This document shows positions 1 through 64,000 of a stretch of DNA of 64,000 nucleotides, one piece after another. Under the pieces are notes generated by a model, which saw only the letters and a program-made list of their open reading frames with translations, made no database searches and was not told where the DNA came from. The stretch's first letter is position 1. Each line of letters begins with the position of its first letter. Made by a program: the position numbers and the translations under genes. Source of the DNA: Trileptium ribeirensis (Eukaryota > Nematoda > Enoplea > Enoplida > Thoracostomopsidae); assembly GCA_030248225.1 (NCBI GenBank), contig JASANE010028178.1:62001-126000 (forward strand). Direction: 5' to 3'.

Positions 1-700
1 AAAAGTGTTCAATTTTTGTTTTCGGTAAGTATCTTCCAGGTGTTACTTATTACCTATCAACGCACCAATTGGAACATGCGGAATCCGTTAATGATCTTGG
101 TTTTCTGCTTAATCATGATCAGAAATTTTCTCTGCACTGCACAAAAATTTCTCGGAAGGGACACATGATATGTGCTAATATTCTTCGTAGTTTCAAGTGT
201 CGTGATCGGGGTTTCCTGGTCAAAATGTTTATTACTTTTGTTCGTCCTGTCTTAGAATATGGTAGCTCAATATGGTCCCCTCATTACTTAAAAGATATTG
301 AGGCTATAGAAAAGGTTCAACGTAGATTCACTAAAAGGTTACCTGGTTGTCGTGACCTTCAATACTCTGAACGGCTTAAGTTATTAAATCTCAATAGTTT
401 GGAACACCGTCGTATCCTTGCTGATCTCAAATTAGGTTACAAGATAATACATCAGCAATCACAGTTAGATATTGACAACTTTTTTGTTTTTGCAGATTAT
501 GTTGGCCCTCGTTCACACCGGCTAAAATTAAAAGTTCCCTTTTCCACCAATGAGCTAGTGCGAAACACATTTCGTTTTCGTTTCCTGTTTTATGGAATTC
601 ACTCCCCGAAAAAATAGTTAAAACTTCATTTGCGAAATTTAACAAGCAGATTTCCGAATTAAGCTTTAATCATTTGCTGAAGGGGCGATGGGTTAGGTGA
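1..700 (+). pseudogene. LINE (CR1/L2-like) reverse transcriptase C-terminal tail, frameshifted
   Basis: The frame is open from the window's left edge (codons from position 3) to 617, so the element continues off-window. The translation carries the usual end of a non-LTR reverse transcriptase: a block reading FVRPVLEYGSSIWSP near 240-285, then IEKVQRRFTKRL, then LKLLNLNSLEHRR. Near 592 a one-base shift breaks the frame: the conserved W-N-S-L-P motif is read from 593 in another frame that runs to a TGA at 698-700. No endonuclease or catalytic YxDD is in view because only the last ~200 residues are present. It is a dead 3' fragment of a LINE; the family (CR1, L2 or Jockey group) is inferred from the tail motifs and is not certain. 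Confidence 0.85.
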
Positions 701-1057
701 CCACCCAAGGTCCTCTATCCTCCTCTCGATTACTCATGGTTTTAAGTGTCAGCTATTTATACTGTAGTGCTACTATATACTTCGCCTTCTTCGTTGTGCC
801 AAATATTGTTTGCAGACTGATAAAGCGGATGCTCCACGGTGAAGCGTTTGCAGTGTTAGAAACCGACAAGATACCGTCTCATGATATCCAATCGAAACTG
901 TAAAACATTTTGTTTTCGTTGTTATTATTATCGGTTGTTGTAATCGGCAATCAAAAGGCGGTAAACCTTGAATCATCAGATGGAGGCGAATGATGAATTT
1001 CCTGAGCTGACCATCTGAGCCGTCTGTTGGTGTCGGTAACAAAATTATTATTATTAT
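701..1057 (+). repeat. LINE 3' untranslated region ending in an ATT microsatellite
   Basis: No coding potential. The stretch follows directly on the RT tail and ends in (ATT)n at about 1038-1055, the kind of microsatellite tail that CR1/L2-type LINEs leave at their 3' end. This suggests the LINE's true 3' terminus is here. Confidence 0.5.
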
Positions 1058-1956
1058 TATTAATATGTCTGTTTTTGGACACCCAGAGCAAAAATGCCTT
1101 CCACTATATATACCGCGTCAAACAGAATGTGCTTAGAACGTATGGAGCGTAGAATAAACACTTTCGCTCACTCCCTAGTCGTCTCCCTTTACTACAGATA
1201 TATACGTTTGTTACATGTTGGTCTGTAGGAAACTTGAAATTATTGGTTTATATAGTTCCAAGAGAAAGTAATATATGGTAATTTTTGATCAGTGGTCAGA
1301 GACACTGTTTAGGCCAGCGTTCCACAAACAGTGCCCGTCAGTTAGATGATAATGATGATAAATTTCTAATCAGAACGCTATAAATGAGACAAACTGTGAT
1401 GCTGCTCGGCTCGCACAGTTTCAATAAATACAATTCATTACCAAGAATGCAGTTTCTGGTTGTTTGCAGATAACGTTACTTTACTTCAATTTAGTCTGAC
1501 TTACAAAGTTTGCAATCGCACTGGCTTGTGCTTGACTTAAGTTATGTTAGCCAAGCACACGCTAAGTACTTGTACGTAAGCCATACTCTGTTACTGAGTT
1601 GGACCGGTTTAATTCGAACATAAACAACAGTCTTCCGAATGGTTAAAATAGGTGCTACAAACATCGACCTGGCTTTGTTTTGTTAACAATGTTTTGCAGG
1701 TTAAAATGAAAAATTCCTACTGAAATTATGTGCGCTACTTACGCTTCACACGGCAAATTGCTGAGTTAAATTTTTCTTTTGCTTGGTTGTATTGGAGCTT
1801 GATCATGTATAATATATATTACATATGTTTGGATCACAGATGGAGCAAAAATGTGGAAAACTTTAAACAAAATTTTTAAACCGGAATTCCGGTTCCAGTA
1901 TGGTTTTTACCCTTTGCCGGAATCGCAACCGGAACCAGAATTCCGGTTACTCCCTG
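1056..1956 (-). mobile_element. non-autonomous hAT-like element, truncated copy
   Basis: This is the reverse complement of the 1.16-kb unit at 5115-6275, diverged but recognisable along its length. The terminal inverted repeat end (…CCGGTTACTCCCTG) lies at 1943-1956, preceded by the CCGGAATTCCGGTT-rich subterminal block at 1880-1950. The opposite terminus is missing; similarity starts right at the LINE's ATT tail. The following bases, from 1957, read as LINE reverse transcriptase, so the element sits against or inside a second LINE. No transposase ORF. Confidence 0.75.
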
Positions 1957-2760
1957 TCCTACGTCACTTATATACGACCAGTGCTTCAGGATGCTTCTCA
2001 AGTCTGGTATTTGTGTCAGCTAAATGATATTGACTATATTGAGAGAGTAAAAGATATATGTGCAGCAATGGTGGAATGGTTAGAGCGTTTTACTTGCAAT
2101 ACACTGGCCATGTGTTCGAGTCCCGCTCGAACTATAAGATTGCAGCAATCCCCTTGAGCAAGTGATTAAGATGCACTGTGCTCCAGGCAACCCAGCTGTT
2201 CATCCTTAATTGGTAGATAAATGGGTAGCAGCTTGCTGCAAAAATCACCGGCTTGCGGACACCGCAAGGCTCTGGTTATCGCTCCAGACCCCATTCGGAC
2301 CGAAAAGCGGGGTAACGGATATTGGCACCGCTCCCAGCTGCGCTAGTTCGCGGGGGAAAATTTGATTGACTTAAGTATATACAAAGATATGTTACTCGCC
2401 GTTTGTTCACCAGACTAAGATGGACAAAAGTACCTTACAAAGAACGGTTCAGTATTTTAAATCTTGAGCCGCTTGAACTATATGGACTTTACCCCGATCT
2501 TACTATAATCTACAATCTATTATCTATCTTACTACACCTGCTGAACACATCAGGCGTATCGCAAACGTGTGGACACTCACTGAAACCAATAAATAAGAAT
2601 TTCAAAACGAATGTTGTAAAACATTCCTTTCGCTGTCAGGGTAATCAATGCCTGGAATGCGTTACCCGAACTCGTAGGCAATAAACCTGTCATCCGCACT
2701 CCTAACGGTAGATCATTCAAATTTCGTTAGAAAACTTACGACTTGTCGCAATTTTTGCAC
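1957..2760 (+). pseudogene. second LINE reverse transcriptase tail, split by a SINE
   Basis: Residues reading YVTYIRPVLQDASQVWY followed by IDYIERVKD (about 1959-2055) are the same RT C-terminal block as in the first LINE but from a different family member. The reading resumes after the SINE at about 2383 with a block reading RLRWTKVPYKERFSILNLEPLE, then breaks again; the conserved INAWNALPELVG motif appears near 2647-2685 in another frame. Only the last part of the RT remains, with at least two frame breaks besides the SINE. A non-functional relic. Confidence 0.8.
2053..2381 (+). mobile_element. tRNA-derived SINE inserted in the LINE
   Basis: The 5' part resembles a tRNA: an A-box-like GGAATGGTTAGAGCG at about 2072 and a B-box-like TGTTCGAGTCCC at about 2111. 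Downstream (about 2151-2240) lies a block containing CTTGAGCAAG and CTCCAGGCAACCCAGCTG, which resembles the conserved central domain seen in many metazoan SINEs. The insertion interrupts the RT reading frame and is flanked by a near-repeat, AAAAGATATATG (2049-2060) and CAAAGATATGTT (about 2381-2392), likely the target-site duplication. Boundaries are approximate. Confidence 0.65.
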
Positions 2761-3475
2761 TACGATAAGAATATATGATCAGTACCGAGGCAGTCCCTCA
2801 AGCCTTCCTAATCCTATCAAAAATTCCGTCTAAATACAAAATGTGGTTATCTGTTGTCGTGTAACTTGTTAGTGCATAGTAAGGTGATTGTCAGACCTAA
2901 ACAGTGACTTCCAAATTTTTTTCAAAAATCCTACTTTTATATAATTCGCAAATGGTACATGCATCTCTACGTGCAGTGGCTATTTAGTGTTATCACAATT
3001 ATCGTTTCAACTCATGATCAGTTGTAAGTGGCTCTATGTCCTTTTTGATCATATCTGTTTATTTACGTGTTAGTCTATTATTTTTGTATAACAGGATCTT
3101 TCATCTGGTGTATTGTCGTTCAAGCATCGCTTGCATGCATCAAATAAATTGCCCGACTAATGTGTTGTTATATTTCTTTTCAACATCTGGCGCTGCTCAA
3201 AGCGAGGCTCAAACCTCCTCCACTCAAGGACAATCTGAAATCTATCTCACAAAGACAAGAACCAAATTACACTGGGCGAACGTGCAGATTGTATATACCT
3301 TACGGACGAAGAATAAGGTACACAATATCTCACAATGACAGTGTATGGACAATGCATAACTGTTCTGTGTAATAAGGCTGGCTTGACCAGTAATAAACTA
3401 CGTATGTGGTTGTTGTATATTATATATATACGTATATACTATATTAAGTCAAAATTATGTATATAATAATTACTG
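2761..3475. other. unassigned AT-rich stretch
   Basis: No gene, RNA or element recognised. Short open frames at 3036-3372 show no domain signature. An (AT)-rich run lies at about 3417-3445. Confidence 0.4.
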
Positions 3476-4357
3476 GACCCTCCAAATTGGGGGGCCTCTG
3501 GTTCCAAGTGGCTCAGAACAGGCCCCCCGGTTCATGCCCCTTGGCAAAATTTTGGGATCCCCCCGAGTTCACCACCTCCCGGGGTTATTTTAGAGGGGGG
3601 GAAGGGGGGGCGACCCCAAGGATCGGCTTCCCCCCCCTCCCGGCGAGCTCCCCCCCCTAGACACCGACCCCTATTTTTTCGCAAAAACGACCCCTTAAAA
3701 TTTACGTTTTTTTCAAAAAATTGACCCCTTAAGGGGTCACTAAAAAATTTATACTCATATACACGCATATCGTAGGCTAAACGATCAATTATTTGGTCAC
3801 CAAACCTAAAATATGCATGTATACTATATATTATGGCCAAAAACTGAAAAAAACCAGCGCCACAGACGTATGTTGGGACACCTGAAAGAAAAAATGTATT
3901 AATTTTTATAAAATTACTGACCCCTTAAGGGGTCATGACCCCTAGTTTCCGAAATAACCCCTTGCTACTGACCCCTTAGGGGTCAGTAAATTTTTCCGTT
4001 TACTGACCCCTATCTGGAAGGGCCTAAAATAACCCCGGACCTCTAGGAACATTTTGTTTCCAATTGGTCCAAAATACATAAAATTTGATCAAAATTTGAA
4101 CTAACATTCCGTTCTGAAGCCAAAAAGCCCAAATTTGCTTCAAAATAGCTTTCTCTCTCTCCATCAAAAGCGTTTTGACAGTGTTTCCGACACGGTTTTT
4201 AACCGTTTTTCTCTACACAAAATGCCCACTGGCAAAATTCGCCGCCCCCGGTTCGGCACCAGGGGGCCTCTAATTTATGTTCCCTGGCAATATTTTCACC
4301 GAATGGAGAGCCCAAAATTATAAAAGTATTATACTTTATATATATACGTATATATAT
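3476..4357. repeat. G/C-tract region with repeated palindromes
   Basis: Long C and G runs (3590-3660) alternate with at least three copies of the palindrome TGACCCCTTAAGGGGTCA or a one-base-shorter form (3722-3739, 3918-3935, 3969-3985) and half copies near 3688 and 4005. A diverged direct repeat pairs about 3533-3580 with 4221-4268 (both contain GGCAAAATT followed by a CCCCCG run). It may be the wreck of a MITE-like element; no coding evidence. Confidence 0.45.
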
Positions 4358-5114
4358 CAGGGAGTAACCGGAATTCCGGTTCCGACGATAATCGTGTTCC
4401 GATCGCGGTTCCGGCAAAGGGCAAAAACCATACCGGAACTGGAATTCTGGTTTAAAATATTTTGTCAGAAATTTTCCATATTTTTACTTCATCTGAGGTC
4501 CAAAAATTATGTAATATGTACGCAATGACCAAGTACCAATATAACCAAGCAGAAGAAACGATTAACTCAGCAATTTGCCATGTGAAACGCAAGTGGGGCA
4601 CATAAATTCAGTAGGATTTTTCATCTTAGCCTGCAGGAGTTTGCTAACAAAACAAAGCCAGATCGATGCCTATTAGCTGTAAGCTTGGCTAAAATAAATT
4701 GCGCCAAGCACAAGCCACTGCGCTTGCAAACTTTGTAAATCCGTCTATATTGACGTAAACTAGCGTTATCTGCAACGCAGCCAGAAACTGCGTCCTTGGC
4801 AATGAACTGTGTCCATTGAAACTGTGCGAGCAGTATAACAGTTGATCTCATTTATAGCATTGTGATTAGAAAGTTATCATCATTATCATCTAAACGCTAG
4901 CCAAAACAGTGTCATTGACTACTGATCAGAAAATTATAGTATATTATATTTTCTATTATTTTATCTTAGAACCATATAAACCAATAATGTTAAGTTTCCT
5001 ACTGAATAACATGTAACAAACGTATGTGTAGTAAAGGAAGGCGACTGGAAACATTTGCGAAAGTGTTTCTTCTACAGAGCGAAAGTGTTTATTCTACGCT
5101 CCATGCGTTATAAG

Positions 5115-6275
5115 CAGGGAGTAACCGGAATTCCGGTTCCGGCGAAAATCGTGTTCCGGTTGCGGTTCCGGCAAAGGGCAAAAACCATACCGGAACCAGA
5201 ATTCCGGTTTAAAAATTTTGTTTGAAATTTTCCACATTTTTTGCTTCATCCTGTAAACCAAACATATGTAATATATATTATACAATGATGAAGCTCCAAT
5301 ACAACCAAGCAAAAGAAAAGATTAACTAACCAATTTGCCGTGTGAAACGTAAGTAGGGCACATAATTTGAACAGGAATCTTTCATAATAACCTGCAGCAG
5401 TTTGTTAAATCAAAGCCAGGTCGATGCTTGTAGCAGCTATTTTACACATCCAGAAGTCTGTGGGATACGTTTGGATTAAACCGGTCCAACTCGGTAACAG
5501 AGTATGGCTTACGCAGAAGTACTTAGGGTATGCTTGGCTAACATAAATTGCGTCAAGCAACCGCCAGTGCGCTTGTAAACTGGGTAAATCAATCTAAATT
5601 GAAGTAAACTAACGTTATCTGCAACGCAGCTAGAAACGGCTTTCTTGGCAATGAACTGTATTTATTGAAACTGTGCGAGCAGCATCACAGTGTGTCTCAT
5701 TTATAGCATTCTGATTAGAAAGTTATCATCATTATGATCAAACTGACGGGCACTGTTTGTCCAACGCTAGCCTAAACAGTGTCTCTGACCACTGATCAGA
5801 ACATTACCTTCTATCTATTATTTTCTCTTAGAATCATATAAACCAATAATTTTAGGTTTCCTACAGAAGAACATGCAACAAATGTATATGTGTAGTAAAG
5901 GGAGGCGACTGGAGACAGAGCGAAAGTGATTCTACGCTCCAAGCTTTGTAAGCATATTCGATTTGACGCAGTATATGCAATGGTGTATAGTGGAAGACAT
6001 TTTTTGCTCTGGGTATCCAAAAATCGACATATTTGATCGATAAATAAACATTATTAGCTTCCTCAGTCTCTTTAAAGTTTCAGAAAGGCAATAATACCAT
6101 CGCAAAACATTAAGTTTAATGTAAAAGTTATTTTTAATGCATTTTAAATCCACTATACCTTCATTTCTTCCATCATCTGTTTTACTATATATAAATTTCG
6201 AATACCAGGTTCCGGTTCCGGATCCGGCTTAAATGGACTGTTCCGGTTGCTGGTCCCGGTTCCGGTTATTCCCTG
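5115..6275 (+). mobile_element. inner hAT-like element, copy 1
   Basis: 1161 bp from CAGGGAGTAACCGGAATTCC to GGTTCCGGTTATTCCCTG, giving terminal inverted repeats CAGGGA(G/A)TAACCGGAA. It is flanked by a perfect 8-bp duplication, GTTATAAG at 5107-5114 and 6276-6283. The target is the outer copy itself, which reads straight on when the insert is skipped (compare the uninterrupted order near 10060-10130). Non-coding. Confidence 0.85.
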
Positions 6276-6313
6276 GTTATAAGCACATTCATTTTGACAA
6301 CATACGCAAGGGG

Positions 6314-7472
6314 CAGGGAGTAACCGGAATTCCGGTTCCGGCGAAAATCGTGTTCCGGTTGCGGTTCCGGCAAAGGGCAAAAACCATACCGGAACCAGAA
6401 TTCCGGTTTAAAAATTTTGTTTGAAATTTTCCACATTTTTTGCTTCATCCTGTAAACCAAACATATGTAATATATATTATACAATGATCAAGCTCCAATA
6501 CAACCAAGCAAAAGAAAAGATTAACTAACCAATTTGCCGTGTGAAACGTAAGTAGGGCACATAATTTGAGCAGGAATCTTTCATAATAACCTGCAGCAGT
6601 TTGTTAAATCAAAACCAGGTCGATGCTTGTAGCAGCTATTTTACACATCCAGAAGTCTGTGGGATACGTTTGGATTAAACCGGTCCAACTCGGTAACAGA
6701 GTATGGCTTACGCAGAAGTACTTAGGGTATGCTTGGCTAACAAATTGCGTCAAGCAACCGCCAGTGCGCTTGTAAACTGGGTAAATCAATCTAAATTGAA
6801 GTAAACTAACGTTATCTGCAACGCAGCTAGAAACGGCTTTCTTGGCAATGAACTGTATTTATTGAAACTGTGCGAGCAGCATCACAGTGTGTCTCATTTA
6901 TAGCATTCTGATTAGAAAGTTATCATCATTATGATCTAACTGACGGGCACTGTTTGTCCAACGCTAGCCTAAACAGTGTCTCTGACCACTGATCAGAACA
7001 TTACCTTCTATCTATTATTTTCTCTTAGAATCATATAAACCAATAATTTTAAGTTTCCTACAGAAGAACATGCAACAAATGTATATGTGTAGTAAAGGAA
7101 GGCGACTGGAGACAGAGCGAAAGTGATTCTACGCTCCAAGCTTTGTAAGCATATTCGATTTGACGCAGTATATGCAATGGTGTATAGTGGAAGGCATTTT
7201 TTGCTCTGGGTATCCAAAAATCGACATATTTGATCGATAAATAAACATTATTAGCTTCCTCAGTCTCTTTAAAGTTTCAGAAAGGCAATAATACCATCGC
7301 AAAACATTAAGTTTAATGTAAAAGTTATTTTTAATGCATTTTAAATCCACTATACCTTCATTTCTTCCATCATCTGTTTTACTAGATATAAATTTCGAAG
7401 ACCAGGTTCCGGTTCCGGATCCGGCTTAAATGGACTGTTCCGATTGCTGGTTCCGGTTCCGGTTATTCCCTG
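6314..7472 (+). mobile_element. inner hAT-like element, hybrid copy
   Basis: Same ends as copy 1. Its left flank is GCAAGGGG (6306-6313) but its right flank is GGTATAAG (7473-7480), so the flanks do not match each other. They match instead the left flank of the last copy and, with one change, the right flank of copy 1. This is what an unequal crossover between two nested insertions would leave. The 38-bp spacer 6276-6313 recurs at 7473-7510. Confidence 0.75.
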
Positions 7473-7510
7473 GGTATAAGCACATTCATTTTGACAACAT
7501 ACGCAAGGGG

Positions 7511-8647
7511 CAGGGAGTAACCAGAATTCCGGTTCCGGCGAAAATCGTGTTCCGGTTGCGGTTCCGGCAAAGGGCAAAAACCATACCGGAACCAGAATTC
7601 CGGTTTAAAAATTTTGTTTGAAATTTTCCACATTTTTTGCTTCATCCTGTAAACCAAACATATGTAATATATATTATACAATGATCAAGCTCCAATACAA
7701 CCAAGCAAAAGAAAAGATTAACTAACCAATTTGCCGTGTGAAACGTAAGTAGGGCACATAATTTGAGCAGGAATCTTTCATAATAACCTGCAGCAGTTTG
7801 TTAAATCAAAGCCAGGTCGATGCTTGTAGCAGCTATTTTACACATCCAGAAGTCTGTGGGATACGTTTGGATTAAACCGGTCCAACTCGGTAACAGAGTA
7901 TGGCTTACGCAGAAGTACTTAGGGTATGCTTGGTTAACATAAATTGCGTCAAGCACCCGCCAGTGCGCTTGTAAACTTGGTAAATCAGTCTAAATTGAAG
8001 TAAACTAACGTTATCTGCAACGCAGCTAGAAACTACTTTCTTGGCAAAGGAACTGTATTTATTGAAACTGTGCGAGCAGCATCACAGTGTGTCTCATTTA
8101 TAACATTCTGATTGGAAAGTTATCATTGTGATCTAACTGACGGGCACTGTTTGTCCAACGCTAGCCTAAACAGTGTCTCTGACCACTGATCAGAAAATTA
8201 AATTCTATCTATTATTTTCTTTTAGAATCATATAAATCAATAATTTTAAGTTTCCTACAGAAGAAATAAACAAAAGTAAGGGTAGGCGACTGGAGACAGA
8301 GCGAAAGTGTGTATTCTACGCTCCAAGCTTTGTAAGCACATTCGATTTGACGCAGTATACGCAATGGTGTATAGTTGAACACATTTTTTGCTCTGAATGT
8401 CCAAAAACCGACATATTTGATCGATAAATAAACATTATTAGCTTCCTCAGTCTCTTTAAAGTTTCAGAAAGGCAATAATACCATCGCAATACATTAAGTT
8501 TAATGGAAAAGTTATTTTTAATGCATTTTAAATCCACTATACCTTAATTTCGTCCATCATCTGTTTTACTATATATAAATTTCGAAGACCAGATTCCGGT
8601 TCCGGTTTAGATGAACCTTTCCGGTTACTGGTTCCGGTTATTCCCTG
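7511..8647 (+). mobile_element. inner hAT-like element, copy 3
   Basis: Starts CAGGGAGTAACCAGAATTCC at 7511 and ends …GGTTATTCCCTG at 8647. Right flank GCAAGGGG at 8648-8655 equals the left flanks at 6306-6313 and 7503-7510, giving an 8-bp duplication. Downstream, outer-element sequence resumes (GTACAGTGGAAGGCA…). Non-coding. Confidence 0.8.
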
Positions 8648-8900
8648 GCAAGGGGGTACAGTGGAAGGCATTTTTTTGATCTGGGGGTCCAAAAACTGAC
8701 ATATTGATCGATAAATAAACATTATTTACCTTCCTCAGTCTCTTTAAAGTTTCAGAAAGGCAATAATGCCATCACAATACATTAAGTTTAATGTAAAAAT
8801 TACTTTTAACACATTTTAAATCCACTGTACCTGCATTTTTCCTTCCTCTGTTTTACTATATATACATAGGTTTCGAAAACCAGGTTCCGGTTATTCCCTG

Positions 8901-9825
8901 ATATATATATGTGTGTATAAATGTTTTAACTATAGAGCGATATTCCTGATATAATTATTATAAATATATATGCACAGATATATATGTATACTGTATACAT
9001 CATACATGCTGACGCTCCGAAACCTCAGGAGGGGCAGCCGGGTCGGCGGCGGGAAGAGGCCGCTAGCTGGGGTGGCGACATAAAATTGCGACCTCCCCCC
9101 CGTGGCACTGCCATTTTGGTTAGTTTTATTCTATTGTTACAAAAATCTTTCAGGGGAGGGGCAGATATCTCTGAAGCCCTGCTTCAGCATTTATTGCATA
9201 TACCTATACTGATAAATAGGTACCTAATTTATAAAATGAAAGATTATATAGATTTTACGAATTTTGATATTTATACATACTAACTCGTAAAGGTAATAAA
9301 TTACAAAAAGTGAGCGGAGCAATAGGCAAAGTATTTTATATATACCGTATTTATGTATATATACATTGCAAAGGCACATATTCATTATCAGCGACATTGA
9401 AAACCCCCGAGCACAAAAAATCAGCAATTAATAACTTAATTAATTAGCATATACGGCCAAGTTTTAGACTTTCAGAAATGTATTATTCATAATCAGCGAC
9501 ACTGCAAACCACCCTGTGTAATTTATTTTTCATTTCTGAGCACTTTGAAAATTTTCAAAAATCTAATTGTAGCTAATTGTATAATTAGCATTTTTAACAT
9601 CTTCGAATAGTAATAAACACATTGAAAAATAAACAATTTTTGTTTGAAAATGTTAGAAATAAGCTAACACGCTTAACTAATTAGCTATAAAGCAAATTTT
9701 GACAAAATCTATGTCTTGCACCTGACCAATGTTAGGCGTCTCCAATAAAAAATTTTTTAATTGGCCCAGTAATTATTGAGGAGTTCGACGGAAGGTGCAT
9801 ACTTCCCCTCTGACGAGAACAAACG
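8901..9825. other. AT-rich stretch with a short GC-rich island
   Basis: Runs of TA/AT microsatellite at 8901-8990 and 9335-9365. A GC-rich block at about 9008-9115 with G and C runs resembles the 3476-4357 region in character but has no clear copy. No gene recognised. Confidence 0.35.
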
Positions 9826-10390
9826 TTTTGCACTGCAAATTGCTGAGTTAATCTTTGTTTGCTTGCCTGCATCGCAACTTTATCATTGTATATCATGTGG
9901 AAAATTAAAAAAAAATAAACCGGAATTCCGGTTCAAATAATAGAAAATTACCATCTATTATTTCTCTTATAATCATATATATAAACCAATAATTTCAAGT
10001 TTTCTACAGAACAAACGTATGTGTAGTAAAGGGAGGCGACTGGAGACAGGGCGAAAGTGTTTAATCTACGCTCCATGCGTTGTAAGCACATTGAATTTGA
10101 CACATTATAAGCAAGGGCGTATAGTGGAAGACATTTTTGCTCTGTGTCCAAAACCCGACATACTAATCGATAAATAAACATTATTAGCTTCCTCAGCATC
10201 TTTAAAGTTACAGAAAGGTAATAATACCATCGCAATACATTAAGTTCAACGTAAAAATTATTTTTAATACATTTTAAATCCACTATACCTTCATTTCTTC
10301 CTTCATCTGTTTTGCTATATATACAGGTATAAGTTTCGAAGACAAGGTTCCGGATCCGGTCTAAATGAACGGTTCCGGTTATTCTCTGAC
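9826..10390 (+). mobile_element. hAT-like copy with inverted left arm
   Basis: From about 9935 to 10390 the sequence follows the + orientation of the inner elements and ends …GGTTCCGGTTATTCTCTG, a one-base variant of the terminus. The part at about 9838-9934, however, matches the same family in the opposite orientation (compare 1750-1895: AAATTGCTGAGTTAA… through CCGGAATTCCGGTT). The left arm has been inverted and the element shortened. No clear target duplication. Confidence 0.65.
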
Positions 10391-10985
10391 CCGTACCCAT
10401 AGACCTATAGAGCAAAATCAGTACGAGCAGTGAGTTTGCCATGCCCGGAAACCCCCAAGTAAAGCTTTGCAGCCGCCCAGGACGTCAGAACATATTTTCT
10501 AATTTTGGGTCAAGGAACCACGTGGGTGCCATACTTCAAACCACATAACTCCAAAACCGGAACCTTAATCGAAAAACAAATAAGAGGCATCGGCATTTAT
10601 CATTTTACTATGAAATAGTGAGGAACAAATTCGAAGGTTAGATAAAAATAACCTTGCTTCCGTGAAGGGTACTAAAACGGGGTGAAAAACCCTCATTCTG
10701 ACCTCTGACCCCAAACCAAGGGGCGTCATATCCCCGTACCCATGGGTCACAGAACTAAACCAGCACCGGCAATGAGTTTTGGGGTCGAGGAACCATTGGG
10801 GCGACTTAGCCCCGCAGCTCAAACCCCATAAATTCAGAACCGGAGGCTTAATCAAAAAACAAAAAAGAGGCATCGGCATTTATCATTTTACCATGAAATA
10901 AAACCATCCAGAGAAAGAAATTCGAAAGTTAAGATAAAATAACCTTGATTCCGTAAAGGGTACTAAAATGTGGCAAAAAATACAT
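10391..10985. repeat. 342-bp tandem duplication, two units
   Basis: CCCGTACCCAT recurs at 10391 and about 10733, and the following sequence is repeated with scattered changes (for example AAAGAGGCATCGGCATTTATCATTTTAC in diverged copies at 10588 and 10863, and CCGT(A/G)AAGGGTACTAAAA at about 10658 and 10953). The second unit is incomplete. No coding sense on either strand. Confidence 0.7.
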
Positions 10986-11917
10986 TTGGCTACTGACCCT
11001 GGAACCAAACCCCAAATCAAGAAACGCTCGGGGATGGTAAATCGGCTGTCTGTTCGAATGAGCCCAAGATCATGAAAATCGGTTAAGTCGTTCCCGTGTT
11101 ATGGCCGATCATAAACACACAGAAGGAATTTAAAAGATTTCACCCCTGCAACACACAATCCCTACTACGTTTCACTACGTTCTGATAACATTCATTTAGA
11201 GACGTAAGATAAGAATTTCCAACGCCTAAATCAAAAAGCTTATAAAGCGATGCGCAACACGTGTAATTAATACATAATAAAGTCTGTCGGAAGCGCTATT
11301 ATAGCTACAACGTTAACGCAAAAATAGTGCAAACAATCAAAAATTAATCGTACTGTCGTCTTCGAAAAGGTAGATACAGCTGTGTTCAAGTGAAATATTA
11401 GTGCTTTTGAGAGGCCAGAATTTTACACCACAACTTCATGAAAACACCACGCGCAATTTTGATGTTACGTCCTATATAATGATTTGCAAGTATTTCATTT
11501 TCATCCGGTATGAAATGAACGTTTATGGTAAATACATTATGTGGACTAGTTGGTCAAAATTTGCGCATTGATGAATCAACCCAAAATTACTTCTCACTAG
11601 CCAAGACGGGTTATTTAGCTGCACCGCCGGCTTCCCACCGAAGCCCATACAATCCAGGCTTTCTCGACTCTCAAATTAGAATCGAAGCTGCTTAGTTAAG
11701 AGGAACCGATTAGCTTGGCAGGCCGCAGGCAGCTTTGCCAGGGCGTTCAGGCTGGCCCTTTTATGTGGTGCATGCGTTTTAGAAAACGCAGTTATATATC
11801 TAATATACAGATGTATGTAGATAAGGATATATAGATATACATCTATATATAGACATAAAACTGCACCAATATATCATAGGTGTCGACACTGGGGCAGTGG
11901 AGGGCTACCACCCCTAA
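10986..11917. other. unassigned; contains a diverged relative of the giant-element LTR edge
   Basis: No gene recognised. A block at about 11040-11125 (…ATCATGAAAATCGGTTAAGTCG…) resembles the conserved tails of some arthropod and other invertebrate repeats but I cannot place it. At about 11699-11763 a 65-bp stretch (AACCGATTAGCTTGGCAGGCC…) is a clear but diverged match to the LTR edge at 12461-12525. Confidence 0.4.
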
Positions 11918-12137
11918 CAGTGGCGAGGCCAGCCCTCTGAATTTGGGGGGGCTATAGCCCTACGACCGTTCACTTCTTACTTCTTTCTTCGTTGCGTGAA
12001 GATGTCAAGATTGTTGGTGGGGCGAAAAATGTGGGAACTGAAAAATTTGGGGGGCTAATCCGTTTCAATTTGGGGGGGCTAGATTTTGAATTTGGGGGGG
12101 CTTAGCCCCCCCAGCCCCCACCCTAGCCTCGCCACTG
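11918..12137. mobile_element. 220-bp hAT-type MITE
   Basis: Terminal inverted repeats CAGTGGCGAGGC and GCCTCGCCACTG, a classic hAT end, flanked by a perfect 8-bp duplication ACCCCTAA (11910-11917 and 12138-12145). Inside are G runs repeating a TTTGGGGGGGCTA-like motif. Too short to code for a transposase. Confidence 0.92.
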
Positions 12138-12213
12138 ACCCCTAAGCAGATTCCCCGAAGCCACATCCCGCTGAAGGCTCCGCACGGAACAGTTAATCAA
12201 AAATTTGCAAAAT

Positions 12214-12336
12214 TTACGGCGAAATCGGCAGGTGACGCAAAAAAATTATCCGTGACGCCCACGAACATCGCTGGCCGTCGAAACTGTGACGGGCGCTGTT
12301 AACTCCGCAGTTGATGATCACGATTTGATGATCCAT
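12214..12336 (-). pseudogene. continuation of the BEL/Pao NADAR-SGNH ORF (SGNH block III)
   Basis: Reading inward on the minus strand from the edge of the giant LTR, 40 codons contain IVIINCGVNS. This fits SGNH-hydrolase block III (G-x-N) and lines up with IVILGGF and VIIIGGY of the two giant-element copies at the same spot. The codon phase equals that of the truncated ORF at 44554-45279, and the ATG touching the LTR on this side (12334-12336) duplicates the ATG touching the LTR on the other (44554-44556). The frame stops at 12214; the rest of the SGNH fold is not readable and may be lost to decay. Confidence 0.65.
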
Positions 12337-15300
12337 TGTACTAGGACCAGTTCTGGCCCTAAGGGATCCCAGCTGCACCACTCTATCTAGAACTTCACGG
12401 TGGTGCCCGGACAACCCCGGCTTACACGATTCCCCGGTGGACTCTGGTCTGACCGATGGGAACCGGTTAGCTTAGTAGGCCGCCCGCGGGTTTACCAGGG
12501 TGTTCGGCCTGGCCCCTATGATGGCCACGTGTCTAGGGGTATGGAGGTCCCCCTGAGGGAGGATCATCCCCTAAGCCTGCTCACAGGTAATAAGGCTGAC
12601 CCGTCATTCCCTCTGATTCTGTTGTTATGGAGAGAGGTGCGTTTGGTTTGTCTTAGTGCAACCTAAGGCTGGACACACTGAGCCCACTCGGTCCTATATA
12701 TGTATAAATATTCGGGAGCACGGAGGGACGTTAGCTTTACGAAAGCTAAACACTTGTATCTAGGATCATTGGTAACGAGGGACGGACGGGGTGCGGTTGC
12801 GCGCAGAGTTGGGGAGCGCTATGGGTCGGCAAACTCGGTCGCAGTTGAGCCACTGCACTTGGTATGGACGCAGCAGAAATTTAACTTTAGTAGCTCCGAC
12901 GCAGAGACTTGGGCGGGGAGCGGGGAGGGCAGCGGGCAACAGCAGGGTGAGAGCGAGCAGCACGGGGGACGGCGTGCAGGAGGCGGACCGAGAGCTTAGG
13001 TCGAACAACGTGGAATACCGTGGTGGGACCATGCATTTTGCTTAGAACAGCGGGTCCTGGTTTAAATCAATCTAATTCGCCTACTAAAATTTACACGCAA
13101 AATCTTTATTCTTTGGTTTCCCTCTTCCTTGACACAACAAAACAAGAGTACTCAAAACGTAACTATCACCCACTTGGGTGTACACGAGACTGATACTATG
13201 TACATCATAACTGAGCTTGGATCCAAAACCACGCAAGCAGCTCCCAACTCAAACTGTGCCTCTGCAAGCATTTTAAAACGGCCAACTTCGCTGCAATTCC
13301 CATTGGATGACGAAACGGTTCTTGTGAGCTCCAGTGGGGCTCTTTTCGAAATGCGGAACCCTCAACCCGAAATTTGTTACTAAGGTCTAAAGCCTTCTAT
13401 TTACCGTCACGTTGCTCCTATTTGCTTCAGCTACCGTTTGCGATCCTGACCTAAACCCTCCTTAGAATCGTCCTATTCGAATCGCAGAAGCGCGGGCGCG
13501 ATACTTACGGGAGCACGAGGTGTCCAACGGACACCCCAGCACCCGCAAGGGCCGCCCCTATTCCTAGGCCTAAGCGAGAAAATTTTTTAAAAACTCCGCG
13601 AGATGCCTCGGGTGGGCCTCTTCCACCCGTCCGCTATGGAAAAGTCTACCCGAGCCAAACACACTTCTCCGGATTTTCGATGCCCAAATTTTGTTCCGAT
13701 CGTGCTATCTCACCAGTAAAAATTTTTTAAACCGTGCAGACTCTAAATCACTATTACCAGTAACCGAAAATTTTGCGGCCAACTGAATACAAAAACTGAA
13801 CACTGCGAAACAGTACACCCACTGGGCGTCCACACCGGACTCTACCCAGCGGGCGGGGAACCAGTCGAGTTCGGGGCCCTTCCCCCTTCTCTGGTTGAGA
13901 TTTATTCCCGCACTTTTTTACCCAGCAATTTTCGTCCCCACCGAATTACAACCGCGGAAGCGTAGGCACGGCACTTACGGGAGCGCGAGATATCCAACGG
14001 ACATCCCAGCACCCGCAAGGGCTGTCCTTTATCCTAAGCTCAAACGAAAATTTCAAAAACTGCGAAAAGCCCCGGGCGGACCTCTTCCAAGCGTCTGCAG
14101 GTCGAAGAGTCCACCCGGGCTAGAGAAACAAACAAGCGAAAGAGAAAAGAAAACCTAAAGCGTGCAAACTACGGCGACAACCGCCGTCAAACTCCAGGCT
14201 TAAAATGCTCGACTGGTCCCGCATTGCTGGACGGGCCATTTCTTTTATACCCCGACTTGCAGGCCTGAAATGGCTCGGTCTCGCTCGCTCCCGAGTCTAA
14301 CTGCAAAAAGCTTAAACTTCCAAAGCGTAAATTCTACACACATATATATGGCAACTTTTCAAAATTAAATGACGGCCAAATATACATCCATAATACAAAA
14401 CACGTTGGCATACGTATATTGGCACAACAACAACCGACGAGCTGCAACTCTACTAAACATTGCCATCGTTCACGGGTATGTAGACAGCGGCAGCTCACTG
14501 TGGGCAGTGGCCGAAAGTTGCCACAAAAACAAAACCGCCCGCTGGTCGGCGCGGCAAAAATATTAAGAGGAATTATAACGGCGCTCAGGGCACCGTTTGC
14601 TCATAGGGATATCGGCACATTTTTGCCGATATCTCGTGAACGAAGAGCAGCAGGCGGTCGGGCGCAGGACCAGAATCATGCCCTGGCAGACCGGCTGCTG
14701 ATGAAAATTTGAAATTTAGAGTATCTCTTATAAGAGGCCCGATAGAGGCCGATTTAGGCGAGCCAAAATGAAAATTTTGGGGTCCCATTTAAGTTTATAG
14801 GATCCCGAGCGGACCCGCGAGGGTGGGCGGCCCCGGTTTCGGATTAAACAGTTAGGGGAGAACCCGTTAAGTGTCCCGGGCTCCAGAACTCGGGAAGTTA
14901 TGATTATTTTGGGTGTCCTTTTAGGCTGAGAAAATCGGAGGCTTAAGCGCCTGTTTGGGGACCCCTAAGTATTTAGGGGATCCGAATTTTTAGACCCACT
15001 GGGGCAATTTGACACCCCAGTAGAGTCCTTAAGAGGGTTCAGTCACCCCAGTCCCCCTAAAATTTGTAGAAAACCCAAAAATTGAATTTTTAGTGTTGCA
15101 CCCTAAAATGATGCTTTAGAAATTTTTGTATCCTGAGGTGCTCTATTTCAGTTCGCCTAGGCCGAGGAGTTCGATCACCGACAAATTTCTTGAGCTCGTC
15201 CTAGTATTCTTAGACCACATATAATGCATAAATACACCATATATAAACGAGTATAAACGCACCGCAGATATTAGGTGATAATGATCCCTCGGCGTGTGCG

Positions 15301-15739
15301 CCGGTATCAGGCCGTAGGCGACCATTTTTCTGGAATGCCCAAAATTTCTGTAATATCCATCGGTCCCTCCCCTCCCCGAACGCACACCTTCGCACAATTA
15401 CAACATCATGTATAATATAATGCACAAACGTTTTGTATACACAGTACAGCATCAATTTATTTCCCGAGGATCGACCGGACACCCCTACTAGTGGTACTTG
15501 TTTTCCGTTTTCGGTGCCTAAATCACCCCGGGCACCTTCGGGCGGTGGAGTACGACCTCACAGATACAATACAAGGATATACAATTGCTTATTTTTACAA
15601 CAAATACAATGTTACATAATTATCAATCCCTATAGAGGCCACACTCCGCTGGTATCCGGTCGTCCCTTTCCCTTGTTCCCTATAAATTTGTTGTTCTTTA
15701 CGCGTTTTGTTATACTTTCCTAAAAATTGAGCTGGTACA
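12337..15739 (-). repeat. 3' LTR of the giant element
   Basis: 3403 bp, TG…CA ends in either direction. It contains no coding sequence. Inside is a diverged direct duplication about 471 bp apart: the block starting ACTTACGGGAGC at 13503 and again at 13974, each followed by CCAACGGACA and CCCGCAAGGGC. The segment 15590-15720 is AT-rich. Differences from the 5' LTR are scattered substitutions and small indels, a few percent by eye. Confidence 0.9.
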
Positions 15740-16688
15740 TCTCTTAAAATTTTTTGGATTTATTAGACTCTTTCCTTAGGGTAGGAGTGTAAATCGAATG
15801 GAAAGATGAGTTTGTATGAGATTTCACCGTTAAATCCGTAGATGTACAGCCCGTCAGTCGATTTAGATTGAAAATTTTGAAGATTGTTATGAAATTCCAC
15901 GTAGAATTTCCAAAGGTTTTAAGATTATGCGTGAAAATTTAAGAAAATTTGCGGAAAATTTAGAGAAAACTTGCAAGATTTCTAGAATTTCCGTAAAAAT
16001 TTGGTAAATTCTGGTAAATTTTCGATAAATTTTAGTAAAATTTGATAAGTTTCAGTAAATTTGTATAAATTCCAGTAAAAGGTTATAAATTTCAGGGCAG
16101 AAGAGCGACTTAGTGTTGTTCGATATCTCTTTACGCCAAGAAAACGTGAAAAACGTCGCCCCTTCTCCCTTATTTTCCGGAAATTTTTGAAGTTTTCCCT
16201 TATGGCCTAAATTGTTAAAATGGTTTAGATCATATGAAATTTTAGTTCCCTGTATCTAGTCATATAAAATTACATTGTAGTTATCCATTTATATATGTAA
16301 TATAATAACCGTTCATTATTGTACATAACATATATGCTGGCACGTACCTCCAAAGGGTTGTTTGAATTTGGTCACCCACGAGAAAGGGTCCGGGCTGCCA
16401 GAGTGCCTGACCCAGGAGTTCCCTATAAATCGCCAATGTTTTTCGGCGTTTCCCTAGATCTGTAGCTTTGGTAGAAAGAAGAATTTGATTTCATATTTTC
16501 TGAGTTTCGGTACTAAGTTAGCTTGGTTTGGGTTGTTTTATACTAGTGGTGCTTCCGATTTAACTAGCTTCGAGTGATGTTCCCTAAGAAATTTTGCATC
16601 TCTCAGTTCCGCGCGCTTCCGCTGCCGCTCGCTGCCACTAGACTTAGTTGGGGTTCCTTCGTAATTTTCGGTTAGCCTTCACAGTTAC
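15740..16688 (-). other. 3' non-coding region of the giant element
   Basis: Lies between the last ORF and the 3' LTR. On the minus strand the bases abutting the LTR read AAGAGA, a short purine run that could be part of a polypurine tract. At about 15900-16095 there is a string of degenerate units like GGTAAATTnnnGATAAATTTTAGTAAA. No ORF. Confidence 0.5.
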
Positions 16689-18022
16689 CTATCCTCTTGC
16701 AGAGCCGTCCTCGCTGTACTTTCGCGCATTTAGTACAGCCCTCAATGCGTTAAAGCGTCCTAACTCGGCGTCCCTAACTAAACGGCTTACCCACTCATGC
16801 AAGTTCCGCCGACAGTAGTGCGATACCATCGGCTCGTCAAACTGTGGTCTTTCTTGCCATTCCATGTGTGGCTCGTCCCGTTCCCAAGCGTCTGCACTGT
16901 GGAACGCGACCGGCCAGGAAGGCATGTAAACGTTGTGGATGGTGTCATGCTGCCGTCGATGGTTTTAGCCATGAGTTGTTTGAGCTCGGCCGTCCATGAT
17001 AAAGCGTCCTGATTTGTGGCAGCCCATCGGGGTGCCGGTGGCGTTATAACGATGGCGGTATTGACTGCAACTCGGCGGGAGAGTACGCCTAAGTGCCGCT
17101 TGAATTTACGAAAGGCGGCGTTCGGCAAGGACGCGTGGAGCTGCTCCATTGGTGCCTTGCGGTAGATGTATTGGAACCCGCCAAGTATAACGATGCAGCT
17201 GGTCTGCGGGGTTAGGATCGCGTGGGCCAACTGCAGTAAACGTACCATTGTGGACCCCGGCCATTCGTTGACGATCCACTTGTTTTCAGTGGCCATTTCT
17301 AAGATCGGTAATGCCAGGGCGTCACCCACTATTATTGTTTTGGGCCAACGAGCGTGACCGGTAGCACGGTAATCCCGTACTTCCTCGAGTAATCTGCCCA
17401 TGACGTTGTGGCAGCGCGTCGGGGCCTCATGCTGCTGCAGCTGTTGATTGGTGCGCCCGACGCCGCAGAAACTGTCCGTGGTGGCCTCCAACAGCTGTTG
17501 ATCGTCCGTGAGTCCCAAGATTCGCCCATGTTCTGGTATGGCGAATTTGCTGAGCAATATTGGCCGCATGATGTGCTCGAGAAGCGGCTTAAGACGGGCC
17601 TGGGTAACACCGTCAATGAGCTCGTTCTTGAGTTCTCGAGCTCGCGTTTTGAGCTGCAGCGGGGTGCCGGTCATGAGTAACAGTTCTCGGACGGCGTCGG
17701 TCAGTTCCAGCAGTGAGAGCACCTGCACTTGATAGTGTTTCTCGACGGTCGACAAAGTGTTGCCGTCGTGCGCGAATGGGGTTGGTGCCTCGTGCATATT
17801 CGATAATTTCGGCCACTCGGTACCGTGGGATAGAAATGCCACGTATGGCTTGGTTAAATCCACGCGGTAGGTCGGGATCGCCGGAAGCTGGAACCAAGTC
17901 GACTCTGGTGGGGCGAATGGCCCACTCACCGATACGCGTCCGCTGGATCGCCTCCGAGTCTGCTCGGCTTCGTCGCTGCGTAGCGGTTGCGAGGTGTTGG
18001 CCATCTGCAAGAATAAACTCAA
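16689..18022 (-). pseudogene. NADAR-SGNH accessory protein, copy A (one frameshift)
   Basis: N-terminal half (about residues 45-225) has the NADAR/YbiA layout: FLSHGTEWP, then a DG…STVEKHYQVQ motif with its conserved Glu, then IMRPILLSKF, then LLEATTDSFCGVG and NVMGRLLEEVR. NADAR proteins belong to the ADP-ribose N-glycosidase family. The second half (about residues 230-345) looks SGNH-hydrolase-like: IIVGDALALPIL at block I and SCIVILGGFQYIY at block III, but the nucleophile Ser of GDS is replaced (GDA). The main frame ends at 16787; near 16926 a one-base shift moves the conserved C-terminus (MPSWPVAFHSADAWER…) into another frame that ends at 16689. Translation may begin at the ATG of MANTSQ (about 18004), directly after TTATTCTTGCAG, a good splice acceptor. 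It sits 176 bp downstream of its paralogue. Confidence 0.75.
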
Positions 18023-18198
18023 ATAAATACTCGGGATGTCGTTGCGTAGGGTCGCTCTCTTCCGCTAGTCGCTCGCTGGTTAGCTCCTTATACTCTGCCC
18101 TACCTACGCATTGCCCTGTAGCTGCTACTCTGCGCGGTAGTCTTACTCCCCTAAAACAACCACTTCTCTCGCCCCTTTTCGGGTGGATTAGTACGGCC

Positions 18199-19449
18199 TT
18201 ACTCGTGCCAGGGCTCAGCCTGATTATATAGGTGGGCTTTACCCATGCGCCAAAACATGTCAGTGCGCCGGATTAGTTCTTCGGTCCAGTCGCATAGTTG
18301 TGGCCAGAACGGCGGCGAGACCACTGGCTCGGGCCATCGTTGGCGTTCCTCGAGTCGATTAAACGGACCGATTGCGTCCCAGGCCTCGATTCCGCTCAGT
18401 GCTGCTGGCCACTTTGGCATGATGACGCTCATGAGCGCCTGGTGCCCGTCCACCATTCGCGTTATCCGTTCAGTCAGTTCGTCGGACCACGCTGCACTGT
18501 TGACCCTGAAGTCGTCCCAGTGTGGTGCCGGTCCGGTGATAACAACGGCCGAGTCTGCCCGGAGACGTTGCTCGAGCACCATTAAGTGGCGCTTAATCCG
18601 CTTGAGGTAGGCGCCGGGCGAGCACGCCTTGTTTGGTAGATGCCAAACGTCCCGGTAGCCGCCGATGATAATAACGCAGTCCGTTTGGTGCGTCAGGAAT
18701 GCGTTTGCCCATTGGATCAACGAAATCATGTTGAGCCCAGGCCACACGAAAGTTATTCTATTGTGGTCGTCGGCCACATCCAGCAGGGGCAAGGCGCGTT
18801 CGTCACCGACAATGATGGGCCGCTGCCACCGCACGAAACGGTCGCGGTGGAACGATCGAATGTCGCAAAGCAGATGGCCCAGTACATTGTGGTGCGCCGG
18901 TTGATCTGCACCGCACTCGCTCCAGTGGACACCTGTGCCCCAGAAGTTGTCGAAGGTGTCGCTGAGGAGCGGCTTATGGCCCGAATCGTACAGCTCATCC
19001 CAGTAGTCGAGGTCCTGGAATTTCACCAGAAGGATTGGGCGCATGACGTGCAGCTGGTACGACCGGAGGCACCGTCGGGTGTTGGCCGGCAGCGTGCGGA
19101 GGAGGGCTACGCTGCGTAGTTTGACCTCCGTCGGCGACATTCGCTGGTCGAGCATGTGGGCGATCACCGAAACGAAGCCCAATAAGTCCAAGATCGTTAT
19201 GTAGAAATGTTCGGTGGCGCTGCCGAGCTGGCGGCCATTATGTTTAAAACCACCATGCAAATAATGTTCGTTCGCCAGCGTGGTCCGGTTGGATCGTTTG
19301 AGTTCGACCGCGTCCCAGAAGCGTGAGGTGCTCATGTGGCTTCGGGGAACGGCCGGGTAGCGGTGTCCATCGCACACTGCAGGCCCGTGTAGTACTCCTT
19401 GTGGGAGTCGGGGCGCACGGAGATCGTTTTGGCTGTAGCTGCGACGCAT
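18199..19449 (-). CDS. NADAR-SGNH accessory protein, copy B (intact)
   Basis: 416 residues, open throughout. The NADAR-like half carries GSATEHFYITI (the Glu-containing motif), HVMRPILLVKFQD, then LLSDTFDNFWGTG, the family's D-x-x-W-G-x-G signature, and HNVLGHLLCDIR. The SGNH-like half carries RPIIVGDERALPLLDV, an IQWANAFL helix and DCVIIIGGYRDVW, then AVVITGPAPHW. Block I reads GDE and block III GGY, so a Ser nucleophile is not where it should be. The ATG follows CTTCCTTCATTTTAG immediately, a splice-acceptor-like sequence, suggesting expression from a spliced subgenomic RNA as for retroviral env genes. Function is inferred: reversal of nucleic-acid or protein ADP-ribosylation by the first domain, ligand binding or dead hydrolase by the second. 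Confidence 0.8.
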   Translation of the reverse strand: MRRSYSQNDLRAPRLPQGVLHGPAVCDGHRYPAVPRSHMSTSRFWDAVELKRSNRTTLANEHYLHGGFKHNGRQLGSATEHFYITILDLLGFVSVIAHMLDQRMSPTEVKLRSVALLRTLPANTRRCLRSYQLHVMRPILLVKFQDLDYWDELYDSGHKPLLSDTFDNFWGTGVHWSECGADQPAHHNVLGHLLCDIRSFHRDRFVRWQRPIIVGDERALPLLDVADDHNRITFVWPGLNMISLIQWANAFLTHQTDCVIIIGGYRDVWHLPNKACSPGAYLKRIKRHLMVLEQRLRADSAVVITGPAPHWDDFRVNSAAWSDELTERITRMVDGHQALMSVIMPKWPAALSGIEAWDAIGPFNRLEERQRWPEPVVSPPFWPQLCDWTEELIRRTDMFWRMGKAHLYNQAEPWHE

Positions 19450-19583
19450 CTAAAATGAAGGAAGCACTAGTAACTTTACATAGTACGGATGAAAATTAGG
19501 TCTGCCTTAACTTTCATCCTTGTTCTGGGTTTTGAGGGGGGATTGGGTTCTACCTCGGAGTACTTGCCGTTGTGCTGGGTAGT

Positions 19584-21533
19584 TTAGTCCACTTGCGGGT
19601 CCGGCTCGTCGGACTCGGATTCCTCATGGGGTGGTGGTCGAGGTACGCGCTGTCGCCAAGCGGCGGGGTGAAATTCTTGGCTAGAGGGGTAGCGTGGTAA
19701 TGTGGTGGGCGGTAGAGGTCCGCCTGGAGAGCGTTTGCCCATCAAAAGTGGTCTTGGGGTCAGTATTGGCGCGCTAGTCATTGAGGTAGTGGCAATGGTG
19801 GCTTGGGCGCGTGTAGCAGAAGCTAGCCTGGTTGAGGTTCCGGCAGTCTCAGCAGTGGTGGTTTCTGGTTCCTGAAAGGTCACACGTCTAGGCCTGCGTA
19901 GGGCGTCCTCTACTTCCTCGTCCGATGCTGCGCCATATGGCCTAAAGACCCGGTCTCTAGCCTGTCGATGCAAAAGGTGTCTGGTTGGGACCGTTGCATG
20001 GGTGGTACTAAGTCGTATTATTCCCGAAGACGTCGTAGTGGCAGTGGTGCGTACCAATTCAGTAATGGTCACTGTGGATGGTCCCGGTTGTTCGGTGCTT
20101 GTAAACTGAATAGTTGAACCGCCTCGGGCCGATGCAATTTGTTTCCGTTGGGTGGTCCGTCCGACAAGGCCCTTCCCTCGCTCTTCTGGCGGTGCTCGCG
20201 GGCTCCTTTGTTCGCTCGGCGGTGCTCGAGTGCGAGGAGGGGTACCTAGTGTCACTGCAAGCCCAGTTCCTCTCCGAGGCGCTGGTGTTTCGCTGCTTGA
20301 ACTAGCAAGTGTGAATTCACTAAATGAGTCAGAGGCTCCCGGTTGGGTGGTAGGCGTCCTAGAATCACTGCTTGATGTTCCTAGTCCTGCCTGGCCATGT
20401 CGCTCGGCCGAGGATGGTTCCTGTGAAGTTTGGCTGGTCAATTCGTCGTCTGCTTCAGCTGCTCTTACGTCTACTGTCGTGCCCTCTCCGGAGGTCTCCG
20501 ACAAATAACTGGACATTGGTGACCCTAGAGGTGGCTGGGTCATGGGTGCCTCGCGAAAGACCCGCTGGTGAGGAGACATAGGCCTGTCAGCGGCTGCTGG
20601 TGGAGCGCTATAAGGACGCATTGTTGTATAATCTCCTACGGTCTGAGTTGACATTTCCATTGGTACCCGCAATCGCGATGCCATGATGTGTTCAGCTGGT
20701 CGCGATTGGAATAGTGGGTGGTCCTGCGCAGCGAGCATGATTGCGTAGCGTAGATCCCCTGAGGTGTATGGTCCCGGTACTACGATTCCGCCTGAAGCAC
20801 CGCGTGGCGTGGTGGACAGAGTGATGTCCGCTGGGTAGAAGTGTTGTCCCTCAAGTATTCCAACACCTACTGTCGGTACGCCAAACGGGACTTCCTCACT
20901 GGTAGCCACTATTCTTTCCATCGTGGTCACTGGCACTGTATGTTGTCCGTACTGTACCTGCGTGTCTCGGCTACCAGGTTCTGGTATGTATGAGAAGGCC
21001 TCCTGGCTAGTAACCTGTTCCTGCGCTATTGGTGGCCAGGAAGGTTCTATTTCCCTGTCCGGATCAGTCAGGGGAATTCGGTTCCTGACCGTCCTTGGAT
21101 TTTGGGGTTCGTAGTCGTCCGTCCGATACTCGATATGTTCCATTGCTGCTTGCTCGCCTTCGATCTCAGCGTAGGTCCGGCGATATAAATTAGGGTCGTT
21201 AGGGTCACCCATCTCTATACTTTCCATATCAGAACTATCACTGACTGCTGTTCTTACGGTGCGTACTGCTACTTCGTCTACAGGTTCTATCTCGGTGACG
21301 AAATCCCTATCAGCGATAATGCGTTGGGTTGCTTCAGTTAGACCTCGCTCTAGCACGGAAGTGTGTACCTGCCCTAACCAATCTCCTACATTGGGTACTG
21401 GGTCTAATGCGGCGTTCACGCTATAATGTCCCCGCTGTTTGGAACTTTTGACCCCTGTAGTCGCGACCCTACCGTATATACAGTCAGGGTGACACCCATA
21501 CTGTATATCAAATGCCGAGGGTGTACGGCACAC
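19584..21533 (-). CDS. 649-residue Ser/Thr/Pro-rich disordered protein of the giant element
   Basis: An uninterrupted frame of 649 codons rich in Ser, Thr, Pro, Arg and Glu, with stretches such as SSSETPAPRRGTG and PPEERGKGLVGRTTQRKQ. It has no recognisable fold, no membrane segment and no cysteine pattern. It begins after a stop with GTG, and the first in-frame ATG is about 100 codons in, so the true start may come from splicing or from fusion with upstream pol. A 2.5-kb DNA transposon abuts its 5' end and may have cut it off. Position between integrase and the NADAR-SGNH genes suggests an accessory or structural role. Codon phase stays open over nearly 2 kb, unlike pol, which argues for recent function. 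Confidence 0.65.
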   Translation of the reverse strand: MCRTPSAFDIQYGCHPDCIYGRVATTGVKSSKQRGHYSVNAALDPVPNVGDWLGQVHTSVLERGLTEATQRIIADRDFVTEIEPVDEVAVRTVRTAVSDSSDMESIEMGDPNDPNLYRRTYAEIEGEQAAMEHIEYRTDDYEPQNPRTVRNRIPLTDPDREIEPSWPPIAQEQVTSQEAFSYIPEPGSRDTQVQYGQHTVPVTTMERIVATSEEVPFGVPTVGVGILEGQHFYPADITLSTTPRGASGGIVVPGPYTSGDLRYAIMLAAQDHPLFQSRPAEHIMASRLRVPMEMSTQTVGDYTTMRPYSAPPAAADRPMSPHQRVFREAPMTQPPLGSPMSSYLSETSGEGTTVDVRAAEADDELTSQTSQEPSSAERHGQAGLGTSSSDSRTPTTQPGASDSFSEFTLASSSSETPAPRRGTGLAVTLGTPPRTRAPPSEQRSPRAPPEERGKGLVGRTTQRKQIASARGGSTIQFTSTEQPGPSTVTITELVRTTATTTSSGIIRLSTTHATVPTRHLLHRQARDRVFRPYGAASDEEVEDALRRPRRVTFQEPETTTAETAGTSTRLASATRAQATIATTSMTSAPILTPRPLLMGKRSPGGPLPPTTLPRYPSSQEFHPAAWRQRVPRPPPHEESESDEPDPQVD

Positions 21534-21578
21534 CCTTAGCTACTACATTTTTTCTAGACAGTGTCGTACACACCCTTA

Positions 21579-24084
21579 GCTACCGATTTGGCGCGAATTA
21601 ATGCATGGTTCACAGAAATATGAGTGCACGAACTGCACACCGAAAGCAATTGCAACGACAATATTGCACGAAAACACCATTGCAATGACGTTATGTTATT
21701 ATGTTACATGGTATGATTAATAGCACGCGCAAGCAATATTGCTGCTGCAATAATGTTGTGTCACATTGCATTGAAGCAAACCATCTCGTTTATTGTTGCG
21801 GCAACACCCTATTCTATTTGTTATAACACCAACAATATATTTCTTGCAAATATAGTTGCGATAACAGCTGTTCCGTAGCATGGGCGAGAATAGAATACAT
21901 TGGCGTTTTAGCGGCTGCAAGTTAAACTGGCACAATAAACTTACATCGCAAGCGAAGTAAAACGGAGACATAGTTTTATCATCTATAGTTGTCATTTGTG
22001 TTTGATTTATATACGAGCCAGAGACCTGAAGAACCCTTGAAGCCTTTATAAAGATGCTCTGTTACAAATTAAGGTACTCCAGATTTATACATAACGAAAA
22101 ATCTATCATTGCTAATATGAGGCCCAGAACACAACACATACCGAATAAATAACAATACCGAAATTCTTTCAGTAAATCGGGTTCGCCAACAGTCGACTTC
22201 TAACTATTTCAAACCCCCTAGAAAATATGGTACAGTCGTGTTGGGTTCTAGATGGCGACCCGATAGTATTCGATGTATCTAAACCCTATATATCCGTGCG
22301 CAATTTAATTAAAGCAATTATAACCAAATAACTGAAGGCAGACTATTGGGTTTGTCGATCATTAGCCTGGAAGATAAATTATATTTCAAATGCAAATTCC
22401 GAAATTCTGCTATATATAGTTATCGTCTATAGAAAATATATATATCGAGATTTGTCCAGAAATTTTGACTATTTTGCTGAATGTAATGTTGCGGAATGCT
22501 GCAACAGAACATTCACCATAAAGAAGCATTGGTATGTACGTGGATGTGTACGTCACATGCTGTGCCTAATATGTTCGCGTTATATATACCTAAGGATGTA
22601 ATTTTAATAATTTCTGTACATGTTATATCCGTAAGGTCGTCTTGGTACACCCAAAATGAAATAGTTACTCACTATTTACAACGGCTGTTGTAATTGTTCT
22701 CTATATATACATAGGTTGTCCATAATGTTGCACAAATTGCGAGGAAAATAAGGCGATAGAGCATTGCCGTTTCAGTTATTGACTTTACAATTAACCTTTT
22801 GTTTAAATGTTACCACTTTAAAATATGTTTTTGCACAGACTTGCAGGCAAACAATTTCACAATTTAATAGCAATACAATACAACAATTTATTAGTAAACA
22901 CTTGTTCAATATAACGCTACCGAGGCAAATGCGTAAATTAGTTGAAAGGAATTTCTTGTTAAATTTGTTCTATGTGATAAACTTTAATGTTAACGACAGC
23001 GCATTGATAGAAGCGAATAATTTAAAACGTAACATTTCGGTATAGCGGTTAATGGAAAGTCATTGGCAATTCGTACCAGCAGAATTATCAGTTATGATAT
23101 ATTCAGCACACACATATTTGACAATTAACCATAATATAAAAATAAAATAAAACATAAAACACGACTGGTTATTCTCTTTGTCACGAGAGTAATGTAGTAG
23201 GTAGTGTTTTAGGATAGCTACATATCCCTGGAACTCAACCCCTTTGAAAATTTCATGCTTCTGTGGTTTTTAACTTAATGCTACAGTTTGTTGTATCTAT
23301 GATTATACATGTTTTCGAGGTGGTTGAAAGCGATGAGATGGTTCTTTCAAACATCGCTGTCTATAAACGTAATTATGAGACTCGCTGTGCAATCATGGAG
23401 TTACCAAAATTCTAGTTATATTTATTCGTTATCCATATCGTTGGGTAGACTATTATTTTATTCATGGTATAAGATGGGTTCCCATTGTTGAAGCGAAATA
23501 ATGCTAAACTCAGTGGTCTCAGCGTGTATCTAATTATGAGCGTTATGACATTATTCATTCTTTCAGTTCAGTAACTGCAACAATGTCATTTCCTAATTCA
23601 GTATCATGTCCCTATAAAATAGCCAGAAAAGGATATTGCTGCACATAAAACTGTAACCATATCGTGAAATGTTTCTGACGTCGTAACAATAGTCATAGAA
23701 GCAGCATGCTGCAGCAATATGTGATGCATAAACTTATAGTTACAGTAGCTATATTGCAAATAATTCTCCATTGTCGCACCATGCTTCAGAATAATTATTG
23801 TAGCAACAATATTTGAAAGCAACGTATTGTTGCTACAATAGCAAATAGCAGCCTTTTGACGCAACAATAACGCGATGATGTTACTGCAATACAATATAAG
23901 TCAACGATATTGCAGCAGCAATATTGCTAGTGCATGATATTGTCGATACCATGTTATATAATAACATAATGCCATGGCAATGGTGTTTTGGTACGATATT
24001 GTTGTCGCAATAGCTTACGGTGTGCAGTTCGTGCACGCACTTCTCTGTGAACCATGCATAACTATAACGCACACCGTCTGTAGC
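21579..24084. mobile_element. 2.5-kb DNA transposon with long inverted ends, TA-flanked
   Basis: About 21579-21770 and the reverse complement of 23890-24084 are diverged copies of one another, sharing ATGCATGGTTCACAG, TGCACGAACTGCACACCG, AAAACACCATTGC and TTGCTGCTGCAATA. The match runs out to GCTAC…/…GTAGC with TA on both outer sides (21577-21578, 24085-24086), which would fit a TA target duplication. Subterminal short repeats based on GCAATATTGCTGC are frequent. The 1.9 kb between the arms is AT-rich with no transposase-like ORF. It lies between integrase and the 649-residue ORF of the giant element. Exact ends are uncertain. Confidence 0.65.
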
Positions 24085-24250
24085 TAATGCGGTTTATTAG
24101 TCAACTGTCCTGTGGAGTTTTTCCTAAATTCTCCATATTTGTATCTAGCCCATATGAACACTGCTCAAATAATTCCGAACACTGTCAATAAAACTGCCAG
24201 AAGACACGGTGTGCCTGACACTGTCGGTAAGCGGTAATACGCGTAACTAG

Positions 24251-27200
24251 CTACCGTTGAAAAAATTTATTGAAAACATGGGGGTGTCTAAGACACCCTG
24301 TTGTCAACAGTGTGTCTGACACTGTGTGGGGTACATAGGTTCCAAACGTTGGGGACATTATAACGTGAACGCCGCATAATGCCCTAAAACATGGTTTGGT
24401 TCTATTAATGTGCACGACATGCGCCATACCTTCTGGATTAGAATGCATCTGTACGCGCATGCATGGCGGGGTGTCCCTAGTATTTCGTATGGTCCACACC
24501 ATCGAGGCGTGAGCTTTCTAGATGTTCCTGGCGTGGTGTCGTGCCTATAAACCCAACTAATTCTCCGGTGTGATAGCGTGGTTCGCGAGCTCGCCTATCG
24601 TACCTTAGCCGATTTAATTCTTGGGCGGCTTTCATTGACTGGTATGCACGTTCCCTAATAGAAGCCGTCCAGCGCTGCGCGTTGGCCCTGTAGGAATGTG
24701 CTCCTGTGTATCCGGTGGTTGCACTATGCGTGTCATATTCTCCGGGCAACCTTGGGTAAAATCCGTGCATTAGCAAAAATGGTGGGTATTTTGTCGCTGT
24801 GTGTACCGAGGAGTTATAGGCCATTATGCAAAATGGTAGGGATACATCCCATGAGTGGTGATCATCCTGTGGTATACTCACTCGTAACTAGTATAGGAGG
24901 GTCCTATTGAATCTTTCAATTTCACCGTTTGCCTGAGGGTGATAAGCTAGACACATGTGCCGAAATATTTGCATTTCCTGGCACAGCTCTTCGAACATGT
25001 GTGCTGTAAAGGCACCTCCTCTGTCAGAATATAGCTCCCTGGGAGCTCCGTACCTATTGACTACCTCATATAGGAATATATGGGCAGCTGTATGAGCAGC
25101 CTGGTGCCTTATTGGCACTGCTATTGCAAATTTTGTAAACTGGTCTATGAATGCAATGACATAGCGATTGCCTGCCTGCGACCTAACTTGAATATCCAGT
25201 ATGTCCACAAATACACGATACATTGGTTGATTTGCCAACGGAACCCTACCCAGCCCGGTGGTTATCCGAGAAATGGGGTCCTTCGCGGACTGGCATAGAG
25301 TGCACCGCCTGATCCATTGTTGTACGTGTTCGGACATACCTTTCCAATAGTAAAACTGCTTTAGTTTAGCTATAAGCCGGTCGCGGCCAGGATGCCCTCC
25401 ATATAAGGTATTGTGTTCGTGTTTGAGCATTTGTTGTACGAGCGTGATAGGGACGCATAACTTATAATTTATGTCTCCGGGTTGTAACGGATGCATGTAT
25501 AGTATTTTGGTATCCGCGGCTAAATTCAAAATAGTGTGCCCGCATTTCAATTCTTAGCGCCCCCAATTCGGCTTTAGGCCGAGTTTTGTTGTATAAATAC
25601 CACCAAATTGGACCCAACTCCGGGTCGTTTCGCTGGATATATGGTAAGAGGCGCACTAGACTAAAATCTGGGAGGTCCGAGAAGAAAGGCAGATATATAT
25701 TTTCGTGGGTGTCCTGTGCGTCCAAAATTCGGACGGTTGGTAGTATCTCGGTTTCATAGTGCATCATCAATTTCATGAGCCTATCAAACTCTTGTTCGGT
25801 TGGTAATGTGGTTGCTCTTAGGCCCATTGTTTCCGATTCGGTGCGAAATGGTCTTTTGGGTCCTCGAGCCTGAGGTCTGCCTTCAGAACTCGAGATAGTG
25901 GTTGTGCGGACCGACATCACGGGGGTTTCTCCTGAACCCATTCTAATTGGGATGGCACTTAGCGTGGCGGCTTGCTCGGTCAGCGCGGCTGGTGGTACTG
26001 TGGCTGCTTGTGTGTCAGCGACTAATTGTGATGGGATTGCTTCAGGATTAGGTTGGCCTGGGGGATCTATGGGGCTTCCTATTATAGGAGTTGGCGCGCC
26101 CGTTGCAAGCGGTGTGACAGTGCGTACGGGGTACGGCAAGTGCGATTGGTCCCATGCTGCGCAGGTTGTTGGAGGGCGAGGTCCAGTGGGTCGTCCTCGT
26201 CCCATCATGAGGAATTCATACGTATCTCCTAGTTCTTCACCTACAGACGGATCGTATCTAGGATCGCGTGATAGGGCATCCGCATTGCCATTTTCCTTGC
26301 CTGGTCTATACAATATCTCGAATCCCCAAACTCAAGCAATAGCTCACTGCGCCTTTGAGATAGGCGTGAATTTCTGGGTGGTTTATCGAATAGGGTTTTG
26401 AGTGGCTTGTGGTCGGTTTCAACGTGAAACTTGTGCCCCATGAGGTAATGCTTGAAATGCAGTGCGGCCCACCTAATAGCGAGAGCTTCAGTTTCTATTG
26501 CGGGATACCTGCGTTGATAATCAAGGAGGGCCTTGCTAGCGTATGCAATGGGTTTAATTCCTTGCTTGGTTTTCTGAGGCAACACTGCACCCATAGCATA
26601 TCCCGAAGCGTCCGTTTGCAGGATAAACGGTTGCGTGAAATCAGGGTGAATCAAGACCGGTTCATCTAACAATGCTTGTTTTAATTTCTTGAAGGCTTCC
26701 TCGCACCTAGGGGTCCATTTGAATTCTGTATCCTTACGTTTTAATTCATTCAATGGTTCACAGATGTCCGAATAATTTTAGATAAATTTGTGGTAATAAC
26801 CTACAAGCCCTAAGAAACTTTGGAGTTGTTTCAACGTCTCCGGACGTTTAAATTCTTCTATGGCTATTGCCTTTTCTGGGTCTGGTTTGACACCTTCGAT
26901 GCTAATTATGTGTCCTAAGTATTTGAGGCTGCCTCGTCCGAAGTGACATTTTGAGGGTTTGAGTTTTAAGTTCGCCTTACGGAAACGATCGAAAACCCGA
27001 ATCAAGTCTGCCAGATGGGCTTCGAATGACGGTGAGAAAACTAGGATGTCATCGATGTATATTAGACATTTTTCCCACTCAAGTCCTTTCAAAATCATTG
27101 ACATGCAGCGTTGAAAGGCTCCGGGAGATGAATTTAGACCGAACGGGAGGACGTTATACTCATACTGCCCGTGCACCGTCACAAAAGATGTTTTGTCCTT

Positions 27201-28748
27201 GGTCTCGGGGTCTAATTCTAACTGCCAAAATCCCTTGTTTAGGTCCAAACTGGACATTAGTTTTGTATTCCTGAGGCATCCTAGTATGTCATCTATGCGT
27301 GGCAGTGGATACGCGTCCTGCTCTGCTACCGTGTTGACCTTCCGGAAGTCTACACAGAGTCGGAGAGAGCCATCGCTCTTGGTTACATACACTATCGGAG
27401 ATCCCCAAGGAGAACTCGATGGGGCTATAAGGCCTGCGTCTGACATGCTGTTCAGTTCTTCCCTAAGCGGTTCGCGTAATGAATGCGCTAATCGATACGG
27501 TGCTTGTTTGATCGGTTTTGCATCCCCTGTTTCTATGCGGTAGCGGTGTTCGGTGTATCGTCCCAGGTCAAAATCATGGGTGCTGAATACGTCTGCATTT
27601 TCAGCAATTGCGGTTTTCAGTTGTTTTAGTTCGAAAGGCGATAATAGTGTCCTGTCGAAATCTATTTTACTCAATACGGTTTGAGCCCGTTCATGATCAA
27701 TGGAGCGTTTTCCTGCCTCGATGTGTTCGATAATCCTCTCGGGGTGGGTAGTGATATGGTTTAGTTGTTTAGCCTCCTTATGTTCCTCGTATCGTCTCAA
27801 ATTCTGATTCGTATCCTTAAGGAATTGTATTGTGGGATTGCTCATGACCTCTATGTGCCCGATAGTTTGTCCTGAGTATATGGTGACCGGTGTGTTACCG
27901 AAATTGATTACTGCGATTGGTATAGTCCGCTGACTCCTAAGCACCAATGCATGTGCCATTGCGATATCCGTCATTTCGGGAGCGGGGACAAATAGAGCGG
28001 GTCCTACGCCTGTGTCAGCAATTTCGGGGATAGCGTTGATAAACGTTTCTGTATTTGGTTCGATGGTAGTGAGCTTTCTGCACATCACCGCTATTAAGGG
28101 TGGGTCATAGCGCTCTAAACCTGCGAAGGGTATTTTGGCATCTTCTTCGTCTATGCCGATTTCTAAACAGCGCTCGCGAAAATTTATGATGCATTTTGAC
28201 AGTTGCGACAAGAAATTTGTTCCTAAGATGCAATGGTACGGAGCGGTTTGGGTAACGAAGAATTCCGTCTGCACCTTAATAGGTCCAATTGATAAGGGTA
28301 CACTTATGCTACCGTCCAGTGCTAATTTCTGTTTGGTAGCCGATACTATCCGCGTTGAGTCGTCTGGGCGGGGCTGAAGGCCTAGCTTGTTTACTAGATG
28401 TTGTGATACGATAGAGACGTCCGCGCCTGTATCGATCAACGTGATGACTGGTGTCCGGTAGCTAAAAGCGTTGATGAGCAACGGTGCGTCTATGTGGTGC
28501 ATGGCATTGACTTGTCGGTGGTAAGATACGGTGTGATGTCCCCTACGTTGCGCACGCTCGGATACTGCAAATAGTTCCGTAGGTTCCACCAGAACAACGT
28601 CCTCGTCCTCATTGGGGTTGTTTAGTCGAGCCGATCGACGAGGGCTCAATGTCCGCAATTCCAGGTGTTCCGTGGAAGCGGCTGGAGCTGAGATCGTAGG
28701 CCGAACTGCATCTGGATTACCATACTCGTTTCCAGTTTTGATGTTCAA
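24251..28748 (-). pseudogene. pol: aspartic protease, reverse transcriptase, RNase H, integrase (broken)
   Basis: Order is typical of Ty3/gypsy. Protease: LIDTGADVSIV with a distal ILGTNFL. RT: DGSLRLCVDFRKVN, LDLNKGFWQLELD, VLPFGLNSSP, LIYIDDILVFS. RNase H: ILQTDASGYAMGAVL, ETEAL and TDHKPL. Then a Pro-rich linker of about 200 residues, unusual in length, and integrase with the HHCC finger (H…H…CTLC), VDILDIQ, ELYSDRGGAF and NGEIER as the DDE triad. Breaks: an in-frame TAA at 26778-26780, frameshifts near 26.32 kb, 25.55 kb and 24.50 kb, and an in-frame TAG at 24888-24890. The first frame opens after a stop near 28790 without an ATG, so it is probably made as part of a longer product or from a spliced RNA. 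Dead in this copy. Confidence 0.93.
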
Positions 28749-28855
28749 TTCAAGCCTCTTTGGGTCTGTTTGGCCACATGGGCGTTGTCTCCACTAGCGC
28801 TGCACACGTCCTTTTATGCACTTCGGGCAGAAGCCCGCTTTCTTCCTAAGGTAAA

Positions 28856-31155
28856 TTATTCCCCTATGCCCACAATTACTAGCACAACGAGCATCCAAAG
28901 GTAAGGAGCTACTCCCGTTGTCGTAATGTATGGGAAGTCGATCACCTTCTTCAACTGCTCGTCAGCTATTTGTTGGACTTGTAGGTTGGTGGCCTTGGCA
29001 TGTTCCAATGAGCTCCAGGTAATGGGCCTAAGAGGAATATCTGGAAAGTCATGTATGGTGATGTTAGGTCCAATGTGAACGGTGACCTCCTGAGCGTCTA
29101 ATATGCTGGCAAGCATTAGTGGTCCGACCACTAGTTGGGTGTAATTGCTGTGAGACAACCATAAGACTCCATCTTCTGGAATCATAATGGTTTCTCCGCG
29201 CGTAACATGGCTGAGGTGCTTTTGCTTGGAGACCACTGCTTTAGGCTCGGCGGTTCGAATTAGTACTCCTTGCGCGGTGGTGTACACGTCGGTATGATTA
29301 ACCATTGGTCCGACCAACGCGCTGTTCTTGCATATGCGGCGCGTGTCATCGGGTGCGTCTTCGCCCATTATGATCCAGTCCAAACAGCGTGAAGAATGGT
29401 CGGTGGCCAAAGCGTGAACTTCGCAGAAAGTAATGCCGGGTCGCGTGTTGCATGCGTGCAAGTTCAGCACCTCATATCGTGCCTGTCAACTCGGGTAGCG
29501 TATTCCGGCAGGGGTAATCTCATATGCGCGCGACGCTCCGGTACGTTCCAACCAACGTTGTCTATCCGAAAATAAGGCCGGAAGTCGTCCGACGTAACTA
29601 GCGGTACTCTCAAAATGAATGCAAATTTGAACGTGCCCAGGTCAATGTGTACTGGGTAAATTTGCCCAAACTGGTAGGCTAGCGCCGGTTCGCGTATTAG
29701 TATGGTCTGCCCTATTCTTGGATCCTTTTCGAATAGACGCTTTAGTTTCGCGGCATCCACTACCTTGGGTGATAACTGCCCGCTCATCATGGCTTCCATG
29801 ACGGCGTCGACAGAAGAGCGCAGACTAGTGCGAAACATATGGTTTACCAATTCGCGGTGTACCTCGGTCACGTAGCGTTGTTCCTGACACCTAACCTGTT
29901 CGATCATAACAACCACTTCCTGCATCTCATGGTGCAAGAAAGAGTAAAGCTCCTCGTTAGCGCGTGTTAACTTCAAGATTGCTCGCGAGTTACCCTGGGC
30001 AACACTATAAGTGTTTCGCATTTCTTTAGACACTGCTATTACCTGTTTATTTAAGTCCTTTAGATGCAACGCATTCGTGAAGGCTACTCCTACTCCTAGA
30101 AATCCTGTAACTACGCCAGCAGCTCCAGCTAGGGCAGCGAGAAATCTTTTCTTCCGAGCCCTAGGCTCCTCGCAGAAATGAACGTTCGCTTCGCAATATT
30201 CGCGCATTAGAGCCATATAATAACTTGTATCTAGCACACCCTGATATGTGCTCCTTAATTCTCGTTCCAGCTCTTGGATTTTACGTTGTAAGTCCGGCAT
30301 GGTAGTACAATTCGGGTTGGGACAACAGTCTCCCAGACATGGTTTACCCCTGGGGGTGTAGACACACCACGCCATACCGGTTGCTTGCCTGCTCGGTTGT
30401 AACCCATCTAGGGACAATCGCAAAACGATCGGTAGAAAAGTGGATCGCGCGGCGGTTATTACCAGACCCTGTGGTTCGATAAACGTACCCACTTGTTGGT
30501 TAACCATAGCTCCTAAGCGTGCTACCTGGTCCGAAAATGGCGTGGCTATGGCCTGGGCTTGACCCATTTGTTGGACGACAAGCAAGAAAAGCATTATTCC
30601 CACAAATCTGATCCCTTGGCTCCACAATTCCGCAGCTGCTGCATATTGTCGACTTAGTCTATTTGAGAAGGGCCGTACCGACCTGGTCAGTATTTCTTGG
30701 CCACTCTCACTTGCGTCAACATACGGTTCGTCTTCGAGATTGTCCGGGAGTGAGTCGAGTTCGGAAACCACGTCGTCCGAGTCGAGCGTCGCGATAGCGG
30801 ACATGTTAAATTCGTCTTCACTCATGTCAGTGGGCGCTGTACTCAACTCTCTCTCGAGCTCCTCCTCGTCGATGAATGTTACGTCTGCGTCCGGGTTGAC
30901 AATCGAGCCTGCGTCCATGTCGTCGTCCGGATCAGTTTGCCAGATATTTTGTGCGGGCTGACGCAACCATAATAGTCTCAGGTATAGCAGTTTTTCGCAT
31001 TTCTGCACACTGTCAACTTGCTTAAAAATAGCATTCGCTATGACTGCATATACGATGTGGTCAATTGACAGCACCGGTGGAATGGGACCGGATTCGTCAT
31101 ATTCAGTAACAAGTAGTCCAGCAAGTACGGTGCACTGGTCACAGTTTCTAACCAT
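28856..31155 (-). pseudogene. Env-like class I fusion glycoprotein, placed upstream of pol
   Basis: Two overlapping frames (31155-29464 and 29470-28856) offset by one base near 29470 look like one broken gene. In order: an acidic N-terminal region of about 165 residues, a hydrophobic signal-like segment near residues 180-200 ending in AQA, a Cys-rich patch, a heptad-like helix, a tetrabasic RKKR site, a Gly/Ala-rich hydrophobic segment like a fusion peptide, and a long coiled-coil region. The second frame adds several Cys, three N-x-T/S sites and a terminal membrane anchor with almost no cytoplasmic tail. This is the architecture of class I fusion proteins of gypsy/errantivirus-type elements; I cannot assign a closer family. 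The location before pol is abnormal, since env normally follows integrase. Confidence 0.75.
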
Positions 31156-32075
31156 TCTAAGTTAGCTTCCCTGTATGTGGTCAGCTCAGAGGCTGTGTGC
31201 AACCCATATGTACGACTTGGCTGGATAGTAATAGCTCCGTTGCGTCGGACGGTACCGTATTCGGCAGACAAATTCCCCGTATAGTCCCACTCGCCGTGAT
31301 AGGTGATAAAAGTGAAACCGCTGGTGGGCATAAAATTGGTGTTGTGTTGTCCCTCGCACGCCTGGCATGTCTGAAGGATAGGAATCTGAGAACGGTATAT
31401 TTCAGTGATGGCCTCGGTAATACTCATTGAGTTTAGCACCCGGGCAACTAATTCCACCAAGCCCTCGAGGTGTCTCACCATACTACTGCTGACATAGATC
31501 CCGGCCATAGTGTGCAAGAACGGAGATGCGTACCCTAACAGCCCGGACACAACGGCAGCGTTCCGCCGTCGCTCCAGTGGGGCCGTTCCGGCTACCCGGA
31601 TCCTGAGCAACTGGTGGACATGGCATATCCGCTCCGACACAGTGATGACTCTTCGATAAAATAGGGCCCTAGCGAGCGCCTGTTCTCTTCCTGGGCGTAG
31701 GCGAGGAGGTATGAACGAATAGCGGGGCACCTTTCCAGGTCCCAAAGTTATAATCGTGGGTGCGAATTCGGAGTCAGGTCCCAATAATATTAATCGTTCC
31801 TCGTTGGGCATTCCCTGCAGAGTTAAGGGCTCTACCTTTTCTTCAGTAGGGCCCTTGGAAAATATCTTTCTTAGCGCGATATCAAGATTGTGTTGTGTAT
31901 CGATTTGGGTGCTTAGTGGATGCGTGGCCAGTTCAGCTTGTGCTAGCGGATCATCATTAAGTTCGGTGATGGGGTTCACGTTAATGGGGTCTCGAAGCGG
32001 TCTAATTCGCAATGATCTAGGTGTGGCCAGTGTTTGTTCAATTATGTCCATCAGGTTGACCGGCAATCCGGTCAT
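31038..32075 (-). CDS. 345-residue ORF of unknown function upstream of the Env-like gene
   Basis: Open for 345 codons and overlaps the start of the Env-like frame by 118 bp in another phase, so the two may once have been joined by a frameshift or may be separate overlapping genes. It lacks a signal peptide. Near residue 165 a basic stretch (ERRR) precedes a hydrophobic Gly/Ala/Ser stretch, and a CQACEG motif sits near residue 235. I recognise no family; an Env subunit or a Gag-like structural protein are both possible. Confidence 0.5.
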   Translation of the reverse strand: MTGLPVNLMDIIEQTLATPRSLRIRPLRDPINVNPITELNDDPLAQAELATHPLSTQIDTQHNLDIALRKIFSKGPTEEKVEPLTLQGMPNEERLILLGPDSEFAPTIITLGPGKVPRYSFIPPRLRPGREQALARALFYRRVITVSERICHVHQLLRIRVAGTAPLERRRNAAVVSGLLGYASPFLHTMAGIYVSSSMVRHLEGLVELVARVLNSMSITEAITEIYRSQIPILQTCQACEGQHNTNFMPTSGFTFITYHGEWDYTGNLSAEYGTVRRNGAITIQPSRTYGLHTASELTTYREANLEWLETVTSAPYLLDYLLLNMTNPVPFHRCCQLTTSYMQS

Positions 32076-32177
32076 TCCGTATCGAATTTCCTTTACTACG
32101 TCTCTACTTAGGTAACACGTTACTATCGCTGGTTGTGCGGCTGGGCGTTCTGCATTTCGATTGGTTGCTCGGGCGTT

Positions 32178-32549
32178 TTATTCCAATTCGGGTGCCATAG
32201 GTGTCACGATCATAATACTCGAGCTTGGGCTAGCAGTTATCGGCTTCCTTAGGTCAGTATTGGGTTCCACTTGTTCCTTCGTTTCCAATCTCTTACCCTT
32301 ATCATTCAAAGTCAGGTTCATTGCTGCTCGACTACCATGATCACCTACGCCAGAAATAACTTCGGCACTCGGTTCAGTTTTGTCTCCATGTGGCTCGGAA
32401 CCCTTTTCACTTACAAGCGGCACAGCTTCTCCTTCCGGTTCTACAGACACGCTGGAGGCATCGGTTATGGCCGACTCACATTCGAACGCACACATGTTCA
32501 CCTGCCGATTGGATTGACTATGCCACGACAGATCCCCCACCCCCCCCAC
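32178..32549 (-). CDS. small acidic hypothetical ORF
   Basis: 123 codons, rich in Glu, Ser and Pro, no recognisable domain. It lies just ahead of the 345-residue ORF, on the same strand, and could be the disordered N-terminal part of the same product. Low support: a chance frame cannot be excluded. Confidence 0.3.
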   Translation of the reverse strand: MGGVGDLSWHSQSNRQVNMCAFECESAITDASSVSVEPEGEAVPLVSEKGSEPHGDKTEPSAEVISGVGDHGSRAAMNLTLNDKGKRLETKEQVEPNTDLRKPITASPSSSIMIVTPMAPELE

Positions 32550-32705
32550 ACAACCCCCCCCCTGTAACAGGGTCGTTCCGACCCTGTCACGGATATTTTA
32601 GGACGTTCACACCCAAAATCGGACTGGGATGCGTTGGATAGAGCTGGTCACGTACAAGGGTCGTTTCGCGTCAGCAGACATTCTGTATGAAAATATTGAC
32701 CGTGT

Positions 32706-33216
32706 GGCTTACGTTTAATATTTTGTATAAAAATGTGCGGTTTAATATTTTGTATAAAAGTATGCGGTTTAATATTTTGTATAAAAGTATGCGGTCTAAT
32801 ATTTTGTATGAAAGTATGTGGTTTAATATTTTGTATAAAAGTATGCGGTTTAATATTTTGTATGAAAGTATGTGGTTTAATATTTTGTATAAAAGTATGC
32901 GGTTTAATATTTTGTATAAAAGTATGCGGTTTAATATTTTGTATAAAAGTATGCGGTTTAATATTTTGTATAAAAGTATGCGGTTTAATATTTTGTATAA
33001 AAGTATGCGGTTTAATATTTTGTATAAAAGTATGCGGTTTAATATTTTGTATAAAAGTATGCGGTTTAATATTTTGTATAAAAAGTTATTTGTATAGTTT
33101 AATATTTTGTATAAAAGTATGCGGTTTAATATTTTGTATAAAAGTATGCGGTTTAATATTTTGTATAAAAGTGTGCGGTTTAATATTTTGTATAAAAGTA
33201 CGCAGTCTAATATTGT
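32706..33216. repeat. 27-bp minisatellite, about 19 copies
   Basis: Unit GTTTAATATTTTGTATAAAA plus GTATGCG, repeated with few changes; one interruption at about 33083-33098. As 27 is a multiple of three it yields spurious repetitive frames on the + strand (9-residue periodicity). It lies inside the giant element between Gag and the Env-like genes. Confidence 0.95.
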
Positions 33217-36200
33217 GTGTTTTTACTAATTTGTATTGGCGTTTGTCAATTCGTATAATTGTGTCGTTTGGTCCAACGGACCATTTTGGTATCGTTGTAA
33301 TCCGTTAGGGACGAGTGTTCCAATCAGCCCCCAACTCGTGAGGAAATGAGCCCCAACCGACCTGTAGGACCGAAAATAGAGTTTTACGCCGACGACAGTT
33401 GGAAGGCAGTCGACAACTCAACCGGTAGGCATTCGTGTTATAGGGTTGACGGTTACGACCGTCCGGGAATAGGAGGCCCCTGGCTGCACGTTCAGGAAAA
33501 CATGTTTGTTAAGACTGAAATCAAAAATATTAAATTTACTCGGTTTTAGTAACATATTAGGTAATGGTTATAGAGAACGACAAATTCGAATAAGCGGAGA
33601 TCACGCTTTGGTAGCACTTGCAACTGTAAGGGACGACGGATGCCGGGGTCATTCAAAGGCCCGTCACCGTCTGCGATATCATGGTACGGAGAATAACCAG
33701 AATAGGCTGGTGAAACGCTTTGGGAGTTGCAAATAGACATCCAAAGGCCCTCCGGACGACGTCGCAACTTCGCTTGAAACACGTAGAGACAATCGCTACT
33801 TACGCTAGGTAGGGTTGTCACCATGGAACCAGTCTATCACTTCCCAGGTAGTTAGGACATATCACATATAACGTATGTATGTATGTATGTATCCATTTGT
33901 GTGCGTGCCCCGCCGACAACTTCTTAGATAAAACCGCTTTGTCTATTTAGCCTATTGCCGTGCGCAATTAATATGAAAACCCCTTTCTCTTTCGACATTC
34001 CCGTCGCCGCACCCCGCGTCAGAATCGGCTCATACGACCCCTCGTTTTGTTCACCGCGACCAGTTGAATCCAACCATGTGTTTTGCACCTCCGCCCGAAT
34101 CCCCGCTGGCCCGCGACAGCCACATGAAGTGCCTAGAAAGCAGTCGTCAACTGCTGATGGGCGCCGACAATTCGAGATTTTTCACTCTACTCTAAAATGG
34201 GCGAATCGCCCCTCGTTAGATTCGTCTCGATGAGACATCTCCAAAAATACCCGGCGGGTCTCGCTCCGCCGCTCCGTTAACCCGTACGACCAACAAACGC
34301 GCCCCCCATCGTAGCCACGACTCTCTCTAATCGTACCAATTTTAGTACCGTTTTTACTCCTACCGCCCCGGTGGCGATATCACCCCTCGTTCAAATCGCC
34401 GTTGGACGCTGAGTCCAACGATACCCGGCGGGCGTCGCTCCGCCCGTCCGTTAACGCAGGAGAGCCCGCTAAACGCCCCCATACTAATACACATCAGAAC
34501 CCACAAGTGGGTTCCAACCCGCTTTTACGTCTATCCCCCTCGTGTTTGGTATCAATCGACCCCGTTTTCCGTCCTGGGACCGAATTTGGCCCCAGCCCCT
34601 CGAAAATCGCCTCGGATTCCCCTTGTCCCGCTTCCCTTCCCACACCCGCCTCGTGTCCTCGCTGTCCTTTCGCTTCTGACCTCGTTCTCTCTTTAACCGA
34701 CGTTTCTAGTCGGTTTTCTTTTGTCGTCGTTGTTGTTGTTGTGTTTGCTGTGCTTTGCGTTTGTGTTTATCCTGAGCGACCTTTCTGTCGCTCAGGACGC
34801 CAATGTGTCTAGCTCGAAATGTGTGTAGTGTATGTGTTTGTGCATGTGTATGTGTGTAGTTGTGAGGATATATATATATATATATGTACATATGTATATA
34901 ACCATATAAGGACACAGAAAAAACGGACGGACGAGGACACCACGTACTAAAATTCATAAAATTTCAGAGTTTTACGGACGGACAAAGTATGGACGGACAG
35001 GACGAACGGGGGGCGACTTTAGGGCCCTCCCGCGGACTCTAGGGGCCCTGGAGCAGGGCGCCTGACAACTTAGGAGTACGTAAAGATCCACCCCGTCTCT
35101 GGCTTCGAGACGGATGTCTTCCCGTCGTCGGCTTCCCCCCGGCAAGCCGTCGGAACGTGAGTGTTCGTTGAAAATTTCAAATCAATCTTGATTTTTTTTG
35201 GTGTTTTACGATGTCCTCGCGACTCAGGTCACTTCCTATAACGAGATCGAGTCGAATTGACGAGCGGCATATCACGATCACAAAGGGAATATCGCTGTTT
35301 GCCGACCCAATTAAGGCCGGAAGGTTTGAGCAATCTAAAGGACTGGACAGATTGCAACTTCTGAGGACATTGCAGAACTTGTGTGGAAAATTTAACCATC
35401 TTGGGACCGGATGTCGTCTTAAGAACGTGGGTGTTGACTCGAATTTCAAAGGACAGATTGTTTTAATTGCAGGAAATTTGAGCTTAAAAGCTCTAGTTTC
35501 ATGGGAAGATTGGGACTAAAATCACAGATGGTCAACTTCCGAGTACTCGGAGGATTAAAACTTAAAGTCGGCAAACTTAATTGAAGCCGACTCTCCCTAA
35601 GGACATCGACGGTTTACGGTAGCCGTCAAGATTCGACTTACCGGAAGTGTCCCCAATTGGACACTGGACAGAAGACCCAAAAGAGTGGGCGTCAAGAAGT
35701 CGCCAATGATTGGATAGCGACAAAATCGCTATCTTTAACTATGGGCGAAAAATTCGAGGCGACGACCAACGCGTCGACTCGTGGAATCAGTTCGACTTCG
35801 ACAGCGCGGAGTTCGGTCGACTTTACTGACCGGCTCCGACGCACTGTTTTAACGTGTTTAGTTTTCACGGCGCTCTGTTTGTTTTCGCTTTTCGTTTGCC
35901 TCGGATCGACTCGATGGGTGAAGATTCCCGCGTAGGCGTATGCCTCGCGAAGGGGGTTCAGCTGGTGCTGCCCCAAGGATCAACATTCGTAAGTACGAGA
36001 AAGGCCTAGCGATCACAGGGGTTTATTTTCCCTGTTAACTGAAGAGTAACAGACTATTCGTTTAGCGCCCACGGAATGTAGCGCACCCTTCGTACTTAGG
36101 TAGGAACAGTTTAACTCCCGGGTTCCCTAAGAAATGCTACACACGACCCATTTCTGGAATCAATCATTAAAATCGAGTTCCGATGTAGGAGACGTTAGGC

Positions 36201-39128
36201 GATTCGGGATGTACCCGTATAGAGTGCAGTGAGGACTGATTAAACCAATGCGAAGTCCTTCTGATTCCCCGTGGTCTTAGGTAAGGTACAACAAATTGGA
36301 CGCCTCTCGTCCAAGTTTTACATGACTTGGTTCCTTCGAGTTAGGATCACTGAATTTTCCTGAGTCGACCACGGCAAAATTTCTTGAACGTGCATGTCAC
36401 GGGAACTAGGGAATCGTTGAATGGATTTGCTCTTATGGTTTCCAAATTTGCAGCTTAGTTGAACGTTCAATGCTCATGCCGTGTTTGAGCTTGGACAGAA
36501 CGCAGATTAGGGACGGGGGACTAGTCTCCGTCGGGTTTTAGGAATCCCTTAAAATTTCGCTTTGTTCTTTGAGTTAAGAAAATTTGGGATTATAAAAGAC
36601 AGATCAAATTCTAGGTATTACTACTTGAGCTTAAGGTGTTTGCTGTCTTATCGGATGTTGTCTCGGAACTCGGTTTAACTTGTTTGAATTCGACCTTGGG
36701 CACTTAGACCAATTCCCGTAGGCATTTTGCGTTCGAGAGCGATTCATTGGACGACTGACCGGAGTACCTGTAGGTGTCCCCTTGACCCCGCTGTAATCCA
36801 AAAATGAGCTGGAGGAAACTCGCCCCCAGCCGAACAAAATTTAGCCGACCTCGGACTGACGGTGACGATGGGGCATCGTTTTGTGGTAATACACAAGTTT
36901 TGGACCCAAATAAAAATGCGACCAAAACAATTAAGTTTACCAGTGTTCACCACTGCACTACGCAATGGTTTTCCCTAGAGACCATCGCTAAAAGGAAACA
37001 GAATCAAAACTCGGCCCCTGAACCTTTACTGGAAACCGCCGTTGCGGGAGAAACACATTGCGTCCCCGCCTTCAAATAAAATTTTAGGACTTTCTAAAAA
37101 AATAAGGAAAACTTACCTCCTCGCCCTGGCCTTTTTGGCCCCAAACCGGGCGAGTGCAAAACCCCTTTTTTCTTTTGGAGCGAGTTGATCGCTGAGTTTA
37201 GCTTTTCTTTGATTTTTACTCGGTTTGCCCGTTAGGCTATGTACTGTGTATGCCCAGTTTTGCTTTCTCTACACTTTCAGTATCAGCCCGTTATATTTTC
37301 CCGTATCATGAGTTGAACCTGCACGGAGAATTTAAGTCCGCTGCAGAGTTCTAAGTCTTAACCATTCAGCCATAGGTGCACACCAACGTTTAGTATTACG
37401 TTGGTAATAACTCAACTGCACTACAGTGCAGTTTAAACACTGCGACCTCGCAGTACAATTAAAAAGATAGGCATTAGAGAGAGTCAAAGGACAAACGGCA
37501 AAGAGACAAGCCAAAAGACGCAAAGGCGTCCGGGGCTGGTCGCCCCTGTCCCGACAATCCAAAAAGACCCCTCTAGGTAGGAAACAAGCCTCGTTCAGCT
37601 TCTAGATCGGCGCAGTCCGCCAGGAAAGGACTCGCCGCCTCTACCAAAACACCAGCTCAAAATCGAAGAGAACCCAACGGACCATTTCGGTCAACGGGAC
37701 TGCAACTACCCGAACAATCGCCCCGCAAACTGTTTAAACGGATACCTCACGCCGCGCTGCAACTCCGATCGCGCCCAGTCGGCGTGAATAGAAAGGAACC
37801 CTTCCGTTTTTCCGCTTTTCTTGCCCCCCCAACTCCGCCGTTCGGTCAGTCGTATGTTTCGGTAGAAACTGTCAGCTAACACATTAGGATGGAACAACGT
37901 TATAGGCATCAGTGCCGGACTGTCTCAGGATAAGTGATTAAGTGCTCCTTATTAGATGTTGCAGGCAATATTGGTTGAGCAGTGTTCTGACCCTGCTGTA
38001 GAGCTCGCATAGTCAGTTCCGAATATCGTTCTCCGTAGCCCCGCTTAGTTAGTCGTCGCCCAGGACGATCTGCATTTAGGAGCGTTTCTGAAGCACTCTA
38101 GGGCCCCTGCTTAGTGCACTGCATAGCTGATTAACTCGCTAACATTGAGTCGAAGCAGGGATAACCGCCCCTAGTTCGCAACTTGGCGAATATCTGCACG
38201 CTCCCCCGCTGTTATCTTTTTAACGTCCCGTGTCTCCACGTTATGTTGAACTGCAACGAACCCAGCCAGGCCGTACTAGGTTTACCCCAAACCGCTCCGT
38301 GCTGTTTAGGAACACTCGTCCCCTCCGATAACTGTTCATCCATGTAAATAAACTTTGTATCTTGACACACCGAGTGCCGCCTCATTTTTAACGAGACGAT
38401 AGGGACTTCTTATGGTTTGTCCGTTCGGACGAGCAGGCCCTGTTCGCCATGGCTTGTGTGCGAGAATGTCGCAAGCCCTGACGAGCACGGCCTCCTAACT
38501 AATTTAATTCATGTCTTACTGGAATTAAGGAGTAAAGCCGGAGGAATACCGCAAAAAGTTACCTCGTCCCTCATTATAATTCGAAAAGTTCAATAGGTAT
38601 CTTGAATACTTTCATCGAAATAGAAATTCATCGGAAAGCGCAGGCCACGCCATTGATAATCCGACTTTAAACACTCAGGGCTCGTCGGAACCCTGTGGGG
38701 GCCACATAGGTCAATGCTCTAACACGGAGCATACCGTGATTTTAACTAGGCAATTCGTCTTGAGCTTCAAATTTCTAGGGACACTTTCATGTTTTATTTC
38801 AAAACTCACTACGCTAAAATAGAATTTAACAACTTCCGATGAGTCTAAGATAGGGAATAGCGGCTAAGCTCCATGACCTGCGAGCAGGTGTCGGTGCTAG
38901 CCTCCCTGGGGGACCTCAGAAATCATACCCGATACTAGACACGTGCGCAACCCTTCGGGCGGGGTCCGAACACACCCCGTGAAGCGCGCCTGCGGCCTGC
39001 TAAGCTCCGTAACTTCTTGGGTCTGACCAAGAATAGGTTCAAAATTTAGTATTCACGGTCCACCCTTGAGGTTACGATAGCCGGGGTCGTATGGGCATGG
39101 TGTTAGGAAGTTGCGCCATGCAGCTGCG
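33217..39128. other. 5.9-kb internal stretch of the giant element without recognisable genes
   Basis: Neither strand shows a frame with domain features; the longest open frames are about 100-135 codons and of low complexity. Simple repeats occur at about 33870-33892 (GTAT)n and 34868-34886 (TA)n, and a hairpin around GCGACCTTTCTGTCGC lies at about 34777. Composition is far less AT-rich than the flanking host DNA. It separates the truncated Gag from the Env-like genes and might be an insertion, regulatory DNA or decayed cargo. Confidence 0.5.
37300..37382 (-). other. tRNA-like sequence (pseudo-tRNA or SINE head)
   Basis: On the minus strand a good A box, TGGCTGAATGGTTAAG (37372-37357), and a B-box-like GGTTCAACTCATG (37319-37307) are 38 bp apart. 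The A box is of Ser/Leu type. The T stem and acceptor stem do not pair well, so a working tRNA is unlikely; a tRNA-derived SINE head or dead tRNA is more probable. Confidence 0.4.
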
Positions 39129-39632
39129 TCACCGGTTATTACAGTACAGTGCAACAGATTCGCGTTCCGCTTGCACTCGCATGCGTAGCGTTATTAAAGC
39201 GTCTTCGTCCCGTTGCGATGATGAGTACATGAAACCCATATTATAGCAAAGGGCTTCATAGGTTTGCTTTTGACAGTCGGGGAACCTTTCGTATATTTTG
39301 AGGGCTTCCCCCTTTAGGACAGTTGGAAAACAGATCAATTTCTGGTCAAGTGTCCATCCGTTCGCGTCAGTCAAGTTGTCATATGTAGCCAACCAGGCTT
39401 CAAAGTCCTGTCCGTCGGCTCCTGAAAATGGTGGGATGTCCCGTACTTGAATGATGGGACCCGTCGTTGTTCGTTGCGTCAACTCCTGCAGAATTGCGAC
39501 TAGAGGGTCTCCCGAGGCGATAGGACTTGGTCCATTTGTACTACCAGCCGTAGTGGCAGTGCCACTTCCTACATTCATCGTTCCCGCTGCGCTAATTATT
39601 GGCGTTCTATTCGCGCTCGCTGGCAATGACAT
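39129..39632 (-). pseudogene. Gag capsid fragment of the giant element
   Basis: From the ATG at 39632 (reading MSLPASANRTPI) the frame has a Ser/Thr/Ala-rich head, then the capsid-type block IPPFSGADGQDFEAWLATYD and KLICFPTVLKGEALKIYERF, then RMRVQAERESVALY, a pattern seen in Ty3/gypsy Gag. It ends at a stop at 39129 just where the second half of capsid should begin, and no zinc knuckle is found downstream. Truncation by insertion or deletion at this point is likely. An earlier GTG at 39656 in the same frame is less probable as start. Confidence 0.75.
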
Positions 39633-41155
39633 TTTGATTCCGACTTTGATTATCACTTCCTATTTGTTTTGAGTTTGTGTGGCGTCCGTGGTCCCAGTCC
39701 GGCGTGGGTACGGACGGTATAATACTTTGCTATATGTGTTTTCTTTACTGCCGAATTCTCTACTGTTGAGCAAACTTTCAATTCACTAAAATCCTCGTGT
39801 ACTTACTCCTTAAGTATGTATCTGGTCGTGTAAAATTTTCGCTTCGCCCTACTTACTGGTATTGCTCACTACGGATTGTCTTGAGTATTACCTCTAGCTC
39901 TTCAGTGTTTTCAAATCGCCCACAATAATATCTTATCTTCCGTAAACACGAGGTCGCCTACGTCAGTATTTCCAGCAAAATCTGAGACTATAATCAACGT
40001 TTTGCGGCCACCGATTTCTGCACCCAGGGGTTCAAAACGGGCAAGGAAAAACTTGTCAGAAGTCCCAAGAATGCCTAAATCACAAAGGTCGGAACTGGGT
40101 CCGCTAACAATTAGTCGGCTCCTCAGAGATCACCCTCTTTACCATTAGAGGCACTTGGCGAATTCGATCAGATCCCTATTCGGAGGTACGTGCAAAATAC
40201 GAAACGACACCACGAACTATCAACTATATGGTTGCAAACTCTTCAACAAGTTACAGTCATTTACAACTGAGATTACGCACAGCGGAAGCCTAAATTCGCA
40301 AGTTTTACCATAAAGTAAATGACCCAAAAATACATATATATATTAATAACACATTAACAACAAATACTGACCGTGTTCAGTTAATAATATAAGCACGGAA
40401 CGTCCTTTGAACCAAAGCCGGATCCTGTTGCTACGTCCACGTTGATTAGTCGAAGCTAGTCGAAAGGCAATCGTGCAGCTATCGCCAAAATTCATACGGC
40501 GGACGTAAAGCACAGTACCACTGGCGCAATAACTGTCCTGAATGTTCCCGGCGAGATGGTCGATATGCCGTCCGTTTTCGAAACGCAGAGGTCCTAGCAG
40601 CAAATATTAATTGTCAATAATTCAGTACGGCAAGGCCGAAATGTCAACTCTGCTGTCGATCGGAGAGTTCGACCGCCAGAGAGTTCACTTTTGGTCGAGG
40701 AAATATTTCTATATTACCAATGAGTCCGAATCGAACAAACCGATCCCGCTGGTAATGAGGACGATGCCGGTAAGATGTTTGTTACCAATGAGTCCGAATC
40801 GAACAAACTGACCTCGCTGGTAATAAGTACAGTGCTGATACGATTCGTTAGAGTTAAACGACTACTTTATCGAATTATCGTAATCACCAGATAGCGATCC
40901 CTGAGTACAACAATGATATATATATTGACATTATACAAAAGTGACGACAGTACCATGGACATAAACGCATCACTTTCATGTATTCAACAATTGGTTATAA
41001 TCAACACACTAGCTTTGAGAATTCTGAAGGCCAGGCTATCAGGCGCTAATTGTGGTGCGAGAGGTCCGATAGTCAATGAGCCAGGAAGGACAAGGAAGAT
41101 TAGTCTGTGTGAAATGCAAAAATTTGTTGACGCCTCACGGCGTAGCCCCCACTTA
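39633..41155 (-). other. 5' leader of the giant element
   Basis: 1.5 kb between the 5' LTR and Gag, no ORF of note. It contains two 68-bp-spaced copies of a block starting TTACCAATGAGTCCGAATCG (40714 and 40782), each bounded by TTACC and GGTAA so that it can fold as a hairpin. The splice donor predicted for the downstream genes would be here, but I could not choose one. Confidence 0.5.
41134..41151 (-). promoter_or_regulatory. candidate tRNA primer-binding site
   Basis: On the minus strand, four bases after the 5' LTR end, comes TGGGGGCTACGCCGTGAG. The first eight bases equal the complement of the 3' end of tRNA-Pro (TGGGGGCT), the primer class used by some retroviruses; agreement beyond that is poor. 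The TGG start at the right spot supports a PBS, the tRNA identity is tentative. Confidence 0.5.
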
Positions 41156-44100
41156 TGTACTAGGACCAGTTCTGGCCCTAAGGGATCCCAGCTGCACCAC
41201 TCTATCTAGAATTTCACGGTGGTGCCCGGACAACCCCAGCTTACACGATTCCCCGGTGTACTCTGGTCTGACCGATGGGAACCGCTTAGCTTAGTAGGCC
41301 GCCGGCGGGTTTACCAGGGTGTTCGGCCTAGCCCCTATGATGGCCCACGTGTCTAGGGGTATGGAGGTCCCCCTGAGTGAGGGTCATCCCCTAAGCCTGC
41401 TCACAGGTAATAAGGCTGACCCGTCATTCCCTCTAATTCTGTTGTTATGGACAGAGGTGCGTTTGGTTTGTCTTAGTGCAACCTAAGGCTGGACACACTG
41501 AGCCCACTTGGTCCTATATATGTATAAATATTCGGGAGCACGGAGGGACGTTAGCTTTACGAAAGCTAAACACTTGTATCTAGGATCATTGGTAACGAGG
41601 GACGGACGGGGTGCGGTTGCGCGCAGAGTTGGGGAGCGCTGTGGGTCGGCAAACTCGGTCGTAGTTGGGCCACTGCACTTGGAATGGACGCAGCAGAAAT
41701 TTAACTTTAGTAGGGCCGACGCAGAAACTTGGGCGGGGAGCGGGGAGGGCAGCGGGCAACAGCAGGGTGAGAGCGAGCAGCACGGGGGACGGCGTGCAGG
41801 AGGCGGATCGAGAACTTAGGTCGAACAACGTGGAATACCTTAGTGGGACCATGCATTTTGCTTAGAACAGCGGGTCCTTGTTTAAATCAATCTAATTCGC
41901 CTACTAAAATTTACACGCAAAATCTTTATTCTTTGGTTTCCCTTTTCCTTGACACAACAAAACAAGAGTACTGAAAACGTAACTATCACCCACTTGGGTG
42001 TACACGACACTGATACTATGTACATCATAACTGAGCTTGGATCCAAAACCACGCAAGCAGCTCCCAACTCAAACTGTGCCTCGGCAAGCATTTTAAAACG
42101 GCCAACTTCGCTGCAATTCCCATTGGATGACGAAACGGTTCTTGTGAGCTCCACTGGGGCTCTTTTCGAAATGCGGAACCCTCAACCCGAAATTTGTTAC
42201 TAAGGTCTAAGCCTTCTATTTACCGTCACGTTGCTCCTATTTACTTCAGCTACCGTTTGCGATCCTGACCTAAACCCTCCTTAGAATCGTCCTATTCGAA
42301 TCGCAGAAGCGCGGGCGCGACACTTACGGGAGCACGAGGTGTCCAACGGACACCCCAGCACCCGCAAGGGCCGCCCCTATTCCCAGGCATACGCGAGAAA
42401 ATTTTTTAAAAATTCCGCGAGATGCCTCGGGTGTGCCTCTTCCACGCGTCCGCTATGGAAAAGTCCACCCGAGCCAAACACACTTCTCCGGATTTTCGAT
42501 GCCCAAATTTTGTTCCGATCGTGCTATCTCACCAGTAAAAATTTTTTAAACCGTGCAGACTCTAAATCACTATTACCAGTAACCGAAAATTTTGCGGCCA
42601 ACTGAATACAAAAACTGAACACTGCGAAACAGTACACCCACTGGGCGTCCACACCGGACTCTACCCAGCGGGCGGGGAACCAGTCGAGTTCGGGGCCCTT
42701 CCCCCTTCTCTGGTTGAGATTTATTCCCGCACTTTTTTACCCAGCAATTTTCGTCCCAACCGAATTCCAACTGCGGAAGCGTAGGCACGGCACTTACGGG
42801 AGCGCGAGATATCCAACGGACATCCCAGCACCCGCAAGGGCTGCCCTTTATCCTAAGCTCAAACGAAAATTTCAAAAACTGCGAAAAGCCCCGGGCGGAC
42901 CTCTTCCAAGCGTCTGCAGGTCGAAGAGTCCATCCGGACTAGAGAAACAAACAAGCGAAAGAGAAAAGAAAACCTAAAGCATGCAAACTACGGCGACAAC
43001 CGCTGTCAAACTCCGGGCTTAAATGCTCTACTGGTCCCGCATTGCTGAACGGGCCATGTCTTTTATACCCCGACTGGCAGGCCTGACATGGCTCGGTCTC
43101 ACTCGCTCCCGAGTCTAACTGCAAAAAGCTTAAACTTCCAAAGCGTAAATTCTACACACATGTATATATGGAAACTTTTCAAAATTAAATGACGACCAAA
43201 TATACATCCATAATACAAAACACATTGGCATACGTATATTGGCACAACAACAACCGACGAGCTGCAACTCTACTAAACATTGCCATCGTTCACGGGTATG
43301 TAGACAACGGCAGTTCACTGTGGGCAGTGGCCGAAAGTTGCCAGAAAAACAAAACCGCCCGCTGGTCGGCGCGGCAAAAATTTAAGAGGAATTATAACGA
43401 CGCTCAGGGCGTCGTTTGCTCATAGGGACATCGGCACATTTTAGCCGATATCTCGTGAACGAAGAGCAGCAGGCGGTCGGGGGCAGGACCAGAATCATGC
43501 CCTGGCAGACCGGCCGCTGATGAAAATTTGAAATTTAGAGTATCTCTTATAAGAGGCCCGATAGAGGCCGATTTAGCGAGCCAAAATGAAAATTTTGGGG
43601 TCCCATTTAAGTTTAGAGGTTCCCGAGCGGACCCGCGGAGGTGGGCGGCCCCGGTTTCGGATTAAACAGTTAGGGAAGAACCCGGTAAGTGTCCCGGGCT
43701 CCAAAAATCGGGAAGTTATGATTATTTTGGGTGTCCTTTTAGGCTGAGAAAATTGGAGGCTTAAGCGCCTGTTTGGGGATCCCTAAGTATTTAGGGGATC
43801 CGAATTTTTAGACCCGCCGGGGCAATTTGACACCCCAGTAGAGTCCTTAAGAGGGTTCAGTCACCCCCGTCCCCCTAAAATTTGTAGGAAACCCAAAAAT
43901 TGAATTTTTAGTGTTGCACCCTAAAATTATGCCTTAGAAATTTTTGTATTCTGAGGTGCTCTATTTCAGTTCGCCTAGGCCGAGGAGTTCGATCACCGCC
44001 AAATTTCTTGAGCTCGTCCTAGTATTCTTAGACCACATATGATGCATAAATACACCATATATATACGAGTATAAACGCACCGCAGATATTAGGTGATAAT

Positions 44101-44553
44101 GATCCCTCGGCGTGTGCGCCGGGATCAGGCCGGAGGCGACCATTTTTCTGGAATGCCCAAAATTTCTGTAATATCCATTGGTCCCTGGCCTCCCCGAACG
44201 CACACCCGTACTTCGCACAATTACAACATCATGTATAATATAATGCACAAACGTTTTATATACACAGTACAGCATCAATTTATTTCCCGAGGATCGACCG
44301 GACACCCCTACTAGTGGTACTTGTTTTCCGTTTTCGGTGCCTAAATCACCCCGGGCACCTTCGGGCGGTGGAGTGCGACCTCACAGATACAATACAAGGA
44401 TATACAATTGTTTATTTTTACAACAAATACAATGTTACATAATTATCAATCCCTGTAGAGGCCACACTCCGCCGGTATCCGGTCGTCCCTTTCCCTTGTT
44501 CCCTATAAATTTGTTGTTCGTTTTGTTACTTTCCTAAAAATTGGGCTGGTACA
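41156..44553 (-). repeat. 5' LTR of the giant element
   Basis: 3398 bp, same order and content as the 3' LTR including the internal 471-bp-spaced duplication. It begins TGTACC and ends AGTACA on the minus strand. It interrupts an older NADAR-SGNH ORF on its outer side. Confidence 0.9.
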
Positions 44554-45279
44554 CATTATATTGATCCATAACTGCTCGACAGCATCGACCAAATCATGAT
44601 ATTGGCCACCGAATATGGCGATGACGGTACCACCTCGGAAGCCTTGAACCTGCTGTGCCTGGCTGTCCGACAACAGGAGAACTGTTTTCTTGTAGCGATG
44701 ACTGGTGCCAAGCCTCCGGTCCATATAGACATCGGCCCGGTCGATGATTGGCACCCAATTGGAAGACTGATGCCGCTTGGTGACGTCGGTGAGACATTCG
44801 CCGTAGGTGTTGAAACTCGGATACCACGAATCGCGCTTGTCGAAGGAATTCGACTGCCGATGAGCCGTAGACCACACCATTTCGTTGGTCGCTGAACAAT
44901 GGACGAACTTCATCTGCATCGCATCAGGAAATACCCTGATAATCGACAGAAACGCGTCGCGAAACCCGTTATATTGGTGATGAGGACGCATCAACTTTGT
45001 CATAATGTCTTTGACGACGTGTTGGGAACGGAATACCCATTCAGCATGAATCCTGTAATCATTCCACCGTACCCAAGTTTCGATTTCCAATGGGTGATTG
45101 GCGAGGTAGTCGTTGTGGCGCAGACGCAGTGCCAAGTCATCCTTTCCCATTTGCATTAAGATGACACAGACCCGGGCCTGTTCGATTGATGACAATGAAC
45201 GATCGACAAGTTTGAACGGTGGATCAAAGCGATAGTGAGACGATAGCGGGTGATCGTGACCAACGAAGTAAAGCTGCAT
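44554..45279 (-). pseudogene. BEL/Pao-associated NADAR-SGNH ORF, first part, cut by the giant element
   Basis: From the ATG at 45279 the NADAR-like half reads FVGHDHPLSSHY, SSIEQARVC (conserved Glu), LMRPHHQYNGFRDAFLSII, FVHCSATNEMVWSTA and NTYGECLTDV. The SGNH-like half follows with VLLLSDSQAQQV; here the block-I Ser is kept (SDS), unlike the giant-element copies. The frame is open up to the LTR edge and then reads into LTR sequence. Its matching continuation is at 12336-12214. It starts about 320 bp after the end of BEL/Pao pol on the same strand, the place where env genes sit in such elements. An AG preceded by TCAATTTA lies 7 bases before the ATG, a possible splice acceptor. The sequence is much diverged from the two giant-element copies, so it is not a recent copy of them. 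Confidence 0.75.
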
Positions 45280-45597
45280 GGCGACCTTAAATTGACGATA
45301 TGATACAATATTACTACAAAATACGACAACAATGGCCGTGAGTGAATTTCGCACTCAAATTTTATTGATTTTTGAAATATGAGGGCCTGAGTAAAATGTT
45401 CACTCAAAGGACATCAGGAACCCCGGCGAAGGACAAACTAAGGCAAACGGCCGGAATGAAATATTCCCTCAAATGACATTGCAACTCGAGATCAACGGCA
45501 AAAGATGACAGACGACCTTAGTGAAACATGCATTAAAAGCGACACAATAACCGTTCGACAATGGACAACCGACTGATGACGTAAGTAAAATATTCAC

Positions 45598-46916
45598 TCA
45601 ATACTCTACTGATGATTGGTCACTATCGACATCTGGAACCTCGTCCGGAAGGACTAAGTTCTTAGCGGTTGATACCAGGGCTACTCTTTGTGGACGTCGT
45701 TGGACTCTAGTGCCCACGTCCTTGGTGGTGGGAACAACCGAGTCGGCGACCGCGTTCAGCTCCAAAGGAAACAATAACCAGAGCGGTCGATTCAACACTT
45801 TTTATTCAGCAGCTCGAGCATTGCCGTCCTACATCTACCATCAACCCCTGTTTTCAGAGCAATAATCTTGGCGAGTTTCCATGTGTTTTGTGGTAGTTGA
45901 TCCTTAATCAAGACGACTGCCCGGTGGTGTTTCGCTGATGGGAGGATTTCGACTGACAACGGAGTCCCAACAGATATTGTTTCCTTCAGATCCCCCAAAA
46001 TCCATCAAGAAATCTCTGAAGCAGCTTCCATCCCAGCACAAACTCGTCAGGAGTCGATATCTTCACAATATACTCTCCGCCATTGTCATCAAAACGAGGA
46101 ATCCCGACCTTTGGACCCCCCCAAAAATCTGACGGTGTCGGGACAGACAAATCTGAATCAGGATAAACGAGTGGACAAGTGTTAACAATGGCAGCAACTT
46201 CGATAATGCTTGTTTGCAACTCGATCAAGGACACACATTTTGCATCAAACTATTTTTTCAATGCCGATTTTACAATGCCGACCATCCTTTCATAGAATCA
46301 CTCCATCGACGGGGAGAGTACTGTGATGAATTTCCAGCGGATACACTGCGTCGCGGCGAAATCCTGGACGGCTTCATCTACAATGAATGACGTCTGTAGC
46401 GATAAAGTGCTTCGCGGTGTCGGAAATAATTTATTTATGGCTTGCCAAATAACGCCACAAAACGACGTAGAGATAACACAAATTTCTGCGCAGTCAGCTG
46501 ATCAGCGACTTTCAGGTGGACTGCCGTGTGACGGCACACGTGAACAAACATACCGAAACTTTGGACGGGGGAAATTGGCCTTTTCGTTAAATGAGCAGTG
46601 GTCCAAGGTCATGTACTCCGACGCAGCTAACCGGCTGGCAACTGTCGACCCGAAAACCGGGCAATGGAGGCATGGGTTGCTCCATGCAGCATCTTCCATC
46701 AAAAATGCGACACGTCAAACAGGATTTCACGACACTTCGAACTTGCGATCGGCCTGATGGCACCCAATATTTATATCGAACTTGTGACAACATGTGAGAT
46801 GTCCCCGCATGACTCAGCTGTCGATGAACATCGCCCCTCACCAACCTAGTGAATTGATGGTTTTTCGGCAGAACTTTTGGGTACTTCGCATCATATCTGA
46901 TGTCGGCATATTGCAA
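45598..46916 (-). pseudogene. BEL/Pao integrase and pol C-terminus
   Basis: In pieces over several frames: the zinc-binding part with H…H…C…C (VHRQLSHAGTSHML, then YKYWVPSGR and SCLTCRIF) at 46916-46650, a poorly readable catalytic core at 46600-46240, the ELQTSIIEVAAIVNTCPLVY block at 46222-46163, a block reading HHRAVVLIKDQLPQNTWKLA (45932-45873) and LNRPLWLLFPLEL at 45795-45750, the usual end of BEL/Pao pol. Many frameshifts and stops. Confidence 0.8.
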
Positions 46917-46925
46917 ACGTGTTCC

Positions 46926-47851
46926 TCACCGAATAAACCCATCTGCGTCGACGAAAACCTGCAAATCCTTGTATTTGGGCGGCCATCTCGAATTGCCAGT
47001 ACAATTAAGGATGTCTGCAAAGTTCGATTCTTGGACATGACGTTCCCAAAATGTCTGGGAAGCCGACAACTCGTCAACAGTTAGCGGGCCCGATCCTCTT
47101 TTCGTCCGACAATTGTCGACAAAGCGTGGAATCCACCACGTTATTCGAAGCATTCTGGTCAAGAGAGAGAATCGATCAAGCTGGAAAATCTCCGACAACG
47201 AGACGGGTTCTTTGGCTGCTAGGGCATCTTCCAGCATCATCAAATAACCGTGGTGCAACAAATAAGCAGATCCGTCGATGTTTTCTGTCCACCATGTCTC
47301 AGCAAGAAGCCACTGCGGGCCATTCCACCAAAGGCTATTGTTGGTTATATCGGCAACACTACAACCTCGATATGACAAATCCACAAGATTACACTGCGTA
47401 GGGACGTATCGGAACTTGAGACCATCGTGGAAGCGGATCTCCTCAATCCGATTCCAAACAAATGGAATCGACAATGTTTCCTTTTGAAGTCAACGTAACA
47501 CGCATTGTGAGTCCGACCACGCCACTTTTTGATCGATGGGAAGCTCAAGTTGCTCCGATACAAACTGCACCAACCTAGCCCCGATCAACATTGCCATCAA
47601 CTCCAACTGTGGGATCGACATGGATTTGACGGGTGCAACTCGCGATTCAGCGAAAACTAGATCAACCGTGACATTTTCCCCACGGATGTCGAAGATACAC
47701 CGACGCCGCATACGCTTTCGTAGAGGCGTTGCAAAACACGTGTAGCTGATGCACCAATGCACCAGCACCAACACTTCCCGATGGTCGACCAATGTGACGA
47801 CAAACTCCATGAGCAGGAATTGCCTGCAGATTTGCTGAATATTCTTTCCAC
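46926..47851 (-). pseudogene. BEL/Pao RNase H and connection region
   Basis: 47810-47490 holds LVFAESRVAPVKSMSIPQLE and LMAMLIGARL, then KVAWSDSQCVL, the RNase H core of BEL/Pao elements; 47474-46926 holds RFRYVPTQ-like text (KFRYVPTQCNLVD) and LWWNGPQWLL, hallmarks of the link between RNase H and integrase in this superfamily. A frameshift separates the two near 47480. Confidence 0.85.
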
Positions 47852-48036
47852 AAAGCGATAATGTCCTCCGGCGGTTTATCGTCCCATCCGTGTTTTCCGA
47901 GCCACTATCGTTGGATCAACATCTTCCCGACAGCAGTTTTTGGGGAGAAATATCCGCATGGATCAAATACAGACACCAAGCATTTGAGCATTACTCGCTT
48001 GGTGGTGACTGAGTCAACATCTGCGGAAAATGACGA

Positions 48037-48903
48037 TCATGACAACATATCTCGATCTGTGTCCCAGGCGAGTCTCAAGATTTTGGTTGCCGTGGATTCT
48101 GACTGGAATATATCGCGGGTTTTCCGACAATTGGTGAACCACTCCCGTAGGTTCATGGAAGCATCTCGGAATAGTTGCTTCGCTTCTTTATAGAACGACA
48201 CTGCTGCTTCATAGGTGGAAACACCGGTGACAACATTATCTACATAAATGTTGCCGCGAATCTGATTAGCAACAACTGAGGTGCTATGCTGAATGTGATG
48301 TTGAACTACCCCCGCCAACAAGAATGGGCTGGCAACTGCGCCGAAGAAAACGCGAGCAAACCGATACTCAACGACATTATCGCCCTTTGCTGATCGCCAT
48401 GCAGTTTTTATCCACAAAAATCTAGCGACATCCCGTGAATCCGCATTGAGGCCGACCTGTAGAAAGGCCTTCTCAATATCGCTGACCAAAGCAATGAAGG
48501 GCATTCGAAATCGCATGATCAATCCGCATAAATCGGCCAAAATCACTGGCAAACGATGCATGCAGTCGTTCAAACTGGGGTTGTGTTTGCTAGCCTTAGC
48601 GGAGGCGTCGTGGACGATCCGCATCTTTGTAGTAGTTTTGCCCGGAGTGACGACAACATGGTGCGGAATGAAATGTACTGGATATGGAGAGCCGCGTTCT
48701 GTTTCCCGTTCAACGATTCCTTTCGACTCCTGGTCCACCAATATCTTGTTGTAAGCATCGAACAATGACATATCAGACGTGAGCTTCTTCAAATTGGAAG
48801 CCATTCTAATGGAAGCAATGGTGCGGTTATCAGACAGCTTCGGTGCATCAGATTTGATCGGCCATGACACCGAATAACGGTCATTAACTCGCTTCCGTTC
48901 CAA
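48037..48903 (-). pseudogene. BEL/Pao reverse transcriptase
   Basis: 289 codons of one frame. RT motifs in order: FIPHHVVVTPGKTTTKMRIV, DASAK, SLNDCMHRLP, FIALVSDIEKAFLQV (first catalytic Asp), RFLWIK, FGAVASPFLL and NIYVDNVVTG (the YVDN variant common in BEL elements). The frame stops after LREWFTN…, before the thumb is complete. The domain is well preserved compared with the rest of this element. Confidence 0.93.
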
Positions 48904-48904
48904 G

Positions 48905-49440
48905 ACTTTCCCCTGGCAACCAACGACGACTCTTGCTTGAAATTCTCAAGATTCGGACCGAATTTCAAACAGCAAAGACGGCGGTGGTGGCCCTTTTTCG
49001 TGCAATAAAAGCACGGGATTGACTTCGGACAAACCTTGACGAGATGACTACTATTGAGGCAAATGTCGACCGACTAGTCGGCTACGGCGAGAGGTGACCT
49101 CTGGACGTGCAGTGCACTGATCGCTGAAATGACACTCAGCGCAATACGAACATCGCGGGCCTTTGCCCTTGGTATCGGCGCTGTTCGTCGAATTTCCTAG
49201 CCAACCTTTATGATGCCGACCATGGAATGACGAGCGGTTACCTTGGTTGTGCTGCTGATCACGGCCCGACGAGTCACTATTGGTTTTGGGACCAAAGGTA
49301 CGCTGGTTAAAATCCCTAGCCCTTATCTCTTCCTTTAACAGATCGCGAAGACGGCTAAGTGTCCACGTGGCCGAGCCATTTTTGCGATAGACCTCCATCT
49401 TCACGTATGTGGGCAACCTGGATAAAATACTTACTCTCAC
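48905..49440 (-). pseudogene. BEL/Pao Gag C-terminus with zinc knuckles
   Basis: The frame 49440-49051 includes LRDLLKEEIRARDF, then a basic Gln/Asn-rich stretch, then CSYCAECHFSDQC, a CX2CX3HX4C knuckle of the BEL kind. A second knuckle-like CFYCTKKGHHRRLC is found about 49010-48960 in another frame. The head of Gag is missing: a stop lies directly upstream at about 49442, and the sequence above it is not recognisable. No protease was found between Gag and RT. Confidence 0.75.
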
Positions 49441-52405
49441 TTATTTCAGTTCAGGCTCCAGCGCGAGAGGTCCTCCAAGTCAGAATATTTAAGCAGTAAT
49501 TTTAGGTGAGTATTTTGAACCATTGTATCCAGAAAAAGAGTTCAATGTTTTTCAGATAGAAAATTGAGAAAGGAGCGATCTTTCGCCGGTGGGTATAGTC
49601 GAAAATAACTGTCACGGAGTGTTAAAATATAAAAAGTTTTGAGATTCGGCGCGACAAACAAAAGAAGATGATTGTATCTTTTTGTTGTTGAAAAATTTGA
49701 GAGTTTGTAGCAGTTATTTATTATGCTACTAAGGCGAAAATTTTAATTAATTATTTTATAATGAGGTCCGTACACTTCCTAAGTGGGTCAATTGTGGCCA
49801 AATTCGGTCTGGATGATCTACAGCGTGCTCTGTGGCAATCGGCGTCAAAATCCATATGCCGAAACTGTCGCATTTTAATACGATTTATACAGTTTATACA
49901 TTTTTATACTGTGGATTTTTCAAATTCATAAACAAGACTATTTAAAATTTTTAAACGTAATACACATGCATACAGTGAGGCATGGTCACTACAAACAAAA
50001 ATGTTGCTAATACGCATGAGTAATAGTGAAACAATACGCGATAAACATACAGACACATTTTACACGTAGTAAACATGTTATAGGTAATGCACAAAGGTTT
50101 TTATACATACAATACATACAGTAATAATCGGCGTGTAGCTTTAGTTAGAATTTCCACAAGCATGTTCACAGCATAGTTCCTGTGAAATAAGAGCATTGTA
50201 TGCAAAACCCATAAAAGTGGATAAATCAATTCGTTAGGGTAGTCTGAGAGGAATTTGCTTCGTTACAGTAGCACGAGATAGTGGCAGTGCCAAGATTGGG
50301 TCGACGAGTAAAACGAAATCAACTACGAATTTTCCTCGTGATAATCCACCAAGTATTGTAAACGAACTCAGTGCAGACGCAGATGGCATTGATGCTCTCT
50401 GGCCGAAATGGCAACGCCCAGGCTTACGGCACCAAATAATGTTATTTTACGTTCATTTTTCTAGGCGTAGATTAAACCCGACAGATTTAAGTGAATAACT
50501 TGTTTCAAAACAGCAGCTACCTCCCGCACTTTGGTACATCATGGGAAAAACACAATTCCGTTAATTAAATATTGCTATAAACTATTACGTTGGATAAAAT
50601 ATACCGATATGAAAATTTCAGCCCATGTCAACTTTAGGCGGAAAGTATAATGCATGTCATGCCGTTCTCGATATACTAAGCCTAAGCCTCAGTTTTAGCC
50701 TAAGCTAGGGTCCCATTATGAGCTATGTACTAAGCCTAAGTCGGGGGGGCTGCTGCCACCGAACCCCCGCTCTAAGGTGTTCCTTTTTCTAACGTTATAC
50801 CGTCCGGCCCCTAAAGTTGTCATGGGCGAAAATTTTTATGTTTCTATGACGAGAGATACCTTTAGAAATTCCTTTCAGCTTCATACATGGGCATCATAGC
50901 CGAACTTTTCTCCAAAATTAATGCTTCCTCGACTCGTTAGTGCTCAGGTGCGACTAAAATAGACATAGTGTGCATGATATTTGGACAATCAACTTTACAT
51001 GTATCACCTGAGTCAAATTCACTGGATTGCATCTGAAATTTCAAACAAATTTTAGGTGCAATTCTGTGAGGCTGCAACTGGAGTTGCAACCGGTTTGCTG
51101 GTGATTTTCGTACAGTTAGAGAGTTGGAGTGAAGAACAAGTTTGATGTACTGTTGTTCGGACCAAGGGGTGGCCAGTTTAGATCTGACAAAATGACCAGA
51201 ATCCAAAGTTATAAAAATGTTCGCTATTACAAAACTTGGCAAGTAAGAGAAACACATAAAAAATTTGTTTATGTTTTCTTGGTTCGTGCGTAATAATCAA
51301 TTGTCTATAGAACCCATAGAAATTGGGCAATTATCATAAACCAAGCTAAATTATTAGATTAAAACTAAGATCATTTTTAAGTTGAAAAAACAAGCACGTG
51401 TATTGGCTACTCATTGTACCAACCGAGGTCAGACCATATGTTTCAACTTTCATCCAAATCATTTGACCCTGGGTATGTGCAAACTAGTCTACATTCACAA
51501 AGGTAACTAATACTTTTATTAGTAAGGATGAGGCATAAAATGAACAAATTCCGTAGTTGCAGAAATTCACAAACGCTCACGTATTGCGACAAAAATTCAC
51601 AGCTCGAGTCACGTGCACTCAAAATTGAAAAGTTGGCTTTATAATTGTAGGTTGAGTCTATGATCTCATATTCTGCTTTAGTCGATGCAAGAACACGGGA
51701 AGAATTGTGCGAATTGAATCAAAATTGTGTAATTGACGCGTCAATATTCAGGTCTGAATTTTAGATTTCTTTGAGAGAAGGGTAGGGAAGGCGAGTCGAC
51801 CTTATTACCTATACATAGGGTTAAAAGCTTTGCTCCCACTAAATTACCTAGTAATCATACGATAAACTACACACGTTGCGCCACATAAAGGCCGAACATC
51901 CTGGCAAAGCCCGTGTGCAAACTGCTAGGCTAATCGCTTTATTGGGAGACATGGACAGTCGAAGAAGACATGGTCGTATGGGCACCGATCTCAGGAAAGC
52001 GATGGCGCAGTTAAGCAATCAGTCTTAACCAGTGAGAAGGATTTTTCATCCAACTCAAAAATTTCGACCCCTAGTTCAAGCAAAGCGAAGTGGAGGCCAC
52101 ACAGCTAATGTGATTTTCGGTTAATACTCACAGATGGGCATTGGTTGCCCTTTTTTCAATACCGAACTATTATGACGCCGTTAGCGACATTCCCGAACGA
52201 CAAAGTTATGCAATCAATCCGACCGGTCACCAATGATCCATCGTTACTGTTCATCCCATTTTGAACCGGCTGACGGTTTGTGGGACTGGCGACAAGAAAA
52301 TACATCTAAAATTAAAGCAAATATTAATTATATAAGCTGTTGTTCACAACGCGTCGACGCACAATGCATCTTGGTTATTGTTCAATATCGTTCGACAATG
52401 GCTGT
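49441..52405. other. unassigned stretch between two BEL/Pao relics
   Basis: About 3 kb, mostly AT-rich. I found no gene, no LTR matching the BEL remains and no structured RNA. Open frames are short (the longest, 50937-51257 minus, shows no domain). Confidence 0.4.
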
Positions 52406-54017
52406 TTATTGGACGTCGGCTGCACAGTTTTTGATCCCCTCGCGCATTGTTGACGCAAGACTCTTTGAACGTCGCAATGGTGTCGTTTCTGCTGCATTCG
52501 CAGGATTGGTGTCATTAGCAATCTGTTGATGCTCGACGGTCTCGGCTTCAAGCGGATATAACATCGACGCTGCTCGCCGAATGGTTTTGCCACCTGACAA
52601 AGTTGCGACCGAAGTCTGACAAGCGCTATCGCTACTGTTAATCAGGAAGGTGATCAGACTAATTCGCCAACGACATGGGGGCAAATTGGCATTTTTACTA
52701 CAACGACAGCTCCTATTCTAGACAACTCCGAGTCGCAACTCCTATTTTTGAAGTTTACGCGCTGTCTTCGTAGACTGAGGATGTATTCAGGAACGTCTTC
52801 CGAAATGAATCGACAACCGCCTGTAGACGACGCCAACCGAGAATAAGGTTGTCGTTTTCGTTGGTCGCTGAACGAATTCACCAACCTCAAATTCGAAGAA
52901 TGGCACCCAAGCCGGGGATCTCCTATAAAATGAGATGGTGCAATGACTGGAGAGTCACGCGACGTTTCGTTGCTGACCAGGGGACGACTATTAACAATCG
53001 AAGCGACTTCCGTAACCACAGTTTGTAACTCAGTCATAGTTACGCGACGCCGATCGAGGGACGACTTCAACGACTTCTTAACGACGCCGACCATGCGTTC
53101 GTAAAAGCGGCTCATCCACGGCGCCAGTTCAGTGATGAAGTTCCATTGAATGCTGTTAGTTGTAGCAGTCTTGCACGTCATCATTCATTTGCGCCTCTCG
53201 CCAAAGTTTCGACAATAATTTATCTGCTGCCCTAAAGATTTTGGCATTGTTGCCGATCACAACATCGGGTTCACCATGAGTTGCGATGAAGCGACGAAAT
53301 CCCATCAGTAAATCAACCGTTGACAGCAACTCAACCACTTCAAGATGGACTGCTCGAATGACTGAACAGGAAAACAGGCAGATCAAGACATTCGGCGACT
53401 GTCCCAAGTGGTCTGTTTTCAAAAATAACGGACTAAGATAGTCGATAATGAGACAGCTGAACGGACGTCGACGACTGATCCGGAACGACGGTAGCGTTGG
53501 CAGATCAGGATATCGATAAGGTCCACCGTACATGATCTTGCAGTGAGGCATCGACCCAGCACTTTTTTCACTTGTGACCTTCTGTGAATGACCCAATATT
53601 TGTTTCGCAACTGTGCAAGTGTGTGAGCAACGCCAGTATGGTGCAAACGACGATGGCAATCTTCTATGACCTATCGACCGAATGCCGTGTTCTTCCGCAA
53701 TAATGTGGGATGAATAGTGTCAGGTGTGGCATCCGCATTTTTAAGTCGCCCACAGCATAAGATGACTCCTCTGTCATCAACGAACAAAACCAGCTGGATG
53801 GCTATACCACCATGCCTGTTGCTCCAAACGCTGTCAGCAACGCCAGAAAATGGTGTTTCTGTACAAGGTGTTCCGACCACAGAAGTGCGTCATCAATTTC
53901 TGACGCCGTTAGACAACCTGATCGTTGGTCGGCCTTACTACAATTGTGCACAAACCGGCGTATCCACGCAGTCACGCTAAGAAGTCGGCAAAGCATCGAA
54001 TGTCGTTCCACAGGCAC
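52406..54017 (-). pseudogene. second BEL/Pao integrase fragment
   Basis: Order on the minus strand: WIRRFVHNCSKADQRSG and LTASEIDDALLWSEHLVQ (connection region, 53982-53868), then CCGRLKNADATPDTIHPTLL and, in another frame, a zinc-binding part including YWVIHRRSQVKK, then the catalytic core at 53545-53190 (LIIDYLSPLF, AVHLEVVELLSTVDLLMGF, VVIGNNAKIF: Asp of the second motif replaced by Asn), FYERMVGVVKKSL (third motif) and LQTVVTEVASIVNSRPL, ending in DPRLG. Several frameshifts. RT is missing. It is a distinct copy from the one at 45.6-49.4 kb and has no NADAR-SGNH ORF after it. Confidence 0.85.
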
Positions 54018-54639
54018 AATGTTTCCACCGCCGGTTCCGCTTGCACTGCGGTGAGCACGACAATGCTCGGTTTAGACTCCGACGCTTCCATTGGCATTGT
54101 GATGGGGTTATAAGGCCATTAGGACTTTAACTTCGCAAACAGATGCTTTGGCAAACAGATGGGATCATGCATAAATGGCCGGACTATTATCTGCATATTT
54201 TCGGGACGAAACAGCGCATACGTGTGAGCCCCTTTTGCATGGGATACAGAAAACCTATAGTATGGTGCGACAATCACTCAAAGAGTGTTTCATCGCTATG
54301 GAAACCGCTAACCAAGATAGTATCCAGTTACGAACTAGAAGTCGGGGCCAGACGAACACGTTGTAATTAATGCTAGAGATGTCGAACGCTTAATGTTGGA
54401 GCACATCAGGTTTAACGCATTGTCGTAACGACGTTCGTCAAGTGTCAATACAGCAACGTGATATGGAACAAGTGGATGAATGAACGGCTGAAGTATCACC
54501 ACTAGGGGAACAAAATGAGAGGTTATCTAACTGAATGGAAAATGACGCAGCGCCTAAGGTTTCACACTCAGCCATGATGTGCCATTTCCAAAATTTCTAA
54601 TGTATGTAATGCAGGTTTCACAGAATAATGAGTGCAAAA
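54018..54639. other. unassigned
   Basis: Nothing recognised. It borders the BEL fragment and may be decayed RNase H or connection sequence, but no motif is readable. Confidence 0.3.
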
Positions 54640-55092
54640 AGTGGGCACTTTAGTCTTTAACAGCCGTTTGCAAGAAACTAAAATCTCTAATGGACGGTTA
54701 TATGATATTTTAGTTTCTTGAAAACATCTGCTAGAGATTTTTGTCTTTAATGACTGCTTGTTTGATATTTAAATCTCTAACAGATAGCTATTAAAGACTT
54801 TTGTATTTTATAACCGGCTGTAAGAGATAAAAGTTTCTAACAGCTAACCATTAGAGACTGAAATCTCTTACAGCTAGCCGTAACAGATTATTATCTTCAA
54901 TGGATAGCTGTTAGAAAATTTTGTCTCTTACAGCCCATTATAAAATACAAAAGTCTCTAATAGCTATCCATCAGGATTTCAAATATTCAACGGTTGGCTG
55001 TAAGAGATTTTGTATGTTCCAGATGGCTGTAAGAGACAAAAATTTCTAACAGCTAGCCGCTAGAGACAAAAATGTGTTACAGCAAGCTCATT
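54640..55092. repeat. degenerate palindromic minisatellite
   Basis: About 13 units of roughly 33-34 bp, each built of TCTCTAACAGCTAGCCnTTAGAGA (self-complementary arms TCTCTAA/TTAGAGA) joined by AAAAT-rich linkers. Units alternate in orientation because of the dyad symmetry. Copies vary strongly. Confidence 0.75.
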
Positions 55093-55095
55093 ATT

Positions 55096-55492
55096 GATAT
55101 TGGCGACCTCTATAGATTTGATATTGGTGCCCCCTCCAGTTTGGTATTGGTGTCCCTCTCCAGTTTGGTATTGGTGCTCCATCCAATTTGATAGTGGTGC
55201 CTCTTCCAGTTTGATATTGGTGTTCCCTCCAGTTTGATATTGGTGCCCCCTCCAGTTTGATAGTGATACTGTCCTCCAGTTTGATATTGGTGTCCCTCTC
55301 CAGTGTGATATTGGCATCCCTTCCAGTTTGGTATTGATGTCCCCCTCCAGTTTGATATTGGTGCCCCATCCAGTATGATAGTGGCGGCCCCCTCCATTTT
55401 GATATGGGCGCCCCCTCCAGTTTCATATTGGTGCCCCCTCCAGTTTCATATTGGTGCCCCCTCCAGATTGATATTGGTGCCTCCCTCCGGTT
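55096..55492. repeat. 24-bp minisatellite, about 16 copies
   Basis: Unit CCAGTTTGATATTGGTGCCC plus CCTC, with changes. 24 bp being a multiple of three, the minus strand shows open frames with an 8-residue period (…GAPISNWR…), which I take as by-product of the repeat and not as a protein. Confidence 0.9.
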
Positions 55493-57218
55493 TGTTCTGT
55501 ACCTACTCGCATTTATCGCTCCATGTTGACGTATGTGGACCAAAATTGTGTATTCAATATATACATACGTGATTTGGGTCCACATTTCGACATCTCCACA
55601 CATAAAAATTTCGCCGGTTTTTTTAATTTAGTCATGCATTCTGCGTTTGAATGTTACCACACTTTTTTATATAGTTCCAAATTGGAGCATGTCATCTTTA
55701 TAAAGTTTGAAAAAGTCGAGTCGTGTTGACTGCTGGTTTTGTCGGGCCAACAAAAATAAGCCCGCTTTATTTTATATGTGTAAAAATCGTCGTTGCGTTG
55801 CTATTAGTGTATAGGTTTTATGTGGTTTTGACAAGGTTCAAGAAATAATTTTTTATAAAATCTGCTATATTGATCGATCCAATTGGCGTCTTGGGTTTGG
55901 CAGTCGTCCAGAACAATTATAATGTTTTCCACTATGAAACTTGCGTAACTTGTGTCGCATTAAATGTGCGCGCAATTTGTTGCACGTAGGCTACGCTAAT
56001 TTGTTCTATTTTCTTATGCCGTGAGTAACACCGCATTCTAGTCATATTATTCTTCTGAAACAAGCTTCAATATTTCCTTTCTGAATAGATGTGCTATATA
56101 TGAGACGAGCTGTTACACTATTTCGAAATTTTAAAAACAGTTACTAATGCAATTCTCGGGTGCGTTGCTGTGTTTTCAATAATTAAAATTCATGTTTTAT
56201 GCATACGTGACTATAAGGACATTTATTCTCAAAGTTAATTTAAAGCATGATCAACATTTTCAAACATAACACATAATAAACCTGTGATGACAGCGGTTAC
56301 ATAATCGAAGCTCTGCGGTCTACAATCACCCGTGTGTACACACTGCCTGTGCATTTTCTGAAGCCCGTGGGTACCCGCATCCGCGAAAAGTCCCCCTCTG
56401 CTATGAATATTAGTTTGAACAATTTCAAGCTGATCATGCACCATAGCTATATAAATTGAGCCAATAACTACTATAACCATACGCCCTGTGTTCTGTTAAT
56501 GCAAGCTTAACCTGAAAAATTTCCAAGTGACGAATATTTATCCTACCTACATTTTATAGGGCCATGTGTTAAGTTGATTTCTTTCTCTGGTCATGGGCGG
56601 AGATTGGTACATATTCATTGTACATATGCAAACAACGTCTGCACAACAATTGGGAAAACTACAACACGGTCACCGCATAATGCTACGCAGAGCAATGGCG
56701 AGACACTTGTTTGCATTTCACGATGGTTTAGCAACGTAACTATGTATCGCTCTTAAAATTTTTGCTCCTAATTGAGTGCGGCCTACACATATTTTGTTAG
56801 TCAGTCTTCGAGTATAAAACACAGTTTCGTCGTTAATTGACCGCTACAACTGTCCAAACAAAATAAGCAGAAAACATACAGTTTCGCTGAGCTTCCTATA
56901 TAATATTGTCCAATCTATATTCATTATAATACGTAGTGTGATGTGTGGTATACGTGCATGCAATGAATTTAAGATATTTATTATATATAGTCTAAGTTAA
57001 AATTTGAAACCTCAACATTCCAACTCTAACGCAATTTTCGTCTCGAAATAAATTGTACCCATAAACGAAACCGCATACACAAATTATAAAATCATATTTA
57101 AATATAATTACATACATTAATCAAATCGCATTCCACAATGGAAAAAAATATAATATAAAGCTATATAACGCACACAACAGCCACAACCACCCCCACGCAC
57201 ACCACCCCCCCCCCCCTT
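55493..57218. other. AT-rich single-copy-looking DNA
   Basis: No gene recognised with confidence. On the minus strand 56480-56235 is open for 81 codons with a hydrophobic start and a second hydrophobic segment, but nothing supports expression. Immediately before the lectin array, 57175-57218 is a C-rich simple sequence ending in a run of C. Confidence 0.35.
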
Positions 57219-60200
57219 GCTGAATGTTTCAATGCCACTCATTTGCAGCCAACCAAAGCGAAAGTTGTTAGCTAAATAGTTACATGCTAATCAAGCTTGT
57301 TGGGAAACGTAATTTATTATCATGTCATTTAATTAAATGGCAGATGATTACCGTTAGTACTACCACAATGGTGGCTCCGGATGGAACTATAACATGGACA
57401 ACTGTCCGTTTTCGGGAGGATAGCTGGCGGTGGTACGCGATGTTAGTTCTCACAACGCCGTTCTGCAACTCTTTTCTGTAAGTTACACAAACTCAATGCT
57501 GATTGTTTGAGCGGCCCTCATTTGCAGTCAACTAAAGCGAAGGTTGATAGCTAAATAGTTATATGCTAATCAACCTTATCGAGAAACATTATTTATTATC
57601 ATGTCATTTAATTACATGGCTGATGATTACTGTTACTACTACCACAATCATGGCGGTAGATGGAACTATAACATCGACTATTGTCGGTTTTCGGGATGAC
57701 AGCTGGCGGTGGTACGCGATGTTAGTACTCACAACGCCGTTTTTCAAAACTTTTCTGTAAGTTATACAATCTCAATGCTGAATGTTTCAATTCCACTCAT
57801 TTGCAGCCAACCAAAACGAAAGTTGTTAGCTAAATAGTTACATGCTAATCAAGCTTGTTGGGAAACGTAATTTATTATCATGTCATTTAATTAAATGGCA
57901 GATGATTACCGTTAGTACTACCACAATGGTGGCTCCGGATCCAACTATAACATGGACAACTGTCCGTTTTCGGGAGGATAGCTGGCGGTGGTACGCGATG
58001 TTAGTTCTCACAACACCGTTCTGCAACTCTTTTCTTTAAATTACACAATCTCAATGCTGATTGTTTGAATGGCCTCATTTGCAGTCAACTAAAGCGAAGG
58101 TTGATAGCTATATAGTTACATGCTAATCAAGATTGTTGGGAAACGTAATTTATTATCATGTTATTTAATTAAATGGCAGATGATTGCTGTTACTACTACC
58201 ACAATTGTGGCTCCGGATGGAACTATAACATCGACTTCTGTCGGTTTTCGGCATGACAGCTGGCGGTGGTACGCGACGTTAGAACTCACAACGCAGTTCT
58301 TCAAACCTTTTCTGTAAGTTACACAATCTCAATGCTGATTGTTTGAACGGCCCTCATTTGCAGTCAGCTAAAGCGAAGGTTGATAGCTAAATAGTTATAT
58401 GCTAATCAACCTTATCGAGAAACATTATTTATTATCATGTCATTTAATTACATGGCTGATGATTGCTGTTACTACTACCACAATCGTGGCGATAGATGGA
58501 ACTATAACATCGACTACTGTCGGTTTTCGGGATGACAGCTGGCGGTGGTACGCGACGTTAGAACTCACAACGCAGTTCTTCAAACTTTTCTGTAAGTTAT
58601 ACAATCTCAATGCTGAATGTTTCAATGCCACTCATTTGCAGCCAACCAAAGCGAAAGTTGCTAGCTAAATAGTTACATGCTAATCAAGCTTGTTGGGAAA
58701 CGTAATTTATTATCATGTCATTTAATTAAATGGCAGATGATTACCGTTAGTACTACCACAATGGTGGCTCCGGATGGAACTATAACATGGACAACTGTCC
58801 GTTTTCGGGAGGATAGCTGGCGGTGGTACGCGATGTTAGTTCTCACAACGCCGTTCTGCAACTCTTTTCTGTAAGTTACACAATCTCAATGCTGATTGTT
58901 TGAATGGCACTCATTTGCAGTCAACTAAAGCGAAGGTTGATAGCTAAATAGTTATATTCTAATCAACCTTATTGAGAAACATAATTTATTATCATGTCAT
59001 TTAATTACATGGCTGATGATTGCTGTTACTACTACCACAATCGTGGCGATAGATGGAACTATAACATCGACTACTGTCGGTTTTCGGGATGACAGCTGGC
59101 GGTGGTACGCGACGTTAGAACTCACAACGCCGTTCTTCAAACCTTTTCTGTAAGTTATACAATCTCAATGCTGAATGTTTCAATGCCACTCATTTGCAGC
59201 CAACCAAAGCGAATTTGCTAGCTAAATAGTTACATGCTAATCAAGATTGTTGGGAAACGTAATTTATTATCATGTTATTTAATTAAATGGCAGATGATTA
59301 TCGTTAGTACTACCACAATGGTGGCTCCGGATGGAACTATAACATGGACAACTGTCTGTTTTCGGGAGGATAGCTGGCGGTGGTACGCGACGTTAGTTCT
59401 CACAACGCCGTTCTGCAACTCTTTTCTGTAAGTTACACAATCTCAATGCTGATTGTTTGAATGGCACTCATTTGCAGTCAACTAAAGCGAAGGTTGATAG
59501 CTAAATAGTTATATTCTAATCAACCTTATTGAGAAACATAATTTATTATCATGTCATTTAATTACATGGCTGATGATTGCTGTTACTACTACCACAATCG
59601 TGGCGATAGATGGAACTATAACATCGACTACTGTCGGTTTTCGGGATGACAGCTGGCGGTGGTACGCGACGTTAGAACTCACAACGCAGTTCTTCAAACT
59701 TTTCTGTAAGTTATACAATCTCAATGCTGAATGTTTCAATGCCACTCATTTGCAGCCAACCAAAGCGAAAGTTGCTAGCTAAATAGTTACATGCTAATCA
59801 AGCTTGTTGGGAAACGTAATTTATTATCATGTCATTTAATTAAATGGCAGATGATTACCGTTAGTACTACCACAATGGTGGCTCCGGATGGAACTATAAC
59901 ATGGACAACTGTCCGTTTTCGGGAGGATAGCTGGCGGTGGTACGCGATGTTAGTTCTCACAACGCCGTTCTGCAACTCTTTTCTTTAAATTACACAATCT
60001 CAATGCTGATTGTTTGAATGGCCTCATTTGCAGTCAACTAAAGCGAAGGTTGATAGCTATATAGTTACATGCTAATCAAGATTGTTGGGAAACGTAATTT
60101 ATTATCATGTTATTTAATTAAATGGCAGATGATTACCGTTAGTACTACCACAATGGTGGCTCCGGATGAAACTATAACATGGACAACTGTCTGTTTTCGG

Positions 60201-60664
60201 GAGGATAGCTGGCGGTGGTACGCGACGTTAGTTCTCACAACGCCGTTCTGCAACTCTTTTCTGTAAGTTACACAATCTCAATGCTGATTGTTTGAACGGC
60301 CCTCATTTGCAGTCAACTAAAGCGAAGGTTGATAGCTAAATAGTTATATGCTAATCAACCTTATCGAGAAACATAATTTATTATCATGTCATTTAATTAC
60401 ATGGCTGATGATTACTGTTACTACTACCACAATCATGGCGGTAGATGGAACTATAACATCGACTATTGTCGGTTTTCGGGATGACAGCTGGCGGTGGTAC
60501 GCGACGTTAGTACTCACAACGCCGTTCTTCAAACCTTTTCTGTAAGTTATACAATCTCAATGCTGAATGTTTCAATGCCACTCATTTGCAGCCAACCAAA
60601 GCGAAAGTTGCTAGCTAAATAGTTACATGCTAATCAACCTTATTGAGAAACATAATTTATTGTA

Positions 60665-60897
60665 ATGTCATTTAAATACATGGCTGGAGATTACTGTTAC
60701 TACTACCAGAGTGTTGGCGGTGGATGGAACTATAACATCAACTACTGTCGGTCTTCGGGAGGACAGCTGGCGGTGGTACGCGACGTTAGTGCTCACAACA
60801 TCGTTCTGCAACTCTTTTCTGTAAGTTATACAATCTCAATGCTGATTCTTTGCATACCACTCATTTGAAGTCAACCAAAGCCAAGGTTGATAGCTAA
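60665..60897 (+). CDS. lectin-array unit with an open lectin frame, two exons
   Basis: Exon 1 (60665-60820) is open for 52 codons with CYYYQSVGGGWNYNINYC and CRSSGGQLAVVRD, the best match to a C-type lectin half domain in the array; it ends in codon phase 0 at GTAAGT. A 50-bp intron (60821-60870, acceptor TTTGAAG) leads to exon 2 with eight codons and a TAA. The full product would be 60 residues without a signal peptide. This unit is the most diverged of the array and may be close to the ancestor, before nonsense changes spread. Whether it is transcribed is unknown. Confidence 0.5.
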
Positions 60898-61499
60898 ATA
60901 GTTATATGCTAATCAACCTTATTGAGAAACATAATTTATTATCATGTCATTTAATTACATGGCTGATGATTACTGTTACTACTACCACAATCATGGCGGT
61001 AGATGGAACTATAGCATCGACTAATGTCGGTTTTCGGGAAGACAGCTGGCGGTGGTACGCGACGTTAGTACTCACAACGCCGTTCTTCAGATCTTTTCTG
61101 TAAGTTATACAATCTCAATGCTGAATGTTTCAATGCCACTCATTTGCAGTCAACCTCAGCAAAGGTTGCTATCTAAATAGTTATATTCTAATCAACCTTA
61201 TTGAGAAACATTATTTATTATCATGTCATTTAATTACATGGCTGATGAGTACTGTTACTACTACCACAATCATGGCGGTAGATGGAACTATAGCATCGAC
61301 TATTGTCGGCTTTCGGGATGAGAGCTGGCGGTGGTACGCGACGTTAGTACTCACAACGCCGTTCTTAAACCTTTTCTTAAGTTATACAATCTCAATGCTG
61401 AATGTTTCAATGCCACTCATTTGCAGCCAACAAAAGCGAAGGTTGCTAGCTAAATAGTTATATGCTATTCAACCTTATTGAGAAACATTATTTATTATC

Positions 61500-61732
61500 A
61501 TGTCATTTAATTACATGGTTGATGATTACTGTTACTACTACCACAATCATGGCGGTAGATGGAACTATAGCATCGACTATTGTCGGTTTTTGGATCTACA
61601 GCTGGCGGTGCTACGAGACGTTAGTACTCACAACGCCGTTCTTCAAACCTTTTCTGTAAGTTATACAATCTCAATGCTGAATGTTTCAATGCCACTCATT
61701 TGCAGCCAACCAAAGCGAAGGTTGCTAGCTAA
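61500..61732 (+). CDS. second lectin-array unit with an open lectin frame
   Basis: Type B unit in which the usual TGA is replaced: the local text reads RFLDLQLAVLRD, so the frame passes. Exon 1 61500-61655, donor GTAAGT at 61656, intron 50 bp, acceptor TTTGCAG at 61699-61705, exon 2 61706-61732 with stop. The glycine pair before Q-L-A is lost, which would harm a lectin fold, so the open frame may be accidental. Confidence 0.35.
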
Positions 61733-64000
61733 ATAGTTATATGCTAATCAACCTTATTGAGAAACATAATTTTTTATAATGTCATTTAATTACATGGCTG
61801 ATGATTACTGTTACTACTACCACAATCATGGCGGTAGATGGAACTATAACATCGACTACTGTCGGTTTTCGGGATGACAGCTTTCCGTGGTACGCGACTG
61901 TTAGTATTCACAACGCAGTTCTTCAAAACTTTTCTGTAAATTATATAATCTCAAAGCTGAATGTTTCAATACCACTCATTTGCAGCCAACCAAAGCGGAA
62001 GTTGCTAGCTAAATAGTTACATGCTAATGAAGCTTGTTGGGAAACGTAATTTATTATCATGTCATTTAATTAAATGGCAGATGATTACCGTTAGTACTAC
62101 CACAATGGTGGCTCCGGATGGAACAATAACATGGACAACTGTCCGTTTTCGGGATGACAGCTGGCGGTGGTACGCGACGTTAGTACTCACAACGCCGTTC
62201 TTCAAACCTTTTCTGTAAGTTATACAATCTCAATGCTGAATGTTTCAATGCCACTCATTTGCAGCCAACCAAAGCGAAGGTTGCTAGCTAAATAGTTATA
62301 TGCTAATCAACCTTATTGAGAAACATTATTTATTATCATGTCATTTAATTACATGGTTGATGATTACTGTTACTACTACCACAATCATGGCGGTAGATGG
62401 AACTATAGCATCGACTATTGTCGGTTTTCGGGATGACAGCTGGCGGTGGTACGCGACGTTAGTACTCACAACGCCGTTCTTCAAACCTTTTCTGTAAGTT
62501 ATACAATCTCAATGCTGAATGTTTCAATGCCACTCATTTGCAGCCAACCAAAGCGAAGGTTGCTAGCTAAATAGTTATATGCTAATCAACCTTATTGAGA
62601 GACATTATTTATTATAATGTCATTTAATTACATGGCTGATGATTACTGTTACTATTACCACGATCGTGGCGGTAGATGGAACTATAACATCGACTACTGT
62701 CGGTTTTCGGGATGACAGCTGGCGGTGGTACGCGACGTTAGTACTCACAACGCCGTTCTTAAAAACCTTTTCTGTAAGTTATACAATCTCAATGCTGAAT
62801 GTTTCAATGCCACTCATTTGCAGCCAACAAAAAGCGAAGGTTGCTAGCTAAATAGTTATATGCTAATCAACCTTATTGAGAAACATTATTTATTATCATG
62901 TCATTTAATTACATGGTTGATGATTACTGTTACTACTACCACAATCATGGCGGTAGATGGAACTATAACATCGACTACTGTCGGTTTTCGGGATGACAGC
63001 TGGCGGTGGTACGCGACGTTAGTACTCACAACGCCGTTCTTCAAACCTTTTCTGTAAGTTATATAATCTCAATGTTGAATGTTTCAATGCCACTCATTTG
63101 CAGCCAACAAAAAGCGAAGGTTGCTAGCTAAATAGTTATATGCTAATAAACCTTATTGAGAAACATTATTTATTATAATGTCATTTAATTACATGGCTGA
63201 TGATTACTGTTACTATTACCACGATCGTGGTGGTAGATGGAACTATAACATCGACTACTGTCGGTTTTCGGGATGACAGCTGGCGCACCGTCACAACGCC
63301 GTTCTTCAAACCTTTTCTGTAAGTTATACAATATCAATGTGGTTCTTTAAATACCACTCATTTGCAGTCAACCTCAGCAAAGGTTGCTATCTAAATAGTT
63401 ATATTCTAATCAACCTTATTGAGAAACATAATTTATTATAATGTCATTTAATTACATGGCTGATGATTACTGTTACTACTACCACAATCATGGCGGTAGA
63501 TGGAACTATAACATCGACTACTGTCGGTTTTCGGGATGACAGCTTTCCGTGGTACGCGACTGTTAGTATTCACAACGCAGTTCTTCAAAACTTTTCTGTA
63601 AATTATATAATCTCAAAGCTGAATGTTTCAATACCACTCATTTGCAGCCAACCAAAGCGGAAGTTGCTAGCTAAATAGTTACATGCTAATGAAGCTTGTT
63701 GGGAAACGTAATTTATTATCATGTCATTTAATTAAATGGCAGATGATTACCGTTAGTACTACCACAATGGTGGCTCCGGATGGAACATTAACATGGACAA
63801 CTGTCCGTTTTCGGGAGGATAGCTGGCGGTGGTACGCGACGTTAGTACTCACAACGCCGTTCTTCAAACCTTTTCTGTAAGTTATACAATCTCAATGCTG
63901 AATGTTTCAATGCCACTCATTTGCAGCCAACAAAAAGTGAAGGTTGCTAGCTAAATAGTTATATGCTAATCAACCTTATTGAGAAACATTATTTATTATC

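What the first reader, a model, noticed from the sequence alone, without database searches (positions are those of the whole stretch)
16689..19449. Two NADAR-SGNH fusion genes as cargo of an LTR retroelement
Two tandem minus-strand ORFs between integrase and the 3' LTR each combine a NADAR/YbiA-like half (Glu in a VExxYQ-type motif, an IMRPILLxKF block, D-x-F-x-G-x-G, N-V-x-G-x-L-L) with an SGNH-like half (IIVGD…, IVILGG…). NADAR enzymes remove ADP-ribose from nucleotides or guanine bases and are best known in bacteria and phage conflicts. A retroelement carrying two of them suggests a counter to ADP-ribosylation-based host defence, or modification of its own RNA/DNA. I know of no described retroelement system of this form, but could not search.
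Basis: partly seen in the sequence, partly recalled or inferred. Interest (0 to 1): 0.92.

Follow-up and report, generated by a model that had tools for sequence, protein, structure and literature searches.

The report
Twin degenerate NADAR–SGNH genes in giant retroelement
A giant virus-like jumping element in an unidentified, probably animal, genome carries two sister genes that join an ADP-ribose-handling domain to what looks like an esterase fold, but key catalytic residues of both parts have changed, so they look more like binding proteins than like the enzymes they resemble.

Summary
The observation largely holds. Two minus-strand ORFs (18199-19449; 16787-18022, continuing out of frame to 16692) are diverged paralogues (32% identity), each an N-terminal NADAR domain plus a probable SGNH-like fold. 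NADAR is supported by Pfam, NCBIfam and PHROGs (weakly for 18199-19449). SGNH has no library-profile hit; it rests on fold matches of a low-confidence model and one marginal (E 0.2) hit to a GDSL lipase.

They lie in a giant Ty3/gypsy-type element: 3.4-kb LTRs (12337-15739, 41156-44553), 32.2 kb, env-like ORFs between gag and pol, the layout published for planarian Burro.

The proposed enzymology is weakened: the Lys essential in a studied NADAR is hydrophobic in both proteins, and the SGNH Ser and Asn are replaced. Codon comparison of the paralogues indicates constraint, stronger on the SGNH-like half. I favour non-catalytic accessory proteins from separate, perhaps spliced, mRNAs.

NADAR in retroelements (Ectocarpus Gypsy, oyster Tx1) and GDSL ORFs in rotifer LTR elements are published. 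The fusion, its duplication and active-site loss were not found in nine literature searches: a new variant of a known kind.

The parts
41156..44553 (-). 5' LTR (3.4 kb), TGTACC...AGTACA
   Evidence: 96.6% identical to 12337-15739; K2P 0.029 over 3390 aligned columns
12337..15739 (-). 3' LTR
44554..44556 (.). CAT (ATG on the minus strand), candidate 3-bp target-site duplication, with 12334-12336
   Evidence: flanks joined without one copy give an uninterrupted reading frame; 3 bp alone is weak
39129..39656 (-). gag-like N-terminal fragment
   Evidence: read by eye from the translation; no Pfam hit; no CCHC knuckle found
31038..32075 (-). env-region ORF, N-terminal piece, upstream of pol
   Evidence: no Pfam hit
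29464..31155 (-). env-like ORF with an RKKR furin-type site and adjoining hydrophobic, fusion-peptide-like stretch
   Evidence: RKKR at residue 334, hydrophobic peak 338-359; no Pfam family at a meaningful score, no PDB sequence hit
28856..29470 (-). env-like C-terminal piece with a C-terminal hydrophobic (TM-like) segment
   Evidence: no Pfam hit
26778..28748 (-). protease and reverse transcriptase
   Evidence: gag-asp_proteas 2.3e-11, RVT_1 8.5e-32
26241..26753 (-). RNase H
   Evidence: RT_RNaseH_2 9.3e-38
24888..25550 (-). integrase, zinc-binding domain and core
   Evidence: Integrase_H2C2 2.2e-19, rve 2.4e-15
24361..24594 (-). integrase C-terminal (GPY/SH3-like) segment
   Evidence: SH3_Tf2-1 E 0.001, below its cut-off
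19584..21533 (-). 649-aa Ser/Thr/Pro-rich ORF of unknown function between IN and the NADAR-SGNH ORFs
   Evidence: no Pfam hit
19450..19467 (-). 3' splice-site-like sequence directly before the ATG of ORF 18199-19449
   Evidence: the only one of 371 minus-strand ATGs in the interior with YAG plus at least 12/15 pyrimidines; threshold chosen after seeing the site
18199..19449 (-). upstream NADAR-SGNH ORF (416 aa): NADAR about residues 67-203, SGNH-like about 207-345
18005..18022 (-). weaker 3' splice-site-like sequence directly before ATG 18004
   Evidence: YAG, 10/15 pyrimidines; one of 3 of 371 minus-strand ATGs at that threshold
16787..18022 (-). downstream NADAR-SGNH ORF (411 aa from TTG; likely start ATG at 18004)
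16692..16964 (-). C-terminal part of the downstream protein in another frame (frameshift; described, not mended)
   Evidence: collinear with the upstream protein's C-terminus, 30% identity

Best explanation
Shown from sequence: a 32-kb Ty3/gypsy-type element with env-like ORFs upstream of pol (Burro-like layout), in which a NADAR domain joined to a probable SGNH-like domain is present in two paralogous accessory genes 3' of pol. Inferred: each is translated from its own mRNA, made by splicing (cis, or spliced-leader trans-splicing) to the acceptor-like sequence that abuts its ATG. Inferred: the proteins are no longer canonical enzymes. The NADAR half keeps its core and part of its acidic site but lacks the phosphate-coordinating Lys and a ligand-binding Trp; the SGNH half keeps the sheet and the block III Gly but lacks the nucleophile Ser and the Asn. 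The likeliest job is therefore non-catalytic: the paired proteins bind a nucleotide, RNA or protein ligand and act as adaptors for the element's RNA or ribonucleoprotein (processing, export or membrane targeting), or as decoys for a host ADP-ribose-type signal.
For: NADAR hits in three libraries and against a home-built YbiA-family profile (hhalign probability 96.3). SGNH-like fold and sequence register to a GDSL lipase. Active-site mapping. Paralogue comparison over the part that is in frame in both: pS 0.74 (saturated) against pN 0.47, with pN 0.38 in the SGNH half and 0.55 in the NADAR half; identity 38.8% (52/134) and 27.3% (44/161). So the SGNH-like half, despite missing catalytic residues, is the better conserved. 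Acceptor-like sequences at both ATGs. Precedents, seen as passages: nematode SNA-3, needed for SL1 trans-splicing, has three NADAR domains, the first without the conserved residues (PMC9303266); rotifer Athena-L GDSL derivatives lack catalytic residues, and LTR-element ORF3s are expressed from spliced messages (PMC5408684).
Confidence: 0.5

Rival explanations
1. One reading: active de-ADP-ribosylases that counter a host defence which ADP-ribosylates the element's RNA or DNA, or signals with ADP-ribose derivatives.
For: NADARs reverse guanosine ADP-ribosylation on DNA (PMC11543638, passages) and RNA (PMC11833690, passages); [quoted passage not shown] The downstream ORF keeps both acidic positions (E94, E179) and D183.
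Against: The Lys essential in E. coli C7 NADAR is Val in one protein and Ile or Leu in the other; Trp at the W89 position is absent from both; the W133 position is Cys in the downstream ORF; the E125 position is Ser in the upstream ORF.
Confidence: 0.17
2. Membrane or RNP role led by the SGNH half: an accessory protein like the GDSL ORF3s of rotifer LTR elements or the esterase ORF1s of CR1-type LINEs, with NADAR as an RNA-side module.
For: The SGNH half is the better conserved half; GDSL ORF3s occur in rotifer Vesta LTR elements (PMC5408684, passages).
Against: The catalytic Ser and Asn positions are changed, so probably not an esterase; no membrane or coiled-coil feature was shown, though a hydrophobic stretch peaks at residues 82-100 of ORF 18199-19449, inside NADAR.
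Confidence: 0.18
3. Passenger genes: host or viral sequence captured once, duplicated and now decaying without use.
For: One ORF is frameshifted; active-site residues are lost in both; the gag and env part of this copy is broken by stops and frameshifts.
Against: Amino-acid sequence has been constrained since the duplication although synonymous sites are saturated (pN 0.47 against pS 0.74); the upstream ORF is open over 416 codons.
Confidence: 0.1
4. They are host genes, or belong to another repeat that inserted into the element.
For: Other rearrangements exist in this element (inverted repeat 21400-24384).
Against: Same strand as pol, tandem, inside the LTR pair and ending about 0.95 kb before the 3' LTR, with no repeat boundaries of their own found around them in the window.
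Confidence: 0.05

Closest known systems
Burro giant gypsy-like LTR elements of planarians (PMC6431247; section 7 read in full)
   Same: Total over 30 kb, internal region about 25 kb, env-like region between gag and pol, extra domains suggestive of host interaction.
   Different: Reported Burro extras are MATH/TRAF, BIR, ankyrin, BCL2-like, SUMO-like, dUTPase-like and others; no NADAR or SGNH is named in that section. Burro ORF1 is one polyprotein of about 4,900 aa; here the frames are broken and the NADAR-SGNH ORFs are separate and 3' of pol. No Burro sequence was available for comparison.
NADAR-bearing Gypsy elements of Ectocarpus and Tx1 LINE ORF1 of Crassostrea gigas (PMC12477816, passages)
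   Same: A NADAR/YbiA domain encoded by a retroelement.
   Different: [quoted passage not shown] here it is fused to a probable SGNH-like domain, duplicated, and in separate ORFs after integrase. Their active-site state was not examined here.
GDSL/SGNH ORF3 of bdelloid Vesta LTR retrotransposons, and GDSL ORFs of Terminons (PMC5408684, passages)
   Same: SGNH-type ORF3 of an LTR element; catalytic residues lost in the Athena-L versions.
   Different: No NADAR is mentioned in the passages seen; invariant residues of the LTR-element GDSL ORFs are reported intact.
SNA-3 of nematodes (PMC9303266, passages)
   Same: Eukaryotic multi-NADAR protein, one NADAR lacking the conserved residues, acting in RNA metabolism.
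   Different: Host trans-splicing factor, nematode-specific; no SGNH domain mentioned in the passages seen; mutation of conserved residues in its other NADARs impairs it.

Membership tests
NADAR/YbiA superfamily | Profile match over the domain | tested here: met
   ORF 16787-18022 above the Pfam cut-off with NCBIfam and PHROG support; ORF 18199-19449 below the Pfam cut-off but matched in all three libraries and a clear paralogue
NADAR/YbiA superfamily | Essential Lys (K50 Phytophthora, K95 E. coli C7) | tested here: not met
   Val101 in the downstream ORF; Ile86, or Leu87 if the motif is shifted by one, in the upstream ORF; role of the Lys from passages of PMC11543638
NADAR/YbiA superfamily | First acidic residue (E43/E88) | tested here: inconclusive
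   E94 in the downstream ORF; in the upstream ORF the column holds Thr79 with Glu80 next to it
NADAR/YbiA superfamily | Last-strand acidic residue (E125 or equivalent) and D130/W133 | tested here: inconclusive
   E179, D183, Cys186 in the downstream ORF; Ser163 (Asp164 next), D167, W170 in the upstream ORF
SGNH/GDSL hydrolase | Fold | tested here: inconclusive
   [not shown]
SGNH/GDSL hydrolase | Block I Ser (GDS) | tested here: not met
   GDA (A235) and GDE (E217)
SGNH/GDSL hydrolase | Block III Gly and Asn (GxND) | tested here: not met
   Gly kept; Asn column is Gln284 and Arg266 in the register, itself a marginal alignment (E 0.2)
SGNH/GDSL hydrolase | Block V His | tested here: inconclusive
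   could not be located with confidence; that region is modelled at pLDDT below 50 and is where one ORF is frameshifted
Ty3/gypsy LTR retroelement | LTR pair, PR-RT-RH-IN order | tested here: met
Burro | Giant size and env between gag and pol | tested here: met
   32.2 kb, internal 25.4 kb; env-like features upstream of PR-RT, gag-like piece further upstream. The env and gag calls rest on motifs and reading by eye, not on profiles
Burro | Sequence relationship of pol to Burro, and one in-frame polyprotein | not testable with these tools
   no Burro sequence was at hand; the 120 pol relatives listed of 960 are unnamed proteins and named plant (mostly Tanacetum), fungal and animal ones

The most novel reading that the evidence does not exclude
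A retroelement turned two enzyme folds into a two-gene pseudoenzyme system: paired NADAR-SGNH proteins that bind ADP-ribose- or NAD-derived marks, or capped or leader RNA, without cleaving them, and so sense or shield the element's RNA or commandeer host splicing, a retroelement counterpart of nematode SNA-3.
Probability: 0.12. Interest if true: 0.85.

Novelty: new variant of a known kind. Interest (0 to 1): 0.56.

Why it matters
NADAR domains are now seen in at least three kinds of retroelement: brown-algal Gypsy and oyster Tx1 LINEs (published) and this giant env-bearing gypsy-type element; whether the captures were independent was not tested. That suggests that ADP-ribose-type chemistry, or RNA handling through this fold, matters to retroelements. 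Here the domain has lost key residues while the protein stays constrained, so it offers a natural test of whether NADAR folds have a non-enzymatic role. It also adds to the giant env-between-gag-and-pol layout and its habit of collecting host-interaction domains.

Tried and rejected
Close relatives: single-protein search with the downstream ORF (the 8000 candidates sharing most words were scored, none at E<=0.01); alignment of the pair (5711 candidates, none at E<=0.1); viral contigs (58 stretches matched a pattern, none confirmed); phages by tblastn with the downstream ORF (none); PDB by sequence (none for the downstream ORF; two unrelated matches at E 0.2 for the upstream one). So no comparison across elements was possible. 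PADLOC was not searched.

Considered and rejected: that the ORF interrupted by the insertion (flank at 44554-45354) is a relative of these ORFs; it shows no similarity to ORF 18199-19449 (best E 0.74).

Rfam (gathering threshold) and tRNA scans of the window: nothing. Pfam on ten fragments, eight of them from the gag-env interval, found no extra domain in that interval; not every fragment there was scanned. A primer-binding site starting 4 bases after the 5' LTR (TGGGGGCT...) is likely but was matched to no tRNA. The host was not identified; 'animal' is my inference from the env-bearing layout. Pol hits are scattered (960 proteins, 120 listed).

Literature: no paper on a NADAR-SGNH fusion or on NADAR in an env-bearing LTR element was seen in the listings of nine searches of an open-access library; listings show only the best rows.

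Full report
What is there. The two ORFs lie on the minus strand at 18199-19449 (416 aa) and 16787-18022 (411 aa from a TTG; an ATG at 18004 is the likelier start). They are paralogues: 32% identity over 313 residues, E 2e-52. The downstream one changes frame near residue 355; its C-terminal part continues in another frame from 16964 to a stop at 16689-16691 and is collinear with the C-terminus of the upstream protein. I describe this break and did not mend it; whether it is real or an assembly error is unknown.

NADAR half. ORF 16787-18022 matches PF08719 at 40.7 bits (cut-off 35.1), E 3.7e-10; ORF 18199-19449 at 23.5 bits, E 7.3e-05, below the cut-off. NCBIfam TIGR02464 gives 1.8e-12 and 5.8e-4, both under that model's strict cut-off; PHROG 1017 gives 2.4e-12 and 6.4e-4. 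A profile made here from YbiA and 19 bacterial relatives (of 23 loci fetched) aligns with the pair across residues 63-219 of the downstream ORF, hhalign probability 96.3. The domain identity is safe for one ORF and, through paralogy, likely for the other.

Active site of the NADAR half. In studied NADARs an acidic residue (E43 of the Phytophthora enzyme, E88 of E. coli C7), a Lys (K50, K95) and a last-strand acidic residue (E125, D171) are functionally important, and K50, R79, W89, R93, W133 and D130 hold the pyrophosphate (PMC11543638, passages). [quoted passage not shown] YbiA and the Phytophthora chain are put in register. In the alignment the Lys column is Val101 in the downstream ORF and Ile86 in the upstream one (Leu87 if its Glu motif is shifted by one). 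The W89 column is not Trp in either. The first Glu is E94 in the downstream ORF; in the upstream ORF the column holds Thr79 with Glu80 beside it. The last acidic residue is E179 in the downstream ORF but Ser163 in the upstream one. The Asp is kept in both (D183, D167); W133 is Cys186 and Trp170. Each protein keeps some of the site; neither keeps the Lys.

Selection. Over the part that is in frame in both paralogues, synonymous sites are saturated (pS 0.74) while pN is 0.47; pN is 0.38 in the SGNH half and 0.55 in the NADAR half, identity 52/134 and 44/161. The residues that define the enzymes changed while the rest stayed constrained. This is one pair of genes in one copy.

The element. A self-comparison shows 3.4-kb direct repeats at 12337-15739 and 41156-44553, 96.6% identical, with TG...CA ends, K2P 0.029. 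Between them, on the minus strand: a gag-like fragment (39129-39656; by eye only), env-like ORFs (32075 to 28856) with an RKKR site next to a hydrophobic stretch and a C-terminal hydrophobic segment, protease, RT, RNase H and integrase (28748 to 24361), a Ser/Thr/Pro-rich ORF (19584-21533), then the two NADAR-SGNH ORFs. The element is 32.2 kb, its interior 25.4 kb. Env between gag and pol, an interior up to 25 kb and more than 30 kb in all are reported for planarian Burro elements (PMC6431247 section 7). Whether it is a Burro by descent could not be tested. Gag and env frames are interrupted in this copy. The LTR ends fall inside another reading frame: joining 60-base flanks with one copy of a 3-bp ATG repeat removed gives an open frame that reads on through IVIINCGVN, so the insertion and its boundaries look real.

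Expression. The upstream ORF's ATG is the only one of 371 minus-strand ATGs in the interior with a pyrimidine tract (at least 12/15) and YAG directly before it, and 1 of 2194 in the window on both strands; at a 10/15 threshold 3 of 371 qualify and both ORFs are among them. The threshold was chosen after seeing the sites. No strict donor consensus was found on the minus strand; one AG|GTRAG site lies in the element, at 37117. LTR-element ORF3s in rotifers are described as expressed from spliced messages. Splicing, cis or trans, is an inference.

How it works. I favour accessory proteins that bind rather than cut. The precedent for a NADAR with degenerate residues in RNA metabolism is the first NADAR of nematode SNA-3; against it, mutating conserved residues in the second or third impairs that protein. 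The precedent for degenerate retroelement GDSL domains is rotifer Athena-L.

Novelty. NADAR in retroelements and GDSL/SGNH ORFs in LTR elements are in print. I saw no report of the fusion, of its tandem duplication, or of NADAR in an env-bearing element in the listings of nine searches of an open-access library (listed under Tried and rejected). A new variant of a known kind.

Noticed in passing
44554-45354 and 12336 downward: The element is inserted in an ORF on the same strand; the joined flanks read through, and the ORF has an SGNH-like LLLSDSQ...IVIINCGVN pattern (motif by eye, no Pfam hit). Probably another repeat or a gene.
   Followed up: partly
46926-53659 (-): Degenerate retroelement pieces, RVT_1 E 5.3e-06 (below cut-off) at 48037-48903, resembling BEL/Pao (recalled, not tested).
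   Followed up: no
21400-24384: Inverted repeat arms (21601-21896 with 23763-24059, and 21400-21455 with 24329-24384) around an AT-rich core between integrase and the Ser/Thr/Pro-rich ORF: an inverted duplication or insertion.
   Followed up: partly
57218-64000: Satellite array of a 279-bp unit, 24.4 copies, running off the window end.
   Followed up: no
32713-33218: 27-bp minisatellite, 18.5 copies, inside the element between gag and env.
   Followed up: no
5114-8639: Tandem repeats of about 1.2 kb at 94-97% identity, with a related inverted copy at 1062-1935.
   Followed up: no
19584-21533 (-): Intact 649-aa Ser/Thr/Pro-rich ORF without any Pfam match, between integrase and the NADAR-SGNH pair; could be a Pol extension or a further accessory gene.
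   Followed up: partly
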